Part shown: piece by piece, positions 1-64,000 of the stretch
How the letters are laid out: every line of letters starts with the position of its first letter
How positions within the stretch are numbered: position 1 is the stretch's first letter
Source of the DNA: Salinimicrobium profundisediminis
GTDB taxonomy: Bacteria; Bacteroidota; Bacteroidia; Flavobacteriales; Flavobacteriaceae
DNA length: 64,000 nt
Assembly: GCF_026241755.1 (NCBI RefSeq)
Contig: NZ_JAPJDA010000018.1
Location: 1-64,000, forward strand
Direction of reading: 5' to 3'
The notes under the pieces: model-generated
Seen by the model: only the letters and a program-made list of their open reading frames with translations
Database searches by the model: none
Told to the model about the DNA's origin: nothing
Translations under genes and position numbers: made by a program

Positions 1-1638
1 GATTTTACCCTTGATTATTCCTGGAACAAATTCTCTACCATGATAGGCATGGCGGCACATTGGGCTCAAAAAAGGGGAAAAAAGACCCTGCTTGGAGGGA
101 TGAGTCCCATTGATCCTAACTGGATGCAGATGATGATTGAGCAGAAAGTGCTTGATCATATAGATGCAGTGGGAATTCATGGTTTCCCTCATGTTTTTGA
201 CCAACAGTGGAAAGGCTGGGATGTCAATATCAAGTGCATAAAAGAAGTGATGGAGAAATTTGGGTACAGTAAAGAGATCTGGATCTCTGAAGCCGGTTTC
301 TCCACCTGGCAAAATGATGAAGTCAAGCAATACCAGGAATTTAAAAATGTTCTCAATGCCGATGCCGACAGGATCTACTGGTATTCTTTAAAAGATCTCG
401 ATCCCGTAAATTCCACCGTTGGTGGTTTCCACCTTGATGAGAGGGAATACCACTTCGGATTAAAAAAGACTGACGAAACCAAAAAGCTGCTGTACAAACT
501 CCTCGAGAAAAATGGTCTTGAACAGGTAAAACATCAGGATTATATTCAGAAACAGTACAGGGTAAAAACCGATGAGAAATATACCCTGATAACCGGAGGT
601 GCCGGTTTTATTGGCACTAATCTCGCTTCAAGATTCCTTTCTGAAGGGAAAAAGGTGATGATCTATGACAGCCTATTTAGAGATGGGGTTGAAGAGAACC
701 TTCAATGGCTTCAGAAGGAATATGGAGATAAGCTCATTATTCAAATCTCAGACATCAATGAAACGCGAATACTTCAGGAATGCGTGAACCATGCTTCCGA
801 AGTTTTCCATCTCTGCGCACAGGTTGCTGTGACATCATCGGTCACCAATCCTATTCACGATTTTAACGTAAACCTCAACGGCACCTTCCATCTTCTGGAA
901 GCCATAAGAAAGAGTGAACATCAGCCGTCATTGATCTTTACTTCTACCAACAAGGTTTATGGAAATCTTCAGGATGTAAAAATGGTTGAAAATGAAACCA
1001 GGTTCTATCCTGCCGATTCAAAAATTAAAGAATATGGGATCAACGAAAAGATCCCGCTGGACTTCCATAGCCCTTATGGCTGCTCAAAAGGAGCTGCAGA
1101 TCAGTATATTCTTGATTATTCGAGAACCTACGGTTTAAAAACGGCTGTATTCAGAATGAGTTGCATCTACGGCCCACACCAGTTTGGTACCGAAGACCAG
1201 GGCTGGGTAGCACATTTTTTAATTAGTGCACTTGAAGACAAGCCCATAACCATCTACGGAAACGGAAAACAGGTGCGGGACATTCTCTTTGTAGAAGACC
1301 TGATTGATGCCTTTATGCTGGCCCACAAGAACATTGATAAACTGGCGGGGCAGGTATTTAATATCGGCGGCGGACCTCAAAATACAGTTAGTCTCCTGGA
1401 GATCCTTAACACCATAAGGGAAAAAGCCGGAAAAGAAATGAACGTGAGTTTTGAAGACTGGCGTACGGGAGATCAATTCTACTATGTGTCCAACACCAGC
1501 AAATTCAAAGAAGCCACCGGCTGGCAGCCCAAGTATTCTGTAGATAAAGGGGTTGAACACCTCCTGAAATGGCTTTGTGAAAACCGAAATATTGAGTTAC
1601 CAGCAAATTTAAATCCTACAAAAGAAATCGCCATATGA
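1..1638 (+). CDS. TIM-barrel glycosidase-like / NAD-dependent epimerase (extended SDR) fusion, 5' partial
   Basis: The reading frame is open from base 1, so the true start lies before the window; 545 residues are visible. The first ~180 resemble the C-terminal half of a TIM-barrel glycoside-hydrolase-like domain (IHGFPHVFDQQW; WISEAGFSTW, with a Glu placed like a clan-A nucleophile). From about residue 183 a complete extended SDR follows: TGGAGFIG nucleotide-binding loop, TSTNKVYG, YGCSK (the YxxxK catalytic pair) and RDILFVEDL. This second half resembles CDP-paratose 2-epimerase and related sugar-nucleotide epimerases. A barrel joined to an epimerase in one chain is unusual. The stop overlaps the next start (ATGA), so it is probably the first or an early gene of the sugar operon running to 8876. 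No signal peptide can be assessed. The substrate is unknown. Confidence 0.8.
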   Translation, partial: DFTLDYSWNKFSTMIGMAAHWAQKRGKKTLLGGMSPIDPNWMQMMIEQKVLDHIDAVGIHGFPHVFDQQWKGWDVNIKCIKEVMEKFGYSKEIWISEAGFSTWQNDEVKQYQEFKNVLNADADRIYWYSLKDLDPVNSTVGGFHLDEREYHFGLKKTDETKKLLYKLLEKNGLEQVKHQDYIQKQYRVKTDEKYTLITGGAGFIGTNLASRFLSEGKKVMIYDSLFRDGVEENLQWLQKEYGDKLIIQISDINETRILQECVNHASEVFHLCAQVAVTSSVTNPIHDFNVNLNGTFHLLEAIRKSEHQPSLIFTSTNKVYGNLQDVKMVENETRFYPADSKIKEYGINEKIPLDFHSPYGCSKGAADQYILDYSRTYGLKTAVFRMSCIYGPHQFGTEDQGWVAHFLISALEDKPITIYGNGKQVRDILFVEDLIDAFMLAHKNIDKLAGQVFNIGGGPQNTVSLLEILNTIREKAGKEMNVSFEDWRTGDQFYYVSNTSKFKEATGWQPKYSVDKGVEHLLKWLCENRNIELPANLNPTKEIAI

Positions 1639-2645
1639 GTTCACCGCAGGCTGTACAGGAAAAAGCACCTGTAGAAGAAAACACTGCAACTGCAAAAGCC
1701 GCAGTTTTACAAGCCCCTCAAAAAGTTGATGTTGAACAAATAAAAGTAGCCGAACCCGGCCAGGGAGAAGTACGAATAAAGCTGGAAGGCAGCGGCGTAT
1801 GCGCTTCAAACATTCCGGTGTGGGAAGGCCGCGACTGGTTCAATTATCCTGTAACTCCGGGAGAACCGGGCCACGAAGGCTGGGGGGTGATAGATGCCGT
1901 GGGAGAAGGAGTGACAAAATTTAAAAAGGGCGACAGGGTAACTGCCCTCACCTATAATGCCTATGCCACGCACGATATAGCAAAAGAAGAAAGCACAGTA
2001 AAACTCCCTGCTTCTTTAGAGGGGAAACCTTTCCCCGGTGAACCCCTTGGCTGCGCCATGAACATCTTTGAACGCAGCGATATCCAAAAAGGCCAAAAAG
2101 TTGCTGTTGTTGGGAGCGGATTTTTAGGACTGCTTCTCACTCAACTGGCAAAATCGGCCGGCGCCGAAGTAATTGCTGTATCCAGAAGGGAATTCTCCCT
2201 AAAGGCCGCCCAAAAAGCAGGGGCCGATCATTTGATAGAAATGGATGATCACTACAAGATCATTGAAAAAGTAAAGGAATTAACCGAAGAAAACTTTTGT
2301 GAGCGGGTGATAGAATGTACAGGAAAGGAATGGCCGCTTAACCTCTCCATAGAACTTACAGGCGAAAGAGGAAAACTTATTGTTGCCGGCTTTCATCAGG
2401 ATGGGATGCGCAGCATAAACGTGCAAATGCTCAACTGGCGCGGCATAGATATGATAAGTGCCCACGAGAGGGATCCGCAGCAATACATAAAAGGGATCAA
2501 AAATGCCATAAAAGCCGTGGAAGACGGTAAAATGGATCCTTTCCCCCTGTTTACCCACAAATTCTCTCTTGAAGAAATGGAAAAAGCCTATGAACATTTA
2601 ACCCAAAGGCCAGACGGATTTATAAAAGCTTTAATTGTCAACTAA
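1635..2645 (+). CDS. Zinc-type alcohol dehydrogenase-like (MDR) oxidoreductase
   Basis: A 336-residue medium-chain dehydrogenase/reductase. The GroES-like half has the family signature GHEGWGVIDAVGEGV, and the Rossmann half has VGSGFLGLLLTQLAKSAGAEV for NAD(P) binding. The usual GxCGSDxH zinc-site start is altered to GVCASNIPVWEG: the Cys is kept, but the Asp becomes Asn and the His is not visible. The Cys-rich structural zinc loop is absent. Catalytic zinc binding is therefore doubtful, and it may act as a zinc-independent sugar or polyol oxidoreductase. The first ~22 residues are a Gln/Glu/Ala-rich tail before the fold begins. Its start overlaps the previous stop (ATGA), and the next gene starts 2 nt after its stop, so it is co-translated with the sugar-modifying operon. 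Confidence 0.85.
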   Translation: MSSPQAVQEKAPVEENTATAKAAVLQAPQKVDVEQIKVAEPGQGEVRIKLEGSGVCASNIPVWEGRDWFNYPVTPGEPGHEGWGVIDAVGEGVTKFKKGDRVTALTYNAYATHDIAKEESTVKLPASLEGKPFPGEPLGCAMNIFERSDIQKGQKVAVVGSGFLGLLLTQLAKSAGAEVIAVSRREFSLKAAQKAGADHLIEMDDHYKIIEKVKELTEENFCERVIECTGKEWPLNLSIELTGERGKLIVAGFHQDGMRSINVQMLNWRGIDMISAHERDPQQYIKGIKNAIKAVEDGKMDPFPLFTHKFSLEEMEKAYEHLTQRPDGFIKALIVN

Positions 2646-2647
2646 GA

Positions 2648-3661
2648 ATGATCGCAACTCAACCCACCAAAAAAGAATTATCATTAGGTTTCCTTGGCGT
2701 AGGCTGGATAGGCCGCAACCGGATGGAAGCTATTCTCAATAACACCGGCGCAAAAGCAGCTGCGATCACCGAACCAGATTCTGAAAATTGCGATGCTGCA
2801 AAAAAGAGTGCCAAAAATGCCATTTTAAAGACCTCTTCTGAAGCACTTTTTGCTGAAAAGGATCTCGATGGAATTGTTATTGCCACCCCAAGTGCTATGC
2901 ATGCTCAACAAAGTATGGAAGCATTAAAAGCCGGAAAGGCTGTCTTTTGCCAAAAGCCGCTGGGCCGTACCGCCGAAGAAGTAGAACAGGTGGTCGCAGC
3001 CTCTCGCGAGGCAAATAAGCTGCTTTCTGTAGATCTTTCCTACCGTTACACCAAAGCTTTTAAAGCGGTTTACGATACCATCCAAAAAGGGGAAATAGGA
3101 GACATCTTTGCCGTAGACCTCACCTTTCACAATGCCTACGGGCCAGATAAGGAATGGTTCTACGACATTAAAAGATCGGGCGGAGGTTGCGTGATGGATC
3201 TTGGTATCCACCTGATAGATCTCGCCCTGTGGAGCCTTGATTTCCCTGAGATCAAAGACGTGCAGAGCCGCTTGTACCACAAAGGACAAAAACTCACTTC
3301 TTTTGAAGAACATGTAGAAGATTTTGCAAGTGTTGCAATGACTTCAGAAAAAGATCAGGCAATAAACCTCGAGTGTTCCTGGCATGTTTCTGCCGGAAAG
3401 GATGCGATCATAGAAGCCACTTTTTACGGTACAAAAGGAGGTGCTTCCTTCAAAAATATCAACGGCTCTTTCTATGATTTTAAAGCCGAAAAATATCACG
3501 GTACCCAAACCGAAACTCTTGTAACACCACCCGATGAGTGGAGTGGCCGCGCCGGAGTGGTATGGGTAGAAAACCTTCTTGAAAATGACACTTTTGACGA
3601 GAAAACTGCCACTCAATTTATAAAAACAGCCCAGGTAATAGACCGAATTTATGGAAGATAA
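2648..3661 (+). CDS. Gfo/Idh/MocA family oxidoreductase
   Basis: A 337-residue NAD(P)-dependent sugar oxidoreductase of the Gfo/Idh/MocA type. It has an N-terminal Rossmann fold (LGFLGVGWIGRNR), the hinge motif CQKPLG around residue 101 where most relatives have EKP, and a C-terminal alpha/beta dimerisation domain with the conserved GGGCVMDLGIHLIDLALW. Members oxidise or reduce hydroxyls on sugars, inositols or sugar nucleotides. With an MDR dehydrogenase and an SDR epimerase just upstream it probably takes part in making an unusual sugar donor. No signal peptide is present, so it is cytoplasmic. Glu to Gln in the EKP hinge is a mild oddity; the following Lys and Pro, which matter most, are present. 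Confidence 0.88.
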   Translation: MIATQPTKKELSLGFLGVGWIGRNRMEAILNNTGAKAAAITEPDSENCDAAKKSAKNAILKTSSEALFAEKDLDGIVIATPSAMHAQQSMEALKAGKAVFCQKPLGRTAEEVEQVVAASREANKLLSVDLSYRYTKAFKAVYDTIQKGEIGDIFAVDLTFHNAYGPDKEWFYDIKRSGGGCVMDLGIHLIDLALWSLDFPEIKDVQSRLYHKGQKLTSFEEHVEDFASVAMTSEKDQAINLECSWHVSAGKDAIIEATFYGTKGGASFKNINGSFYDFKAEKYHGTQTETLVTPPDEWSGRAGVVWVENLLENDTFDEKTATQFIKTAQVIDRIYGR

Positions 3662-3665
3662 GCAA

Positions 3666-4757
3666 ATGAAGATTCTAATGACTACCGATACGGTAGGCGG
3701 CGTATGGGTGTATTCCCTGGAGCTATGCCGGGCCCTTGCGCAGTATGATGTGCAGGTACACCTGGTGGCCATGGGCGCCTGGCCATCACCGGCACAACAG
3801 GTGGAAGCCGGGGAGATCTCCAACGTCACTTTTTACAAGAGCGACTTTAAGCTCGAATGGATGGAAGATCCCTGGGAAGACGTAGAGCGGTCGCGAAAAT
3901 GGATCAACTGTATTTATCAAACCATACAACCCGATATTGTTCACCTCAACAACTACGCACAGGTAGAAAAAGAATGGACTGCGCCGGTAGTAACGGTTTT
4001 CCACTCCTGTGTGCAAACCTGGTGGCAGGCAGTAAAGGGCATTAAAGCACCTCATGAATGGGATCATTACACGCAAACTGTAAAAGAATCGCTTGAAGAT
4101 TCGAACATGGTAGTTGCTCCTACAAAAGCCATTCTTCAAAAGGCGAAGGAGATCCATCAGTTCAGTTCAAAATCTAAAGTTATAAGTAACGGAAGAGTTG
4201 TTCCTTCGGAAGTAAAAGCGCCAAAAGAAAAATTCATTTTATGCATGGGCAGGATGTGGGATGAAGCTAAAAATCTGCCTTTGCTTTCGAACATTGCCGA
4301 AAGATTGCCATGGCCGGTATATGTTGCCGGTGCAGCAATCCACCCTGATACAGGGAAAAAATGCAAGCTCGAAAATGTAAAATTCCTCGGAAAATTAACC
4401 CCCGAAGAAGTGCAGCACTGGATGCAGCGCGCCAGCATCTTTGTGAGCCCTACCCGCTATGAACCCTTTGGCCTTGCTATTCTTGAGGCTGCGGGCAATG
4501 GATGTGCACTGGTGTTGAGCAACCTCGATACGCTTCAGGAGTTATGGGATGGTAGTGCCTTGTTCTTTGACCCCGAAAACGAAGAAGAAGCCGAAAAAAC
4601 CATTGTTCGGCTACTTGAAAGTCCTGAGTTTTTAGAGCAACTTTCAGCAAAAGCAAGAGAACGGGCAAAACAGTATTCCGCAGAAAAAATGGGGGCCGCC
4701 TATAACGACCTCTATCGCGAAATACTTGAAAAAGAATACAAATTAATAAGTCTATGA
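3666..4757 (+). CDS. Glycosyltransferase family 4-like, GT-B fold
   Basis: A GT-B glycosyltransferase of 363 residues. It begins MKILMTTDTVGGVWVYSLEL, the usual N-terminal strand and Gly-rich loop. The donor-binding half has LCMGRMWDEAKN, FLGKLTPEEV and the ExxxxxxxE-type motif in SPTRYEPFGLAILEAAGNG. An in-frame ATG at 3651 would overlap the preceding gene; I chose 3666, 4 nt after that stop, because it puts the start exactly at the first beta strand. The stop overlaps the next start (ATGA). There is no membrane segment, so it works in the cytoplasm. Acceptor and donor are unknown. It is the first of four consecutive glycosyltransferases, suggesting stepwise assembly of a short oligosaccharide or a glycosylated small molecule. 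Confidence 0.85.
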   Translation: MKILMTTDTVGGVWVYSLELCRALAQYDVQVHLVAMGAWPSPAQQVEAGEISNVTFYKSDFKLEWMEDPWEDVERSRKWINCIYQTIQPDIVHLNNYAQVEKEWTAPVVTVFHSCVQTWWQAVKGIKAPHEWDHYTQTVKESLEDSNMVVAPTKAILQKAKEIHQFSSKSKVISNGRVVPSEVKAPKEKFILCMGRMWDEAKNLPLLSNIAERLPWPVYVAGAAIHPDTGKKCKLENVKFLGKLTPEEVQHWMQRASIFVSPTRYEPFGLAILEAAGNGCALVLSNLDTLQELWDGSALFFDPENEEEAEKTIVRLLESPEFLEQLSAKARERAKQYSAEKMGAAYNDLYREILEKEYKLISL

Positions 4758-5890
4758 AAATAGTGATGTTTTACCATTCCCTCTATTCCGACTGGAATCA
4801 CGGGAATGCGCATTTTTTACGCGGAATTGTCAAGGAACTACAAAAACGAGGGCACGACGTAGATGTCTATGAACCCGAAGGTGGCTGGAGCCTGCAAAAC
4901 CTGCTGAAGGATCATGGGGCCGAGCAGCTTGATGAGTTCAGGCAGTATTATCCGTCGCTAAACCCGCAGTTCTACAATCCCGAGAAAAAACTGAACTATC
5001 AAAACATATTGAGCAACGCCGACCTTGTGATCGTTCACGAGTGGAATGAGCCCAGCCTTATTGCTGAAATAGGCCGAAAAAAGGAAAAATTCAATTTCAA
5101 ATTGCTATTTCACGATACCCATCACCGGGCAGTTTCAGCTGAAGAGGAAATGAAGAAATTCGATTTTTCACACTTTGACGGGGCTCTCGTCTTTGGAGAT
5201 GTGATTAAGAAGATCTACGAAGAAAAGAATTGGGTAGACAAAGTATGGACCTGGCATGAAGCAGCCGACGCCGATTTCTTTAGCCCCAACCGCGATGAAG
5301 AAAAAGAAGGCGACCTGGTGTGGATTGGCAACTGGGGCGACGGTGAACGTACCGAAGAACTCATGGAATTCCTTATAAAACCCATTAAAGAGTTAAAGCT
5401 GAAAGCAAAGGTCTACGGCGTTCGCTATCCTGAAAAAGCTCAAAAAGCCCTGGCCGATGCCGGGATTGAATATGGGGGTTACCTGCCAAACTACAAGGTG
5501 CCCGAGGTTTTTGCCAAATACAAGGTGACGGTACATGTGCCGCGACGGCCTTATGTTGAAATGTTGCCGGGAATACCTACAATCAGGCCGTTTGAAGCGT
5601 TATCCTGCGGAATTCCGCTTATTTGTTCTCCCTGGAATGATGCCGAAGATCTCTTCACACCCGGCGAAGATTATTTGATCGCAAAAGACGGAAATGATAT
5701 GGGCTACAAACTTGCCGAGGTACTTAAGAGTCCGCACCTGGCGAAAAGCCTCTCCGACAATGGAAGAAAAACCATCCTCGAGAATCATACCTGCGCCCAT
5801 AAAGTAAATACTTTAGAAGGTATTTTACAGGAAATTGGTATGCCCAAAGACAATATCTTTCCCATTCACCACAAAACCATGGAAGCATGA
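4754..5890 (+). CDS. CgeB-like glycosyltransferase (copy 1 of 3)
   Basis: A 378-residue protein of the CgeB/DUF3880-type GT-B glycosyltransferases, named after a Bacillus spore-coat protein. The N-terminus (YSDWNHGNAHFLRG, KRGHDVDVYEPE) matches the pattern S-x-W-x-N-G-x-A-x-x-x-R-G followed by GHdVxxYEP that is shared with the next two genes. The C-terminal half has a donor-binding signature (TIRPFEALSCGIPLICSPW) and the family's ending LENHTCAHKVNTL. It starts 4 nt inside the preceding gene and its stop overlaps the next start, so all are translationally coupled. No export signal or membrane helix is visible. The sugar it transfers cannot be deduced. The call of glycosyltransferase is firm; the subfamily is from recalled motifs. 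Confidence 0.82.
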   Translation: MKIVMFYHSLYSDWNHGNAHFLRGIVKELQKRGHDVDVYEPEGGWSLQNLLKDHGAEQLDEFRQYYPSLNPQFYNPEKKLNYQNILSNADLVIVHEWNEPSLIAEIGRKKEKFNFKLLFHDTHHRAVSAEEEMKKFDFSHFDGALVFGDVIKKIYEEKNWVDKVWTWHEAADADFFSPNRDEEKEGDLVWIGNWGDGERTEELMEFLIKPIKELKLKAKVYGVRYPEKAQKALADAGIEYGGYLPNYKVPEVFAKYKVTVHVPRRPYVEMLPGIPTIRPFEALSCGIPLICSPWNDAEDLFTPGEDYLIAKDGNDMGYKLAEVLKSPHLAKSLSDNGRKTILENHTCAHKVNTLEGILQEIGMPKDNIFPIHHKTMEA

Positions 5891-6990
5891 AAAGAGACCT
5901 GAAAATTGCCTTTTTTGGCTCCAGTATCGTATCGGCTTATTGGAACGGTGCCGCAACTTACTACCGGGGCATTGTTAAGGCGCTACATAAAATGGGGCAC
6001 GAAGTGACATTTTACGAACCCGATATTTACGAACGCCAGAAGCACCGGGATATAGAAGATCCCGAATGGTGTAAAGTGGTGGTTTATCCTGAAGATAAAG
6101 TGAGCCTGCAGGCGTTGCTAAGGGAAGCTTCGGAAGCCGACGTCATCATAAAAGCCAGCGGCGTTGGCGCATTTGATGATTTTCTTGAAGATGCCGTAGT
6201 ACAGCTGAAGAAAGATGACAACCTTATCATTTTTTGGGATGTTGACGCCCCTGCCACGTTAGACAGGATAGAATCTGACCCTTCAGATCCTTTCAATGCC
6301 CTTGTTCCCAGGTACGACTTTGTGCTCACCTATGGTGGCGGGCAGCCGGTAATAGACGCTTACGAGCGCAACGGCGCAAAAAGATGTATTCCTATCTACA
6401 ACGCTCTGGATACCGACACCCATTTTCCTGTGGAACCACAAAAAGAATTTGATGGTACTTTGGCCTTTTTGGGCAACCGTCTTCCCGACCGTGAAAAGCG
6501 GGTAGAAGAATTCTTTATCAAACCGGCGCAAAATCTTTCCGAAGAAAAATTCCTGCTTGGCGGCAGCGGCTGGGGCGATAAATCCATGCCCAAAAACATA
6601 AAATATCTGGGGCATGTTTATACTAAAGATCACAACGCCTTTAACTGTACCCCAAAAGCAGTTTTAAACATAAGCCGTGACAGTATGGCCAAATACGGCT
6701 TCTCTCCTGCCACCCGTGTCTTTGAAGCTGCCGGTGCCGGTGCCTGTTTAATAACAGATTACTGGAAAGGGATTGAGACCTTCTTTGAACCTGGGAAAGA
6801 GATCCTGGTGGCCAACAGCGGGGAAGAGGTAGAAATGATCCTTGCGGGCCTTACTTCAGAAAAAGCCAAACAAATAGGCGATGCAGCATATAAAAAGGTA
6901 CTCTCTGCCCACACCTACGAGCATAGGGCCGAACTGCTGGAATCGGTTATTTCTGAAAAATTAAAAGCCGAAACCAAACCCGTTGAATAA
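5887..6990 (+). CDS. CgeB-like glycosyltransferase (copy 2 of 3)
   Basis: A 367-residue paralogue of the gene before it and the gene after it. Shared blocks are an N-terminal YWNGAATYYRGIVKALHKMG followed by HEVTFYEPD, a middle block FWDVDAPATLDRIE, a conserved LVPRYDFVLTYGGG, and a C-terminal donor site (ATRVFEAAGAGACLITDYW, then FEPGKEILVA). It ends with the family tail SAHTYEHRAELL. The block FWDVDAPATL here and YDIDTPVTL in the following gene make copies 2 and 3 closer to each other than to copy 1. It overlaps the preceding stop by 4 nt (ATGA) and sits 12 nt ahead of the next gene. It is soluble and probably cytoplasmic. Confidence 0.82.
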   Translation: MKRDLKIAFFGSSIVSAYWNGAATYYRGIVKALHKMGHEVTFYEPDIYERQKHRDIEDPEWCKVVVYPEDKVSLQALLREASEADVIIKASGVGAFDDFLEDAVVQLKKDDNLIIFWDVDAPATLDRIESDPSDPFNALVPRYDFVLTYGGGQPVIDAYERNGAKRCIPIYNALDTDTHFPVEPQKEFDGTLAFLGNRLPDREKRVEEFFIKPAQNLSEEKFLLGGSGWGDKSMPKNIKYLGHVYTKDHNAFNCTPKAVLNISRDSMAKYGFSPATRVFEAAGAGACLITDYWKGIETFFEPGKEILVANSGEEVEMILAGLTSEKAKQIGDAAYKKVLSAHTYEHRAELLESVISEKLKAETKPVE

Positions 6991-7002
6991 AAACACCAGC
7001 TA

Positions 7003-8079
7003 ATGAAATTTGTTATTATAGGACTTTCGGTCACTTCATCATGGGGAAACGGGCACGCCACCACCTATCGTGCGCTTCTCAAAGAGCTAAAGGCGCTGGG
7101 GCATGACATACTGTTCCTCGAGAAAGATGTGCCCTGGTATTCGCCCCACCGCGATATGCCTGCACCCGATTTTTGTAAGGTAGGCCTCTATAAAACCAAT
7201 GAAGAGCTAAAAACCGACTATAAAAAAGAAGTTGCCGAAGCCGATGTAGTCATAGTAGGTTCTTATGTGCAGCAAGGGGTAGAAGTGGGCAACTGGGCCA
7301 TAGAAACTGCCAACGGCGTTACAGCTTTTTACGATATTGATACACCCGTAACTTTGGCCAAACTTGAAAGAAAAGACTACGAATATCTCGACCCCAATAT
7401 CATCCCAAAATATGATCTTTATTTGTCATTTTCGGGAGGTCCAATTTTGAAGCACCTCGAAGATCACTATGGTTCTCCTATGGCTAGAGCTTTATATTGT
7501 TCGGTAGACCCCGATCTTTATTACCCCGAAGATCAACCAAAAGACTTTAAGCTGGGATACCTTGGAACTTACAGCGATGACCGGCAACCTACAGTAGAAG
7601 AATTGCTCAACAAACCTGCCGCTAACTTTTTTTCGGAAAAATTTGTGGTTGCAGGGCCGCAATATCCCGAAGATTATGCCTGGTCTAAGAATGTAGAGCG
7701 CATTGACCACCTCCCTCCTGCTGAACACCGTAAGTTCTACAACTCGCAGGAATTTACCCTGAATGTCACCCGGCAGGATATGATAAAAGCAGGTTATTCC
7801 CCCAGCGTGCGGCTGTTTGAAGCTGCAGCATGTGGTGTGCCGATAATTTCAGATTACTGGGATGGCATCCACAGCATTTTTGATCAGGGCACCGAGATCC
7901 TCATTGCCCGAAGCAGCGACGAAGTAGAGGAATATTTCAGAAATACTTTGGAATCACAGAGAAAGGAGATTGGCGAAAACGCCAGGCAAAAAGTACTGAA
8001 ATCTCACACTGCACGGGCGAGAGCAAAAGAATTGATAAATTATGTGAAGGAGGTACACCAGCCTTCAGAAAAAGTTTAA
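7003..8079 (+). CDS. CgeB-like glycosyltransferase (copy 3 of 3)
   Basis: A 358-residue third CgeB-like GT-B enzyme. It begins MKFVIIGLSVTSSWGNGHAT, has YDIDTPVTLAKLE and LIPKYDL-type blocks equivalent to copy 2, and a donor-binding segment SPSVRLFEAAACGVPIISDY followed by W and FDQGTEILIARS. The C-terminal LKSHTARARAKELI is the family end. It lies between copy 2 (12 nt upstream) and the methyltransferase (2 nt downstream), so it is part of the same transcript. Three divergent paralogues side by side suggest gene duplication followed by specialisation for successive acceptors. No membrane segment or signal peptide is present. Confidence 0.82.
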   Translation: MKFVIIGLSVTSSWGNGHATTYRALLKELKALGHDILFLEKDVPWYSPHRDMPAPDFCKVGLYKTNEELKTDYKKEVAEADVVIVGSYVQQGVEVGNWAIETANGVTAFYDIDTPVTLAKLERKDYEYLDPNIIPKYDLYLSFSGGPILKHLEDHYGSPMARALYCSVDPDLYYPEDQPKDFKLGYLGTYSDDRQPTVEELLNKPAANFFSEKFVVAGPQYPEDYAWSKNVERIDHLPPAEHRKFYNSQEFTLNVTRQDMIKAGYSPSVRLFEAAACGVPIISDYWDGIHSIFDQGTEILIARSSDEVEEYFRNTLESQRKEIGENARQKVLKSHTARARAKELINYVKEVHQPSEKV

Positions 8080-8081
8080 AT

Positions 8082-8876
8082 ATGTCTACGCAAACTGAAG
8101 TAAAAGAACTCGAACCCTGGTTCCATAATATCCATTTACCCGATGGTACTCAAACGGCTCCCAATCATTTTCTGGGAGATTTTCCCGGTTTTAAATGGGA
8201 AAAGATCAAAGAGAGTATTCCGCAGGATCTTGAAGGCTGGAAAGTACTTGACATTGGCTGCAATGCCGGGTTTTACTCGCTGGAACTGGCAAAACGCGGG
8301 GCCGATGTGCTGGCCATAGATCTTGATGAACATTACCTGAAGCAGGCAAAATGGGCAGCAAAAAAATTTGGCCTTGACGATAAGATCAGGTTTAAACAAA
8401 TGCAGGTGTATGACCTTGCCCATTCCGAAGAAAAGTTTGACCTCATCTGGTTTATGGGCGTTTTTTACCATTTGCGCTACCCTATGCTGGCCCTTGACAT
8501 TTTATCTCAAAAAGTGAAAAAAAAGATGGTCTTCCAAACGCTTTCCCTGCCCGGGCAGGAAGAAATGGAAGTACCCGAAGATGTGGAATTTCACAAACGG
8601 GAGATCATGAAAGAAGATGCCTGGCCAAAAATGGCATTTATAGAGCATAAACTTGCAGGAGATCCTACCAACTGGTGGGCTCCAAACCACCAAGGCATTA
8701 TTTCGATGCTGCAAAGCTGCGGACTCAAAGTAACCGCCATGCCCGAAGATGAAACCTACGTGGCTAAAAAAGATGCCTCGCTGCACTCCAGCCTTGACAC
8801 CTGGAATTATTCTGAATATCTCTCGGCAGTGGGTAAAGACTGGAAAGAAGAGGTAGATAAAAAAACCAAGAAGTAG
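8082..8876 (+). CDS. SAM-dependent methyltransferase, DUF1698/CmoB-like fold
   Basis: A 264-residue class I methyltransferase. Motif I is KVLDIGCNAGFYSLELAKRG at about residues 51-70, followed by an acidic residue in VLAIDLDEHYLKQA, and later FDLIWFMGVFYHLRYPMLAL. This last block resembles the tRNA wobble-uridine methyltransferase CmoB/DUF1698 family, but the genetic context argues for a sugar or glycan acceptor. I recall a small-molecule family (TIGR04290) with the same look, which I could not confirm here. It is the last gene of the glycosyltransferase operon, 2 nt after the preceding stop, and is followed by a perfect palindrome that may terminate transcription. O-methylation of a terminal sugar would be a plausible last step; that is inference. 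Confidence 0.82.
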   Translation: MSTQTEVKELEPWFHNIHLPDGTQTAPNHFLGDFPGFKWEKIKESIPQDLEGWKVLDIGCNAGFYSLELAKRGADVLAIDLDEHYLKQAKWAAKKFGLDDKIRFKQMQVYDLAHSEEKFDLIWFMGVFYHLRYPMLALDILSQKVKKKMVFQTLSLPGQEEMEVPEDVEFHKREIMKEDAWPKMAFIEHKLAGDPTNWWAPNHQGIISMLQSCGLKVTAMPEDETYVAKKDASLHSSLDTWNYSEYLSAVGKDWKEEVDKKTKK

Positions 8877-8934
8877 TAAAGCCGTAATATATTGCGGCTC
8901 CGAAGCAAAAAGAAACTATGAATTTTAAAAAAGA

Positions 8935-8967
8935 AGACCTGTGAGGTTTTAAAAACCTCACAGGTCT
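8935..8967. terminator. Perfect 15-bp inverted repeat between convergent genes (GACCTGT family, copy 1)
   Basis: The arms AGACCTGTGAGGTTT and its exact reverse complement flank a 3-nt loop. It sits tail-to-tail between the methyltransferase (+) and the S9 peptidase (-). It fits a bidirectional terminator, although no long T run follows on either strand. Two related palindromes lie at 16204-16298, so it is also a member of a dispersed palindromic repeat family. Confidence 0.75.
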
Positions 8968-8974
8968 CTGTGTT

Positions 8975-11146
8975 TTAGCGTTTAGGTTCGATAACAAAAT
9001 TTTCGGGCGGAGTTGCTCCCAGCAGGTGCTCCACAAAATAATCCCAGCGGCGACGCATCATGTAGTAAGAATCTTCTCCAAACCCATGGCGGGCATTGGG
9101 AAAAATAATAAGATCAAAATCCTTATTTGCATCTATAAGCGCGTCAACAACCAGGTAAGAATTATAAGGCGGCACATTGTCATCTAATCCGCCGTGGGCC
9201 AGCAGGAGCTTTCCCTGCAGGTTTTCGGCGTAGTTCTGGTTGGCCTGCGCATCGTAATTATCTTTGCTATCGGGACCTTTGGTCATCAACCCGATATACC
9301 TCTCTCCCCAATCATCTTCGTAATTGCGGTTATCGTGGTTACCAGACTCAGCAATCCCTACCGAATAAAATTCGGGATGGCGAAACATAGCTGCAGCGGC
9401 GGCAAAACCACCTCCCGAATGCCCCCAGATCCCAACTTTTTCAGCATCTATGTAAGGATATTTTTTGGCAAGTTGTCTTATTCCGGCTTTTTGATCTTCT
9501 AAGGTGTTTCCTGAAATATCTCCGTAGCAGGCATCGTGAAAAGCTTTGGAACGACCTGGATTACACGAACCGTCAATGAGTATCACCACAAACCCCAGTT
9601 CGGCCAGTGCCTGATGATCGCTGCGTGCAGCCGAGAAATTTCGACTTCCCACACTACCTCCCTGCGGCCCCGGGTAAACATAATTCACCACCGGATACTT
9701 TTTGTTTTCATCAAGATGAGTGGGCGTGAACATGAGGCCGTAAAGATCCCACTGCCCATCTGCCGACTTTACCGTAACGGGCTGTGGCGCTTTCCAACCT
9801 ATTGCCTTTAATCGGGAAATATCTGACTCCTCTAAAATGGCAATTTTCTTTCCCTTTTTATTCCGAAGCACCGCAACAGGTGGCGTGGTTGGCGTGGAAT
9901 AACTATCAACAAAATATTCGTGATCTGGAGAAAAATAAATGTTGTGGTTGGCATTTTCGGGGGTTAGGAGTTTAAGGTTTTTTCCGCTGAAATCTACACG
10001 GTACAAATGTGAAAAATATGGATCACGCCCTGCTTCCTTACCATTGGCCTCGAAGTAAAGCACACGGTTTTTCTCGTCTACATGAAGCAGCCGGGTCACT
10101 ACAAAATCTCCTTTGGTAATTTGCTGCTTCAGTTTACCGGTGTTGAGGTCGTACAAATACAGGTGCCCCCAGTTATCCCTTTCAGAATACCAGATGATCT
10201 CGTTGCTCTTTGGCAAATATTTCCAGTTGATGCTGCCCTGCCCCGATTCATACTGAGTTTCTATAGTTTCAGTAAAAATTTCTTTTACCTCACCGGTAGC
10301 AGCATCGGCTAATTGCAGTTTGGCTTCTTTATGGTCGCGAGAAGTAGAAACAAATGCGAGTTTCGTGGCATCTTCATTCCAATAATTATCGTCAAAGGCA
10401 CCGCTGCAGGAAATATCATCACATAATGTTCCGCGGCGAGGATCGGGCTCTGTTTGCAGTTCAATCACCTTGGGGTTATCTACCTCCACAATCACACGAT
10501 GTATCTTGATCACCTCTTCATCTTCGGGCAGCGGGTATTTCCACTTTTGCAGGTTTGGAGCACCAACCTTTGTCTCCACCAGGTACATATCGCTAATGTG
10601 TCTTTGATCCTGCCTGTAGGTAGCAAGCTTTTTAGAATCGGGCGACCAGAGCACAATAGGCCTGTCACTCTTTCTCCACCCGGCATTATCTGTAGCGTAA
10701 CCAAAGTTTTCTATCCCGTCTTTGGTGAGTTGTTTTTCTTCCCCGGTTTCGAGATTGCGCAGCCACAGGTTCCAGTCTTTGATGTAAACCACCTTCTTGG
10801 CATCTGGCGACAGGATCTCATCTCGTGAAACTTCGGGCGTTGTTGTCTTTTCCTCTTTCTTCGGAAGCAACTCGGCCAAAGAAGAAGCTGTATTTTTTTT
10901 TCCTGAAGAAGGATCTACCAGTACATATTGGGTTCCTTCCGAAGTATTTATCCTATACCAGAAACGGCCATCTTCAAGCCAGGTTGGCCTTACATTACTC
11001 CGGTAAACCAGATCATTTGTATTAAAACGAAGGAATTTTGTGGCCTGCGCGTAATCTTCGACCGTAATTTGTTTGACAGGCTGTTGGGCAAAAGTGCTTA
11101 AAAACGTCAGCAAAAACAGGCTGCTCAAAAATGGGATTTTCTTCAT
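8975..11146 (-). CDS. Secreted S9 family dipeptidyl peptidase (DPP IV-like)
   Basis: A 723-residue serine peptidase. Residues 1-20 are a Sec signal peptide (MKKIPFLSSLFLLTFLSTFA, then QQ). A DPP IV N-terminal beta-propeller follows to about residue 450, then an alpha/beta-hydrolase domain. The catalytic triad is readable: Ser577 in IWGHSGGGF, an Asp in GLDDN around 655, and His687 in NARHGFGED. Such enzymes remove dipeptides from the N-terminus of peptides in the periplasm or on the surface and support protein use. The length fits the family. It is transcribed alone and converges on the glycosyltransferase operon. Whether it prefers Xaa-Pro or has broader specificity cannot be settled by eye. 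Confidence 0.92.
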   Translation of the reverse strand: MKKIPFLSSLFLLTFLSTFAQQPVKQITVEDYAQATKFLRFNTNDLVYRSNVRPTWLEDGRFWYRINTSEGTQYVLVDPSSGKKNTASSLAELLPKKEEKTTTPEVSRDEILSPDAKKVVYIKDWNLWLRNLETGEEKQLTKDGIENFGYATDNAGWRKSDRPIVLWSPDSKKLATYRQDQRHISDMYLVETKVGAPNLQKWKYPLPEDEEVIKIHRVIVEVDNPKVIELQTEPDPRRGTLCDDISCSGAFDDNYWNEDATKLAFVSTSRDHKEAKLQLADAATGEVKEIFTETIETQYESGQGSINWKYLPKSNEIIWYSERDNWGHLYLYDLNTGKLKQQITKGDFVVTRLLHVDEKNRVLYFEANGKEAGRDPYFSHLYRVDFSGKNLKLLTPENANHNIYFSPDHEYFVDSYSTPTTPPVAVLRNKKGKKIAILEESDISRLKAIGWKAPQPVTVKSADGQWDLYGLMFTPTHLDENKKYPVVNYVYPGPQGGSVGSRNFSAARSDHQALAELGFVVILIDGSCNPGRSKAFHDACYGDISGNTLEDQKAGIRQLAKKYPYIDAEKVGIWGHSGGGFAAAAAMFRHPEFYSVGIAESGNHDNRNYEDDWGERYIGLMTKGPDSKDNYDAQANQNYAENLQGKLLLAHGGLDDNVPPYNSYLVVDALIDANKDFDLIIFPNARHGFGEDSYYMMRRRWDYFVEHLLGATPPENFVIEPKR

Positions 11147-11270
11147 GATTTTACTTTAGAAAACTTCAGGGACAAGATACACAAAGTAGTTTTTGTAAAA
11201 AATACACACGTTTACCTGTCAAAAAATGCAGAATTAATTCTCTTTTGGGAAGTTTCCGTCTCAGCTTTCT

Positions 11271-11278
11271 TATTTTTG
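11271..11278 (+). promoter_or_regulatory. TAnnTTTG promoter box for lplA
   Basis: TATTTTTG matches the Bacteroidota -7 element, with a TTG at 11245-11247 about 23 nt upstream as a possible -33 element. A TTG codon at 11276 opens the longer lplA frame inside this box. Transcription would begin downstream of that codon, which supports translation from ATG 11297. Confidence 0.5.
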
Positions 11279-11296
11279 AAGAAATACTACCACAAC

Positions 11297-12277
11297 ATGC
11301 TTTGTATAAAACACCATTCTACAGACCCTTACTTCAATATAGCTACAGATGAGTATATTTTTAAACACATCAAAGAAGACTGTTTTATGCTGTGGCGCAA
11401 TGACAATGCGATCATTGTGGGCAAACACCAGAACACCCAGGCAGAGATCAACCACGACTATGTAAAGGAAAGAGGGATAAAGGTGGTAAGGCGGCTCTCT
11501 GGTGGCGGTGCAGTGTATCACGACCTGGGCAACCTTAACTTCTCGTTTACCCGCACGGGCGAGAATTATGAAATGATAGATTTTGAACGTTACACGCGGC
11601 CAATCATTGCGGTGCTGAAGGAACTGGGAGTGAACGCAAAATTTGAAGGCCGTAATGACCTCACCATTGAAGGGAAGAAATTTTCGGGCAACGCCGAGCA
11701 CGTTTTTAAGAACAAGGTGCTGCATCACGGCACGCTGCTCTTTTCTTCAGAAATGACAGATGTGAGCGGGGCGCTTAAGATCAACCCTTTAAAATACAAG
11801 GATAGAGGCGTAAAATCGGTTCCCAACCGCGTGACCAATATCAGCGATCACCTTCCCGAAAAAATTAGTCTTGATGAGTTTACCAATAAGATTATGGATT
11901 ACATTATCCACAATTTTGAAGATGCGCGACTTTACGAATTCACCGATGAAGATTTGGCTGCAATCCAGAAGATAAGGGATGAAAAATACAGCACCTGGGA
12001 ATGGAATTTTGGCTACTCGCCCGACTATAATTTTAAGCAGGGCGCCCGCACTCCCGGCGGCACTGTAGAGATGAATATGAACGTGACCAATGGGATCATT
12101 CAAAAGGTGAAGATTACCGGCGATTTTTTCCATATTCGCGATATAGGCCCCATAGAAGAAGCCCTTGAGAATACCCGGCACGAAGAAAAGATGATTCGGC
12201 AAAAATTATCTCAGTTTGACCTGGGAGAATATTTCAACAAGATTAGCGAAGATGACCTTGTGGCAATCATGTTTTAA
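11297..12277 (+). CDS. lplA: Lipoate--protein ligase A
   Basis: A 326-residue lipoate-protein ligase. It activates lipoate with ATP and attaches it to the lysine of E2 and GcvH domains. The signature RRLSGGGAVYHDLGN is at about residues 65-79, and KFSGNAEHVFKNKVLHHGTL carries the Lys expected to bind the lipoyl-AMP. A C-terminal accessory domain follows (WNFGYSPDYNFKQGARTPGG), so it is the full two-domain form. The frame extends upstream to TTG 11276, but a TAnnTTTG promoter box covers that codon and the conserved protein starts at MLCIKHHSTDPYFNIATDEY, so ATG 11297 is preferred. It is followed 24 nt later by a CNNM-type protein and is probably the first gene of a plus-strand run to 15719. 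Confidence 0.93.
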   Translation: MLCIKHHSTDPYFNIATDEYIFKHIKEDCFMLWRNDNAIIVGKHQNTQAEINHDYVKERGIKVVRRLSGGGAVYHDLGNLNFSFTRTGENYEMIDFERYTRPIIAVLKELGVNAKFEGRNDLTIEGKKFSGNAEHVFKNKVLHHGTLLFSSEMTDVSGALKINPLKYKDRGVKSVPNRVTNISDHLPEKISLDEFTNKIMDYIIHNFEDARLYEFTDEDLAAIQKIRDEKYSTWEWNFGYSPDYNFKQGARTPGGTVEMNMNVTNGIIQKVKITGDFFHIRDIGPIEEALENTRHEEKMIRQKLSQFDLGEYFNKISEDDLVAIMF

Positions 12278-12301
12278 AGATTACTAACCAAAAAAACCTG
12301 A

Positions 12302-13393
12302 ATGGAATTACTTATTTTATATGCGGTCCTTGCCATTTTCTTTTCTTTCATGTGCTCTATCCTGGAGGCAGCTTTTTTGAGCTTTACACCCTCATTTCTC
12401 AAGATAAAACTGAGAGAGGGCAAAGGTTACGCCCGCACGCTCACCAAATTTAAACAAGACGTTGACAAGCCTTTAATCGCCATTCTCACCATTAACACCA
12501 TCGCACACACCGTGGGTGCAATTCTTGTGGGGGTGCAGGCAGAGAAAGTATATGGCGACGGCGGTAACGCAGTGGGAATAGTTTCGGCTATAATGACCCT
12601 TGCGATTTTAATTGTTTCTGAAATAATCCCGAAAACCATTGGCGCCACCTACTGGAAAAATCTTGGGAATTTTACTGCGAAATCCCTTACGGCTTTTATT
12701 ATCCCGTTAAAATACAGCGGTGTGCTGTGGCTCATGATGCTCACTACAAAACTCATTGGGAAATCGGCACACGTGTCTTCCATGAGCCGGGAAGAATTCA
12801 TTGCAATTACCGATGTAGCCGAAGAAGAAGGGGTTTTTGAAGAGCAGGAAACCACCGTGATCAAGAACATGCTCCTGTTCAAAAAAGTGAAGGCCAAAGA
12901 TGTGATGACCCCTTTCTCTGTTGCCGTGACCGAAGATGAAAACAGAAGTATAGAAGATTTTCACAGGGAGCATCGAAATTTGAAGTTTTCGCGTATTCCG
13001 TTGTATGACAAGAGGCAGAATAACATTACAGGATTTGTCTTAAAAGATGATATCCTTGAAGAAATGGTAGATCAAAAAGGGCCCGAGCCTCTTAGCACTT
13101 TAAAGAGGAACATCCCCATGACTTCTGAAGATACGCCAATTCCGCAGTTATTCAATCGTTTTATACAGGAGAGAACACATCTCGCCATGGTGGTAGATCA
13201 CTATGGTAACACTATTGGTCTTGTTACTATGGAAGACATTATTGAAACCCTCATGGGGCTGGAGATTATGGACGAGAGCGACAACGTACAGGATATGCAG
13301 GTACTGGCCCGTGAAAACTGGGAAAAAAGAGCCCGTAAACTGGGACTTTTAAAGCAGGATCAGTCTAATATCAACGAAAAGAGCAATGAATAA
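12302..13393 (+). CDS. CNNM/HlyC/CorC-type membrane protein with CBS pair
   Basis: A 363-residue integral membrane protein. The first ~190 residues form the CNNM (DUF21) transmembrane domain with several hydrophobic helices and the conserved SEIIPKTIGATYW. A CBS-domain pair follows (VMTPFSVAVTEDENRSIED; RTHLAMVVDHYGNTIGLVTM, then EDIIETLMG). The protein ends soon after the second CBS domain and lacks the CorC/HlyC C-terminal domain of longer relatives. Family members are linked to magnesium or cobalt transport and resistance; older annotation as hemolysin is misleading. The following ogt gene starts 8 nt before its stop, so the two are translationally coupled. Confidence 0.88.
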   Translation: MELLILYAVLAIFFSFMCSILEAAFLSFTPSFLKIKLREGKGYARTLTKFKQDVDKPLIAILTINTIAHTVGAILVGVQAEKVYGDGGNAVGIVSAIMTLAILIVSEIIPKTIGATYWKNLGNFTAKSLTAFIIPLKYSGVLWLMMLTTKLIGKSAHVSSMSREEFIAITDVAEEEGVFEEQETTVIKNMLLFKKVKAKDVMTPFSVAVTEDENRSIEDFHREHRNLKFSRIPLYDKRQNNITGFVLKDDILEEMVDQKGPEPLSTLKRNIPMTSEDTPIPQLFNRFIQERTHLAMVVDHYGNTIGLVTMEDIIETLMGLEIMDESDNVQDMQVLARENWEKRARKLGLLKQDQSNINEKSNE

Positions 13394-13862
13394 AGCTTCG
13401 GTAAAAACGCCGCTCGGAAATGCAATTTTTGAAGGGGATGCCAATGGGATCTCAAAGCTTTATCTCACCGAAGAAATATCCGAAACAACTTCAGTTTCTA
13501 CGCCATTTCTTCAGGAGGCGAAAGAGCAGCTTCAGCAGTATTTTTCGGGGGAGCTGCAGCAATTTGATCTTAAGCTTAATCCGCAGGGTACAGATTTTCA
13601 GAAGAGGGTGTGGCAGGCCCTGCAAAACATCCCGTATGGCAAGACTGCTTCTTACATGGAGCTGGCGAAGAAACTTGGCGACCCATTGGCGATAAGAGCC
13701 GTGGCAGCAGCAAATGGAAAGAACCCGCTGTGGATCCTGGTTCCCTGCCATAGAGTAATTGGCAGTGACGGATCCCTGACAGGATATGCCGGCGGACTGT
13801 GGCGAAAAAAGTGGTTGCTGGATCACGAACAGCCGTCTAAACAACAAAGCCTTGCGCTATGA
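13386..13862 (+). CDS. ogt: Methylated-DNA--[protein]-cysteine S-methyltransferase
   Basis: A 158-residue suicide DNA-repair protein that moves the alkyl group from O6-alkylguanine to its own cysteine. The active site PCHRVIGSDGSLTGYAGGLW is complete with Cys121. The helix-turn-helix region GTDFQKRVWQALQNIPYGKT is typical, and RAVAAANGKNP carries the arginine finger segment. The N-terminal domain is short, as in Ogt. It overlaps the CNNM gene by 8 nt and the next gene by 4 nt (ATGA). It is cytoplasmic. Confidence 0.94.
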   Translation: MNKASVKTPLGNAIFEGDANGISKLYLTEEISETTSVSTPFLQEAKEQLQQYFSGELQQFDLKLNPQGTDFQKRVWQALQNIPYGKTASYMELAKKLGDPLAIRAVAAANGKNPLWILVPCHRVIGSDGSLTGYAGGLWRKKWLLDHEQPSKQQSLAL

Positions 13863-15043
13863 GAGGTGTCAAAAAAGGCATTTTTGGAACCCTTCTTTTC
13901 CTGGCGCTTGTCGTTGGCCTTATCTACCTGTTCAATTTTGATTATATCTTCAAAGGCATTCAGTCTACTTATTTGCAGGGGCATCTTACCGCCCACATTG
14001 ATGATCATAAATTCTTTGACAACCGCAAAATAGAAGCCGGAACGCCCCAACCGTGGCCACAGCACAAGAATTACAACCAATTTGATCTTTCAAAAGAACT
14101 TCAGGAGAAGAATAAAACCGCCGAAACCATTGCTTTTTTGATCATCAAAAATGACAGCATCCTGTACGAAAGCTATTCTAAAGAATACGGGCCGCTCTCG
14201 CACACCAACTCTTTTTCGGTCGCAAAAAGCCTCGTGGCAGCAATGCTTGGAAAAGCCATTTTTGAAGGTCATATCAAGAACCTCGATCAACCGGTAGCCG
14301 ACTTTTTTCCGCAGTTTGATGAAAGGCTCAAGTTGCGCCATCTTGTGTCAATGTCTTCAGGTTTAAACTGGGATGAAGATTATTACAATCCTTTTTCCAT
14401 GACCATTAGAGCCTATCTTGATGACAATATCAGGCAAATCGTCATGGATCTGGAAGTGGTAGAAGAACCCGGAAAGGACTTTAAATACCTGAGCGGCAAC
14501 ACGCTGCTGCTTGCTATGGTTTTGGAAAAAGCAACGGGAAAAAATGTTTCTGAATACCTGAGTGAAAGCTACTGGAAACCCATGGGCATGGAGACTTACG
14601 CACTTTGGCAGCTGGACAGCGAAGAAAGCGGCATGGAAAAAGCCTATTGCTGTATCGCTTCAAATGCTCGCGATTTTGCCCGCTTCGGAAAGCTTTACAA
14701 TGACTTCGGAAAATGGAACGGAAAACCACTGCTGGATTCGGTTTATGTGGCAGAATCAATTCGGCCGCAGCTGAAGGATTATCCACATTACGGGCTGGGC
14801 ATCTGGCTTGAGGAATTTAAAGGGCAGCAAGTGTTTTACTTCCGCGGAATACTGGGACAGTATGTGATCGTACTTCCGAAGAAAAATATCATCATAGTAA
14901 GATTGGGGCACGAAGGCGGAGAAGTTCCTGAAGATAAAGAACATCCCAATGATTTTTATTTTTATCTTGAGGAGGTGTTAAACACCCTTGAAGCTCATGA
15001 TCAAGAAAATAGCGCTGCGCAACCTGCTGTTCCTGGACATTGA
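13859..15043 (+). CDS. Serine hydrolase, beta-lactamase/class C-like, membrane-anchored
   Basis: A 394-residue serine hydrolase of the beta-lactamase/PBP-like fold. An N-terminal hydrophobic segment at about residues 7-27 anchors or exports it. The nucleophile motif SxxK is SVAK at 120-123, and the second motif is KYLSGN around 209-214. GHEGGEVPEDKEHPNDFYFY stands at the C-terminus where the third motif (HxG or KTG) is expected. Members include esterases and D-aminopeptidases; true beta-lactamase activity is not implied. It is coupled to ogt by an ATGA overlap. The C-terminal ~16 codons overlap the start of the exonuclease gene. Confidence 0.88.
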   Translation: MRGVKKGIFGTLLFLALVVGLIYLFNFDYIFKGIQSTYLQGHLTAHIDDHKFFDNRKIEAGTPQPWPQHKNYNQFDLSKELQEKNKTAETIAFLIIKNDSILYESYSKEYGPLSHTNSFSVAKSLVAAMLGKAIFEGHIKNLDQPVADFFPQFDERLKLRHLVSMSSGLNWDEDYYNPFSMTIRAYLDDNIRQIVMDLEVVEEPGKDFKYLSGNTLLLAMVLEKATGKNVSEYLSESYWKPMGMETYALWQLDSEESGMEKAYCCIASNARDFARFGKLYNDFGKWNGKPLLDSVYVAESIRPQLKDYPHYGLGIWLEEFKGQQVFYFRGILGQYVIVLPKKNIIIVRLGHEGGEVPEDKEHPNDFYFYLEEVLNTLEAHDQENSAAQPAVPGH

Positions 15044-15719
15044 AACAGTTCCCGAAAATGCCACTTTTGCCGAACTTTCTGAAGAAAAACAGAAGTTATG
15101 GGAAGCAAAATCTCAATACCAGCGCAAAGAAGAATTTTCTCCCGAAGAGTTTTACGACCGGGCCGGAATCTGGGCCGAATTTGGAAAGATTGTTTGTATT
15201 TCGGTAGGGTATTTCGCTTTTCAGGGAGAGAAAAGAACTTTTAGGACAACAACCTTCTGCGGAGAGGAAAAAGAGCTACTAACAGCCTTTAAAGGCCTTA
15301 TTGAAAGGCATTTTGGCCGACCCCAACACCTGCTCTGCGCCCATAACGGGAAAGAATTCGATTTCCCTTACATTGCCCGGAGAATGCTTATTCACAATAT
15401 TGAACTGCCCAACAAACTTAACCTCTTTGGAAAAAAGCCGTGGGAAGTGCCACATTTAGACACCCTCGAATTGTGGAAATTTGGAGATCACAAACACTAC
15501 ACCTCGCTAAAACTTCTTTGTAATGTACTGGGAATACCTTCTCCCAAAGAAGATATTGACGGCAGCCAGGTATGCAAGGTGTTTTATGAAGAAGGTGACC
15601 TAAGCAGGATAGTTTCGTACTGCGAGAGAGATGTGGTGGCCATTGCGCAGGTAATACTTAGGCTAAGGCAGGAGCCGCTTCTTGAAAGTGACGAAATTAT
15701 GCATGTGGAGATTCCTTAA
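14997..15719 (+). CDS. DnaQ-like 3'-5' exonuclease (PolB exonuclease-like)
   Basis: A 240-residue exonuclease of the DEDDy type. Exo I is FLDIETVPE with Asp14 and Glu16, Exo II is AHNGKEFDFPYI, and Exo III is YCERDVVA (Tyr-x-x-x-Asp). It resembles the stand-alone predicted exonucleases related to the proofreading domain of family B polymerases. The frame opens at a TTG (14988), but ATG 14997 gives a sensible start. It overlaps the preceding gene by 47 nt, and a GGAGG sequence about 25 nt upstream lies within that gene. It is the last gene of this run; a 13-bp hairpin follows at 15773-15801. Confidence 0.85.
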   Translation: MIKKIALRNLLFLDIETVPENATFAELSEEKQKLWEAKSQYQRKEEFSPEEFYDRAGIWAEFGKIVCISVGYFAFQGEKRTFRTTTFCGEEKELLTAFKGLIERHFGRPQHLLCAHNGKEFDFPYIARRMLIHNIELPNKLNLFGKKPWEVPHLDTLELWKFGDHKHYTSLKLLCNVLGIPSPKEDIDGSQVCKVFYEEGDLSRIVSYCERDVVAIAQVILRLRQEPLLESDEIMHVEIP

Positions 15720-15772
15720 GGAACTGTTATTTATCCTACTGCCTGTCAAAGTTTTAGTATATTTAAAATAGA

Positions 15773-15801
15773 GAGTCTCAAAAATGCCATTTTTGAGACT
15801 C
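15773..15801 (+). terminator. 13-bp hairpin after the exonuclease gene
   Basis: Arms GAGTCTCAAAAAT and ATTTTTGAGACTC enclose a GCC loop. It lies 53 nt after the exonuclease stop and 31 nt before the next gene. There is no downstream T run, so termination may be weak; it could also act in processing. It contains the recurrent word TCAAAAATGCCATTTTTGA. Confidence 0.55.
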
Positions 15802-15832
15802 CTTACGGAATGTTTAACCTAACGAACCTGTT

Positions 15833-16195
15833 ATGTATTTATACGTAGAACAATGGAATGTAACCAAGGACTGGATGGATCTTTCTAAAGAAGACCGTCG
15901 GGCCTACATGAATAAAGTTAAAGATGCCATTGATAAAATGAGTGGTGCCGGGGTAGAGAACGTCGGTTGGGCCATGAATGATGAGCATACCCCTTACCGA
16001 AGTGACTATCGCTATTTTGCAATTTGGAAACTGCCAAACCTTGAAGCCGTGGAACAGTTTGAAGACGGAATTGAAGAAGCCCACTGGCATAAATATTTTA
16101 GCCAGGTTAACACCCGCGGAAAGCTGCTCCCTTTAAATGAAGCTATGGATTTTCTTGTGAATCTTGAAAAACATTCGACTTCTATTTTGGATTAA
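15833..16195 (+). CDS. Small conserved-looking protein of unknown function
   Basis: A 120-residue soluble protein that I do not recognise with certainty. It has no signal peptide or membrane helix. Notable blocks are EQWNVTKDWMDLSKEDRRAY, EHTPYRSDYRYFAIWKLPNL and HWHKYFSQVNTRG, with many aromatic and acidic residues. The alternation looks like a small alpha/beta (ferredoxin-like) domain of the kind seen in stress-type dimeric barrel proteins; that is a guess from pattern. It is a single gene with a hairpin before it and two palindromes after it. Codon use is like its neighbours, so it looks like a real gene. Confidence 0.7.
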   Translation: MYLYVEQWNVTKDWMDLSKEDRRAYMNKVKDAIDKMSGAGVENVGWAMNDEHTPYRSDYRYFAIWKLPNLEAVEQFEDGIEEAHWHKYFSQVNTRGKLLPLNEAMDFLVNLEKHSTSILD

Positions 16196-16203
16196 ATTCA
16201 AGT

Positions 16204-16236
16204 GACCTGCAAGGTCTTTTTTAGACCTTGTAGGTC
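16204..16236. repeat. GACCTGT-family palindrome, copy 2
   Basis: Arms GACCTGCAAGGTCT and AGACCTTGTAGGTC enclose a 5-T loop, with one G-T position. It lies between the convergent small-protein gene (+) and scoB (-), where a bidirectional terminator would be expected. Confidence 0.7.
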
Positions 16237-16265
16237 TGAATGAAGTATACTTTACCAGAAAAAAC

Positions 16266-16298
16266 AGACCTGTAAGGTTTTGAAAACCCTGCAGGTCT
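16266..16298. repeat. GACCTGT-family palindrome, copy 3
   Basis: Arms AGACCTGTAAGGTTTT and AAAACCCTGCAGGTCT surround a single G, with two imperfect positions, and TTTTCTTTT follows on the plus strand. The core matches the palindromes at 8935-8967 and 16204-16236. It may end transcription from the plus-strand gene. Confidence 0.7.
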
Positions 16299-16305
16299 TT
16301 TTCTT

Positions 16306-16959
16306 TTATAGTTTCATCTCCGGAATTTCTCCTTCGACTATTAAAGTCCCTTCGGTTGCCTTCTGAATTTCTTCTACACTCACTCCCGGTGCTCTTTCAA
16401 GCAGCTTAAATCCTTTCCCGGTCACCTCGATCACTGCAAGGTTAGTTACAATTTTGGTAACACAGCCTACTCCTGTGAGTGGCAGGGAACATTTTTTCAG
16501 CAGCTTTGATTCCCCTGCGCGATTGGTATGCATCATGGCCACAATGATATTTTCGGCACTGGCAACAAGATCCATGGCACCGCCCATTCCTTTCACCATT
16601 TTCCCCGGAATCTTCCAGTTGGCAATGTCGCCGTTCTCGGCCACTTCCATGGCTCCCAGGATAGTGAGATCTACATGCTGACCGCGTATCATCCCAAAGC
16701 TCATAGCCGAGTCAAAATAACTGGCGCCGGGTAAGGCAGTGATAGTTTGTTTACCGGCGTTGATAAGATCGGGGTCTTCTTCGCCTTCAAAAGGAAAAGG
16801 TCCCATGCCCAGAATTCCGTTTTCACTTTGAAACTCCACCTCTATATCATCACGCACAAAATTGGCTACCAAAGTAGGAATCCCAATTCCGAGATTGACG
16901 TAGTAGCCGTCTTTTACTTCCTGTGCTATTCTTTTTGCAATTCCGTTTTTATCTAACAT
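16306..16959 (-). CDS. scoB: 3-oxoacid CoA-transferase subunit B
   Basis: A 217-residue beta subunit of a heterodimeric CoA-transferase that moves CoA between succinyl-CoA and a 3-oxoacid such as acetoacetate. The catalytic glutamate is Glu46 in EFQSENGILGMGPFPFEG. NLGIGIPTLVANFV, GGAMDLVASAENIIVAMMHT and the C-terminal APGVSVEEIQKATEGTL are all typical. Its partner scoA lies upstream at 17424-18122. In most genomes the two are adjacent or overlapping; here 464 nt separate them, and a four-helix-bundle ORF fills that space. Confidence 0.93.
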   Translation of the reverse strand: MLDKNGIAKRIAQEVKDGYYVNLGIGIPTLVANFVRDDIEVEFQSENGILGMGPFPFEGEEDPDLINAGKQTITALPGASYFDSAMSFGMIRGQHVDLTILGAMEVAENGDIANWKIPGKMVKGMGGAMDLVASAENIIVAMMHTNRAGESKLLKKCSLPLTGVGCVTKIVTNLAVIEVTGKGFKLLERAPGVSVEEIQKATEGTLIVEGEIPEMKL

Positions 16960-16965
16960 TTGTAT

Positions 16966-17000
16966 AATTTGAAGATTTGTGGATTTGAAGATTTGAAGAT
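16966..17000. repeat. Left octamer array of the scoA/scoB insert
   Basis: Four direct 8-nt units of consensus ATTTGAAR run from 6 nt upstream of the scoB start up to the stop codon of the four-helix-bundle gene. The array is inverted relative to the one at 17391-17416; the innermost 19 nt match its reverse complement at 17 positions. Confidence 0.8.
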
Positions 17001-17353
17001 TACTTTTTCTTACTTGTAGAAATGATTTTGGTAATGATCCTAATGATAGATTTTAGTTCTTTAGGCAATTCTGGATTAGGATCTGGATAATGAGGCGAGG
17101 CCTTACATAATCTTAGCCAATAGTCTGTCTCATCCGATTCCTTGGCTGCAATTTTAAATTTATGAATAAAATCAGCATTACTCTCGGCATTCTGAGCCTC
17201 CCAAACGTTTGCACCAATAGAAGTTCCGCTCCTGAAGAGCTGTGAAGCCATTTCGTACTTATGGAGAGATCGCAATTTTTCTGAATAATCAATAGCTTCT
17301 AAAGCAAAATTGAAGGTTTTGTCAACAATCAAATTCTCTTTGTCATCTCTCAT
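17000..17353 (-). CDS. Four-helix-bundle protein, S23/23S rRNA-IVS protein family (copy 1)
   Basis: A 117-residue all-helical protein of the family found in 23S rRNA intervening sequences and structurally related to Avd of diversity-generating retroelements. Typical blocks are FNFALEAIDYSEKLRSLHKY, LFRSGTSIGANVWEAQNAES and FIHKFKIAAKESDETDYWLR. It lies between scoA and scoB in the same direction. The stop codon lies at the edge of an array of ATTTGAAR octamers, and the inverse array lies upstream of its start, so the gene seems to have arrived as a unit. The molecular role of the family is poorly known; nucleic-acid binding has been suggested. It is 40-45% similar by eye to the copy at 40364-40702. 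Confidence 0.88.
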   Translation of the reverse strand: MRDDKENLIVDKTFNFALEAIDYSEKLRSLHKYEMASQLFRSGTSIGANVWEAQNAESNADFIHKFKIAAKESDETDYWLRLCKASPHYPDPNPELPKELKSIIRIITKIISTSKKK

Positions 17354-17390
17354 AAGTGCTAGTTTTAAAATTTCATTTTCAAATCATCTC

Positions 17391-17416
17391 ATCTTCAAAT
17401 TTTCAAATTTTCAAAT
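17391..17416. repeat. Right octamer array of the scoA/scoB insert
   Basis: Three 8-nt units of the reverse complement of ATTTGAAR lie just after the scoA stop (minus-strand sense) and before the four-helix-bundle gene. A further half-unit pattern reaches back to 17376. Together with 16966-17000 it frames the inserted ORF like imperfect terminal inverted repeats. Confidence 0.8.
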
Positions 17417-17423
17417 CACAGTA

Positions 17424-18122
17424 TTATTTTTTTCTTACAGTTCGCTGTTCAATTCGCTTCTCATAATCTTTTCCCTGGAAGATCCTTTGTACAAATATTC
17501 CGGGAATGTGGATTTGGTTGGGGTCGAGTTCTCCGGGTTCTACCAGCTCTTCAACTTCGACCACCGTCACTGCTGCGGCACCACACATCACAGGGTTGAA
17601 ATTACGGGCTGTACCTTTAAAAATGAGGTTTCCGGCCCTGTCTCCCTTCCATGCTTTTACGAAAGCAAAATCGGCTTTATAAGCTTCTTCCATGACGTAC
17701 ATCTTGCCGTTAAATTCCCGTGTCTCCTTACCCATGGCAACTTCGGTACCGTAACCGGCAGGAGTGTAGATGGCAGGAAAGCCCTGCTGTGCTGCCTGGC
17801 ATTTGGCTGCCAGCGTTCCCTGCGGCGTAAGCTCAACTTCAAGCTCACCACTTAACATTTGCCGCTCAAATTCGGCGTTCTCCCCCACGTAGGAAGAGAT
17901 CATTTTATCGATCTGTTTCTTCTGAAGCAGCAGGCCAAGACCAAAATCGTCTACCCCGGCATTATTGGAAATACAGGTGAGCTTCTTCAGGTTGAGACGA
18001 ACAAGTTCAGAAATGGCATTTTCGGGAATTCCACTTAATCCGAATCCTCCCAGCATAAAAGTCATTCCATCATGAACCCCCTCAAGTGCTTCAGTAACAT
18101 TCTGTACAGTTTTATTGATCAT
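17424..18122 (-). CDS. scoA: 3-oxoacid CoA-transferase subunit A
   Basis: A 232-residue alpha subunit of the CoA-transferase. The glycine-rich CoA-binding motif [13 protein letters not shown] is at about residues 25-37, followed by [32 protein letters not shown] and [20 protein letters not shown]. It works with the ScoB subunit encoded downstream in ketone-body or branched-chain acid metabolism. The next gene on this strand is the four-helix-bundle ORF rather than scoB, but all three point the same way, so transcription of scoB by readthrough remains possible. Confidence 0.93.
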
Positions 18123-18158
18123 TGTTGATGGTTTTATTCCGAAAAATACAAAAAAATA

Positions 18159-18185
18159 AGGGCCCTTCGTAATATGAAGGGCCCT
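18159..18185 (-). terminator. Intrinsic terminator after PBP1A
   Basis: A perfect 10-bp stem (AGGGCCCTTC and its complement) with a 7-nt loop is followed on the minus strand by TATTTTTTGTATTTTT. It lies 33 nt after the PBP1A stop and separates that operon from scoA. Confidence 0.85.
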
Positions 18186-18218
18186 CTACTAAATTTTTCG
18201 TAATAAATACGCTATATA

Positions 18219-20564
18219 TTAAAAATCCAATTCATCGGGGAGTCGATCTTCTTCGTCACTTTCATCAACACCATAAGTGCTGCAATCGGTTCTAATGGTA
18301 ACAACTTCGGGTTTCGGGAAAGGACCTTTTGCCACATTCAACTCTTTATCACTATAAACCTTCTTCATGTAAGTCCCCCATATTGGCAGTGCCATGGCGG
18401 CACCCTGCCCATACCTGATAGATGGAAAATGCACCGACCTGTCTTCAGCTCCCACCCATACACCGGTGGCGAGGTTTGGTACCATCCCAATAAACCAGCC
18501 GTCACTTTGATTTTGAGTGGTTCCGGTTTTTCCTGCAATAGGAATTTCTTCCCTGTTGAAGTTGTAGGGATATCCTGTGACCACACTTTTGTAATACGGA
18601 TCGTTAACTGCCCAGTCACCTCTCAACCTTGTTCCCGAACCATATTGGGTAACGCCTTCAAGCAGGTTCACAGTAACATAAGCGGTTTCTTTGCTAATTA
18701 CATCACGGGTTTCGGGCACATGCTGATAAAGAATGGTTCCGTTTTTATCTTCAATTCGTGTCACGATCACCGGCTTCACATAAACGCCTTCATTGACAAA
18801 GGTACTATAGGCCGAAACCATCTCGAACACACTAAGATCGGCTGTTCCCAGGGCAATGGAAGGAACTTCAGGAATATTTTCAGTATCAATCCCCAGTTTT
18901 TCAACCAAATCAATCACCGGCTTGGGTCCTGTACGGTCAATCAATCTTGCCGTTACCGTATTAATTGATTCTGCCAGGCCTTTTTTGAGGCTTACCATAC
19001 CAATATAATCATCGGCTTTACCACCACTGTTTCTTGGGGTCCAGTCATTTTGATTGCCGTGTTTGCCTGCTTCAATAGTGTGAAGGCTCTTTGGCAGCGT
19101 ATCACAGGGCGAAAGGTGCAGCTGGTCTATTGCGGTAGCATAAACAAAAGGCTTAAAGGTAGATCCTACCTGTCTCTTTCCCTGTTTTACGTGATCGTAC
19201 TTGAAATGCTTAAAATTTGTTCCACCCACCCAGGCTTTAACTTCCCCGGTTTGAGGTGTCATAGACATCATCCCTGCCTGGAAGAAAGACTTGTAGTAAA
19301 AAATGGAATCGCGCGGGGTCATAGTGGTATCTATATTCCCCTTCCATGAAAATACTTCCATTTGAGTAGGAGTGTCAAAAGATTTGATGATCTCTTCTTT
19401 TGACAGGCCCTGGTCTCTTAATATTCTCCAGCGTTCACTACGCCGCATAGCATCAGAAATAACTTTTTCGATCTCTTCTTTAGAGATATCCCTAAAAGGT
19501 GCCGTTTTGTTGTTCCTGTTCTGCCTGTCGAATTCTTTTTGCAGATTTGCAATATGCATTTGCACTGCTTCTTCGGCATACTCCTGCATACGGCTGTCAA
19601 TACTGGTGTAGATCTTCAATCCGTCGCGGTAGATATTATACTTACCGCCATCGGGTTTTGGGTTCTCTTCGATCCATTCTTTCATAAAACCCTGAAGGTA
19701 TACTCTAAAATAAGTAGCTACTCCCTCATCATGACCCTGTGGTGAAAACTTAATCTTTAACGGGAGTTGTTGTAAAGAATCTTCTTCAGCTTCTGTGATA
19801 TAATCATTTGCCTCCATTTGGCTAAGTACCACATTACGACGCTCTAAAGAGTTCTCTTTAAATTGCTCTTTTTGAGGGTTATACAATATGGGGTTTTTAA
19901 GCATTGCTACCAGCACTGCAGATTCTTCTACATTAAGGTCTTTAGGCTCTTTATCAAAGTAGATCTTAGCCGCCGATCGCACCCCAACTGCCTGGTAGAG
20001 GAAGTCGTATTTATTGAGATACATGGTGATGATCTCTTCTTTAGTGTACTGTCGTTCTAACCGCGTTGCAATGATCCATTCTTTAAACTTCTGAAGTACC
20101 CTTGCAGCCGGATTTCTGGAAGCATTTTCGGTAAACAAAAGTTTGGCTAATTGCTGGGTGATAGTACTGGCCCCTCCTCTTTTCCCAAGGAAAACAGCAG
20201 CACGCACCGTACCGCGGGCATCTATGCCCGAATGTTCATAAAACCGTTCATCTTCCGTTGCAATAAGGGCTTCTACCAGATGTTGAGGCAGGTCTTCATA
20301 TTTTATGGGAGTACGGTTCTCGTTGTAGTATTTACCCAATGTTTCCCCGTCTGAAGAAAAGATCTCGGTAGCGAGGTTTGTCTCGGGGTTTTCAAGTTCT
20401 TCAAAAGTGGGCATAGATCCAAATACTCCCCAGCTTGCCAGCAGAAAAAGGAGTACTACCAAAGAAATTCCCAATGCGAAAATTGACCAAAACCAGGTTT
20501 TATAGCGGCCGTAATTTCTTCTTTTAGCCGCTTCCTGATTTGCTTTCCCAGATGTTTTTGCCAT
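18219..20564 (-). CDS. mrcA: Penicillin-binding protein 1A (transglycosylase/transpeptidase)
   Basis: A 781-residue bifunctional peptidoglycan synthase. A short cytoplasmic tail is followed by one membrane helix (about residues 24-48). The glycosyltransferase domain has catalytic Glu104 in ATEDERFYEHSGID, then GASTITQQLAKLLF and RLERQYTKEEIITMYLNKY. The transpeptidase domain has Ser468-x-x-Lys471 (GSTFKPFVYA), SIN at 533-535 and KTG at 679-681 (KTGTTQNQSDGWFIG). It polymerises and crosslinks murein in the periplasm. It starts 3 nt after the gldH stop and ends at a strong terminator, so it is the last gene of the PSP1-gldH-PBP1A operon, an order I recall from other flavobacteria. Confidence 0.95.
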   Translation of the reverse strand: MAKTSGKANQEAAKRRNYGRYKTWFWSIFALGISLVVLLFLLASWGVFGSMPTFEELENPETNLATEIFSSDGETLGKYYNENRTPIKYEDLPQHLVEALIATEDERFYEHSGIDARGTVRAAVFLGKRGGASTITQQLAKLLFTENASRNPAARVLQKFKEWIIATRLERQYTKEEIITMYLNKYDFLYQAVGVRSAAKIYFDKEPKDLNVEESAVLVAMLKNPILYNPQKEQFKENSLERRNVVLSQMEANDYITEAEEDSLQQLPLKIKFSPQGHDEGVATYFRVYLQGFMKEWIEENPKPDGGKYNIYRDGLKIYTSIDSRMQEYAEEAVQMHIANLQKEFDRQNRNNKTAPFRDISKEEIEKVISDAMRRSERWRILRDQGLSKEEIIKSFDTPTQMEVFSWKGNIDTTMTPRDSIFYYKSFFQAGMMSMTPQTGEVKAWVGGTNFKHFKYDHVKQGKRQVGSTFKPFVYATAIDQLHLSPCDTLPKSLHTIEAGKHGNQNDWTPRNSGGKADDYIGMVSLKKGLAESINTVTARLIDRTGPKPVIDLVEKLGIDTENIPEVPSIALGTADLSVFEMVSAYSTFVNEGVYVKPVIVTRIEDKNGTILYQHVPETRDVISKETAYVTVNLLEGVTQYGSGTRLRGDWAVNDPYYKSVVTGYPYNFNREEIPIAGKTGTTQNQSDGWFIGMVPNLATGVWVGAEDRSVHFPSIRYGQGAAMALPIWGTYMKKVYSDKELNVAKGPFPKPEVVTIRTDCSTYGVDESDEEDRLPDELDF

Positions 20565-20567
20565 CTA

Positions 20568-21062
20568 TTATTGTTGTTTATTGTCTTCTATTCTAAAACC
20601 AACCTCTGTTATTCCTTCTAGGCTTTTAATTCCTTCTATGCTGTCACGCCTGCGCATGGCCTGCTGTACAGTCACCAGGTATTCACCAGATTCGGTAAAC
20701 CTGAAGTTCTCCTTATACCAAAGCTTGCTTTCCTTTACATCACCAAAGCCCGTGCCAAGCCATTCTCCAGACGGCGCAGCCATCTCATATTGAAGGGTAT
20801 CGCTTATCACCTTTCCATTTGGGAAGTTTAACTCGGTAATTAAGTAGATATTGTTGAAATTGTATTTTGAATTATTCCTGAGGTTGATAAAAAGATTATA
20901 ATCCTTAAGCGTATCGGGGGCTTCAAAGCGTATCTCTACGAGAGAATCTCTTTGCCATTCCCCGTTGGGTATGGATTCATACCTGTCAAAAACCCGTTTT
21001 TTATCACAGGATGTAAAAATTAAAAGTCCCAAAAAGAGCAAAAAAACTGATCTTTTAATCAT
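20568..21062 (-). CDS. gldH: Gliding motility lipoprotein GldH
   Basis: A 164-residue lipoprotein. The signal is MIKRSVFLLFLGLLIFTSC with the lipobox Cys at residue 19. The frame opens further upstream inside the preceding gene, but ATG 21062 gives a proper lipoprotein signal, so I use it; it overlaps the upstream gene by 8 nt. Blocks such as WQRDSLVEIRFEAPDTLKDY, LFINLRNNSKYNFNNIYLI and GFGDVKESKLWYKENFRF match GldH as I remember it. GldH is needed for gliding in Flavobacterium johnsoniae and belongs to the set of Gld lipoproteins linked to type IX secretion. The order PSP1 protein, gldH, PBP1A supports the name. Confidence 0.85.
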   Translation of the reverse strand: MIKRSVFLLFLGLLIFTSCDKKRVFDRYESIPNGEWQRDSLVEIRFEAPDTLKDYNLFINLRNNSKYNFNNIYLITELNFPNGKVISDTLQYEMAAPSGEWLGTGFGDVKESKLWYKENFRFTESGEYLVTVQQAMRRRDSIEGIKSLEGITEVGFRIEDNKQQ

Positions 21063-22209
21063 CTTTCTTCGGTTTTCTCTTTTTGCGTTTGCTCTTGCGC
21101 TTTTTCTTCCCTGTTCCTTTAGAATCAAAACGTGTAAGGCTATCCTGCCCCACCACATTGTGATAGTCGGGTTTCTCTTCCTGCTGCAGTTCTACAGCAT
21201 ATTCTTCAAGACTACTAACAGATTCCTTTTTAGAATTTGCCGCAATGATCTTGTTTGCCTGTTCTACCGTAAGCGTATGCCAGTTGCTCCAGTCACCCTC
21301 ATAAGCATACCACAGGAAACCTTTAAAAATATCAATTTTTTGACATACTGCAGTCCCTTTTTTGGTGTACAGTTTTATTTCAGACTTCGGAAAATCCTTT
21401 AATGCATCAAGATAAGTATCAAGCTCATAATTAAGACAGCACTTCAGTTTTCCACATTGTCCTGCCAGTTTCTGCGGATTAAGTGAAAGTTGTTGATATC
21501 TCGCTGCAGAAGTATTTACACTTCGGAAGTCGGTAAGCCAGGTAGAGCAGCACAATTCCCTTCCGCAGGAACCAATTCCGCCTAAACGTGAGGCTTCCTG
21601 CCTGAAGCCTATCTGCCTCATCTCAATCCTGGTGTTGAATTCGCGTGCAAATTCTTTAATAAGTTGTCTAAAATCAACCCTTTCTTCAGCAGTATAATAA
21701 AAGGTAGCTTTTGAAGCGTCACCCTGAAACTCGATATCGCTTATCTTCATTTGAAGGTTCAACCGAATGGCGATCTCACGGGCACGTACTTTCATTTTGT
21801 CTTCCCGCTCCCTGGCTTCCTGCCAAATATCAATATCCCGCTGTGTAGCCTTGCGATAAACCTTTAGCACCTCACTGCTGTCTTGCCGCACCTTTTTCTT
21901 CTTCATTTGCACGCGCACAAGCTCGCCCACGAGAGCGACCACCCCTACATCATGGCCGGGAGCAGCCTCGGTGGCTACAACATCGCCAATGCTAAGGCTC
22001 AAATTATCTGAATTTTTAAAAAAGTGTTTCCGTCCGTTCTTAAAACGCACTTCCACTATATTGAAAGGCTCCATTCCCTGGGGAAGGGCCATATTCGATA
22101 ACCAGTCGAACACCGAGAGCTTATTACAGCTATCGGTCCCGCAGGTACCGTTGTTCTTACATCCTTTAGGCTGACCGTCTTTGCCGGTCGAGCAACTGTT
22201 ACATCCCAT
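21055..22209 (-). CDS. PSP1 C-terminal domain protein, RicT/YaaT-like
   Basis: A 384-residue cytoplasmic protein with a PSP1 domain. The N-terminus is Cys-rich (CNSCSTGKDGQPKGC and on), the middle has the conserved DVGVVALVGELVRVQMKKKK, and two cysteine pairs, GSCGRELCCSTWL and QCGKLKCCLNYE, correspond to those reported to hold an Fe-S cluster in Bacillus RicT (YaaT). In Bacillus this protein helps RNA processing by RNase Y; the role in Bacteroidota is unknown. The C-terminal ~45 residues are Lys-rich (KKKRKSKRKKRKPKK), a basic tail fit for nucleic-acid binding. It is the first gene of the operon with gldH and PBP1A. Confidence 0.85.
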   Translation of the reverse strand: MGCNSCSTGKDGQPKGCKNNGTCGTDSCNKLSVFDWLSNMALPQGMEPFNIVEVRFKNGRKHFFKNSDNLSLSIGDVVATEAAPGHDVGVVALVGELVRVQMKKKKVRQDSSEVLKVYRKATQRDIDIWQEAREREDKMKVRAREIAIRLNLQMKISDIEFQGDASKATFYYTAEERVDFRQLIKEFAREFNTRIEMRQIGFRQEASRLGGIGSCGRELCCSTWLTDFRSVNTSAARYQQLSLNPQKLAGQCGKLKCCLNYELDTYLDALKDFPKSEIKLYTKKGTAVCQKIDIFKGFLWYAYEGDWSNWHTLTVEQANKIIAANSKKESVSSLEEYAVELQQEEKPDYHNVVGQDSLTRFDSKGTGKKKRKSKRKKRKPKKDD

Positions 22210-22328
22210 AATCTATATATTGAAATCCTGGAGACAGGAAATTATCCCCTTTCCGGATTGAATCTTATTAAAAACTATTGAGGTAAATATACCATTATTT
22301 ATGGAACGCACTCTTGAGAAACTAATTG

Positions 22329-23360
22329 TCAATTCTTGTACTTAAGTACTTCAGAACGGCCTTTTTTAAAGATCTTATTACTGTTACCCTTGCCTTTTCT
22401 CAATGCCTTCTGCTCTTCATAGGGCAATGCCGCAATGTCCTGGCAGTCTGTAGAACAGCAGCTACTCATTTTCTCTGCACATTCTTCACACTGAATAAAC
22501 AGGAGGTGACAGGCTTCATTGGCACAGTTCACGTGTGTATCACAGGGTTTCCCGCATTGATGGCAGTTAGAAACCACGTCTTCACTAATACGCTCCCCTC
22601 TTCTATGGTCAAAAACAAAGTTCTTGCCCAGGAACTTATTCTCCAGTTTCAGGTTTTGTACCTGCCGGGCGTATTCTATAATTCCGCCTTCCAATTGGTA
22701 CACCTTTTTAAAACCTTTGTGCTTGTAATAGGCACTGGCTTTTTCACAGCGAATACCACCTGTACAGTACATCACAAGGTTTTTATCTTCTTTGTGATCC
22801 TTGATATCTTTTTCAATGATATCAAGACTATCCCTAAAAGTATCCACATCGGGCGTCATAGCCCCTTTAAAATGACCAATTTCACTCTCGTAATGGTTAC
22901 GCATGTCTACAAGAATGGTGTTGGGGTCATCGAGCAGCTCATTAAAAGCTTTGGCGTCTACGTGAACTCCTTTGTTTGTTACATCAAAAGTGGCGTCATT
23001 AAGACCGTCGGCAAGGATCTTGTCGCGAACTTTCACCTTCAGCTTCAGGAATGATTTAATATCGTGTTCTATGGCTATGTTAAGACGAACGTTCTCAAGG
23101 AAATAAATTCCGTCGAGAAATTCTTTGAAATTTCCGAAGTTCTTCGCGGGAACAGAGAGTTGGGCATTAATACCCTCATGGGCCACATAGATTCTTCCCA
23201 GGACTTCCATTTGATCCCAGGCGATAAAGAGATGGTTCCGGAAAAGCTCCGGATTTCCAATTTTGGCATATTGATAGAAAGAGAGCGTAAGCCGGTCTTC
23301 GCCAGCCTCCTCAAGTAGTGCTTCCCTTTCTTTAGCGCTTAATTTATTGTACAGTTGCAT
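22329..23360 (-). CDS. trhO: tRNA uridine(34) hydroxylase TrhO (rhodanese family)
   Basis: A 343-residue protein related to E. coli YceA/TrhO, which makes 5-hydroxyuridine at tRNA position 34 using oxygen. An N-terminal acylphosphatase-like domain (RIYVAHEGINAQLSVP) is followed by a rhodanese domain with the active-site loop CTGGIRCEKAS, Cys199 and Cys205. The Cys-rich C-terminal domain (CHQCGKPCDTHVNCANEACH, then CEECAEKMSSCCSTDCQ) looks zinc- or metal-binding. It is a single minus-strand gene preceded by a short Cys-containing ORF and a terminator hairpin, which may form an attenuator. It diverges from recA. Confidence 0.92.
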   Translation of the reverse strand: MQLYNKLSAKEREALLEEAGEDRLTLSFYQYAKIGNPELFRNHLFIAWDQMEVLGRIYVAHEGINAQLSVPAKNFGNFKEFLDGIYFLENVRLNIAIEHDIKSFLKLKVKVRDKILADGLNDATFDVTNKGVHVDAKAFNELLDDPNTILVDMRNHYESEIGHFKGAMTPDVDTFRDSLDIIEKDIKDHKEDKNLVMYCTGGIRCEKASAYYKHKGFKKVYQLEGGIIEYARQVQNLKLENKFLGKNFVFDHRRGERISEDVVSNCHQCGKPCDTHVNCANEACHLLFIQCEECAEKMSSCCSTDCQDIAALPYEEQKALRKGKGNSNKIFKKGRSEVLKYKN

Positions 23361-23420
23361 GCTATACTAACGATTTAAGGTTAAAGAATTTTGCGCAAAG
23401 ATAAGGGTTTAAATGAAAAA

Positions 23421-23445
23421 ATGCCCGGATGTGATATCGGGGCAT
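23421..23445 (-). terminator. Terminator hairpin in the trhO leader, possible attenuator
   Basis: A 10-bp stem with one mismatch and a 5-nt loop is followed on the minus strand by TTTTTCATTT and on the plus strand by TTTTTTTCG. It lies between divergent trhO and recA, where no ordinary terminator is needed. On the minus strand it comes 63 nt after the leader ORF stop and 60 nt before the trhO start. Confidence 0.65.
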
Positions 23446-23508
23446 TTTTTTCGAACGGCTAATTCGTTATTAATACTTTTAATTCTTCAACTAAAAATAA
23501 GAATAACG

Positions 23509-23601
23509 TTAGCCACCGTCCACCCGGCAGCTGCAGCTAAGACTAACTACCGCCAGGCTACCGGAAATATTTAAAATAATATTCCGTTTTAAAAATTTCA
23601 T
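23509..23601 (-). CDS. Candidate 30-residue leader peptide upstream of trhO
   Basis: A short ORF runs from ATG (23601) to TAA (23509). It starts MKFLKRNIILN and ends SLSCSCRVDGG. The first part is basic and hydrophobic; the end has the Ser-Cys-Ser-Cys-Arg motif. There is no clear Shine-Dalgarno, as usual in Bacteroidota. It is followed by a terminator hairpin and then by trhO, a gene of sulfur/rhodanese type. Cysteine-rich leader peptides that sense cysteine or sulfur supply are known in other phyla; the parallel is inference. A chance ORF of 30 codons remains possible. Confidence 0.45.
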   Translation of the reverse strand: MKFLKRNIILNISGSLAVVSLSCSCRVDGG

Positions 23602-23722
23602 ATGTTAATAGTTGGTTTATTTAATAGATGCACAAAAGCAGAAAAGGTTGCGTATTAAATTTAGCACATATAAAAACTTATAGTATTTTAGCAGCAATAT
23701 CATATAAAAGAAGCCGAATTAA

Positions 23723-24736
23723 ATGAGCAACGAGAAAGAAAGAGAAGCTAAATTAAAAGCCCTCAAACTCACCCTTGACAAGATGGATAAAACCTATGGT
23801 AAGGGTACAGTAATGAAGATGAGTGACCAGAGCGTCGTAGATGTAGATGTGATACGCAGTGGGTCTTTAGGGCTTGACCTTGCCCTTGGAGTTGGAGGAT
23901 ATCCCCGCGGAAGAGTTATAGAAATTTACGGGCCTGAGTCTTCAGGAAAAACAACCCTTACTTTACACGCCATAGCTGAGGCACAAAAGGCAGGAGGTAT
24001 TGCTGCATTTATTGATGCTGAACATGCTTTTGATCGTTTTTATGCTGAAAAACTGGGAATCGATCTTGATAACCTGATCATTTCGCAGCCCGACAACGGG
24101 GAGCAGGCTCTTGAAATTACCGATAACCTGATTCGCTCGGGAGCTATAGACATTATTGTAATTGATTCTGTTGCTGCTTTAACACCTAAGAGCGAGATTG
24201 AAGGGGAAATGGGAGATTCAAAAATGGGATTACACGCCCGTCTTATGTCCCAGGCGCTAAGAAAGCTCACTGCTTCTATTAGCAAGACCCATTGTACCGT
24301 GATCTTCATCAACCAGCTAAGGGAGAAGATTGGGGTAATGTTTGGAAACCCAGAGACCACTACCGGTGGTAACGCGCTGAAGTTCTACGCCTCAATTCGT
24401 CTTGACATTCGCAGATCTACCCAAATCAAGGATAGCAACAGCGAAGTGCAGGGGAACAAAACCAGGGTTAAAGTTGTAAAGAACAAAGTAGCTCCGCCTT
24501 TTAAAACTGCCGAGTTTGACATCATGTATGGCGAAGGAGTTTCTAAAATTGGTGAGATTATTGACATAGGTGTAGATTACGAGATCATTAAAAAGAGTGG
24601 TTCGTGGTTTAGCTATGAAGACACTAAACTGGGCCAGGGCCGGGATGCAGTGAAAACCCTGCTAAAGGATAATCCAGATCTAATGGAAGAGCTGGAAACC
24701 AGAATAAAAGAAGCCATGACAGTGGCAAAAGCATAA
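23723..24736 (+). CDS. recA: Recombinase RecA
   Basis: A 337-residue RecA, the ATP-dependent strand-exchange protein of homologous recombination and SOS induction. Walker A is GPESSGKTT at 70-78, Walker B is [14 protein letters not shown], and loop 2 is [20 protein letters not shown]. The MAW segment [18 protein letters not shown] is typical. The C-terminus ends without the long acidic tail of some homologues. No intein is present. A Lys/Glu-rich N-terminus starts at ATG 23723. An 11-bp intrinsic terminator follows directly. Confidence 0.98.
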
Positions 24737-24745
24737 AAAACTCTT

Positions 24746-24771
24746 AAAATCCCGAATTTTTTCGGGATTTT
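24746..24771 (+). terminator. Intrinsic terminator of recA
   Basis: AAAATCCCGAA and its exact complement flank a TTTT loop, and TCTCTTTTTA follows. It begins 10 nt after the recA stop. Confidence 0.9.
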
Positions 24772-24929
24772 CTCTTTTTAGGCGCAACCATTTGGCAATT
24801 TGTGCATCTCTTAAACAGAGACCCCAACCAGCCAATGCCGTTATGAAGAATCATTCCCAGATCTATGACTGCGACACCTACTGTGAAAACGGCATACTAA
24901 AGAGGGAAATTTTAAAGGCTAATTCCTCC

Positions 24930-24971
24930 GGAAGACCGGGAACCTCTCACGATTCCCGATCTTCCTTTTTT
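24930..24971 (+). terminator. Second terminator downstream of recA, end of a possible small RNA
   Basis: A 13-bp stem (GGAAGACCGGGAA against TTCCCGATCTTCC, one mismatch) with a 10-nt loop is followed by TTTTTT. The recA transcript already ends at 24771, so this hairpin implies a separate transcript starting in 24772-24900 or protection of the sigma gene from readthrough. Confidence 0.7.
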
Positions 24972-25035
24972 ACAAAACCATTCCCCCCTGTTTATTTTAC
25001 AAGACTAAAAAATATTGAGACGGTAATGCACTTTG

Positions 25036-25066
25036 TTGCAGAACCGGCTGAAATTCCTATATTTAG
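25036..25066 (+). promoter_or_regulatory. Promoter candidate of the ECF sigma factor
   Basis: TTG at 25036-25038 and TATATTTAG at 25058-25066 are 19 nt apart, close to the Bacteroidota TTG/TAnnTTTG pattern. They place the transcript start near 25072 and make the upstream in-frame TTG at 25033 unusable as a translation start. Confidence 0.45.
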
Positions 25067-25155
25067 GTCTCCTGAAGCTCCACAAAGAGCCCCGGAGAAC
25101 TACCGGTGGGCAACTATGCCGGCGGAATTTTTCAACAGCACTTAATATTGAAATA

Positions 25156-25698
25156 TTGGGCATTAAGCAACTCATACAAAAATGCAAAAAGCAGGACATA
25201 AAGGCGCAAGAGCAGCTTTATAAGATGTTTGCGCATAAATTGTTCCCGGTTTGCCTTAAGTACTCATCAACCTATCAACAGGCAGAAGACAACCTGCAGG
25301 ACGCATTTTTGATGATCTTTAAGAGCATGCCCCAGTATAAAAATAAAGGTTCTTTTGAAGGATGGATGAAGAGGATCGTGATCAACACCGCCCTTCAAAA
25401 ATATAGAAAACAAACAGTCTTTGAGATCATTAGAGATGATTTTCACAAAGATCCAGAAATTGAAGTAGAAGAGGATGAAGTTTCCGTTGATTACTTACTG
25501 GAGATCATACAACAGTTGCCAGACCGTTACCGGCAGGTCTTCAATCTCTATGTACTCGATGGTTTCTCCCATAAAGAAATTGCTGAAATGCTAAATATTT
25601 CTACCGGAACCTCAAAATCGAATCTTGCAAGGGCCAGAGTGATCCTGAAAGAGAAAATAGAAAGCAGTCTATATAAAACAGCCGCCCGATCTGTATAA
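25156..25698 (+). CDS. ECF-type RNA polymerase sigma factor
   Basis: A sigma-70 family regulator of about 180 residues. Region 2 is SSTYQQAEDNLQDAFLMIFK, then WMKRIVINTALQKYRK, and region 4 is LPDRYRQVFNLYVLDGFSHK, then EIAEMLNISTGTSKSNLARA. The frame extends upstream to 25033, but those residues have no similarity to the family. No ATG exists near the conserved start GIKQLIQKCKKQD; TTG 25156 gives the usual ECF length and is my choice, though it is uncertain. The stop overlaps the start of the next gene (TAATG), whose product has an N-terminal cytoplasmic segment and a membrane helix like an anti-sigma factor. Confidence 0.88.
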   Translation: MGIKQLIQKCKKQDIKAQEQLYKMFAHKLFPVCLKYSSTYQQAEDNLQDAFLMIFKSMPQYKNKGSFEGWMKRIVINTALQKYRKQTVFEIIRDDFHKDPEIEVEEDEVSVDYLLEIIQQLPDRYRQVFNLYVLDGFSHKEIAEMLNISTGTSKSNLARARVILKEKIESSLYKTAARSV

Positions 25699-26996
25699 TG
25701 AAAGAAAAGAAGTACATAGACCGGCTCTATCAGGAGAAGTTTCGCGATTTTGAAGCGGCGCCCAGCGATGCCGTATGGAAAAATATTGAAGCTAAACTTC
25801 AGGAAAAGCAAAAACGCCGGCGCGTAATACCGCTTTGGTATCGCTATGCAGGTGTGGCCGCCATAATGGCCTTCTTTTTTATGATTGGAGACTGGATATT
25901 GCCTGTAAAAAATTCTACATCGGTAGCGGGTGAAGAGACAGAAGCACCTGCAATGAATAGGGCACTTTCACCAATAATTCCGGTGATACCTATTGCTTCG
26001 GAAGAAAGCACGGCTGCTATAGCGAGTCCTTCTGAAGTATTTACCCGCAATTCTAAACCTGTTGCTAACAAGAAAGCTTCAGAAGAAAATATGAGAACCG
26101 CTGAAGAAACAGCTTCAGAAATAAGTTCCAAAAATGCCATTTTTGACACCCCTCTGGCTGTTGCCTCTATACCACTTCAGCAGGAAAAAACAGCTTCCGA
26201 AGATTCGAAACCTGAAGATTTAAGGCCTTCAATCTTTGATGCCGTGAAAACTCCTGAAGAAACAGCAGTAGCCAACACCCGGGAAAAGAGCCACTTTGAA
26301 GTCTCTACCCATGCCAGCCCCATTTATTATGGCAAAATGGGGACCGCGAACCCTCTTGAGGTTGGTTATAACGATAGCAGGCAGGCAGAAATCACTTATT
26401 CTTATGGGGTGAGGCTGGCAATGGAGCTTAGCGACAGGGTAAAGGTAAGATCGGGCGTTAGCCGTGTAGATCTTGGTTACAGCGCTAATGGCACCGGATA
26501 CCAGTCGGCCACCGGGATCTATTCTGTAAGAAATACTTCCCTGGTAAAAGTCAAAGATTCGGATATGAAGATGGTTTCCGGCAGTTTTACGAATAACCGA
26601 ACCAGCAGCACCAACCGCACCCAGGCCGGGATATTCACCCAGGGTAATCTAAGCCAGAAAATAGGATATATTGAAGTTCCCATAGAAGTTGAGATCAACC
26701 TGTGGCAGAACAAGTTTGAAGTGAATCTTATTGGGGGTGGAAGTACGCTAATCCTGGAAGATAATGAAGTTACCCTTAGCACAGGCAACACTACGGCAAC
26801 CGGAAAAGCCAATAACTTAAATGAAGTAAGCTTTAGTGCCAATATTGGTCTGGGGCTTGATTACAATCTTTCGGAAAGATTCAAGCTCAACCTGGAACCA
26901 ATGCTGAAGTATCAGCTAAAAACTTTTGACCAGCCCAATGGAGATGTACAGCCTTATTTCATGGGCGTGTACACAGGTTTTAGCTATAAATTTTAA
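25698..26996 (+). CDS. Putative anti-sigma/trans-envelope protein with C-terminal beta-barrel-like domain
   Basis: A 432-residue protein coupled to the ECF sigma gene. Residues 1-48 are charged and presumably cytoplasmic (YIDRLYQEKFRDFEAAPSDA followed by VWKNIEAKL); residues ~50-68 form one membrane helix (YAGVAAIMAFFFMIGDWIL). Residues ~75-190 are a Ser/Glu/Ala-rich linker. From ~195 the sequence alternates like beta strands (YSYGVRLAMELSDRVKVRSG; NEVSFSANIGLGLDYNLS) and ends GVYTGFSYKF with a terminal Phe, as in outer-membrane barrels. It may regulate the sigma factor, by analogy with genes placed after ECF sigma factors in flavobacteria. Its stop overlaps the plsC stop in a shared TTAA. 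Confidence 0.7.
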   Translation: MKEKKYIDRLYQEKFRDFEAAPSDAVWKNIEAKLQEKQKRRRVIPLWYRYAGVAAIMAFFFMIGDWILPVKNSTSVAGEETEAPAMNRALSPIIPVIPIASEESTAAIASPSEVFTRNSKPVANKKASEENMRTAEETASEISSKNAIFDTPLAVASIPLQQEKTASEDSKPEDLRPSIFDAVKTPEETAVANTREKSHFEVSTHASPIYYGKMGTANPLEVGYNDSRQAEITYSYGVRLAMELSDRVKVRSGVSRVDLGYSANGTGYQSATGIYSVRNTSLVKVKDSDMKMVSGSFTNNRTSSTNRTQAGIFTQGNLSQKIGYIEVPIEVEINLWQNKFEVNLIGGGSTLILEDNEVTLSTGNTTATGKANNLNEVSFSANIGLGLDYNLSERFKLNLEPMLKYQLKTFDQPNGDVQPYFMGVYTGFSYKF

Positions 26997-27736
26997 GAAA
27001 GTTTACCAGATTTTAATTCCTGCAGGATCACCTCCCTCGTCTGTTCCCGAACCTCCTTTTTATTTTGCTGCTCAAGACCTTTTGTGGGTATAAATTCTTT
27101 GATCTTTACGCGCATTTTACCCGGGCCACCCTTAGTGAAAATGTAAGGAAAACGTTTTTTATTGTCGTAAAATACAATAGGAACTATGGGAATCTGGTGG
27201 TCTATAGCCAGGCGGAAAGCCCCATCTTTAAAGTTGTCGAGAAGAACACTGGCATCATCGGGCACACCACCCTCAGGAAAGATACAAATACTTGTGCCGT
27301 TATTCAATCGGCGTTGTGCGCTGTCAAAAACCTCCTTTCGGCTTCTTTGATTCTGGCGGTCAACAAGAATACAGGTGCGTTTATAGAAGTATCCAAAAAG
27401 GGGGATTTTCACCAGCTCTTTTTTTCCGACGAAAACGAACGGATTCTTAACCGCCACCAGCATGAGCATAATATCGGTCATTGAAGTATGGTTGGCCACC
27501 AGCATATAACTTTCTCCTTTCACAAGTTTTCGTTCCCGCTTTATTTTGGGGAAGAAACCCATTCCGTATAAAATAAAGTAAGCCCACCAGCGCGCAATCA
27601 TAAAGAACTGCGGATAAAATCTCGTCCTGGAGGTAAACAACAGTAAAAACGGAAAAAAAACAATGATGGGAATGGCCATAAGGATATAGAACCATATTCT
27701 CCACAAGACAACCAGGAAAGACCTAAGTATATGCAT
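26993..27736 (-). CDS. plsC: 1-acyl-sn-glycerol-3-phosphate acyltransferase
   Basis: A 247-residue membrane acyltransferase that makes phosphatidic acid. The catalytic NHTSMTD box is at 82-88, and the substrate-binding FPEGG at 153-157. A hydrophobic N-terminal segment (about 5-35) anchors it in the inner membrane. The frame opens 40 codons further upstream, but that stretch would run into the trpS promoter region and lacks family similarity; ATG 27736 (MHILRSFLVVLWRIW) is the better start. It converges on the preceding plus-strand gene, sharing the palindromic TTAA of both stop codons, and diverges from trpS. Confidence 0.92.
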   Translation of the reverse strand: MHILRSFLVVLWRIWFYILMAIPIIVFFPFLLLFTSRTRFYPQFFMIARWWAYFILYGMGFFPKIKRERKLVKGESYMLVANHTSMTDIMLMLVAVKNPFVFVGKKELVKIPLFGYFYKRTCILVDRQNQRSRKEVFDSAQRRLNNGTSICIFPEGGVPDDASVLLDNFKDGAFRLAIDHQIPIVPIVFYDNKKRFPYIFTKGGPGKMRVKIKEFIPTKGLEQQNKKEVREQTREVILQELKSGKLS

Positions 27737-27811
27737 AACGGCCAAAAGTAATGAATTGAATTGAACGTCTTCCCTAAAAACGATACCTTTGTAGAAAAAT
27801 AAAGAAAGCCG

Positions 27812-28780
27812 ATGTCTAGAATTCTCACCGGAGTACAGAGTACCGGTACTCCTCACCTGGGGAACATCTTAGGAGCTATTATTCCCGCCGTGGAAATGGC
27901 CAACGACCCAAAGAATGATTCATTTTTATTTATAGCAAACCTGCATACTTTAACCCAAATTAAAGATCCAAAGGTGTTAAGGGAAAATACCCTCTCTACC
28001 GCAGCTACCTGGCTGGCTTTTGGTCTTGATGTTGATAAAACGGTTTTTTACAGGCAGAGCGATATCCCACAGGTAACAGAACTTACCTGGTACCTCAACT
28101 GCTTTTTCCCATACCAACGCCTTACCCTGGCCCACTCTTTTAAAGATAAAGCCGACAGACTGGAGGATGTTAATGCCGGTTTATTCGATTATCCTATTTT
28201 AATGGCTGCGGATATTCTTTTGTATGATGCTGAAATTGTTCCGGTAGGGAAAGATCAACTACAACACCTGGAAATGACCAGGGATGTGGCTTCGAGGTTT
28301 CATGCAAAAATGGGAGACACTTTTGTAATGCCCGATGCGCGCGTTTCTGAAGAAACCATGTACGTACCCGGTACCGATGGGGAAAAGATGAGCAAATCTA
28401 AAGGCAATATTATCAACCTGTTTTTACCCGATAAGCAGCTGCGGAAGCAAATCATGGCGATACAAACCGATAGTACTCCCCTTGAAGAACCCAAAGACAC
28501 CGAATCTGACAATGTTTTCAACATCTACAAACTGGTAGCATCTAAAGAAGAAACTGCTGAGATGAAGAAGAAATATGAAGCAGGAGGTTTTGGATACGGG
28601 CATGCTAAACAGGCACTTTACGACCTGTTGATCACCCGGTTTGAAAAGGAACGTGCCCAGTACAATTTCTACATGCAGAACCCCGACAAAGTGGAAGAAG
28701 CTCTTGCTGTAGGTGCAGAAAAAGCCCGAAAGGTAGCCGATGATGTATTAATGCGGGTAAGAAAAAAATTGGGTTACTAA
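27812..28780 (+). CDS. trpS: Tryptophan--tRNA ligase
   Basis: A 322-residue class I aminoacyl-tRNA synthetase of the usual bacterial length. The HIGH-type motif is TPHLGNILG at about 13-21, and the KMSKS motif is GEKMSKSKGN around residue 192. The tryptophan pocket region VYRQSDIPQVTELTWYLNCF is preserved with Phe in place of the first Val. It charges tRNA-Trp in the cytoplasm. The stop overlaps the convergent dprA stop by a few bases. Confidence 0.97.
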   Translation: MSRILTGVQSTGTPHLGNILGAIIPAVEMANDPKNDSFLFIANLHTLTQIKDPKVLRENTLSTAATWLAFGLDVDKTVFYRQSDIPQVTELTWYLNCFFPYQRLTLAHSFKDKADRLEDVNAGLFDYPILMAADILLYDAEIVPVGKDQLQHLEMTRDVASRFHAKMGDTFVMPDARVSEETMYVPGTDGEKMSKSKGNIINLFLPDKQLRKQIMAIQTDSTPLEEPKDTESDNVFNIYKLVASKEETAEMKKKYEAGGFGYGHAKQALYDLLITRFEKERAQYNFYMQNPDKVEEALAVGAEKARKVADDVLMRVRKKLGY

Positions 28781-29877
28781 ACCGCCTCAAAAAGTTTACC
28801 GGGCAAAGGCTTTACCACGCCTTTGAGTTCCATATTGAGCAAAAGTGTAGCTGCTCTAAAAGTTGGGATACTGCAGTTGAGCGCGATAAGATCAAGCTGT
28901 TCTTTTCCCCTGTCTTTTAAGTAGCCGTAGAGAGCCTGCTCATCTTCTTCCAGCTCTACAAAAAGCTGTTTTTGAACCGCTTTTACCGGGGTTTGAGGGT
29001 GCCAGTTAAGCATATAAATGAGATCGGCCGCACTGGTCATGACATGGGCCTGCTGAGATTTGATAAGCATATTACAGCCTTTGCTTTGAAGATCGGTAGG
29101 CCTGCCGGGAACTGCAAAAACTTCCCGGCTATAAGAATTTGCAATATCGGCAGTGACCAGAGATCCGCCTTTTTCGGCGCTTTCAATGACCACTGTAGCC
29201 TCGCTCATTCCGGCGATAATGCGGTTTCTCTTCAAGAAATTATTCCGGTCAAAGGTATCTGTACTCCAGAAATCGGTTAGAAAACCACCGTTGTTCTCTA
29301 CCCCGGCCACATACTTTTGATGAACCGCAGGGTACATATGATTTAGCCCGTGGGCAAGACAGCCAACGGTTTGTAGATTGTGTTTAATGGCTGCCCGTTG
29401 TGCCGCAATGTCTATCCCGTAAGCAAATCCCGAAACGATCACCGGGTTAAGGGGTGCGAGCTCTTCTATGAACCTTTCACAAAAAGAGATTCCGTGGGTA
29501 GTTGCCTTACGCGTGCCAACTATACTAAGAATCTTCCTGTTGTCAAGTTGAATATTTCCTCTTTCAAAAAGTAGGATAGGCCCGTCAAGGCAGTGTTTTA
29601 ATCTTTCGGGGTAATCGCTGTTCTCGTAGTAAAGTGTTTTAACTTTGTTGCGTAAAATAAATTCCAGCTCTTTTTCGGCAGCTTTGAGATTTTCAGATGA
29701 AAAAAGGTAGCTGAGCTTGGTATTTCCTATCCCGTCAATTTTGAGTAAAGCGGACTTTTTTTCCTTAAAAACAGCCTCGGCAGATCCAGTGTGGCGGATG
29801 AGTTTTTTAGCTGAAACATCCCCCAGATTTGGAACGTGCTGCAAAGCCAAAACATACTGTAAATCAGAATCTTTCAT
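28777..29877 (-). CDS. dprA: DNA-processing protein DprA
   Basis: A 366-residue DprA/Smf protein. In naturally transformable bacteria it protects incoming single-stranded DNA and loads RecA. An N-terminal helix-hairpin-like region (LALQHVPNLGDVSAKKLIRH) precedes the Rossmann-like core (SIVGTRKATTHGISFCERFI; SGFAYGIDIAAQRAAIK; AVPGRPTDLQSKGCNMLIKS), and a C-terminal winged helix follows (IPTFRAATLLLNMELKGVV). The frame opens at TTG 29883, but ATG 29877 (MKDSDLQYVLA) is preferred. It converges on trpS with overlapping stops. Confidence 0.94.
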   Translation of the reverse strand: MKDSDLQYVLALQHVPNLGDVSAKKLIRHTGSAEAVFKEKKSALLKIDGIGNTKLSYLFSSENLKAAEKELEFILRNKVKTLYYENSDYPERLKHCLDGPILLFERGNIQLDNRKILSIVGTRKATTHGISFCERFIEELAPLNPVIVSGFAYGIDIAAQRAAIKHNLQTVGCLAHGLNHMYPAVHQKYVAGVENNGGFLTDFWSTDTFDRNNFLKRNRIIAGMSEATVVIESAEKGGSLVTADIANSYSREVFAVPGRPTDLQSKGCNMLIKSQQAHVMTSAADLIYMLNWHPQTPVKAVQKQLFVELEEDEQALYGYLKDRGKEQLDLIALNCSIPTFRAATLLLNMELKGVVKPLPGKLFEAV

Positions 29878-29959
29878 AGCCAAATTAAAGCCGGAAAAGT
29901 AGCAGAAAAATTTGTTAATAAAATATAGAAAGCCTGTTTTTTCAGAAAATAAAAATCTT

Positions 29960-29967
29960 TACATTTG
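29960..29967 (+). promoter_or_regulatory. TAnnTTTG box directly before the HU/SPOR gene
   Basis: TACATTTG ends only 5 nt before ATG 29973. If this is the -7 element the transcript would start at or just before the ATG, giving a leaderless or nearly leaderless mRNA. Chance occurrence is possible. Confidence 0.35.
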
Positions 29968-29972
29968 TTTCA

Positions 29973-30902
29973 ATGGCAATAGCAAATTACATCCACGATC
30001 TTCTATACCGATATGAATGTGTAATTCTTCCGGGGTTTGGTGCTTTTATTACGCAACAACATTCCGCAGGCATTCATCCTTCTAGTGGGGAATTTTTTCC
30101 TCCAAGAAAAACAGTTTCTTTTAATCGCCAGCTCATTAAGAATGATGGCCTGTTGGCTAATTATATTATGGAAGCTGAAAAGGTATCGTACAATAATGCC
30201 CTTGAACAGATAGAGCAATTTGTACAGGATTTAGAGCTGGTTCTTGAAAAAAACAAGACGGTGAATTTTCAGAATGTGGGTTCTTTTTCTTTAACTGAAG
30301 GAGAGAAACTACAATTTGAACCTGCTGCCCAGATGAACTTCATGAAAGAAGCATTTGGCCTTGATTCCTTTAAGAGGAATGCTGTGTCCCGCGAAGTTTA
30401 CAAACAACAGGCACAGGAAATTGAAGAAAAAGTACCTGTTGCATTTACACCTGAAAGAAGGGCTAACCGCTGGTTAAAATATGCCGCTGTAGGTCTTGTT
30501 GCTATTGGACTTAGTGGAGCTGCCGGCCTTAATATTTACAGCGATCAGGTAAATGAGCACAATATTGCCGAACAACAAAAAGCCGCTTCTCAGCTGGAAA
30601 ACAAAATTCAGCAGGCCACTTTTGTAATTGACAATCCGCTTCCTGCTGTTACTTTAAAAGTCTCGAAACAAACCGGAAACTATCATATAGTAACCGGAGC
30701 CTTTAGAGAAGCCGAAAATGCTGCCAAAGCTGTTGAGGAACTTAAAGCCCAGGGATTCAAAGCCCGCCAAATTGGTGAAAATAGATTTGGCCTGCACCAG
30801 GTGATCTCCAGTAGTCATGAAACCCGCAGGGAAGCTACTAATGAGCTTTACAGGGTGAAAAAGAACAATCCTGGCGCGTGGTTACTCGTTGAAGAGCTGT
30901 AA
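29973..30902 (+). CDS. HU-CCDC81-type and SPOR domain protein
   Basis: A 309-residue protein. It begins MAIANYIHDLLYRYECVILP, the two-part prokaryotic HU/CCDC81-like domain (to about residue 135; GFGAF and NFQNVGSFSLTEGEKLQFEP are conserved). A membrane helix is at ~168-188 (YAAVGLVAIGLSGAAGLNIY), and a C-terminal SPOR domain (YHIVTGAFREAENAAKAVEE to the end) would lie in the periplasm and bind denuded glycan strands at the septum. It links a cytoplasmic DNA-binding-like domain with cell-wall recognition. A tandem heptad array begins right at its stop codon. Confidence 0.85.
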   Translation: MAIANYIHDLLYRYECVILPGFGAFITQQHSAGIHPSSGEFFPPRKTVSFNRQLIKNDGLLANYIMEAEKVSYNNALEQIEQFVQDLELVLEKNKTVNFQNVGSFSLTEGEKLQFEPAAQMNFMKEAFGLDSFKRNAVSREVYKQQAQEIEEKVPVAFTPERRANRWLKYAAVGLVAIGLSGAAGLNIYSDQVNEHNIAEQQKAASQLENKIQQATFVIDNPLPAVTLKVSKQTGNYHIVTGAFREAENAAKAVEELKAQGFKARQIGENRFGLHQVISSSHETRREATNELYRVKKNNPGAWLLVEEL

Positions 30903-31334
30903 GTTCAGTTCGCAGTTCTCAGTTTTTAGTAGGCAGTTAATACTGGTTATGACTGATATCTACTATATCTTGAGTTATAAGCACCAAATTCCAGGCACCA
31001 ACTTTAATTTCCAGTGATTATGTTTATCGCTGATCGTTCATTCCTGCGTGACCAGCTATCCCCTTTTTCCCTGTGAATCATAGATTCTCACCCATTTTTT
31101 TGCAACCCAAAACCCGCAGAACATAATAGATGTTCAATTAATCCAATATAAGATTTAGACCCAAAAAATACTGGTGATTGTACGGGTAGTTCAGCCGGAC
31201 ATTGAGGTGGATACCGAAAACTGAGCCACTAATCCTGACAATTCAGATAGTTCAGCTAAAACTAAGCGAAGGTACTTAAACTGAGCACCGAGCACTGAAC
31301 ACCAGACTGCCTGCTAATCACTGCCTACTGCCAC
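30902..31334. repeat. Spacer with inverted heptad arrays, no ORF (empty-site-like element)
   Basis: Between the SPOR gene and the thioesterase, 30902-30946 consists of 7-nt units starting AGT (AGTTCTC, AGTAGGC and others), and 31280-31334 is built from the reverse complement of such units (again AGTAGGC and AGTGCTC when read on the minus strand). The ~330 nt between them contains no ORF that I believe and no hairpin terminator. The layout is like that of the two four-helix-bundle inserts without the gene. Confidence 0.6.
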
Positions 31335-31375
31335 TTTTTTAATACCTCCTTAACGGCATTTAGAATAAAGCATGT

Positions 31376-31383
31376 TAACTTTG
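31376..31383 (+). promoter_or_regulatory. TAnnTTTG promoter box of the thioesterase gene
   Basis: TAACTTTG is an exact match to the Bacteroidota -7 box, 15 nt before ATG 31399. The alternative ATG at 31372 lies upstream of it and so would not be in the mRNA. Confidence 0.5.
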
Positions 31384-31398
31384 CCGAAAATTTTAAAA

Positions 31399-31914
31399 AT
31401 GCAAGCCAGAACTCCAGAAGATTCTAAAACCACTCTTACAGACCTCGTTTTACCAAGCGAAACCAACCCCTTAAACAACCTTTTTGGAGGGGAATTGCTT
31501 GCGCGGATGGATCGTGCAGCCAGCATCGCCGCAAGACGCCATAGCCGCAGAATTGTGGTTACTGCCTCTGTGAACCATGTAGCTTTTAATAAGGCCGTTC
31601 CTCTGGGAAGTGTGGTAACTGTAGAAGCAAAAGTTTCAAGAGCTTTTAAATCTTCAATGGAGATCTATATGGACGTTTGGGTGGAAGATCGCGAGAGCGG
31701 AGAACGCAGTAAAGCGAATGAAGCCATCTACACTTTTGTAGCTGTAGATGAGACCGGAACCCCGGTAGCCATTCCACCTTTAGAGCCTGAAACCGAACTG
31801 GAAAAGAAACGCTATGAGGCTGCCTTACGCCGCAAACAATTAAGCCTTGTGCTAGCCGGAAAAATGAAACCATCTGAAGCAACAGAACTTAAAGCATTAT
31901 TCGTGAATTCTTAG
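31399..31914 (+). CDS. Acyl-CoA thioesterase, hotdog fold
   Basis: A 171-residue single-hotdog acyl-CoA hydrolase of the YciA/BACH type. The conserved block is NPLNNLFGGELLARMDRAAS, with the acidic residue of the active site, followed by VVTASVNHVAFNKAVPLGSV and the strand VYMDVWVEDRESGERSKANE-like segment. It releases CoA from acyl-CoA in the cytoplasm. The longer frame from ATG 31372 would place its start upstream of a good promoter box, so ATG 31399 is used. It is a single gene; a short heptad-like stretch lies at 32028-32057 before the next, convergent gene. Confidence 0.88.
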   Translation: MQARTPEDSKTTLTDLVLPSETNPLNNLFGGELLARMDRAASIAARRHSRRIVVTASVNHVAFNKAVPLGSVVTVEAKVSRAFKSSMEIYMDVWVEDRESGERSKANEAIYTFVAVDETGTPVAIPPLEPETELEKKRYEAALRRKQLSLVLAGKMKPSEATELKALFVNS

Positions 31915-32069
31915 AAGATGGCTCGGATGTAAAATCCGTGCTGAAAACAGGCAACTATTCTATATTCAGGCTTCAGCTCATAAAATATGTCGCTCCGGAG
32001 GAGCTCCATTCCATAGAAATAAACAGTCCTGACTCTAGATTCTAGATTATTGATTTCGGTGTCCGAAAT

Positions 32070-33293
32070 CTACATCTGGTAGATCCACTCTTCGGGGTTA
32101 AGCTTTTGGTTGTTCTTGTACATTACAAAATATAGCGTAGTTCTGCCGTCGGTCTTGTTAATTGCGATACTTCCAATGTCCTGGCCAAGTGCCACCTGCT
32201 GACCCTTGCGTACATCAACAGAATCAAGGTGGTTGTAAATAGTGATATAATCTCCGTGCCTTACCATTACCATGAGGCTGGATCCTTTAACCGCAATAAT
32301 TTCACTTACCGTGCCGCCAAAAACAGCCCTGGCCTTTGAGTTAGGATCTGTCGCTATTCTCACACCATTACTGTTCATGGTAGCAGTCTTTACTATAGGG
32401 TGAGGTTGTGTTCCAAAGCGGAGCACCACAGTACCTGTTCTTACCGGCCATGGAAGTTTCCCTTTGTTCTTTTCAAAATCGGCAGCAAGAGCTTTGGCCT
32501 CGGGCGTAAGTTTAAAGACACTTCTCGAAGTAGAACCTTCTGCCTTGTTGTTTGCTGCAATAGCTTCTTCGATAATTCTCTCTATCTCCCGGTCTATAGC
32601 ATTTATTTCCTGCTGTTTCTTTTTGAGCTGAGAAGCAAACTGACCTTCTTTTTTACGAACTTCAGCAATTAGAGACTGCTGTTCTTTTCTACTTTCTTCC
32701 AGCAATGCACGGGTCTTTCGGTTTTCAACAATTAACCTGTCCTTTGTCTTCTTTTGTTCTGCCAGGCTTTGGTTGAGCTTTTGAAGTTCTTCGGTGCGCA
32801 GCTGGATCTCCTCTCCCTGCTGATGCCGGTAATTGGCATATTGCTTCATGTACTGAAGTCTTTTGTAGGCTTGCAGGAAGTTTTCCGAAGAAAGCAGAAA
32901 CATAATTCTGCTTTGTTGCGACTTACTCTTATAAGATTTCCGGATCATTTTACTGTAATCCTGCTTAAGCTGCTCGAGTTCCTTACGAAGGGTGCCAATC
33001 CGGTTTTGGTTGGTATTGATCTCTCGTGTAAGTAAATTCGCCTGTTGATTCGTAACCCGAATCAACTTTTCGGTACTGCGAATTTGCTGATCGAGGTCTT
33101 CTACCTCGGTAAGTATAGATTTTTCTTTCTTTAGGTTTGAAGTCCGTAAAGAATTGATCCTTTTGATCTCCTGCTGCAAATCCAGCCTTCGTTGCTCCAG
33201 CTCTTCCCGCTTGTTTTCCTGAGAAAAGCCGTGAAGGCTTGACAATAAAAATCCTGCAAAAAAGACATGCCGTAATAGAACCTTTATCTTCAT
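32070..33293 (-). CDS. EnvC-like murein hydrolase activator, degenerate M23 domain
   Basis: A 407-residue exported protein. A signal peptide (MKIKVLLRHVFFAGFLLSSL, cut near GFSQ) is followed by a long coiled coil (about 25-250), then a LytM/M23 domain. The metal ligands of active M23 peptidases are missing: the usual HxGxD is NGVRIAT and the HxH is LYFVMY. It therefore resembles EnvC-type activators of cell-wall amidases rather than an enzyme. It is the last gene of the envelope operon and overlaps the DUF4292 gene by 4 nt. An 8-bp hairpin (GATTTCGG, TGT loop) touches its stop codon at 32052-32070. Confidence 0.9.
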   Translation of the reverse strand: MKIKVLLRHVFFAGFLLSSLHGFSQENKREELEQRRLDLQQEIKRINSLRTSNLKKEKSILTEVEDLDQQIRSTEKLIRVTNQQANLLTREINTNQNRIGTLRKELEQLKQDYSKMIRKSYKSKSQQSRIMFLLSSENFLQAYKRLQYMKQYANYRHQQGEEIQLRTEELQKLNQSLAEQKKTKDRLIVENRKTRALLEESRKEQQSLIAEVRKKEGQFASQLKKKQQEINAIDREIERIIEEAIAANNKAEGSTSRSVFKLTPEAKALAADFEKNKGKLPWPVRTGTVVLRFGTQPHPIVKTATMNSNGVRIATDPNSKARAVFGGTVSEIIAVKGSSLMVMVRHGDYITIYNHLDSVDVRKGQQVALGQDIGSIAINKTDGRTTLYFVMYKNNQKLNPEEWIYQM

Positions 33294-34072
33294 TCTATGC
33301 TAATTTCTTCGTAGCCCGAAGGTATTGAAAAAGGAAAAGAAACAGGAACATTGAACTCAATGTTTCTAAAGGTCATATCAATACGGGTATTTTGGGTGCC
33401 TTCTGTAGCTATGATCTTGATTTGCAACGGGAAAAGCTGCCGGCCAATCTTCTGATATTCCGGGTAAGTGACTGTTACGCTCCTGTTGCCCTGCTCCTGC
33501 CCCAGTTGTTGTGCCAGGGCCTTAAAGTTTCCGGCGTCAAGAAGGAACATTCGCTTCAGGAAATTTTCCTGTTCAGGTTGCAGCTGGTAGCCTCTTGAAG
33601 ATTCCGTCAATTTATACCTTTCTTCCCTAAGGTCATAAATGGTTTGACCCAATAAAAGATTCTGAACCTTTTCATAATCCAGCGGAGTTCCCAGCAGGTC
33701 ACTTAATAGGCTGAAATCACCATCAAAATATGTCTTTGTGATTTTCTCATAGAACTGCACCGAATTTGGGGTGATCAAGACCTTAGCCAGCGGAATGCCC
33801 AGCAACTGCCCGCTCATCCAGATGGTATCATTCTTTTTCATCCTGAAATTCACTGTAACGCTCTGGCTTCGCTCTTCTGTCTGGTAATCGAGACTAAGCC
33901 TGCCCTGTAAGGTATTGAAGTCAACTTCTCTGTTGTAGTGCTGGTCAACAACAGCAGCAACAGCAGCATCTTCGGGGGCTACAGTCCCCATTTTTGCTTT
34001 ACGGGCGCCGCCGCAGGATGAGAATAGGATTAAGGAAATAAGAACTACGGGAATTAATTGTTTACAGGTCAT
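33290..34072 (-). CDS. DUF4292 lipoprotein
   Basis: A 260-residue lipoprotein. The signal is MTCKQLIPVVLISLILFSSC with the lipidated Cys at residue 20. The mature part is beta-rich (LQGRLSLDYQTEERSQSVTV; RMKKNDTIWMSGQLLGIPLA; VQFYEKITKTYFDGDFSLLS) and resembles LolA/LolB-like half-barrel lipoproteins. I recognise it as the Bacteroidota DUF4292 family. It probably sits in the outer membrane facing the periplasm. It lies between a TPR protein and the EnvC-like protein, overlapping the latter by 4 nt. A role in lipoprotein or LPS handling is a guess. Confidence 0.82.
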   Translation of the reverse strand: MTCKQLIPVVLISLILFSSCGGARKAKMGTVAPEDAAVAAVVDQHYNREVDFNTLQGRLSLDYQTEERSQSVTVNFRMKKNDTIWMSGQLLGIPLAKVLITPNSVQFYEKITKTYFDGDFSLLSDLLGTPLDYEKVQNLLLGQTIYDLREERYKLTESSRGYQLQPEQENFLKRMFLLDAGNFKALAQQLGQEQGNRSVTVTYPEYQKIGRQLFPLQIKIIATEGTQNTRIDMTFRNIEFNVPVSFPFSIPSGYEEISIE

Positions 34073-34078
34073 TCAGTA

Positions 34079-35437
34079 TTAATTTTCTAATTTTTCAGCT
34101 TTTTTTAGAGCTTCTGCAGCTTTTTCAGCTTTGTTAAGGCCTTTATATGTTATAGCGAGTTGACGGTGAAATTCCCATTCAGTTTCGGCATCATCAATGA
34201 GGTAATCCAGGCCTGTAAGAAGTATTTCTTCTGCTTTTTGATATTCCTTCAAGCCGTTAAGAGCATTTCCCTGCATGAGAAACAACCACGCCTGGGTGGG
34301 AAAAATTTCAAGACCTTTTTCAGTGAGTAATTTCACCTCTTCAAAATGCCCTTTTTCAGCCTCCAGTTTTATGACATTTCGATACAAATTAAAATCATCC
34401 ATGTCATTTTCAAGCGCAGTTTTAAAATAATTTAATGCCAGCTCCTTCTTCCCTTTTTCAATGAAGAAAGTGCCAAGCTGTTTATAGACCTTCAGGTTAT
34501 TTTCTTTTTCTGAAAAAGTCTCTACCAGTTGTATCAAATCTTCTTCCAAAGAAGGATTTTCGGTTACATAAATTAGAAAATCATTGAGCGCCTGGTACTT
34601 TGTGACTTCATCTATCTGGTCACTGTTAAGCAGAATTTCCATTGAGTTGACGGCCTTTTCAGCTTTATTATCGGCAATATAGAATTTGTAAAGGGCCAGG
34701 TGCACGAGCTGGGAACCGGGATTTATTTCCAACAGTTCCCTTGCAGTTGCAAAAGCTTCTTCTTCCTGCCCGTTTTCGCTGTAAACAAAGATAAGGTTGA
34801 GATAATCCTGTTCGTTTTTAGGGTTCTCTTCAATGTTTTCCTCTAAATCGCTTATCTGTGCCTCCACGTTGTTGGTACGGGCATAAACCTGCCGCCTCAA
34901 ACTTTCCCGGTAGGTGCTGGAACCTTTTACCTGGTCGAGCGAATCGAGAAGCCCAAGGGCCGCATCGTATTTTTCAGTCTGAATGTACAGGTTCACCAGG
35001 TCTTCTGAAAAAGCAGTATTCAACCGGGCCAGATCTCTTACCACCGGCAGTGCCTTTTTGAATTCCCTGCCCTCGAAGTAAGTGGTGTAAAGCTCCTCGA
35101 GCATTCCCTCATTCCCGGGCACTGCTTTTCGACCTTTTTCCAGATACACTGCAGCCTGGGAATATTGGCCAAGGGCATTATAGTTTTTACCCAGCTCAAG
35201 ATACACTACAGGTTCATCGGGCTTTAACGCCAGACTTTGCACCAGCTCATCTATCGCCTTTTCATGGTTTTCTATTGCCTTTTGCTTTAGCGCCTCAAAA
35301 AAATGCTCCTGAAAGGCATCTGTTACATTTCCCAGGTCATCCTGGGCCATTTCTACCACCGGTTTCTCCTGTGCATAGGAGATACTACCCAGCTGTAGCA
35401 GGGTCAAAAATGGTATTATGTAAAGCCTTTTTTTCAT
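34079..35437 (-). CDS. Periplasmic tetratricopeptide repeat protein
   Basis: A 452-residue protein with a Sec signal (MKKRLYIIPFLTLLQLGSIS, then YAQ). At least seven TPR-like helical pairs follow, for example PVVYLELGKNYNALGQYSQA, NEQDYLNLIFVYSENGQEEE and AWLFLMQGNALNGLKEYQKA. TPR proteins serve as scaffolds, so no specific function can be assigned. It is conserved in position between the nucleotidyltransferase and the DUF4292 lipoprotein, 6 nt before the latter, and is probably periplasmic. Confidence 0.85.
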   Translation of the reverse strand: MKKRLYIIPFLTLLQLGSISYAQEKPVVEMAQDDLGNVTDAFQEHFFEALKQKAIENHEKAIDELVQSLALKPDEPVVYLELGKNYNALGQYSQAAVYLEKGRKAVPGNEGMLEELYTTYFEGREFKKALPVVRDLARLNTAFSEDLVNLYIQTEKYDAALGLLDSLDQVKGSSTYRESLRRQVYARTNNVEAQISDLEENIEENPKNEQDYLNLIFVYSENGQEEEAFATARELLEINPGSQLVHLALYKFYIADNKAEKAVNSMEILLNSDQIDEVTKYQALNDFLIYVTENPSLEEDLIQLVETFSEKENNLKVYKQLGTFFIEKGKKELALNYFKTALENDMDDFNLYRNVIKLEAEKGHFEEVKLLTEKGLEIFPTQAWLFLMQGNALNGLKEYQKAEEILLTGLDYLIDDAETEWEFHRQLAITYKGLNKAEKAAEALKKAEKLEN

Positions 35438-35460
35438 GCATTTTTTAATGCTGCAAAGCG

Positions 35461-36471
35461 CTACTCCAGCACAGAGTAATCACCGATACTAATTTCGGTA
35501 AATTCACCATTGAACCTGGCAAAATTACCTATCATAGCGTTATTGAGATCTGCATTTTCTACTTCAGCAAAGGTTTGGATCAAACTGTTTTTAATGGTCG
35601 AGTTGCTTATTTTAGTTCCGTTTCCAATAGAAACATTGGGTCCTATTTTGGCATTTTTGAGCACCACGTTCTCACCAATGAAGCAGGGTTCAATAATTTC
35701 TGAATTTTCTATTTCTACGTTTGAAGCTACCAGCTTTTCACCATCTTCCTGAAGGAATTTAAGCATTCTGGTGTTGGTCTCTACAGTCACCTGCTTGTTA
35801 CCACAATCCATCCATTCATCAACCTTCCCCGGAACGAATCTCGCGCCTTTCTGCTTCATCGCCTCTATCCCGTCATTGATCTGGTACTCCCCGCCGCGAA
35901 TAATGTTATTATCAAGCACTCCCTGCAGTTCATCCTTAAGAATCGCTACATCCTTGAAGTAATAAATTCCAATTACAGCAAGGTCTGACACATATTCTGA
36001 AGGTTTTTCAACAAGATCAGTAATCTCCCGCTTCTCGTTTAACTGCACTACGCCGTATGCTGAAGGATTTTCTACCTGTTTTACCCATATCACCGCATCG
36101 GCTTCTTTATCTAACGTAAAATCGGCTTTAAAAAGTGTATCGGCATAAGCAATCACTGCGGGGCCTTCTAAAGAATCTTTGGCACACATAATAGCATGAC
36201 CGGTGCCAAGAGGTTTATCCTGATAATAAATGGTGCCCTTTGCGCCCAGGGTCTCTGCAATTTTCTTTAGGTCGGTTTCTACTTTTTCACCAAAATCTTC
36301 TCCAATGATAAAGGCAATTTCATCGATCTTTTCATCGAGAACTTTTGCGATATCTTCAACCAGCCTGTGAACAATGGGTTTCCCGGCAATGGGAATTAAA
36401 GGTTTTGGAACTGTTAAGGTATGTGGACGAAGCCGCGACCCGCGACCCGCCATGGGAACTATGATTTTCAT
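35461..36471 (-). CDS. Sugar-phosphate nucleotidyltransferase
   Basis: A 336-residue GT-A-fold nucleotidyltransferase similar to glucose-1-phosphate thymidylyl- or uridylyltransferases. The nucleotide-binding start MKIIVPMAGRGSRLRPHTLT is followed by VPKPLIPIAGKPI. VIWVKQVENPSAYGVVQLNE and GGEYQINDGIEAMKQKGARF continue the catalytic domain. The C-terminal ~90 residues form a short left-handed beta-helix (IGPNVSIGNGTKISNSTIKN), as in bifunctional or oligomerising members. It makes a nucleotide sugar for cell-surface polysaccharides. It lies in the envelope operon 23 nt ahead of the TPR gene. The exact sugar and NTP are not decidable by eye. Confidence 0.9.
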   Translation of the reverse strand: MKIIVPMAGRGSRLRPHTLTVPKPLIPIAGKPIVHRLVEDIAKVLDEKIDEIAFIIGEDFGEKVETDLKKIAETLGAKGTIYYQDKPLGTGHAIMCAKDSLEGPAVIAYADTLFKADFTLDKEADAVIWVKQVENPSAYGVVQLNEKREITDLVEKPSEYVSDLAVIGIYYFKDVAILKDELQGVLDNNIIRGGEYQINDGIEAMKQKGARFVPGKVDEWMDCGNKQVTVETNTRMLKFLQEDGEKLVASNVEIENSEIIEPCFIGENVVLKNAKIGPNVSIGNGTKISNSTIKNSLIQTFAEVENADLNNAMIGNFARFNGEFTEISIGDYSVLE

Positions 36472-36477
36472 TTTTTT

Positions 36478-36650
36478 AGTATTGAGTATTTAGTAGTGAG
36501 TAGTGAGATCTTAGGTTAAGATTCTTACTTACTAATGAATTTGTTCTTGATTTATTGTTTGTTGTTCCTTACACGGCTTTTAAGATCCTGATCACTGTTA
36601 ATTATTTACTGATCAAAACTGCCTACTGAACATTGAGCACTACGTACTAG
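36478..36650. repeat. Short spacer with inverted heptad arrays between dut and the nucleotidyltransferase
   Basis: 36478-36509 has 7-nt units of the form AGTANTG. 36607-36650 has heptads in the opposite orientation, reading AGTACGT, AGTGCTC and AGTAGGC on the minus strand. The array begins exactly at the dut stop codon and ends 6 nt before the next start. The interior (about 100 nt) has no ORF. It resembles a deletion derivative of the ORF-bearing inserts. Confidence 0.6.
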
Positions 36651-37078
36651 ACCCCCGTGCTTCCGAAGCCGCCGCTGCCGCGTGAAGTTTCTTCGAGGGT
36701 GTCAACTTCTTTCCAGGTGATGTGTTCGTGACGGGAAATCACCATCTGTGCAATGCGCTCCCCATCGTTTATCGTGAATTCTTCATTAGAAAGGTTCACC
36801 AGGATCACCCCAATTTCTCCCCGATAATCGGCGTCAATTGTGCCGGGAGAATTTAGTACCGTAATGCCTTTTTTGGCAGCCAACCCGCTGCGTGGGCGCA
36901 CCTGGGCTTCGTGGCCTACTGGAAGTTCAATGAAAAGCCCTGTTTTGACAATAGCCCGGGCTAGGGGTGCCAGGGTAACAGGTTCAGAAATATTGGCTCG
37001 CAGGTCCATCCCTGCAGATGATCCGGTTTCATAGGCCGGTAATTCGTGCTTTGATTTGTTAATTATCTTTACGTTCAT
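36647..37078 (-). CDS. dut: dUTP diphosphatase
   Basis: A 143-residue trimeric dUTPase that keeps uracil out of DNA and supplies dUMP. All five motifs are present: [43 protein letters not shown] and the C-terminal [11 protein letters not shown] that closes over the active site. The length fits the family. It is 32 nt after the flippase gene and belongs to the envelope operon by position. Confidence 0.97.
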
Positions 37079-37110
37079 GCTTTGTTAGTTTTCTTCGGAA
37101 GCAGTTCAAA

Positions 37111-38565
37111 TTATGACTTCTTCAAAAGCTGTTTTAACTGATCCTTTTCAGCGTAATAAATAAGGGCAAAAAAGATAAGGATTAATATACTTCCGAAGTA
37201 ATAATTATTTCTAAAAAGGTAGAAATAGATCCCCGAAAACGTGAGGGAAATGAGCAGGTAGCCGCCAATTCGCTTCAGGTCATAAGGAATGGGATAGTAT
37301 TTTCTTCCGAAGTAAAAAGAGAGCAACATCATGCTGCCATAGGCCACCATAGTTGCAACGGCCGACCCAACATAGCTGTAATAAGGAATAAGCCAGAAGT
37401 TAAGGATCAACGTAACTGCGGCTCCAAAAAGGGAGATATAGCCGGCAAATTTTGTGCGGTCGCTCACCTTATACCAAACCGAAAGATTGTGGTAAATACC
37501 CAGGAAAAAGTTTGCGGCCAGGATCATTGGTACCACCACCATGGCGTCCCAGTATGAGGAATCTCTAATGAGCAGCAATTTTAAAAGGTCAGAAAATATA
37601 GTAACCAGCACCAGGATAAGGGCTCCAAAAATGACAAAATATTTGGTGATTGTGGCGTAGGTTTGAGGCGCATTCTTTTCTTTGGCATGACTGAAGAAGA
37701 AAGGTTCAATCCCCAACCTGAAAGCCGTGGCAAAAAGCGTCATAAACAGGGCAAGCCGGTAACAGGCAGCATAGGCACCAACTTCAGACTTTGCAATATC
37801 CTGAGGCAACAGCCAGCCGAGCAGGATCTTATCAAACACTTCATTAATGACAAAACCTATCCCCGCAATTAAAATTGGGGTGCCGTAGGTGAGCATTTTT
37901 TTCCAAAGACCGCTGTTAAAAGTATATGGCAGTTTAAAATAAAATGGCAACATGACCAGGAGCGTTAGCCCACTGGCAACAAGGTTGGCAATGAAAATAT
38001 AGGCAATTTCGAAATTGGGAATGTACAGGGTCTCAAAAATGGAATTTTTGGATGCTAATTCTGGCAGATAGACAATGAAAAAGATATTGAGCCCGAGGTT
38101 AACAGCAACATTTCCAATCTTGATTGCAGCAAAAACACCTGGCCTTTCGGTAGCCCTAAGCCAGGCAAAAGGTATGGTCGCCAGAGCATCGAGTGCCAAA
38201 ATCAGGATCACGTAGAGCACGTAATGAGAGGCAATGGCCGTAGCAAAGGAAATTTCTTCCATAAAGAGGAAACCCAGCAGTAGAAATATGCAGGTAGAAC
38301 CTATTAATGAAAGTGCAGAGGTGGCTGTGACCTCTTTACGGAATTCTTCCTGATGAAAAAACCTGAAAAATGAGGTTTCCATCCCATAAGCGAGCAGCAC
38401 GTTAAAGACTGCCATCCAGGAAAAGACGATAGCTACTTCTCCAAAACCTTGGGTAGGAAGGTAAGCAGAATACAGCGGCAACAACAGGAATGATAGCATC
38501 CTGGGTACCACTGTAGCAACACCATAAACGACGGTTTGTTTAAATAGCTTCTGAAAGAGCGCCAA
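37111..38565 (-). CDS. Polysaccharide/oligosaccharide flippase (Wzx/MATE-like)
   Basis: A 484-residue inner-membrane protein with about 14 hydrophobic helices. The N-terminal FKQTVVYGVATVVPRMLSFL followed by LLPLYSAYLP is the typical start of the oligosaccharide-flippase family. ETSFFRFFHQE, YGTPILIAGIGFVINEVFDK and RLGIEPFFFSHAKE are conserved-looking blocks. It would turn lipid-linked glycans across the inner membrane. It is the first gene of the operon with dut, the nucleotidyltransferase, TPR protein, DUF4292 lipoprotein and EnvC-like protein, an order I recall from other Flavobacteriia. Confidence 0.9.
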   Translation of the reverse strand: MALFQKLFKQTVVYGVATVVPRMLSFLLLPLYSAYLPTQGFGEVAIVFSWMAVFNVLLAYGMETSFFRFFHQEEFRKEVTATSALSLIGSTCIFLLLGFLFMEEISFATAIASHYVLYVILILALDALATIPFAWLRATERPGVFAAIKIGNVAVNLGLNIFFIVYLPELASKNSIFETLYIPNFEIAYIFIANLVASGLTLLVMLPFYFKLPYTFNSGLWKKMLTYGTPILIAGIGFVINEVFDKILLGWLLPQDIAKSEVGAYAACYRLALFMTLFATAFRLGIEPFFFSHAKEKNAPQTYATITKYFVIFGALILVLVTIFSDLLKLLLIRDSSYWDAMVVVPMILAANFFLGIYHNLSVWYKVSDRTKFAGYISLFGAAVTLILNFWLIPYYSYVGSAVATMVAYGSMMLLSFYFGRKYYPIPYDLKRIGGYLLISLTFSGIYFYLFRNNYYFGSILILIFFALIYYAEKDQLKQLLKKS

Positions 38566-38600
38566 TAGTTTTTGCTTGAGAATTCCTCACAAATGTACTA

Positions 38601-39107
38601 TTAATGCTGAATGTTTTTAGGGTTTTTTAGGCGCACTTGTTCGCTGTCTTTTTTCTGAATATTTTTTATCCTGAAGAATTTTTCCTTACCGTTCCTGCTA
38701 TAGTGCACTACTGCCTCACCTTCGGCAAGTTCGAAAGGTATTTTCTCAATCATTTTTGGTACTTCGTTACCAAACTCCTTTTTTGGATCTTTATGCATAA
38801 CAAAATCCTTTGTTGCACCGGGAGTTTCAAATCGCGCCACGTAAAGGTCGGGGTTGGAAGGCTCAATTTCAAGTACACCTTTTCTTCCGCGGAAGTAAAC
38901 GGTATCCATCTTAATCTCTGAATTTGCCGCCACCGGAATGAACAGATTAAAACCTGAACCTGCGCCCCTCACGCCACCTGTCCAGGTAGTGTAAAAAGCT
39001 TCTCCCACAGCTTTGGGCGGCTCCTCCTGCAATTGCTTGCCATTGGCACAATTACTAAAGCTCATAAGGATTAAAAGGGCCGAAAAAGAGAAAAAAAATG
39101 GTTTCAT
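38601..39107 (-). CDS. Lipoprotein of unknown function
   Basis: A 168-residue lipoprotein I cannot assign. The signal is MKPFFFSFSALLILMSFSNC with the Cys at residue 20. The mature part is rich in beta-type segments (FYTTWTGGVRGAGSGFNLFI; DTVYFRGRKGVLEIEPSNPD) and ends in a Lys-rich tail. It may be an outer-membrane lipoprotein of the Bacteroidota surface. It stands 35 nt upstream of the flippase gene and may be transcribed with it. Confidence 0.75.
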   Translation of the reverse strand: MKPFFFSFSALLILMSFSNCANGKQLQEEPPKAVGEAFYTTWTGGVRGAGSGFNLFIPVAANSEIKMDTVYFRGRKGVLEIEPSNPDLYVARFETPGATKDFVMHKDPKKEFGNEVPKMIEKIPFELAEGEAVVHYSRNGKEKFFRIKNIQKKDSEQVRLKNPKNIQH

Positions 39108-39472
39108 CGCTTAAAGGAATTATAGGTTCAGGAGGTAGTACTCCAATTTTGATACCAATTATTTTTTAGACTTAAAATCGCTGCGAACAAAGAGTCGGGA
39201 GTCAAGACAGGTTCTTAAAGTTTAAATTAGGGCCTTTTTTTAATTTTCAATAAAACCCTTAAAAAAGAAAACTCCGTATCGGATGATACGGAGTTTCAAA
39301 AAGCTGAAATTTTCAGCAATAATTTTATTTATTCAAAGATTCAGGATTGGCTAATTTGACTCCGCTATCGCTACGTCCAATTGTCGCCGGCTGAATCTTT
39401 ATTTATTTAAAGATTCAGGATTGGCTAATTTGACTTCGCTATCGCTACGTCCAATTGTCGCCAGCTGAATCT
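39108..39472. other. Intergenic region after the atp operon (365 nt)
   Basis: From right to left it contains the 74-bp tandem duplication of the atpG 3' end, a small hairpin GCTGAAATTTTCAGC (39303-39317), the strong terminator at 39269-39296, and about 150 nt of AT-rich sequence upstream of the lipoprotein gene. A short AGTC-type heptad stretch is at 39191-39212. No ORF is believable. Confidence 0.6.
39269..39296 (-). terminator. Intrinsic terminator of the atp operon
   Basis: A perfect 12-bp stem (AAACTCCGTATC) with a GGAT loop is followed on the minus strand by TTTTCTTTTTTAAGG. It lies about 175 nt after the atpG stop, the extra distance being due to the tandem duplication. Confidence 0.88.
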
Positions 39473-39492
39473 TTATTTATTCAAAGCTTCAG
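39337..39492. repeat. 74-bp tandem repeat, duplication of the atpG 3' end
   Basis: Units at 39337-39410 and 39411-39484 differ at three positions. A third, partial unit begins at 39485 and is the last codons of atpG itself. Each unit holds a copy of the atpG end (with its stop) plus downstream sequence with GATTCAG...CTGAATC inverted ends, so the 3' untranslated region has been duplicated. Confidence 0.9.
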
Positions 39493-40333
39493 CTCCACCA
39501 ACAATTTCAAGAATTTCGTTGGTGATAGAAGCCTGTCTTGCTTTGTTGTAAGATAACTTCAGGGAATCTCTAAGTTCCTGTGCATTATCTGTTGCCTTGT
39601 GCATTGCAGTCATACGAGCCCCGTGTTCTGAAGCAAAAGAGTCACGCAGGGCTTTATAGACCTGCATTTTAAGAGATTTTGGAATAAGCTCCATCACGAT
39701 CTCCTCTTTTGAAGGTTCAAAAATGTAATCTAAGGTCACATTTTCATCTTTTTCAACAGGAACAATAGGCAAAAACTGCTCTACCTGCACTTCTTGAGTA
39801 GCGGCATTCTTAAACTGGTTGTACACCAAAACGATTCGGTCGAACCTGCCTTCTACAAAAAGGGTCATTAATTCTTTGGCAAGAGCTTCAGCATTCTCAA
39901 AACTAAGGTCGTCATAAATAGCGGTCTCGGTTTTGTAGATGTTGAAAGTTTTCTTCAGAATATCATTTGCCTTTTTTCCTACGCTGTAGAATTCTACGCT
40001 TTTATCGCTGTAATCGCGGTTTGCAACGTATTTTGATGCTTTTACGATATTGGAATTAAAAGCACCTGCCAATCCACGATTCGAGGAAATTGCTACCATA
40101 AGCACCTTGTTCACCTCACGTTGCTCGGCGTATTTGCTCGATTGGTCACTGTCTAGTGTCGCGCTGAGAGACTGAAGTAGTTCAGAAAGTTTTTCTGAAT
40201 AAGGACGCATAGCGGTAATGGCATCCTGCGCCTTGCTCAACTTTGCAGCCGATACCATTTTCATGGCACTGGTGATCTGCATGGTTGAAGACACCGAAGT
40301 AATCCTGCTTCTTAATTCTTTTAAATTGGCCAT
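39473..40333 (-). CDS. atpG: F-type ATP synthase gamma subunit
   Basis: A 286-residue gamma subunit, the rotating shaft of F1. The N-terminal ANLKELRSRITSVSSTMQIT followed by SAMKMVSAAKL and the C-terminal NKARQASITNEILEIVGGAE are the conserved helices that enter the alpha/beta hexamer. NRGLAGAFNSNIVK is the typical middle block. It is the last gene of the atpBEFHAG operon. A four-helix-bundle ORF and its flanking arrays lie between it and atpA, which are normally close. Its final codons and stop are repeated twice downstream. Confidence 0.96.
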   Translation of the reverse strand: MANLKELRSRITSVSSTMQITSAMKMVSAAKLSKAQDAITAMRPYSEKLSELLQSLSATLDSDQSSKYAEQREVNKVLMVAISSNRGLAGAFNSNIVKASKYVANRDYSDKSVEFYSVGKKANDILKKTFNIYKTETAIYDDLSFENAEALAKELMTLFVEGRFDRIVLVYNQFKNAATQEVQVEQFLPIVPVEKDENVTLDYIFEPSKEEIVMELIPKSLKMQVYKALRDSFASEHGARMTAMHKATDNAQELRDSLKLSYNKARQASITNEILEIVGGAEALNK

Positions 40334-40340
40334 TCTTTTT

Positions 40341-40371
40341 AGTTATGAGTTAAGAGTTGAGAGTTATGAGT
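40341..40371. repeat. Left heptad array of the atpA/atpG insert
   Basis: Four direct 7-nt units of form AGTTNNG lie 7 nt upstream of the atpG start. They contain the stop codon of the four-helix-bundle gene (40364-40366). Compared with the reverse complement of 40698-40722, 21 of 24 positions match. Confidence 0.85.
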
Positions 40372-40702
40372 TTTTTATTATTGAAACTATAATTCTTATC
40401 AACTCTTCACACTTAGCAATTAAAATTTTGCAATCAATATCCGAAGTTGCCTCTATTAGCTCTAACCAATATTTGGTTTCGTCGGCCTCTTTTAAAGCAA
40501 TACCGAATTTGTTTTTAAAATCTTTTGTACTTACTCCCCTTTGTGCTTCTCTAACATTGGCTCCAATACTAGTTCCACTTTTTAAAAGCTGGGAAGCCAG
40601 CTCAAATTCATTTCGTTTTTTCAAGGACCGGGTAAAGAGAACGATATCACAAGCAAACTGGAAACTTTTAATCCGAACCGGGCTATTTTCCAATTTGCTC
40701 AT
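40364..40702 (-). CDS. Four-helix-bundle protein, S23/23S rRNA-IVS protein family (copy 2)
   Basis: A 112-residue all-helical protein of the same family as the ORF at 17000-17353. Shared blocks are FELASQLLKSGTSIGANVRE and FKNKFGIALKEADETKYWLE. It stands between atpA and atpG, in the direction of the operon, and occupies the whole insert: both its ATG and its TAA lie inside the flanking inverted arrays of AGTTNNG heptads. The protein may bind nucleic acid; its function is not established. Codon use is somewhat more AT-rich and less biased than in the atp genes, consistent with later arrival. Confidence 0.9.
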   Translation of the reverse strand: MSKLENSPVRIKSFQFACDIVLFTRSLKKRNEFELASQLLKSGTSIGANVREAQRGVSTKDFKNKFGIALKEADETKYWLELIEATSDIDCKILIAKCEELIRIIVSIIKNS

Positions 40703-40722
40703 AACTCAAAACTTTTAACTCT
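40698..40722. repeat. Right heptad array of the atpA/atpG insert
   Basis: Three units of the reverse complement of AGTTNNG lie between the atpA stop and the four-helix-bundle gene and include its start codon at 40700-40702. With 40341-40371 it forms an imperfect terminal inverted repeat. Confidence 0.85.
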
Positions 40723-40733
40723 GCACTTGCATA

Positions 40734-42314
40734 CTACTTTTTATATTTAGCTGAAATCTCCTTAGCTACGTTTGTAAGCGTGTCGGTGAGTTCATCTGTA
40801 TACTTACCTGCTTTTAGTTGATCAAGTACATCTCTGTGCTTGGCATCAAGATATTCCAGGTAATCTTTTTCAAATTCTCTTACTTTCTCTACAGGAACGT
40901 TTCTCAACAGGTTCTTGGAACCGGCAAAGATAATCGCGATTTGGTTCTCTACAGGATAAGGGTTGTTCTCAGCCTGCTTAAGGATCTCCACGTTACGCTT
41001 ACCTTTTTCGATCACATTCAATGTTGCAGGATCAAGGTCTGACCCGAACTTGGCAAATGCTTCCAATTCACGGAACTGTGCCTGGTCAAGTTTAAGTGTA
41101 CCGGCAACTTTCTTCATCGACTTGATCTGCGCGGCACCACCCACACGTGATACAGAGATACCCACGTTAATTGCAGGACGCACCCCAGAGTTAAAAAGAT
41201 CGGATGTTAAGAAGATCTGCCCATCGGTAATTGAGATCACGTTGGTTGGGATATACGCCGAAACGTCACCCGCCTGTGTCTCAATAAGAGGAAGTGCGGT
41301 AAGCGATCCTCCACCTTTTACTTTGTCTTTCAAAACATCAGGAAGATCGTTCATGTTCTTCGCGATACTATCATCAGCAATCACTTTTGCAGCACGCTCA
41401 AGCAATCTTGAGTGAAGGAAGAAAACGTCTCCAGGATATGCCTCACGCCCCGGTGGACGTCTTAGAAGCAAAGATACCTCACGGTAAGCAACAGCCTGCT
41501 TTGAAAGATCATCATAAACGATCAATGCAGGACGACCTGTATCTCTAAAATACTCACCAATCGCAGCACCTGCAAATGGAGCATAAACCTGCATAGGAGC
41601 AGGATCGGATGCGTTTGCAGCTACGATAGTGGTATAGGCAAGAGCTCCTTTATCTTCAAGGGTCTTGGCGATACCTGCCACAGTAGAGGCTTTTTGCCCT
41701 ACAGCAACATATATACAATAAACAGGTTCCCCTGCATCGTAGAATTCTTTTTGATTTAGAATAGTATCGATAACCACTGTTGTCTTACCAGTTTGACGGT
41801 CACCAATTACAAGCTCCCGCTGTCCACGACCAATTGGTACCATGGCATCGATAGACTTAATTCCTGTTTGAAGCGGCTCGGTTACCGGCTGACGGTAAAT
41901 TACCCCCGGTGCCTTACGCTCTAATGGCATTTGGAATGTCTCACCCTGTATTGGTCCTTTTCCATCGATAGGCTGCCCAAGCGTGTCTACAACCCGTCCA
42001 ACAATTCCTTCTCCCACATTGATAGAAGCAATACGCTGAGTTCTCTTAACGGTTGCTCCTTCTTTTACCTGTTTGTATGGACCTAATAGTACTACCCCAA
42101 CATTGTCTTCTTCAAGGTTAAGTACAATTCCTTCCAATCCGCCTTCAAATTCAACTAACTCCCCGTATTGTGCATTGGAAAGTCCATAGACGTTAGCGAT
42201 ACCATCCCCAATATTGAGAACTGTACCAACTTCGTCAAGGGAAGCCTTAGCCTCAAACCCGGAAAGCTGTTTCTTTAATATTGCTGATACTTCAGCCGGA
42301 TTAATTTCTGCCAT
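40734..42314 (-). CDS. atpA: F-type ATP synthase alpha subunit
   Basis: A 526-residue alpha subunit of F1. The P-loop is GDRQTGKTT at about 170-178, and the signature [20 protein letters not shown] is complete, as are [20 protein letters not shown] and the arginine-finger region [18 protein letters not shown]. It forms the hexameric head with beta, whose gene is not in this window. It is preceded by atpH (44 nt) and followed by the inserted four-helix-bundle gene. Confidence 0.98.
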
Positions 42315-42358
42315 AATTATTTAGAATAAAATGCTACGCCCAGGCGCAGCGGTTTTAA

Positions 42359-42913
42359 TTAAATTTTTGCTACGTATGTATTGTTCTGTAATTCTCTTTT
42401 GAGACCTGTAAGCTGCGACTTCACACTTCCGTTATATTGGATGTCACCCACTCTTAAGATAAACCCGCCAATGATGCTCTCATCAACAATGTTCTCAATC
42501 TTAGCCTCATTTCCTGTTAGTTCCTTTACTTTTTGCTGAATCTTTGCCTCAAGTGCAGGAGTAAGCGGAATAGCCGTTGTAACCTTCGCTACATGTACTC
42601 CGTTCATCTCGTCATAAAGACGCTCATAACTTGATGCAACCAAAGGAAGGATGTTCAAACGATTGTTCTCAATTAGGATCTCAAATAATCCTGAAGTAAC
42701 GCCATTCACAGATTTAAAGATCTCTAAAAGGGCATTTTTCTTCATGGTATTTTTCACCACAGGGCTCTTCAAAAAAGCCTGGAGCTCTTCACTATCCTGT
42801 ATAGTCTTACTAATAAGAACCATATCGGCGTTTACCTCTCCAGTAACATTTTTGTCTTGCGCCAGGCTCAAAAGGGCTTTGGCATATCTCGCTGCTGCTC
42901 TACTTCCCTGCAT
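42359..42913 (-). CDS. atpH: F-type ATP synthase delta subunit
   Basis: A 184-residue delta subunit (OSCP-like) that joins the peripheral stalk to F1. The N-terminal six-helix domain starts RAAARYAKALLSLAQDK, and the C-terminal part has the conserved ENIVDESIIGGFILRVGDIQ segment. It starts 4 nt after the atpF stop and precedes atpA by 44 nt. Confidence 0.95.
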   Translation of the reverse strand: MQGSRAAARYAKALLSLAQDKNVTGEVNADMVLISKTIQDSEELQAFLKSPVVKNTMKKNALLEIFKSVNGVTSGLFEILIENNRLNILPLVASSYERLYDEMNGVHVAKVTTAIPLTPALEAKIQQKVKELTGNEAKIENIVDESIIGGFILRVGDIQYNGSVKSQLTGLKRELQNNTYVAKI

Positions 42914-42917
42914 CTTC

Positions 42918-43418
42918 TTAGTTTAAGGTAACATCATCAAGCATGTCTTCTACCAGCTTTTCTTGTTTGCCTTTGGAAGAAAGCTCTTCTCTTACCATTT
43001 TCTCGGCAATTTGAACAGATAGGGTAGCCACCTGATTCTTGATATCGGCCAGCGCTGAATTCTTCTCATTCTGAATAGTCGCTTTTGCCTGCTGGATCAT
43101 TTTCTCACCTTCTTTCTGGGCATCTTCTTTAGCTTCAGAAATCATTTTTTCTTTGATCTCTCTTGCCTCTTTGATCATAGCATCACGCTCCATACGGGCT
43201 TCCTGCAATAACTTCTCGTTATCGGCCTGAAGGTTTTGCATTTCCTTACGCGCATTTTCAGCCGAATCTAGGGCATCCTGTATTCCCTGCTCCCTTTCAT
43301 TCAGAGCATCTAATATAGGTTTCCATGCAAATTTTGCTAATAAGGCAACCAGCACAACTAAGATAATGATCTGCCAGAAAAACAATCCAAAAGAAAAATC
43401 GTTGACTAACTTTTCCAT
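42918..43418 (-). CDS. atpF: F-type ATP synthase b subunit
   Basis: A 166-residue peripheral-stalk subunit. One membrane helix is at the N-terminus (FGLFFWQIIILVVLVALLAK), and the rest is a long charged helix (EREQGIQDALDSAENARKEM and onward) that dimerises along the side of the enzyme. The length and layout are standard. It lies between atpE and atpH. Confidence 0.95.
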   Translation of the reverse strand: MEKLVNDFSFGLFFWQIIILVVLVALLAKFAWKPILDALNEREQGIQDALDSAENARKEMQNLQADNEKLLQEARMERDAMIKEAREIKEKMISEAKEDAQKEGEKMIQQAKATIQNEKNSALADIKNQVATLSVQIAEKMVREELSSKGKQEKLVEDMLDDVTLN

Positions 43419-43507
43419 ATTCTATCTTATTTCTTCTATTGTTTAATTTTTAAATAATTCAAGCCTTGCAGCCAACCGCTGCAAAGCCTGAAGTTCTTTC
43501 TGATTGA

Positions 43508-43705
43508 TTATACTGCAAAAAGAGCAGCAAAAGCAACACCTTCCAAAAGTGCAGCGATGATAATCATTGCAGTTTGGATTTTACCGGCAGCTTCTGGCTG
43601 ACGTGCAATTCCTTCCATTGCAGCGCTACCAATCTTACCAAGACCAAAACCAGCTCCAATAATAATTAAACCAGCTCCAATCAAATCTAAATTTAAGGCT
43701 TCCAT
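43508..43705 (-). CDS. atpE: F-type ATP synthase c subunit
   Basis: A 65-residue proteolipid of two membrane helices joined by the polar loop ARQPEA (Arg35-Gln-Pro). The ion-carrying carboxylate is Glu55 in AALLEGVAFA. This is short even for c subunits but complete. It forms the rotor ring in the membrane. Whether the ring moves protons or sodium cannot be fixed by eye; the residues that usually make a sodium site are not evident. Confidence 0.95.
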   Translation of the reverse strand: MEALNLDLIGAGLIIIGAGFGLGKIGSAAMEGIARQPEAAGKIQTAMIIIAALLEGVAFAALFAV

Positions 43706-43748
43706 ACTTACTTATTAAAAATTAAACTTACTCTTAAATGTGTTTATA

Positions 43749-44861
43749 TTATACTACGGGAATATCTTCATTGTCGGCAGGGTGATGATCATCATGCTCT
43801 TCAACCGCCATCCCTATGTAAAGGGCGCTAAGCAGGGTGAAGATATATGCCTGTAAAAAAGCTACCAGTAATTCAATTATAGAAATGAAAATAGTGAACC
43901 CAAAGAAAGCAGGTCCTGCGATCCAATTCTGGAATACCACGATCAATCCAAGAAGGGTCATAATAATCACGTGCCCTGCAGTCATGTTCGCAAAAAGTCG
44001 GATCATTAGGGCAAATGGCTTTGTGAACATCCCCAGCACTTCGATTGGTGCAAGGATGATCTTCATAGGCCACGGCACTCCCGGCATCCAGAAAATGTGT
44101 TTCCAGTAATCCTTATTTCCGCTGAACTGAACAATGAAAAATGTGATCAACGCCAAAGCCATGGTCACCGCGATATTCCCGGTCACGTTCACACCAAGTG
44201 GCGTCATTCCCAAAAGGTTAAGGATCCAGATAAAAAAGAAAACTGTTAATAAAAATCCGGTATATTTTCTATAGTTCTTCCCGATGTTGGGTTTCGCTAT
44301 CTCATCACGCACATACAATACAAGAGGCTCAAGCACTCTTCCTGACCCTTTTGGAATCTTACGGCTCTTATACTGTCGTGCCAAACCTCCAAATACAAGA
44401 AGCATTAGAATACTCACAACCAACATATAAAGTACATTCTTGGTTATAGAGAAATCAAGCGGACGTTCATTTGAAGGAAATCCATTCTCACCATAGGTGA
44501 TAGTACCCTCGGCATCAGTTTTATAGATCTTAGAATGATAAAGACGGTAATGTTGACCATCAATTACAGCAAGGTCTTCTCCATGATGGAATTTTCCTGA
44601 AGAAAAAACCTTCAACCCATCATCCCAAAGGATCACAGGAAGCGAAAAACCATAATGTGCGCCGGTTTCCCCGTCAGAAAAGAAATTTACATAATGAGAA
44701 TCTGCAAGGTGATGATCAATATAATCCTTAATTTCCTCTTCGGTATTGACCTTTGCATCGCCCCCTTCCTGAGGCTCTTTTGCAGTAAATGCCTGTGAAC
44801 TAATACTCACAAACATTAAAAGACAGGCTAATAAAAACTTCGCAACGTTTTCCTTTTGCAT
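43749..44861 (-). CDS. atpB: F-type ATP synthase a subunit with long N-terminal extension
   Basis: A 370-residue a subunit, the stator half-channel. The first ~24 residues look like a cleavable signal (FLLACLLMFVSISSQAFTA), followed by a ~110-residue exported domain rich in His and Asp, and then the membrane part. The essential arginine lies in ALMIRLFANMTAGHVIIM; IEVLGMFTKPFALMIRL and LQAYIFTLLSALYIGMA are conserved. Such extended a subunits are usual in Bacteroidota. It is the first gene of the atp operon and has a promoter box in front. Confidence 0.95.
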   Translation of the reverse strand: MQKENVAKFLLACLLMFVSISSQAFTAKEPQEGGDAKVNTEEEIKDYIDHHLADSHYVNFFSDGETGAHYGFSLPVILWDDGLKVFSSGKFHHGEDLAVIDGQHYRLYHSKIYKTDAEGTITYGENGFPSNERPLDFSITKNVLYMLVVSILMLLVFGGLARQYKSRKIPKGSGRVLEPLVLYVRDEIAKPNIGKNYRKYTGFLLTVFFFIWILNLLGMTPLGVNVTGNIAVTMALALITFFIVQFSGNKDYWKHIFWMPGVPWPMKIILAPIEVLGMFTKPFALMIRLFANMTAGHVIIMTLLGLIVVFQNWIAGPAFFGFTIFISIIELLVAFLQAYIFTLLSALYIGMAVEEHDDHHPADNEDIPVV

Positions 44862-44894
44862 TTTCGGGTGAATTACAGTCCTTTAATTTGGCTG

Positions 44895-44902
44895 CAAATG
44901 TA
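44895..44902 (-). promoter_or_regulatory. TAnnTTTG promoter box of the atpBEFHAG operon
   Basis: On the minus strand TACATTTG lies 33 nt upstream of the atpB start and follows an AT-rich tract. It is an exact match to the Bacteroidota -7 element. It places an independent transcript start after the small AtpI/AtpZ-like genes. Confidence 0.55.
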
Positions 44903-44967
44903 CATAATTATATAAAAAAACACAGCCTATGTTTCGTAATTGTTTTTTTGCCCTGTACTCGCCCTAA

Positions 44968-45372
44968 TTATCTGTCTTTCGAGAAGTTAGTTCGGTTGAG
45001 GATTTTCGCGATATAGATAATTTCCACCACCACAGAAAGCGCATAAGGAACAAAAAAATGTAAAAAGACAGATTTGTCCAGGTCAAATCCTGAAGTCTTG
45101 ATGAGGAAATAAAAGATTCCCAGCTTCACCATACCACTAATAAGAAATATAAATCCGAGTTGCTCTTTGAGGTGTGAGCTGGCTAAAATAATGGTAGAGG
45201 TAAAAAGCAGTGTGATGCCCACACAAAACTTATAAGCGAAATTTACAAGCTCCAGAGTTTGCCGCGAGAAATAGGAAGTGACAACAAAATAATGGATCCC
45301 ATAGCTCAATCCCGCAACAAGAAAAAGAAGGAGGACAAACCTGAAAAGATCTTTAAAAATAAGAGGATTCAA
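44968..45372 (-). CDS. Small four-helix membrane protein upstream of atpB, AtpI-like position (DUF6168-like)
   Basis: A 134-residue inner-membrane protein with four predicted helices (FRFVLLLFLVAGLSYGIHYF; FAYKFCVGITLLFTSTIILA; LGFIFLISGMVKLGIFYFLI; FFVPYALSVVVEIIYIAKIL). It has the size and place of AtpI, which helps assemble the c ring, and overlaps the AtpZ-like gene by 4 nt. I associate it with DUF6168 from memory. Function is inferred from position only. Confidence 0.7.
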   Translation of the reverse strand: MNPLIFKDLFRFVLLLFLVAGLSYGIHYFVVTSYFSRQTLELVNFAYKFCVGITLLFTSTIILASSHLKEQLGFIFLISGMVKLGIFYFLIKTSGFDLDKSVFLHFFVPYALSVVVEIIYIAKILNRTNFSKDR

Positions 45373-45599
45373 TTGTTGTAACGTTTAAGCTGTTTTAAAA
45401 CGACGTAAACTGAAGCTACCAGGCCAAAAAGTACAAAGCCTATAGTAAACCAGTTCTTTTCCATGGGGTATCTTTCATCCAGCTTTTTCCCTATCCATGC
45501 ACACAAAAAAATTGTGGCACCCATTTGAAAGGCAATCCCGGTAAATACCGCCCAGTTTTTAAGCTGACTGTTCTTGTTCTTTTCTTTCTCCTCTTTCAT
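45369..45599 (-). CDS. AtpZ/AtpI family protein
   Basis: A 76-residue protein with two membrane helices (WAVFTGIAFQMGATIFLCAW and WFTIGFVLFGLVASVYVVLK) separated by IGKKLDERYPMEKN. The pair GIAFQMGATI...GKKLD is typical of AtpZ/AtpI proteins encoded next to ATP synthase operons, which are linked to ion uptake and c-ring assembly. Its start lies 41 nt inside the bactofilin gene, and its stop overlaps the next start. Confidence 0.82.
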   Translation of the reverse strand: MKEEKEKNKNSQLKNWAVFTGIAFQMGATIFLCAWIGKKLDERYPMEKNWFTIGFVLFGLVASVYVVLKQLKRYNN

Positions 45600-45972
45600 T
45601 GTGAATCGCTTTCACGCCGCCACGCATGGTACAGGTGGCATTAAATGTTGCGCCCGGCTCTACGGCCAGCCTCGCAACTACGGCTTCCCCATCTATAACA
45701 GCAGTACTTCTTAAGCTTAAGGTGCCCGTAATTTTCAGTTTTCCGTTGAATTTACCTTCAATATCGGCATTTTCGCAACTCAACTCTCCTGTTACAAAAC
45801 CATCTTTGCCAATAACTACTTTTCCGGGGGTTTTGACCGTTCCTTCCACATGCCCATCAATTCGAAAACAGCCTTTAGCTTCAATGTTTCCGGTAATTTT
45901 TGTGCCCTGGGAAATCTTGTTTTGTTCCTTGCTGTTTTCTTTTACCTGCTTTGCTTTTTCCTGCTTAAACAT
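45559..45972 (-). CDS. Bactofilin (polymer-forming cytoskeletal protein)
   Basis: A 137-residue bactofilin. After a Lys/Glu-rich N-terminus the core is a right-handed beta-helix of short Gly-rich turns (GTKITGNIEAKGCFRIDGHV; GEAVVARLAVEPGATFNATC). Bactofilins form filaments on membranes and localise cell-wall or motility proteins. It overlaps the sprE stop by 1 nt upstream and the AtpZ-like gene by 41 nt downstream, so gliding, cytoskeletal and ATP synthase accessory genes are translated from one message here. Confidence 0.9.
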   Translation of the reverse strand: MFKQEKAKQVKENSKEQNKISQGTKITGNIEAKGCFRIDGHVEGTVKTPGKVVIGKDGFVTGELSCENADIEGKFNGKLKITGTLSLRSTAVIDGEAVVARLAVEPGATFNATCTMRGGVKAIHNERGERKEQEQSA

Positions 45973-48503
45973 TAGGGTGAGGGGGAATTTAAAGTCTCTA
46001 AATAATTTTCTATGTTCTTATGGATCTGCACGATCCGGTAATTTGGGGTCGAAATATAGAAAGATTTTTCGTCAATAGCATACTTATCTTCCTCTTCAAG
46101 CCGTTGCGCAAATAAATTAGCTGCTGCTGCCGAAGAGAATCCATGTACTACTATAAAATCCTGATTGGAATTGTAAACGTCCCGTGAAACCTCTCCTGAA
46201 TATCCAAATTCCTGAAGGGCATTTACAAGAGACTGCTGCAGGCTGTCAACATCCTTTTTTTCTTCCCTATTAACCGGAAATATTAACTTGAAGGAATTGC
46301 CGGAATTTTGAGGCACAAATTCAGCTGTCGCCATGGTAGGTAAAGCCCTGTCAATAATGTCCTGTGCTTTTTTACCCTCAACAGTTTGCGGATAATTAAG
46401 AGCCACATAGTTGAGACTTTCTTTGTAAGCCTCAAATCCATAAAGCCTGCCTTCGGCCATCGCTTTTAGAAGCTCCAGTTTTGGAACAATTTCGTCTCCT
46501 GCAAACTGTTCAATTAAACGGTTACTTTTTACAATGACAGAGTCATATTTTTGATATTCATACCCAGCATACAGTTCTTCATAAATTGCTGTGGGGTTAT
46601 TTTCATCCTGTAAAAGGCTTTCAGGGTTTGAAAGTATTGCCGCATACCGTGAATCGGGATAAGCCATCAGAATTTCAGTCTTAAGAGATTGTGCTTTTCC
46701 GGGCATTCCCAAATCTGAGTAAATTTTGTAGAGATTGTATTTTGCAGGCAACACCAATCTTTCCTCGGGCTGATTTGCCAATACAAATTCCAGTCTATCG
46801 GCCGCCAACTCATTTTCACTGAATTTTTCCCTATAGATCAATCCGAGTTGATAACTGGCAAAATTGAGATCCTTTTTAAGACTGTCTAATACCGCCACAT
46901 CCTGTGGAATCTTACTTATATAAGTCTGCGGATCAAATTTTGGATCATTATCAATAAGATCGTTCACACCTTCAGTCGCAAGGTCTTCTCCCCCTCCGCT
47001 TATTCTGCGGGTACGCCAGTTATCGGCAAGTTCCCTGTCACCCCACAACCTGAAAAACTCCTGTTTTCCGAAGGCAACCACAGTAGGATTATAGAAGTAA
47101 AAAGAAGATCCCGGATTTGGCACACCGGGCATCGAAGGGCGTTTAGTCTCAAAAAATTCCTGAGCAGCCTGTTGTTGTTCAGGTTGTTCTATCGCATCAA
47201 CAGCCGCTTCTCGCAATTGTGTGGTGTACCGGGTAAAGTAATCGAGTTGTTGGTCTTTGGTTAGAGAGGCCAAATGTAAAATACTATCGGCGTTCTGAGC
47301 CATTTTCTCATAATAGATCACATCGTCAAGATTGTCTCTCTTTCTCTTTATGAGGCGGTATTCCCTGCTATTATCGGGCAGCATTGTGAGCGTACTGTCG
47401 TAGTAGGCGCCGGCAACCTCAAATTGGGCGGCATCAAAATTAATATTCCCCAGCGTTTGATAGTCTAAAGACTGCAGGTAGGTATTGCCTGAGGGAGTAC
47501 GAAGGGAGCGATTGTAATAATCTATAGCCAATGCCACGGAATCCTGCTGATAATGAAATTCGGCCAGCTGGAAATAGATCTTATCAAGATACGGCCTGTT
47601 TTCGCGATTTCTTGCCATGGAATTGAGCTCCTCCAGTATCACAGCCTTATCCTGGGCTGTGGCATTGCTGTATTCAATTTGCCTGATCATGGCATTGATC
47701 AGGTAAATGCGCGGTATTTTCCTGTTCAGGTCCACTACTCTATCAAAAGCGTAAGAAGCCCTGTCGCTTTTGCCCAGCACATCATATAACTGGCCTGTAA
47801 TATACCAGTAGCGACCTTCTTTATCTTTAAAATCAGTTATTTCGGCAGCACGTTCAAGATGAGCTACAGCACTGTCGGGAGCATTGATGTTGATATATGC
47901 CTGGGCCAGCATTGCCGAAGCTTCGGCACGGTTAGCTTCCTCAAGGTTTTCAGTGTCGAGTATCTTCTTAAGGTTCTTTATGGCAAGTTCATCAAACTCC
48001 AGCCGCATATGGGTCTTTTCTCTCCAAATGCGCGCTTCATTGATGGTATTGCTAAGAGGATATTTATGAAGAATGTAATTGAATGCTTCCAGCGCAGGCA
48101 CAAAGCGCTGATCATAGTACCGGGCTTTTCCCAATAACAGATACGCCTCATCTATCTGCGGATTATTCTCAGATCCTTCAATCAACATGGAGTGCCGTTG
48201 AATTGCCTTCACCGCTTTTTCTTCAGCTACGAGAAAGTTAGGGTTTGAGGTTTCTCCGGGAGCCATAACCTCATCACGAATTTCCATTCGTTCTACCGGA
48301 AGAATCTGCCAGTAGTTGTCCCTATAGCTCTCATTAAGTGCCTCAATACCAAGATCAAGAGCGAGATTCCCGTTATAAAGCGTATTGTATTCGGCTGTTA
48401 CGGCATGCCAGTTACGGTTCAGGAAAGTGTTCTTCTTTCTCGAGCAACCTGTTAAGGCAACCAACAGGAAAAAAATGGCAGTAACCTTTATAGATAATTT
48501 CAA
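45972..48503 (-). CDS. sprE: Type IX secretion/gliding lipoprotein SprE (PorW)
   Basis: An 843-residue TPR-rich lipoprotein. The lipobox is LVALTGCSRKK with Cys at residue 20, and the mature start FLNRNWHAVTAEYNTLYNGN is the recognisable SprE/PorW segment. Several TPR units follow (EARIWREKTHMRLEFDELAI; YWYITGQLYDVLGKSDRASY). The C-terminus has a SPOR-like segment (QDFIVVHGFSSAAAANLFAQ). SprE is needed for type IX secretion and for gliding, and PorW links the secretion rings with the translocon. It overlaps bactofilin. The surface hydrolases of this window might use this system, but none shows a clear C-terminal sorting domain. Confidence 0.88.
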   Translation of the reverse strand: MKLSIKVTAIFFLLVALTGCSRKKNTFLNRNWHAVTAEYNTLYNGNLALDLGIEALNESYRDNYWQILPVERMEIRDEVMAPGETSNPNFLVAEEKAVKAIQRHSMLIEGSENNPQIDEAYLLLGKARYYDQRFVPALEAFNYILHKYPLSNTINEARIWREKTHMRLEFDELAIKNLKKILDTENLEEANRAEASAMLAQAYININAPDSAVAHLERAAEITDFKDKEGRYWYITGQLYDVLGKSDRASYAFDRVVDLNRKIPRIYLINAMIRQIEYSNATAQDKAVILEELNSMARNRENRPYLDKIYFQLAEFHYQQDSVALAIDYYNRSLRTPSGNTYLQSLDYQTLGNINFDAAQFEVAGAYYDSTLTMLPDNSREYRLIKRKRDNLDDVIYYEKMAQNADSILHLASLTKDQQLDYFTRYTTQLREAAVDAIEQPEQQQAAQEFFETKRPSMPGVPNPGSSFYFYNPTVVAFGKQEFFRLWGDRELADNWRTRRISGGGEDLATEGVNDLIDNDPKFDPQTYISKIPQDVAVLDSLKKDLNFASYQLGLIYREKFSENELAADRLEFVLANQPEERLVLPAKYNLYKIYSDLGMPGKAQSLKTEILMAYPDSRYAAILSNPESLLQDENNPTAIYEELYAGYEYQKYDSVIVKSNRLIEQFAGDEIVPKLELLKAMAEGRLYGFEAYKESLNYVALNYPQTVEGKKAQDIIDRALPTMATAEFVPQNSGNSFKLIFPVNREEKKDVDSLQQSLVNALQEFGYSGEVSRDVYNSNQDFIVVHGFSSAAAANLFAQRLEEEDKYAIDEKSFYISTPNYRIVQIHKNIENYLETLNSPSP

Positions 48504-48664
48504 ATCAAGTGATCGTTCTTATTAGCAATAACTTATAACTGCTGTAATTATTATTGTGGCGGGTAAAAATAGCGAAAAAAAACCGGGATGTTATGCCATT
48601 AAATCAAAGATACAGACTTCTAAATCTTCGGCATTAAATAAATATCTTTAAAGACAGCGGGCAT

Positions 48665-49543
48665 TTATTTCCTGTTCCTTAAAAGTAAACTTTGCAGGTA
48701 ATAAATTCCCGAACGGCTTTGATAATAATTTACAATCCCTGCAAAAATAAGAAGCTGCGCAGCCACAGAAAACACAGAACCTTCAAACCCAAATTCGCCG
48801 CCATTGAACAAATTAGCTGAAGTGTAATTAATCTCAATTAAGGAGTATACATCCAGGCCACTTACATTGAACCCAAAATGCGTTTGGAAAAGGTTCCATC
48901 CAAAGTGCAACCCAATAGGGAACCACAAATTCCTGGTGTACAGGTAAGAAACTCCAAGGATCATCCCTGCAAAAAAAAGGTCAATGAAACTAAAAAGGCT
49001 CATATTTGGGTTGGCCCCATGCATCAAAGAAAAAATAACGGAAGAAATAATGATCGCTATATATTTATTGGTTGAAAGCATCAAATTCTTAAGCACATAT
49101 CCTCTCACTAAAGTTTCTTCTACAACTGCAATGACGAGAAAGAACAATATTGATATCAACAATTCATAAATATCAAAATTCACTCCGGAATAACTTATTT
49201 CTCCTATTCCCATCAGTATAAGAAACCCCGAGAACATGGTAATAAATCCCACCAATGTTCCCGTCACAAAATCGGCTAGCCGGCCTTTTGTCTGAAAACC
49301 TAACTGCACGAATTTCTCCTTATCAATGTATTTCATAAAAATCCAGAGCACCAGGAAAGTGCCTAAAAGATCAAAAAAGGAGGAAATCAAGTGTTCTTTA
49401 GAACTAATACTCGACAGAGGATCATCAATAGAATTTCCGGCTACTGCCAAACCTATAAATTGAAAAACTCCTACTATCAACAGGTAAGGAAACAAGAACA
49501 GAAGAATTCTTGCCCAGCCTGCAATTTTAAATTCTCTACTCAT
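48665..49543 (-). CDS. CPBP family intramembrane glutamic endopeptidase
   Basis: A 292-residue protein with about eight membrane helices. The family motifs are VVEETLVRGYVLKNL (EExxxR), a second conserved segment FSLMHGANPNMSLFSFIDLF with the catalytic His, and FPIGLHFGWNLFQTHF. Relatives include Rce1-type proteases and bacteriocin-immunity-like Abi proteins. The target is unknown. It stands alone between sprE and the ABC pair, 43 nt from the latter. Confidence 0.88.
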   Translation of the reverse strand: MSREFKIAGWARILLFLFPYLLIVGVFQFIGLAVAGNSIDDPLSSISSKEHLISSFFDLLGTFLVLWIFMKYIDKEKFVQLGFQTKGRLADFVTGTLVGFITMFSGFLILMGIGEISYSGVNFDIYELLISILFFLVIAVVEETLVRGYVLKNLMLSTNKYIAIIISSVIFSLMHGANPNMSLFSFIDLFFAGMILGVSYLYTRNLWFPIGLHFGWNLFQTHFGFNVSGLDVYSLIEINYTSANLFNGGEFGFEGSVFSVAAQLLIFAGIVNYYQSRSGIYYLQSLLLRNRK

Positions 49544-49586
49544 GAAATACTGCTAAACCACCAGGAAAAATTATTGGTAGCGCACG

Positions 49587-50336
49587 TTAAACTTCAGATT
49601 TAAAAGAATTTTCCTGCTGCTCCTCATCTACCTGCACCGCTGCCCCGGCAAAATATTGCTCCAGCTCTTTGAGAGTTGCTTCCGAAGTTTTAATATCATT
49701 CACAACGTGCCCTTTGTCGAGAACAACAATGCGTTCGCACACCTCGGTCACATGAATAAGGTCATGGCTGGAGATCAAAACCGTCATCTCAGAACCTGCC
49801 GTTAATTTCTTGATAAGCGCCTTAAGGCGTATCTGTGTACTTGGATCGAGGTTTGCAAAAGGCTCATCGAGAATAACCACTTCAGGATCACCTATAAGAG
49901 CTGCAACTATTCCTACCTTCTTTTGATTTCCCTTTGACAGGTCTCGCAGGTATTTCTTTCTCCCCAGGATCTCTCCATTGAAGAATTCGTCAAAATTCTG
50001 CAGAAAAGCAGCAACGTCGGCCTTATTGCGATTGCGAAGTTCTCCTACAAAATAGAAATATTCTTCGGGGGTGAGGTAGCCAATAAGAAAGCTCTCATCA
50101 ATAAAAGAAGAGGTAAAAGGTTTCCAGGCCTCGCTTTGGCTTACCGTAATTTCATTATTAAAAATGCTCCCGGTTGTTGGCTGAATAAGGTCAAGCAAAA
50201 GGCTGAAAAATGTGGTTTTTCCGGCTCCGTTATTTCCCACCAGGCCAAAGCTTTGTCCTTTTGGGATCTCCAGATGTTCAACATCAAGTACCTTTGTACC
50301 GCCGTAAACTTTTGTAAGATTTGTAGCTGTTATCAT
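49587..50336 (-). CDS. ABC transporter ATP-binding protein
   Basis: A 249-residue ATPase. Walker A is GNNGAGKTT at 34-42, the signature is LSKGNQKKVG (Asn where Gln is usual), Walker B is PEVVILDEPFANLD, and the H-loop is LISSHDLIHV. The frame extends 9 codons further upstream into the permease gene, but ATG 50336 follows the permease stop by one base and fits the family start MITATNLTKVYGG. It pairs with the membrane protein just upstream. The substrate is unknown. Confidence 0.92.
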   Translation of the reverse strand: MITATNLTKVYGGTKVLDVEHLEIPKGQSFGLVGNNGAGKTTFFSLLLDLIQPTTGSIFNNEITVSQSEAWKPFTSSFIDESFLIGYLTPEEYFYFVGELRNRNKADVAAFLQNFDEFFNGEILGRKKYLRDLSKGNQKKVGIVAALIGDPEVVILDEPFANLDPSTQIRLKALIKKLTAGSEMTVLISSHDLIHVTEVCERIVVLDKGHVVNDIKTSEATLKELEQYFAGAAVQVDEEQQENSFKSEV

Positions 50337-50337
50337 C

Positions 50338-51822
50338 TTATTCTCCTGTTTGTTTAAAGCCATTGATCATGGCGTATTTATTTTTTCTGTAAGCCTCGGT
50401 TATTTGTTCCATTATGGCTTTTTTAAATATTATGCCCAGCAATCCTAAAGCTGCCAAAACTATGGTGGCAACTTCAAAGGAAACAAATTTATTCAGCACC
50501 CAAAATATGAGTATGGGCATAATAAGTAAGGGCAGGCCTACCAGCCATTGTGCCGCTCCTGTTCCCTGGTAGTTCATAAAAGGGCTTTTTTCAAGGTCTA
50601 TTCTTTTCCTGTTAAAAGATCCGGCAAATAAGAGTACCGGCACATTGATCCCAATATTGTAAATGGCGCATACAATATTGATTACCAGTATTTTATATCC
50701 AAAAAACACATAAGGAGTGGTTAAAATAGTCAAAATCACAATGCTGAAGATGATAAGTGCTGCCTTGGCATTGAGGTACTGCTTAAGCGGAATATTTTGC
50801 GCCATCATCATAGAATAATACGAAGAATCCCAGGCAGGAATGAACTGCCCGAAGTTGATCATAAAGATGCCGGTCATAAAGATGCCGACAAAAACGAACA
50901 CCGAAGGCAAATCCTGATAGGTGTCCTGCGGATAAAAGATCATGCCGTAGCCCATGATGAGCAGCGAAATAAATATGAGGGTTTTGGGCCTCTTATTGCG
51001 CCAGATTAGCTTAAGGTCAAGCTGAAGGAAAGGTGCTATACCTCCAAAGCGGCGAAGCCATGCAAAATCCTGTGACTTTGCCTCGGTTACTTTAGCCTTG
51101 AGCGATTCATCAAGGTAGAACCTGCTTTTAAGAACCTTCTGGTTCCATTTAAAAAGAGCAAAGGCAAGCAGGAGTGGCAGGAGTGCCAAAAATGGCATTT
51201 CGAGCACATAGTTTAGTCCGCTCGCAAAAACTTCAGTGATACTAAAAATATCAAATCTCTCAAGGCCATAAAGTGCAAGAGCGATAATAAGATAAGGAAG
51301 CAGCGCCTTGAGGTCATCTGCAAACTTCTTTTTCAGAAGAAAATTGAGATAATTTATGCACAAGATAAGCCCAATTACAGCCACCGCCCAGGCCGTTATG
51401 GAAAGAACCGAATATTCAGTCTTATATCCTGTAAAGACCGCAAACGGAACAAACAACAATAGCGGCAAAAAGTTGAAAAAAGAAAACAGGGAGCGGAATA
51501 ACACGTAATTTACCACCTTAGACTTGAGAATGGGTAAGGACAGTAATGGTTTTATGGTCATTACCGGAAGCGTTTGCAGCATAAAGCGCATTAGCAGTTC
51601 CAGTGCGAGATAGACCAGTAGAAACCTATTAACTATTTGCAGTGGCTCCTGTTCCGGGAAAGCTTCCTTGAGCAAAGGGTACAGGCCAATCCCCAGCGTG
51701 AGGAACACCAGTGAGAAATAAATCGCGATAAAGGCCATGAATATCTTGAGCCCCATACTCCTGCCAAAGCTGGCCGAGCGGTAAAAAGCCTTCCATTGAA
51801 GAGAAATAAACCTTTGATACAT
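50338..51822 (-). CDS. ABC transporter membrane protein, DUF5687-like
   Basis: A 494-residue inner-membrane protein with about 11-12 helices. It starts MYQRFISLQWKAFYRSASFG, and PLLSLPILKSKVVNYVLFRS and FGQFIPAWDSSYYSMMMAQN are distinctive; I associate them with the Bacteroidota DUF5687 family. It is the permease partner of the ATPase that begins one base after its stop. Similar pairs export unknown substrates or antibiotics. Confidence 0.82.
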   Translation of the reverse strand: MYQRFISLQWKAFYRSASFGRSMGLKIFMAFIAIYFSLVFLTLGIGLYPLLKEAFPEQEPLQIVNRFLLVYLALELLMRFMLQTLPVMTIKPLLSLPILKSKVVNYVLFRSLFSFFNFLPLLLFVPFAVFTGYKTEYSVLSITAWAVAVIGLILCINYLNFLLKKKFADDLKALLPYLIIALALYGLERFDIFSITEVFASGLNYVLEMPFLALLPLLLAFALFKWNQKVLKSRFYLDESLKAKVTEAKSQDFAWLRRFGGIAPFLQLDLKLIWRNKRPKTLIFISLLIMGYGMIFYPQDTYQDLPSVFVFVGIFMTGIFMINFGQFIPAWDSSYYSMMMAQNIPLKQYLNAKAALIIFSIVILTILTTPYVFFGYKILVINIVCAIYNIGINVPVLLFAGSFNRKRIDLEKSPFMNYQGTGAAQWLVGLPLLIMPILIFWVLNKFVSFEVATIVLAALGLLGIIFKKAIMEQITEAYRKNKYAMINGFKQTGE

Positions 51823-51889
51823 TGTATTACTTTACCTTACAAGTAATGAAATTTACGATTTTGTTACAGAAATAAATTCTCATACTTTG

Positions 51890-51897
51890 TATTTTTG
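51890..51897 (+). promoter_or_regulatory. TAnnTTTG promoter box of the ferredoxin-type reductase
   Basis: TATTTTTG is an exact consensus match 18 nt before ATG 51916. The in-frame TTG at 51895 lies within the box, which excludes it as the start. Confidence 0.5.
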
Positions 51898-51915
51898 TCG
51901 GCAAATACCCAAAAA

Positions 51916-52968
51916 ATGAGCAAATTCTTTCCGTTAAAGATTAAAAATATAATCAGGGAAACAGCAGAGGCAGTGAGTCTCGAATTTGAAATACCACAGG
52001 AATTAAAAACCGAATTTTCCTTTAAAGCAGGACAATACGTTACACTTAAAACCACTATAGAAGGAAAAGAAGTTCGTAGAGCCTATTCCCTTTGTACTCC
52101 GCCTACAGATGATACCTTCAAGGTTACTGTAAAAGAAGTGAAAAGCGGAACTTTCTCGGTACTGGCCAATAACAAATTAAAAGCCGGAGATGTACTGGAA
52201 GTGCATCCTCCCGAAGGTAAATTTATCTTTGAACCGGTACAGGATGGCCACCCTCACACCTATGCAGCTTTTGCAGCCGGGAGCGGGATAACTCCTGTAT
52301 TGTCTATTCTAAAAACAGTACTACAGCAAGAGAAACACAGCCGTTTTGTACTTGTGTACGGTAACCGCACTCCAGACGAAACCATCTTTTTTAAAGAACT
52401 ACTGCAGCTACAGGCAGCGCACCCCGACAGGCTTTTTATCGAGTTTGTTTACAGCAGGTGTAACGAAGAAAACTGCCACTACGGAAGGATTGATGAAGGC
52501 ACGGTGAATTACGTGCTGAAAAACAGGTTTAACGATACCAATTTTACCCGCTTCTATCTTTGTGGGCCTGAAGAAATGATCAATAAAGTTTCTGAAGTCC
52601 TCCTGAAGAACAACATCACAAAAGAGCAGGTTCTTTTTGAACTCTTTAATACTGAAGTTGAAGGAGAAATTAAGTCTAATCTTGAGGGGGAAACCCAGCT
52701 CACCATAAAAGTTGATGAAGAGGAGGTAACCCTGAGTATGCCCAAGAATAAGACTGTTTTACAAATGGCGCTAGACAATGATATCGATGTGCCCTACTCC
52801 TGCCAGGGCGGAATTTGCAGCAGCTGCGTTGCCCGAATTGTAGAAGGAACCGCCGAAATGGAAAAAAATTCCATTTTAGTAGATAGCGAGATCGAAGAAG
52901 GCCTTGTGCTAACCTGCCAGGCACATCCCACTTCAAGCACGTTGAAAGTGGATTATGATGATGTCTAG
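51916..52968 (+). CDS. Ferredoxin-type NAD(P)H reductase (PaaE/HmpX-like) with 2Fe-2S domain
   Basis: A 350-residue flavoprotein. The FAD domain has RRAYSLCTPPTDD, the NAD(P)H domain has AAGSGITPVLSILKTVLQ and FYLCGPEEMINKVSE, and the C-terminal plant-type ferredoxin domain has CQGGICSSCVARIVEG with a last Cys in LTCQAHP. This is the layout of phenylacetyl-CoA epoxidase reductase PaaE and related electron-transfer partners of oxygenases. No oxygenase gene is nearby, so its partner is elsewhere. The start is set by the promoter box upstream and by the family start MSKFFPLKIKNI. Confidence 0.93.
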   Translation: MSKFFPLKIKNIIRETAEAVSLEFEIPQELKTEFSFKAGQYVTLKTTIEGKEVRRAYSLCTPPTDDTFKVTVKEVKSGTFSVLANNKLKAGDVLEVHPPEGKFIFEPVQDGHPHTYAAFAAGSGITPVLSILKTVLQQEKHSRFVLVYGNRTPDETIFFKELLQLQAAHPDRLFIEFVYSRCNEENCHYGRIDEGTVNYVLKNRFNDTNFTRFYLCGPEEMINKVSEVLLKNNITKEQVLFELFNTEVEGEIKSNLEGETQLTIKVDEEEVTLSMPKNKTVLQMALDNDIDVPYSCQGGICSSCVARIVEGTAEMEKNSILVDSEIEEGLVLTCQAHPTSSTLKVDYDDV

Positions 52969-53027
52969 AGAGATTAAAGAGACACTATCCACCTACATTT
53001 GCGCCACTATATTGAGATCACAGCACA

Positions 53028-53810
53028 TTAAGTTAAAGATCTGTCCAGGTGAACATACCCGCCATCCACGAATAAAAACTGTCCTGTGGTATGAGCAGAT
53101 TTCTCAGACAAAATAAAGGCGGCCAGATCGGCAATCTCCTCAACGCTAGTCATACGTTTGCCTAAAGGGATTTTTGATGTAATACTTTTCAACTTACTCC
53201 CGGGATCATCAAAAGAACTCAGCCAGTTTTTATACAAAGGGGTGAAAGCTTCTGCCGGTAAAATAGCATTCACCCTTATTTTAAAGGGCAAAAGCTCGGC
53301 AGCCCACTCTCTTGTAAGCGCTAATTGTGCACCTTTAGCAGCGGCATAACCCGAGGTGTTACCCTGGCCTGTGAGAGCTACCTTTGAACTAATGTTAATA
53401 ATGTTACCCTTAGATTCTTTTAGATGAGGCAGGCAATAATGTGCCATTTCATAATAGTGATTCAAATTATTGAATACTGATTTAGAAAAGCTCTCTGGAT
53501 TACCATTTTCAAGACCTACACCATCATTTGCGCCAGCGTTATTCACCAGTGCATCTATTTTTCCATATTTCTCTTTTACAGCTAGTACCAGTTCTTTGCA
53601 AGTACCATCAATATTGAGATCTCCCTGCAAGAAGTATGCTTTTTGACCTATATTTATTAATTCAGACTCCAGCAACTTTCCAGATTTCGCATTTCTTCCT
53701 ATAAATACAGGAATTGCTCCTTCCTGTGCCACACACCTGGAAATTGCTCCTCCAATTCCCTGCATCCCACCGGTTATCAATATAACTTTATTTGTAAGGC
53801 CTAAGTCCAT
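53028..53810 (-). CDS. SDR oxidoreductase, L-fucose dehydrogenase-like
   Basis: A 260-residue classical short-chain dehydrogenase. The cofactor loop is GGMQGIGGAIS, with NNAG (VNNAGANDGVGL) and the catalytic YAAAK (GYAAAKGAQLALTREWAAEL). The segments NHYYEMAHYCLPHLKESKG, LTGQGNTSGYA and RVNAILPAEAFTPLYKNW match the Burkholderia L-fucose dehydrogenase as I recall it. It would oxidise L-fucose to the lactone, the first step of the non-phosphorylating pathway. It is the last gene of the fucosidase operon, 2 nt after the GH29 stop, so it is co-transcribed with the secreted enzymes. Confidence 0.85.
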   Translation of the reverse strand: MDLGLTNKVILITGGMQGIGGAISRCVAQEGAIPVFIGRNAKSGKLLESELINIGQKAYFLQGDLNIDGTCKELVLAVKEKYGKIDALVNNAGANDGVGLENGNPESFSKSVFNNLNHYYEMAHYCLPHLKESKGNIINISSKVALTGQGNTSGYAAAKGAQLALTREWAAELLPFKIRVNAILPAEAFTPLYKNWLSSFDDPGSKLKSITSKIPLGKRMTSVEEIADLAAFILSEKSAHTTGQFLFVDGGYVHLDRSLT

Positions 53811-53812
53811 AT

Positions 53813-55918
53813 TTATTTCTGGTTTACTGTTATTACACTTAGCTCTCCAATAGAAATAGCACCACTATTATCTGTGCTTCTTACACCTTTAAGTTTAATG
53901 TACCTTGCTTCAACAGGCTCAAAACCTACCTTTTGCTCAATAGGGTTGTTACGAATGTTGCCAAATTCACCTGAAGCTGCTTGGTCCCAGTTTTGATTGT
54001 CTTTACTCACTTTAAAAATATAATCTGAAATAGTTCCAAATGACCATCTATCCTGCGAAGGGTGATAAGTAAAACCCTTCAGAAGGTAATCCCTGCCCAA
54101 ATCAATCACCACTTCCTGTGGTAACTCCTCATTTTTTGTTGATGCCCACCAGGTACTCTTATCTTCATCAATAATTTTGAAAACTTCTTTGGTGTCACCA
54201 GAAGTCGCGCTTATAACTTTCCAGTTGGTCTTCGGAATATCAAAATTTACAGTTCTTAATTCACTGTACCTTCCGCTTAGAGGATCATAGGCCACTGCTT
54301 TTACAGTAACCGGCTCTTCTCCGTCAATACCTCCTTTGTACCTGTAAGAATCCTGGTTTGGTTCAGTCCCGTCTAGAGTATAATAGATATGCACGTTTTC
54401 ATCGGGAACCTGCAGGGTAATCACTCCGTTTTTTGACCTGGAAACTTCAGGAGCTACCAACAATGCGGGAGCATTATACACTTCAATATTCGATATTAAA
54501 GGACTGGCTTTGGAATCCAGAATATTTAGTCTTAGAGCAGATGCTTTGATTAGGTCAAACCTCAAAATTCTTTTATAGCCTATGGTTGTTTGGCGATCTA
54601 TTTCATGCCATTCCCCATTAACAAGGCCTTCTATAGTGAAAGATTTTACCCTCTGTCCAAGAGGAATATACTCCTGTACCAGGAATCTATTAAAAACAAC
54701 ATCTTTACCAAAATCTAACGTAAGAGAACTTTTAATTTCGTTTTTACCAGGAGACCAATAGGTTTCCTTATTACCGTCTACGGTGTTTTTTGCAGAAAAT
54801 TTTGAATCATTATTTCTTAATTTACTTGCACTCACTTCTATATTCTGAGCCAGATTATTTTTAAAATCCTCATCCAGTTTTTCTCTCAGCTTCATTAACT
54901 GCTTTATATCATTCCCATGAATAAGCCCTCTCCTGTCTACCGGAATGTTTAACAGCAGGGAAGCATTTCTTCCAACAGACTCGTAATAGATATCGAGCAA
55001 ATGCGGGAGAGATTTTACCAGGTGATCTTCCTGCGGGTGATAATACCAGCCCGGCCTTATTGAAACATCGGCCTCTCCGGGCACCCAGTGAGTTCCATCG
55101 GCATGCCCGTACTGCAATTCTTTATGTTTGCCCGATCCTGCATATACTTCGGCTTTACGAATTAGAGACCAATTTGTTTTACCCGCTACACCTTCTTCAT
55201 TCCCTATCCATCTAATATCGGGACCATTATCTCCAAAAATTACAGCATCCGGCTGATGCTTTCTAATTATTGAATATACCTTATCCCACTGATAGTAACT
55301 TCTGTGATCTATTTTCCGATTCTCATTGGCACCTCCGTAATAACCCGTACCACCGTTAGCACCATCAAACCAAACTTCGAAAAGAGGACCATAATTGGTC
55401 ATTAGTTCTTCCAATTGTCTATGAAAAACCTTCACATATTCTTCCCTGCCATATTCGGCATGGTTTCTATCCCAGGGGGAAAGATAAACACCAAACCCAA
55501 GATCAAATTCTTCACAAGCTTTTGCAAGTTCTTTTACGAGATCTCCCTCACCATTTTTCCATGGAGAATTTTTCACAGAATGTTCTGTCGTTTCTGAAGG
55601 CCAGAGACAAAACCCGTCATGATGTTTTGCAGTAATTATTATTCCCTTCATACCAGCCTCCTTTGCCACTTTTACCCACTGCCGCACATCTAATTCTGTG
55701 GGATTAAATTGTTCAGGTGATTCCCCTCCTTCTCCCCATTCGCGGTTTGTAAAGGTGTTCATATTGAAATGAATAAAAGCATAATATTCCATTTCCTGCC
55801 AGTTTAACTGACGTTGGGAAGGAAGGGGCCCCACAGGGTCGGCGATCTCCTGTGCCTGTAAAAGATTAAAAAACAAAAAGAAATAACCTATAAGACTCAT
55901 GCGATGTAGTATATTCAT
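53813..55918 (-). CDS. Alpha-L-fucosidase, GH29, with carbohydrate-binding domains
   Basis: A 701-residue exported glycosidase. A Sec signal covers about residues 1-22 (ending LLQAQ). The GH29 barrel has KHHDGFCLWPSETTEHSVKN and the nucleophile Asp185 in LFEVWFDGANGG, a pattern of subfamily B. After about residue 350 come an F5/8 C (CBM32-like) domain (KNTVDGNKETYWSPG), a chitobiase-type segment (VHIYYTLDGTEPNQDSY) and a second F5/8 C domain (IIDEDKSTWWAST). It releases alpha-1,3/1,4-linked fucose. It is in the fucose operon between GH95 and the fucose dehydrogenase. No type IX sorting domain is seen. Confidence 0.93.
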   Translation of the reverse strand: MNILHRMSLIGYFFLFFNLLQAQEIADPVGPLPSQRQLNWQEMEYYAFIHFNMNTFTNREWGEGGESPEQFNPTELDVRQWVKVAKEAGMKGIIITAKHHDGFCLWPSETTEHSVKNSPWKNGEGDLVKELAKACEEFDLGFGVYLSPWDRNHAEYGREEYVKVFHRQLEELMTNYGPLFEVWFDGANGGTGYYGGANENRKIDHRSYYQWDKVYSIIRKHQPDAVIFGDNGPDIRWIGNEEGVAGKTNWSLIRKAEVYAGSGKHKELQYGHADGTHWVPGEADVSIRPGWYYHPQEDHLVKSLPHLLDIYYESVGRNASLLLNIPVDRRGLIHGNDIKQLMKLREKLDEDFKNNLAQNIEVSASKLRNNDSKFSAKNTVDGNKETYWSPGKNEIKSSLTLDFGKDVVFNRFLVQEYIPLGQRVKSFTIEGLVNGEWHEIDRQTTIGYKRILRFDLIKASALRLNILDSKASPLISNIEVYNAPALLVAPEVSRSKNGVITLQVPDENVHIYYTLDGTEPNQDSYRYKGGIDGEEPVTVKAVAYDPLSGRYSELRTVNFDIPKTNWKVISATSGDTKEVFKIIDEDKSTWWASTKNEELPQEVVIDLGRDYLLKGFTYHPSQDRWSFGTISDYIFKVSKDNQNWDQAASGEFGNIRNNPIEQKVGFEPVEARYIKLKGVRSTDNSGAISIGELSVITVNQK

Positions 55919-55959
55919 GTTTAAATAAGTTTTACAACCTTCTTTTCTTTTGAAGAATG

Positions 55960-58341
55960 CTATTTTTTTATTTGAAGTTTAGCGTTAAGCCGCACTTTCT
56001 TTCCTGCAGGTAAGTCAACTTCAACCTCTCTTTCCGCATATACAATCTTCTGAAGACTGTTTTTATTCGCCTTTAGAATTAACTCCTTTAACTTCCCGTT
56101 TTCCCATATAATATCAACCTCAATATTTCCCCTTGCCTTTAATCCTGAAATACTCCCCTCTTTCCAGGCTTCGGGAAGCGCAGGAAGTATCCTCAAAAAT
56201 CCTTCGTGTGACTGAAGCAGCATTTCGGCAATTCCTGCTGTAAACCCAAAATTCCCGTCTATTTGAAAAGGAGGGTGCAAATCGAATAGATTCTTTGCCA
56301 GGGATATCTGCATGAATTTATTTACATTACTTTTTGCTGATTCTCCATCTAGTAAGCGTGCATCAAAGTTAATCATCCACGCCCGACTCCAGCCGGTACC
56401 GGCACCACCATGTTTCAATCTAAAATCAATAGAATTTCTTGCTGCAGCAAAAGCTTTTCGAGTTGCGGGGGTAATATCATCGCCTGGGTGAAGTGCATAT
56501 AGGTGAGAAAGATGTCTATGCCCCTTTTCTGTTTCTTCATAGGCTTCATTCCACTCTAGCAGTCGATTATCTGGCCCCACCACAATTCCGGGAAAAAGTG
56601 ACTTATTTTTCTCCCGAACCTCTGCGATAAAATCATCTTCAATATTTAATATCTCTGCGGCTGCCAATACATTGTCAAATACCTCACCTATAATTTGATG
56701 GCCCATAGCACTACCAAATGAAACTGCCGCTCTTTTCCCTTCTTCATTTATATAAGAGTTTTCGGGTGAGGTTTCTGGAAATGAAACCCACTTCTTAGAT
56801 TTTTTATCCCATACCAGCCAGTCCAGATAAAATTCTGCAAAAGACTTAATGGCAGGATATGCCCGCTCCTCCAAAAATTCCCTGTCGTGGGTAAAGTTAT
56901 AATGTTCCCAGTAATGTTGAGCCAACCAGCCCCCGCCATGAATCCAGCTGCCCCAGTAAGGTTGTTCTGCCCGCATGTAAGCCGAAGCCCAAAGATCTGT
57001 CGCCTGATGCGCCACAGCCCCTCTCTCTATGCCATACTGTTCCCTGGCGGTAATTCGGCCTCTCTCAATAAGCCTATCGGTAAAATCGAATAATGGCTGA
57101 TGAAACTCACTTAAATTAGTCACCTCAGCAGGCCAGTAATTCATTTGTAGATTAACATTAAGGTGGTAATCGGCATTCCACGGTGCCGCAAGATGGTCAT
57201 TCCACAAACCCTGGAGGTTTGCAGGATTGGTACCGGGTCTTGAGGATGAAATAAGAAGATATCTTCCAAATTGAAAAAGATCTGATACCAGATCCAAATC
57301 TTCTTCCCCTTTGGCTAAGTTTTGCAGCCGACGATCTGTTGGTAATTTGCTGCTTTTATTCTTACCCAGTTGAAATTGAACCCTGTTGAAATACTTTTGA
57401 TGATCCTGCACATGTCTTTCGTAAAGTTTCTCATATCCTACTCCCGATAAACGATCTAAAACTTCCCTGTTTCTATTTTGAAAATCTTTAGTATAAAATG
57501 AAGTATTTGCCACAAGTTTAATTGTGGCTTTTTTCACCCCCTGTAATATAAGGGTTCCATCTTTTGGTATCACTGTGCCCCCTTCATGATCTGTTTTCAA
57601 TACAGTTTCAAATTGGACCCCATAATCTAAGGGTGCTGGTTGGGAATGTACCCTCCCACCGTATTGTGTCACCACTCCATTCATTGCAATCTCAGATGAA
57701 TGAGGATTGCTTATTTGCACTGTGGAATGCCCCTCATCTTCCGGGCGATCTAACCGCAAAGTCAAATTCATCCCCTTTTCTGAATTGGTACCTAATTCAA
57801 TTACAAGTAAATCATCTGGTGCGCTGGTAAATACCTTTTGATAATATGCTGAGCCCTCTGAAGTGTAACTGATCACCACCTCAGCCGTATTTAGATTTAA
57901 AAGACGCTTATAATTTTCTACAGACCCACGCTCGTGAAAATTGATGTACAGATCCCCTAAAGTTTGGTGAGATCGAACTATACCCTTATATGAAAACCGT
58001 TCTACAATCTCTTTATCTGCCTTTTCAATCTGGCCCTCTTCAATGAGCTCTCGAATATATTTGAGATCTTCAGGATTGCCTTTAGCATTCCCCCAGTCAG
58101 GCCCTCCCGGCCACATAGAATCTTCATTTAACTGAATCCTTTCATTTTTTGGATCTCCAAAGACCATGGCTCCTATTCTACCATTTCCTACAGGTAATGC
58201 CTCCAACCACTCGCTTGCGGGGGCATCATACCACAGTATATGCTCGGGAATTGAATCTGTTACGTTCTGAGCGTTTGCTTCTTTTATAGATAACCAGAAG
58301 CTTAGAATTGCCAAAACAGAAAAAATAAACTTTTTCGTCAT
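55960..58341 (-). CDS. Alpha-1,2-L-fucosidase-like glycosidase, GH95
   Basis: A 793-residue secreted enzyme with a signal peptide (MTKKFIFSVLAILSFWLSIK to ANAQ). The N-terminal beta domain has WLEALPVGNGRIGAMVFGDP. The (alpha/alpha)6 barrel has Asn395 and Asn397 in YHLNVNLQMNYWPAEV, Glu527 in FPETSPENSY and Asp695 in IDGNFGFTAGIAEMLL, equivalent to the catalytic residues of Bifidobacterium AfcA. It inverts terminal alpha-1,2-fucosides, or L-galactosides in some members. Its start overlaps the stop of the fuconolactonase pseudogene (TTATGA), showing that the operon was once tightly coupled. Confidence 0.94.
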   Translation of the reverse strand: MTKKFIFSVLAILSFWLSIKEANAQNVTDSIPEHILWYDAPASEWLEALPVGNGRIGAMVFGDPKNERIQLNEDSMWPGGPDWGNAKGNPEDLKYIRELIEEGQIEKADKEIVERFSYKGIVRSHQTLGDLYINFHERGSVENYKRLLNLNTAEVVISYTSEGSAYYQKVFTSAPDDLLVIELGTNSEKGMNLTLRLDRPEDEGHSTVQISNPHSSEIAMNGVVTQYGGRVHSQPAPLDYGVQFETVLKTDHEGGTVIPKDGTLILQGVKKATIKLVANTSFYTKDFQNRNREVLDRLSGVGYEKLYERHVQDHQKYFNRVQFQLGKNKSSKLPTDRRLQNLAKGEEDLDLVSDLFQFGRYLLISSSRPGTNPANLQGLWNDHLAAPWNADYHLNVNLQMNYWPAEVTNLSEFHQPLFDFTDRLIERGRITAREQYGIERGAVAHQATDLWASAYMRAEQPYWGSWIHGGGWLAQHYWEHYNFTHDREFLEERAYPAIKSFAEFYLDWLVWDKKSKKWVSFPETSPENSYINEEGKRAAVSFGSAMGHQIIGEVFDNVLAAAEILNIEDDFIAEVREKNKSLFPGIVVGPDNRLLEWNEAYEETEKGHRHLSHLYALHPGDDITPATRKAFAAARNSIDFRLKHGGAGTGWSRAWMINFDARLLDGESAKSNVNKFMQISLAKNLFDLHPPFQIDGNFGFTAGIAEMLLQSHEGFLRILPALPEAWKEGSISGLKARGNIEVDIIWENGKLKELILKANKNSLQKIVYAEREVEVDLPAGKKVRLNAKLQIKK

Positions 58342-58823
58342 AAATGATAGAATTTTTCTGCATTTATACCCATCAGCTTTTCAAGAAAAATATCTCCCCG
58401 CTCCCTGCAATAGTCCTTAATAATTCCCACAGTATCACTATAGCTTCCTGCAGCGAGACATACCGGCTAATCGGATCCATACATCAGTCTGTTCTCACCA
58501 AAAGCTTTGCTTACTACTTCAAAAAAAGAGCTGAAATCGTTCTTTGTACACTTAAAATTCCCTGTCTCGGTTAAAAATCCTGAGATTTTACAATAGACAT
58601 TCTTATGACTACTTAATACTCTGATATTCTCTACCCATTCATTCGAGAGACCTTTAGCTATTTGAGGTTTACCCATATGATCCAATACAAAAAGCTGGCG
58701 CAGGAAATTCCTTTACAAGCTGGATAACTTCCGGCAATTGATGTTACAGTACAAGTAGATCGAAAGTACTCCAGGTTTTTCTTTTCCTGCTTCACCAAAT
58801 CTTATTAGTTTATTTAAAATATT
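58338..58823 (-). pseudogene. Broken L-fuconolactonase (amidohydrolase, COG3618-type), C-terminal part only
   Basis: Translation in pieces gives a continuous amidohydrolase C-terminus: TWSTFDLLVL, stop, HQLPEVIQLVKEFPAPAF, a +1 shift, VLDHMGKPQIAKGLSNEW, VYCKISGFLTETGNF, FGENRLMYGSD, stop, PVCLAAGSYSDTVGIIKDY to MGINAEKFYHL. The defects are a TAA at 58744-58746, a frameshift in a run of five A (58689-58693), and a TAG at 58467-58469 where the family has the Trp of GSDWP. The first ~150 residues are missing; the fragment abuts the upstream GH29 stop. Fuconolactonase opens the lactone made by fucose dehydrogenase, whose gene is intact at the end of this operon. Confidence 0.88.
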
Positions 58824-60614
58824 TTAGTAATTATCTATTTTGAATGTCCATGCATCATGGGAGGGTAATTCATTATATTTAATTCCACTGGTGTTAATAA
58901 ACATTTTACTGTTTTTGTAGCTCCAGTCAAGTTCTCTTTCAAGACCGAGCATTTTCACTGTAGCTCCTGGTTTTGGCTTTGGAATATTTAGTTGTAAAGA
59001 ATCCTCGGGCCATTCAAAACTAATTGCATACAGGGAGTTGTTCTTTTTAGTGTAAGCAATGTGTGTTTTTAATGAAGTGTATTGTCCCTGTAACCCTGGC
59101 TGAATCTTTTCCTGATCTAAGTAGAAAGCATCACCAGGAATAATTTCTTTCTCACCTCCTTTACTGCTCCAGGATAGTGTAACCTTTGCATTCTGCTTCT
59201 TTTCTCTGTAATTCAATACCAGTTTATAAGGTTTCCCGGCCTTTAAATCAACTACTGCATTTTCTGAGTAGCTGGTATTTGCATTCATTACTTCAGCCTC
59301 TTTATCTGGAGCTGTGTAATTGTTATTTATAATTGTTCTTTCATCAAGCTCCAGAATTGCTTCATCATCTGCATCTAATTCAATGTTATATTTGCCATTT
59401 TTGGGAGCAACAAGATAGCCTTCCCACCTCACGGAAAAATCATCTTCTCTAATTCCTTTTAATGGAGAGTTACGTACCCAATTAAAATTGATCACCTCAT
59501 CTACCCTGGAAATTTGCACCTCTTTCTCTTCTTCAGTAATATCAAATGCTTCTGCTCCATAAATTGCCTCGCCGTTTATTTCGAGCCAGTTTCCTAGTTG
59601 TACAAGTCGCTCCTGCTGTATTAATGGAATTTGACCATCGGCTCCAGGACCAACATTCAAGATCATTCCTCCTCCATTAGCTACAGCCTGAACAAATTTC
59701 TCAACAAGTTCCTTAGAGGTTCCATATGCCTCCAGGTCTTCATTTCGGTTGAGTCCAAAAGAACGTCCTATACCCCTAACTTCAGCCCATGGCCTGGAGG
59801 TTTCTTTGATTCCTGCACTGTACTCAGGGGTAAGAAAACCCACATCGAGTCCGCTTCCCCACCGGTTGTTTACAATTGCCTCATCTCCAACAAGATTATA
59901 ATACCAGTTAATAAGCTCTGCAGAGTACCATTGTTTGGCTGAATTATACCATTCTCCATCCGCAAAAATTAACGAAGGTTTATACGTGCTTACAAGCTCC
60001 TTGAATTGAGGTATCATGTAAGTTTCCACATAAGTGTTTATGCTGTCGTGAGGATCACTGTACCACCTATGCAGTGGGTGATTCCATTCTGGTAAAGAAT
60101 AATATAACCCCATTTTAAGTCCCGAATCTCTAACTGCTTCTGTAACTTCTCCAACTATGTCTCTTTTGGGACCTGTATCTACACTATTCCAGTTACGGTT
60201 ATACTTACTTGGCCAAAGGGCGTACCCATCATGATGTTTAGAGACTAAAACAACATATTTAGCTCCCGCTCTTTTAAATAAATCTGCCCATTCTTCAGGA
60301 TCAAATAGCTCGGCCTTAAATTCATTGGTAAGATCATTATAGGTAAAGTCGCTTCCATAGGTCTTTTTTAAAAAATTAGTACGTAAGCTGTCGTTCATTT
60401 GTAAACCACGCAGGTACCATTCAGAATAACTTTCCTTTCCTCCATAAGCCGGAACCGAATATAATCCCCAGTGAATAAAAATGCCTAGTTTGGCATCCTG
60501 AAACCAGTTGGGGAAACTTCTCTCTTCAATTGCCCTTTTTGCCTCTTCATGTGTTGTTTGAGCTATAACTGAGCTAAAAAATAATAAGCTTAAAAAAGTA
60601 AATATTCTTTTCAT
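58824..60614 (-). CDS. Alpha-L-fucosidase, GH29, with PA14-like domain
   Basis: A 596-residue secreted fucosidase. The signal peptide is MKRIFTFLSLLFFSSVIAQ. The barrel has WFQDAKLGIFIHWGLYSVPA, VLVSKHHDGYALWPSKYNRN and the nucleophile Asp219 in SLIFADGEW, a pattern of subfamily A. About residues 370-500 form a PA14-like domain (VRWEGYLVAPKNGKYNIELD followed by ADDEAILELD), which may bind sugar, and the end is a small beta domain. It cleaves terminal alpha-L-fucose from fucosylated glycans. Its ATG directly follows the stop of a degraded SDR fragment (TAAATG). Confidence 0.93.
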   Translation of the reverse strand: MKRIFTFLSLLFFSSVIAQTTHEEAKRAIEERSFPNWFQDAKLGIFIHWGLYSVPAYGGKESYSEWYLRGLQMNDSLRTNFLKKTYGSDFTYNDLTNEFKAELFDPEEWADLFKRAGAKYVVLVSKHHDGYALWPSKYNRNWNSVDTGPKRDIVGEVTEAVRDSGLKMGLYYSLPEWNHPLHRWYSDPHDSINTYVETYMIPQFKELVSTYKPSLIFADGEWYNSAKQWYSAELINWYYNLVGDEAIVNNRWGSGLDVGFLTPEYSAGIKETSRPWAEVRGIGRSFGLNRNEDLEAYGTSKELVEKFVQAVANGGGMILNVGPGADGQIPLIQQERLVQLGNWLEINGEAIYGAEAFDITEEEKEVQISRVDEVINFNWVRNSPLKGIREDDFSVRWEGYLVAPKNGKYNIELDADDEAILELDERTIINNNYTAPDKEAEVMNANTSYSENAVVDLKAGKPYKLVLNYREKKQNAKVTLSWSSKGGEKEIIPGDAFYLDQEKIQPGLQGQYTSLKTHIAYTKKNNSLYAISFEWPEDSLQLNIPKPKPGATVKMLGLERELDWSYKNSKMFINTSGIKYNELPSHDAWTFKIDNY

Positions 60615-60739
60615 TTATCCATTAAATTTAATAAATCCTCCATTTATAGGGAAATTTGTACCGGTGATAAGAGAAGCTTCATCAGAACATAATTAAACTG
60701 TTAAGCCGGCTACCCATCGGGATTTCCCATTCTTCCCAG
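60615..60739 (-). pseudogene. SDR dehydrogenase remnant (C-terminal ~40 residues)
   Basis: Minus-strand translation gives LGRMGNPD, a one-base deletion near 60712-60718, VAGLTV, a TAA at 60693-60695, then LCSDEASLITGTNFPINGGF and IKFNG before the stop. This is the typical end of classical SDR proteins (GRxGxPxE, FLxSDEASxITG, xDGG). By context it is probably the remnant of a 2-keto-3-deoxy-L-fuconate dehydrogenase; that is inference. The rest of the gene is gone. Confidence 0.8.
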
Positions 60740-60759
60740 AGGTTAAGTTTTAGAAAGTT

Positions 60760-60819
60760 TATATTTTGAAAAGCAACAGCTACATTGTCATTAGGAGATA
60801 TAATTACAGCTTTTTCCAA
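60760..60819 (-). pseudogene. Altronate dehydratase-like (UxaA SAF domain) N-terminal remnant
   Basis: A frame from TTG 60819 reads LEKAVIISPNDNVAVAFQNI before similarity fades. The PxDNVAVA block is characteristic of the N-terminal SAF domain of UxaA-family altronate/galactarate dehydratases, some of which serve as sugar-acid dehydratases in fucose pathways. It is the first coding trace after the operon promoter and is joined directly to the SDR remnant, so a deletion removed everything between. Confidence 0.5.
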
Positions 60820-60850
60820 AAAAGATTATAATAAGTTAAAAATATCATTT

Positions 60851-60858
60851 CAAAGATA
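60851..60858 (-). promoter_or_regulatory. TAnnTTTG promoter box of the fucose operon
   Basis: On the minus strand TATCTTTG is an exact match to the Bacteroidota -7 box. It lies about 32 nt upstream of the dehydratase remnant and just downstream of two operator-like repeats at 60881-60916. Confidence 0.55.
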
Positions 60859-60880
60859 AGCTCCATAAAAACGAAATATG

Positions 60881-60916
60881 TGAACAATATTTACAATGTG
60901 TTGAACAATATTTGCA
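60881..60916. promoter_or_regulatory. Two 15-bp direct repeats, probable AraC-type operator
   Basis: TGAACAATATTTACA (60881-60895) and TGAACAATATTTGCA (60902-60916) match at 14 of 15 positions and are 21 bp apart, two helical turns, as AraC dimers bind. On the minus strand they stand just upstream of the -33 region of the fucose operon promoter. They also lie 61 nt upstream of the araC-type gene, so autoregulation is possible. Confidence 0.75.
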
Positions 60917-60976
60917 CATCCTTCTTTTTTTAATTTCATTTATATAAAAAATTGGCGAGAGCCGTGATTTTAATCA

Positions 60977-61846
60977 ATGAAACTTCAATTTTTATATAAA
61001 TATCTTACCCGAAATATTAAATTTTCTGTTCATGAGGCCAGGGAATTCCTCAAACTATGGCATTACCACCCTGAGCTGGAACTGGTGTATATTGTTGAAG
61101 GAGAAGGCACATTGTATGCTGGCGATTTTATAGGGGATTACAAAAAAGATGATATTTTTATTCTGGGACAAAATGTACCTCATATGTTCTATAGTAAATA
61201 TTCAAATGAAAATACTAAAATTTCAAAAGCTTATGTTTTTCATATTAATGAATCCTTTTTAAGCAGAAATAGTAAAGACTTGCCTGAATTTTCTTTTTTA
61301 AAACAAATTGTTACAATAAGCAAAAGGGGTGTTCTATTCCGACAGCCGGAAAATATTCACATTCGGCAAATATTGGACAACATTGACAGTGAATCTCATT
61401 CCGAGAATGCTCTTAATGTTCTTAACATTTTACTGAAATTATCCAGGTATAAAACCTATACGAGCCTCGGAAGTTTAACCTGGTTGAATTATTATAAAAT
61501 TTCAGAAAAAAGAGTGAATGATGCAGTTGAATATATCATGCTGCATTTTAAAGAAGATATTACCCTAGGCAAGGTAGCAGAAAGATCTGGTATGAATAAA
61601 TCTGCTTTTTGTAGATATTTTAAAAAGAGTACCGGCAAACCGTTTATTACCTTCTTGAATGAGTTTCGAATAAATTACTCCTGTAAATTATTACTTGAGA
61701 CATCTCCCGTAAAAACAATTTCTGAAGTTTCGTACCTGTCAGGATTTAACAGCCTTTCTTATTTTAATAGAACCTTTAAAAAAATCAACAAGGTCTCCCC
61801 TAGCCAGTATCAAGCTATGAAGAGCAACGCCTTATATCAGGAATAA
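60977..61846 (+). CDS. AraC family transcriptional regulator
   Basis: A 289-residue regulator. The N-terminal cupin sensor has WHYHPELELVYIVEGEGTLY followed by AGDFIG and FILGQNVPHMF. The C-terminal double helix-turn-helix spans about 185-285 (LGKVAERSGMNKSAFCRYFK; ISEVSYLSGFNSLSYFNRTF), ending KINKVSPSQYQAM. It is divergent from the fucosidase operon and separated from it by the repeats at 60881-60916, so it probably activates that operon in response to fucose or a fucoside. The inducer is not known. Confidence 0.92.
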   Translation: MKLQFLYKYLTRNIKFSVHEAREFLKLWHYHPELELVYIVEGEGTLYAGDFIGDYKKDDIFILGQNVPHMFYSKYSNENTKISKAYVFHINESFLSRNSKDLPEFSFLKQIVTISKRGVLFRQPENIHIRQILDNIDSESHSENALNVLNILLKLSRYKTYTSLGSLTWLNYYKISEKRVNDAVEYIMLHFKEDITLGKVAERSGMNKSAFCRYFKKSTGKPFITFLNEFRINYSCKLLLETSPVKTISEVSYLSGFNSLSYFNRTFKKINKVSPSQYQAMKSNALYQE

Positions 61847-62067
61847 ATAAGAGAAAAAGCATATAAATAATGAATTCTCAAGAATAAATGGAAGTTACTT
61901 CTTCAGAAATCTTCTTATCATTTCTCTCACCCTCCCATGAGCAGATCCAAAGACCTAAATCATCTTACGGGCTACATCAATATTCTTCATTATAAGTCCT
62001 CTCCTTTCAATCAGTTTCTCTTCACCCTCGAATTAACCGATGAGCTTCTGGAGGAGATCAACAGAGG

Positions 62068-63948
62068 TTAGTTTTCGCTTTCAAATTTCTCTACTGTCTC
62101 TTCGTAGTTCTCTTCCTGTTCTTCTTCTTCCTTCTTGATCTTTTTACCTAAATAAACCAATTGGTATCCGCTGTTAATTTCCACTTCTGAACTGTGGGAT
62201 GGGATAATCCTTAATTCGCCGGTATCGGTCTTTACAAAAAGCGGAATAATGTCGGGATCGGTTTTAGAAATTTCCAGTAAACCTTCATAATGCGCCCTGC
62301 TGTTGAGTACTACCTCATGAATGGTGGGATAGCTTCTGGCCACTTCAGTTAATTTAATATAATCATCGGTGTGAGAAAATAATCCTTCGGAAGGATTTGT
62401 CTCCGGATCATTCATTTCATCCGAAGAAATAAGCCTGAAAGAGCCCTTTTCCCCATACTGGTTGGTAAACTTGTTTATCGCAGTTTTATTGATATCACTG
62501 TTCCCGGTCATAGCCATGAGGTAACCAACATCATTGAGCTCAACATTGTTGAAAAGATCGTCTTCATAAACACTACCTGCAATAGCATCAAGGCCCAGAT
62601 CCTTCGCCTTCATTACGTTATCACCATTGTTATCCATCAGCACCACATGCCTATTATTGTCTTGCAGGTATTTACCAATAAGCCTTGAAACAGAAGATGC
62701 GCCAATAATGAGAATTCCCTCTGCGTCTTTTACAAAAACACCTACCAGTTTAGCAAAGATGCGCGCCGTGGTGGCATTGAGCAGTACAGAGAGTAATACT
62801 ACCATAAAGACCAGCGGAGTGATATATTCGGCTCCCGGAACTCCTTCCCTGGCCAGTTTAAGCCCAAAAAGGGAAGCAATACCGGCCGCAACAATACCAC
62901 GGGGGCCAACCCAGCTGATAAAGGCAATCTCATTGGCTTTAAGATTAGAACCCAGGGAACTAAGAATAACCCCAATAGGCCGTACAATGAACACGACTGC
63001 CCCAAACAACATAGCCGCTTTCCAGTTGTAAATAAGTAACAGGTCAGAGATTTCGATATTTGCTGCAAGGAGAATGAATAGGATCGAAATGAGCAGTACG
63101 CTCAGAGACTCTTTAAAATAAAGCAGTTCCTTGATGTTTGGCAGGTTTTTGTTACCCATAACCATTCCCATAACCACTACTGCTAAAAGTCCGCTTTCAT
63201 GGGCAAATGTATCGGCAAGTACAAATACCCCAAGTACCGTGGCCAGGGTGAAAACATTAAGCAGGTAGTGAGGTATTACGTTCCGCTTTATAAGCAGGGC
63301 CAGGATATGAGCAAAGGTGAAACCAAAGGTGAAACCAAATAGAATGATCTTCCCGAATTCTGTAAGCGCTGTAATAGTAAAATCCTGCCCACCTTCAACG
63401 CGAATAAATTCATACATCAAAACGGCAATCAGTGCGCCAATAGGATCTATCAAAATTCCTTCCCATTTCAGGATGGAGGAAACATGAGTTTTAAGAGGAA
63501 TATTCCGAAGAATAGGTGCAATAACCGTAGGTCCTGTAACTATAATAAGCGACGAAAACAGGAAAGATATTTGCCACGAGAACCCGTATATAAAATGTGC
63601 TGCAAGCCCGGCGCCAAAAAAGGTAACTACAACCCCCACACTTATCAGCTTCACGATAACGGGACCAATATTTCCCACCTCGCCACGCCTTAAGGTAAGT
63701 CCTCCTTCAAAAAGAATGACCGCAATAGCCAGAGAAACGAAATAAAATAAGCTCTCTCCGGGAAATACGCCTTCTTCCCCATTCCAAATAGGCTCGAGCC
63801 ACTTTGTTCCGTCATGGGAAATTAGTGTGGAAAAAGGGCCTACAAAAAGGCCTATAAGTATAAGCGGAAGAATTGCCGGTGTCTTTGTTTTCCAGGCAAC
63901 CCACTGCGCCAGTATTCCCAGGATAACTAAGCCTGCTAGTTCTAACAT
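62068..63948 (-). CDS. Cation:proton antiporter (CPA1/NhaP-type) with TrkA-N domain
   Basis: A 626-residue membrane transporter. The first ~385 residues have about 12-13 helices, including LFEGGLTLRRGEVGNIGPVI and the TGPTVIAPILRN segment of the ion site in the NhaP group. A cytoplasmic NAD-binding TrkA-N/RCK domain follows (ILIIGASSVSRLIGKYLQDN; YLMAMTGNSDINKTAINKF). The tail is very acidic (KKIKKEEEEQEENYEETVEK). It exchanges Na+ or K+ for protons in pH and salt balance, fitting a marine lifestyle. It is the last gene of the window and its promoter lies near 63960. Confidence 0.92.
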   Translation of the reverse strand: MLELAGLVILGILAQWVAWKTKTPAILPLILIGLFVGPFSTLISHDGTKWLEPIWNGEEGVFPGESLFYFVSLAIAVILFEGGLTLRRGEVGNIGPVIVKLISVGVVVTFFGAGLAAHFIYGFSWQISFLFSSLIIVTGPTVIAPILRNIPLKTHVSSILKWEGILIDPIGALIAVLMYEFIRVEGGQDFTITALTEFGKIILFGFTFGFTFAHILALLIKRNVIPHYLLNVFTLATVLGVFVLADTFAHESGLLAVVVMGMVMGNKNLPNIKELLYFKESLSVLLISILFILLAANIEISDLLLIYNWKAAMLFGAVVFIVRPIGVILSSLGSNLKANEIAFISWVGPRGIVAAGIASLFGLKLAREGVPGAEYITPLVFMVVLLSVLLNATTARIFAKLVGVFVKDAEGILIIGASSVSRLIGKYLQDNNRHVVLMDNNGDNVMKAKDLGLDAIAGSVYEDDLFNNVELNDVGYLMAMTGNSDINKTAINKFTNQYGEKGSFRLISSDEMNDPETNPSEGLFSHTDDYIKLTEVARSYPTIHEVVLNSRAHYEGLLEISKTDPDIIPLFVKTDTGELRIIPSHSSEVEINSGYQLVYLGKKIKKEEEEQEENYEETVEKFESEN

Positions 63949-64000
63949 GTGTTATTTACTTTTGTATAGAAATTAGCCATAAAGTTAACTTTTTATGCGT

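Follow-up and report, generated by a model that had tools for sequence, protein, structure and literature searches.

A candidate stem-loop cassette: short-unit repeat arms around an S23-family gene at the atpA-atpG junction of Salinimicrobium profundisediminis

Between two subunit genes of the ATP synthase operon of Salinimicrobium profundisediminis lies a small gene enclosed by two oppositely oriented arrays of short repeats. What kind of unit is this, and why does it sit where one cistron ends and the next begins? We approached the question from the structure of the locus itself, from other copies of the gene and its arrays in the genus and in more distant bacteria, and from the variation of single junctions between species.

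The element between atpA and atpG

The window, by which we mean the whole 64,000-nt stretch analyzed (positions 1 to 64,000 of contig NZ_JAPJDA010000018.1), contains an ATP synthase operon in which the delta, b, and a subunit genes precede atpA in the usual order (all genes named from their translations). Between atpA (40734..42314), the upstream host gene, and atpG (39473..40333), the downstream one, is an open reading frame (ORF) of 112 amino acids (40364..40702); these three and the two repeat arms are on the minus strand. The left arm, which is 5′ of the ORF in the ORF sense (40698..40721), starts 12 nt from the end of atpA, consists of 7-nt units, is G rich and C poor on the coding strand, and holds the ORF ATG (40700-40702). 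The right arm (40341..40372), a tandem array of period 7 with 4.6 units (TRF score, 43), is C rich and G poor on the coding strand, holds the TAA (40364-40366), and ends 7 nt before the atpG start. The best ungapped arm pair, 40347-40370 with 40698-40721, is 24 nt long and complementary at 21 of 24 positions (88%), with a spacing of 327 nt. In the predicted RNA fold of the element (−97.5 kcal/mol; z, −3.5), the arms pair with each other and close it entirely. The inverted heptad arrays, their coordinates, the 21-of-24 match, and the placement of one codon in each array had been given in a preliminary description made from the sequence letters, and all were borne out by repeat and inverted-pair analysis; the ORF listing likewise agreed with its statement that the ORF is codirectional with an operon of standard gene order. 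Having the start and stop codons inside the arrays is a trait of the atp copy and not of the element class. A separate 74-nt unit in 2.3 tandem copies (39324-39492; 94% matches) spans the atpG 3′ end and the sequence that follows.

The encoded protein belongs to the TIGR02436/PF05635 four-helix-bundle family (S23p, 23S rRNA IVP): profile searches matched it to PF05635 at 5.5e-22 and 78.4 bits (cut-off, 33.8) and to TIGR02436 at 1.3e-27 and 96.2 bits (cut-off, 24). Its AlphaFold model has four helices (mean pLDDT, 94.6). The top Foldseek match of the model was the S23-family structure 2rld (TM by query, 0.86 to 0.91), and a second S23-family structure, 2gsc, gave 0.72 to 0.87. Of the family background offered in the preliminary description, the tie to 23S rRNA intervening sequences stands, while the resemblance to Avd of diversity-generating retroelements is weak and not significant (4dwl and 8ub7; TM, 0.63 to 0.69; E above 2). 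According to the literature, a solved relative of the protein is a pentamer. Libraries of defense-system and phage proteins contained no match. The atp copy, situated between atpA and atpG, is not inserted in a 23S rRNA gene, and an Rfam search of the window produced no match at the gathering score.

A second family ORF (17000..17353, minus strand; 117 aa, also by profile match) sits between CoA-transferase subunit genes (17424-18122 and 16306-16959, named from translations). Its left arm (17373..17418, minus strand) has a tandem period of 8 (or 16) and its right arm (16967..17001, minus strand) a period of 8; the right arm is 80% complementary to 17382-17416 over 35 nt, and the RNA fold has a z score of −2.5. 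The tandem-repeat scan further located a 7-nt array (36475..36507, minus strand) before a nucleotidyltransferase-like gene (35461-36471). A degenerate opposite array, recognized by eye at about 36600-36650 after a dut-like gene, faces it with no ORF between them. This region contained no inverted pair of at least 14 nt and folded with a z score of only −1.06; the two arrays are at best a decayed ORF-less pair.

Copies of the gene, their arrays, and the junctions they occupy

The source genome of the window (G000; 4.04 Mb in 101 contigs) holds 15 family matches, two of them in the window. Twelve genus genomes gave 121 matching rows, with 0 to 17 per genome and 11 genomes positive, and joining split pieces reduced these to 117 copies (one of two pieces on contig C15 of G002 was kept; loci L129-L134 and L265-L268 fall outside the analyzed set). 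A significant tandem period was detected upstream of 84 and downstream of 92 of the 117 copies, with 7 or 14 dominant and 8 next. A second test used fixed periods of 7, 8, 9, and 14 and slightly different flanks, and its controls were 315 other genes from a 400-kb sample of the relative G010. Here, arrays were found upstream of 87 of the 117 copies and 10 of the 315 controls and downstream of 95 copies and 24 controls. Arrays on both sides, which the preliminary description had led us to expect at other family copies, were present in 75 of 117 copies versus none of the 315 ordinary genes and none of the 77 control genes of 80 to 160 aa.

The units are mostly 7 nt long, also 8 or 9 nt, and their sequence differs between loci; no end sequence is common to all copies. 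An arm match at the 99th percentile of cross-locus matches was reached in only 27 of 117 copies, because units at different loci resemble each other, and with other flanks 86 of 117 reached the 95th percentile. In the L014 and L010 groups the arrays are direct rather than inverted. Two elements with different units can flank one gene of the same operon, as do L041 and L049 of G003 (sites 26 and 61), whose loci overlap by 1,670 identical bases.

Both neighbors were codirectional with the ORF in 98 of 117 copies by a simple longest-frame call. Among the 133 of 197 loci with a codirectional upstream gene and a clear array, the array started at a median of 1 nt past the upstream stop codon (92 within −9 to +15). 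The end of the downstream array, measured in 98 cases, preceded the following start codon by a median of 5.5 nt. Since the arrays start at the stop and end before the start, the element fills the stop-to-start space. In the 72 copies with a good arm match, the left arm had more G than C in 58 (the reverse in 12) and the right arm more C than G in 58 (the reverse in 11).

A single site can carry different units in different species, with the two arms shifting together. Where different ORF lineages occupy the same site, the two arms of a copy matched each other better than they matched arms from other species in 116 and worse in 15 of 134 comparisons; counted by copy, the own arm was better in 62 and worse in 40 of the 107 copies with same-site partners (P = 0.005). 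The accB-accC junction supplies 11 of 21 loci in the Luteimonas-family set, and the ORFs there are visibly related. At this junction, own arms scored above the average of the rest in 10 of 11 cases, and the own right arm was the best in 5 of 11 (permutation P = 0.0002). Left and right periods agreed in 63 of 73 copies, against a shuffle mean of 55. In 77 of 117 copies, the minimum-energy RNA fold contained 15 or more base pairs between the left and right flanks; with the right flank swapped for that of another site, 104 of 351 folds (30%) still did so. Selection on the stem and fold-back copying between the arms would both yield such co-variation.

Across 11 species, site 26, whose flanks look like fatty-acid oxidation genes, shows four families of units and three types of ORF, a mix that rules out a unit strictly bound to a protein subfamily or site; moreover, a single ORF cluster is bordered by one unit at site 26 and by another at site 61. 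A weaker link between unit and ORF cluster seems to remain, judging from right-arm likeness across sites and genomes, which was 20.6 within clusters (n = 81) versus 10.9 between clusters (n = 5,758) after exclusion of same-site values, which the flanking gene inflates.

The layout extends well beyond the genus. A scan of named genomes gave at least 584 loci, and the best 80 by likeness to the query comprised 44 from Bacteroidota and 36 others, the latter including L158, for which no phylum is given. Within these 80, an array of period 7, 8, or 14 lay on at least one side of 35 of the 44 Bacteroidota loci and 32 of the 36 others, and inverted similarity reached P ≤ 0.02 in 30 and 32, respectively. 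Three further sets were scored at periods 7, 8, 9, and 14. The family set of a Luteimonas genome, which we take to be in the Xanthomonadaceae, had an array on at least one side of 18 of 21 loci and on both sides of 15; the corresponding values were 27 of 28 and 22 in the phylum set of a Gastranaerophilales genome (presumably Cyanobacteriota in GTDB) and 19 of 20 and 18 in a set of eight genomes behind earlier loci. Eight loci in the further sets repeat the 80-locus set (L309, L310, L311, L312, L313, L314, L315, and L321), the fragments L327, L330, L332, L352, L355, L377, and L378 and rows without a locus are left out, and L364 and L380, which look like duplicates, are both counted. No family match turned up in 14 well-known genomes searched as controls. 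Recurrence of this layout in very different bacteria suggests a widespread and little-noticed kind of transferable element.

Two simpler ideas about the arrays and the loci that lack them were rejected. An all-frame stop signal, which presupposes periods not divisible by 3, is ruled out by the period-9 arrays of L159, L163, and L190. That array-poor loci are rRNA insertions found no support in an Rfam search of 20 further family loci, mostly ones with weak arrays, none of which had a match at the gathering score.

The family gene is present on 29 plasmid records, many of them cyanobacterial, and was found on no phage record. By annotation, two Calothrix plasmid copies have their neighboring gene order in common, so they are no proof of an element moving alone. 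In L410 and L411, on Calothrix brevissima plasmids, the S23 gene follows a phage-integrase-family gene in what annotation presents as apparently one gene block.

Turnover, transfer, and relocation

The atp junction proved variable among relatives, a point in favor of the preliminary description. The 12 genomes have the ORF with arrays in 6 (one of them, the G010 copy L017/L125, split by a frameshift), an ORF-less pair in 3, a short remnant in 1, and neither in 2, and the unit of the ORF-less pairs is another than that of the ORF-bearing copies. Synonymous divergence (dS) from the window genome was 0.80 to 1.05 for the atp ORF (four pairs) and 0.75 to 0.80 for atpA (three pairs; G001 atpA comparisons, being out of register, were left out), and atpG values were higher than both where computable (1.11 and 1.91). 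For G003/G005 and G005/G011, the ORF gave 0.23 and 0.38 and atpA 0.76 and 0.75. Because its dS is close to that of atpA, the atp copy appears to be mostly vertical, with some recombination.

Four genomes of sister species were compared at 8 sites in all, not each genome at each site. At an sdhA-sdhB-like junction and at site 61, the ORF is present in a single genome and three others carry ORF-less pairs, which at the former include one of period 8. Site 33 is evenly divided: two genomes carry the ORF between arrays of 7-nt units, and two carry an 8-nt pair that encloses no ORF. Sites 78 and 109 retain one array, and by eye there was no array at sites 2 (G004 and G007) and 75 (G004, where the match may be a paralogue at 79% identity). 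None of these junctions offered a clean empty site that would permit a target-duplication reading, and neither the empty site nor the duplication named in the preliminary description was found. Sister species mostly carry another array pair or one array instead, which speaks against simple insertion into an empty site.

Exchange between species is best seen at site 26. The sister genomes G004 and G007 are 98% identical in atpA and, around site 26, 94% identical upstream and 99% just downstream, and their ORFs at this site are of different types with 54% identity. In two of the three ORF types, the ORFs are 89 to 93% identical between species, and their dS of 0.30 to 0.67 compares with 0.91 to 1.95 for the upstream gene (8 of 9 pairs, where both genes were computable). 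The third type, in its sole computable pair (G000/G004), had no excess likeness (0.61 versus 0.69). The divergences of the first two types indicate that ORFs at site 26 have undergone lateral replacement between species. Identity between G004 and G007 falls over the 3′-terminal 200 nt of the upstream gene, so homologous recombination with short flanks would be enough for the transfer. The operon half of the earlier claim that the unit enters operons is supported by the codirectional neighbors of most copies; the entry half is less secure, the site 26 transfer being explicable by recombination. That the unit would leave downstream expression unblocked is a prediction of the preliminary description.

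The best evidence that ORF and arrays have relocated without their flanks comes from alignments within the L010 group at unrelated sites. L101 aligns with L097, which occupies an unrelated position, at 83% identity over 438 bp, and two of four matches extend outside that block, both of them array matches, of 20 and 22 nt (flanks compared, 700/700 and 700/377 nt). The alignment of L101 with L095 takes in the ORF and arrays (86% identity over 509 bp), and each of the 12 outside matches listed involves an array on the L101 side. These copies lie in apparent polysaccharide gene clusters, which shuffle anyway, and their arrays are direct beside the ORF. The characterization of the atp unit as compact and mobile or formerly mobile therefore holds in part: relocation in the L010 group and arrays at other copies speak for it, and the mostly vertical descent of the atp copy itself speaks against it.

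Arrays also occur without the gene. Among 31 tandem segments in the window plus 400 kb of G010, 19 had period 7 and three had period 8. Clear ORF-less inverted pairs include one between tRNA-like genes in L139 and one at site 33 in L146. A sample of 379 kb from nine genomes with 0 or 1 family matches held 1 intergenic 7/8-nt array; a 400-kb sample from nine genomes with at least 5 matches held 11, distributed over 8 separate places, and 400 kb of G010 held 15. Counting was by places because four arrays of G042 lie within 460 bases; 1 versus 8 places gives a binomial P of 0.02 (0.004 by single arrays), with size and lineage uncontrolled. Arrays of other periods numbered 3 in the match-poor and 7 in the match-rich genomes. 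Three of the nine match-rich genomes (G049, G036, and G015) had no intergenic 7/8-nt array in samples of 20 to 60 kb. The surroundings of a period-7 array at L142:2277-2317 (G010) look coding, perhaps for a tRNA synthetase; arrays may sometimes be intragenic.

Explanations and known systems

The reading that we favor, tentatively and with confidence just short of even, is that the atp feature is one copy of a widespread stem-loop cassette in mRNA operon junctions, related to the intervening sequences (IVS) of 23S rRNA. Such a cassette would consist of a single four-helix-bundle gene with an arm of short units (mostly 7, also 8 or 9 nt) on either side, the two arms in opposite orientation, and would occupy the gap from an operon gene's stop codon to the following start codon. 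Once transcribed with the operon, these arms would pair into a long closing stem, predicted to be cut by RNase III as in the 23S rRNA IVS, and stop-to-start junctions may tolerate the element because a cut there should harm neither cistron. Since the unit is free and the pairing is kept, the protein most likely recognizes the stem by its shape and not its sequence. It would most likely promote the persistence or spread of the cassette and of ORF-less forms derived from it, and between species the cassette may travel partly via recombination at conserved flanking genes.

A bolder version, possible in our view if rather unlikely, makes this a mobile class defined by structure. Any unit would work provided that the inverted end arrays pair; the protein would recognize the stem and mobilize its own cassette and ORF-less copies into stop-to-start junctions across bacteria; the heptamers described from Xanthomonas, Nostoc, Beggiatoaceae, and Bacteroidetes would then count as copies without an ORF, and the IVS of 23S rRNA as a specialized branch.

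It is unlikely, although it deserves real weight, that the element is instead a host regulatory module, in which array hairpins would set mRNA processing, stability, or translation, the protein would be a host RNA-binding regulator encoded within its own target, and nothing would be mobile beyond ordinary recombination. Median dN/dS over 43 same-site pairs was 0.06, with one pair at or above 1, and in-frame stops occur in 17 of 117 copies. Judged by these ratios, the ORF is under purifying selection, so the family protein matters to something while it is present. Selection of this strength suits a regulator, as do the fixed stop-to-start position, the ORF-less array pairs in many operons and between tRNA-like genes, the rarity of arrays in sampled genomes without the gene, the mostly vertical atp copy, and the GGGAATC heptamers that PMC4692102, in the parts available, places near stop and start codons and describes as mostly transcribed. 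A module of this kind is harder to reconcile with erratic presence at a given junction among sister species, with different ORF lineages at one site, and with copies at unrelated sites that are alike only over ORF and arrays, and free change of unit and period would be odd for a conserved regulator.

Alternatively, the arrays may have come first, through slippage and template switching in operon spacers, with fold-back copying making and homogenizing the inverted arms and the gene riding as a passenger. Fold-back copying would give arm co-variation without selection, ORF-less arrays are common, and copy number and unit change fast at one site, all as expected of such a process. We nevertheless consider it improbable, because a passenger does not readily explain why arrays on both sides mark family copies and no control gene, in many phyla, or why array density is lower in sampled genomes without the gene.

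MITEs and REPINs with RAYT transposases are short intergenic inverted-repeat units, some without an ORF. An RVT_1 match was found in 6 of 12 genus genomes and was absent from the others, including G001 (17 family matches), and a Y1_Tnp match was absent from G009 (11 family matches), so the elements can occur in a genome without a resident reverse transcriptase and in one without a resident Y1 transposase. Arrays on both sides were seen in none of the 21 Y1_Tnp loci tested (of 24; L394, L408, and L409 were left out), and on these grounds a reverse transcriptase or Y1 transposase is not supported as the mover. Movement of the cassettes in trans, as MITE- or REPIN-like repeats, by a resident Y1/RAYT transposase or reverse transcriptase would fit their inverted ends, intergenic positions, ORF-less copies, and weak Avd fold likeness, but it is very improbable given these counts, the want of any link to Y1 transposase genes, and the differing ends of the copies, in which the cassettes depart from MITEs and REPINs. 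The sole RVT_1 match of the window genome, L385 (G000:C44:1369-1992), is a group II intron-like reverse transcriptase on another contig; its neighboring ORFs look Bacillus-like, and this contig is possibly a contaminant (contamination listed for the genome, 2.46%).

If the preferred cassette, or its bolder version, is right, it would represent a class of bacterial transferable elements whose ends are recognized by pairing rather than by sequence, the role of S23p would become testable as binding or processing of array hairpins, and the copies would provide natural data on stems whose arms co-vary while their sequence is free.

In the accessible parts of PMC4990558, the 23S rRNA IVS with an S23p ORF is cut by RNase III and is reported to undergo reductive evolution. 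The cassette has in common with it the protein family, an ORF set in the stem of complementary ends, and an uneven, partly horizontal distribution. It differs in lying at mRNA operon junctions, in having locus-specific tandem arrays of 7- to 9-nt units as arms, and in an ORF under strong purifying selection; RNase III cutting, shown for the IVS, is here a prediction. With Avd it shares the plan of a small four-helix bundle with a weak structural match, and unlike the Avd system it has no recognized reverse transcriptase beside the atp ORF, among ORFs of at least 80 aa at 34000-46000.

Two sets of published heptamer repeats bear on the ORF-less arrays. The available text of PMC4692102 describes GGGNATC arrays of Xanthomonas and Nostoc between codirectional genes, near stop and start codons, with oppositely oriented pairs close together in 70 cases (Xcc) and 75 cases (Xac); that paper treats the repeats as G-quadruplex repeats and states that mobile elements generally did not accompany them. 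Among the family loci, L216/L313 (Luteimonas) and L338 have GGGAATC as their unit too. According to the available text of PMC4679880, TAACTGA heptamers of Beggiatoaceae, Cyanobacteria, and Bacteroidetes repeat a single unit in direct orientation and may have a role in translation, and they resemble our arrays in lying just 5′ of start codons, in similar taxa, with strain-specific turnover and 7-nt indels; a passage on a helix in that paper concerns the peptide read from the repeat. The term S23 is absent from the main text of both papers. Because the unit length is the same, the positions are similar, and many GGGNATC arrays form inverted pairs, we think both repeats are likely ORF-less members of the cassette class.

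A figure legend in PMC10910872, a CRISPR-discovery paper, includes "23S rRNA IVP" among abbreviations of CRISPR-module associations; array-bearing loci might be mistaken for CRISPR-like repeats. In the open-access literature, judged by the best-ranked matches and with subscription papers and preprints outside the scope, we found no link of TIGR02436/PF05635 genes to such arrays. As far as that literature shows, the fold, the family, and the plan of an ORF in a stem are known; apparently undescribed are the paired arrays specific to each locus, their setting in operons, and the breadth of the layout. The comparison ties together the puzzle of S23p function, the 23S rRNA IVS, and the unexplained heptamer repeats of several phyla.
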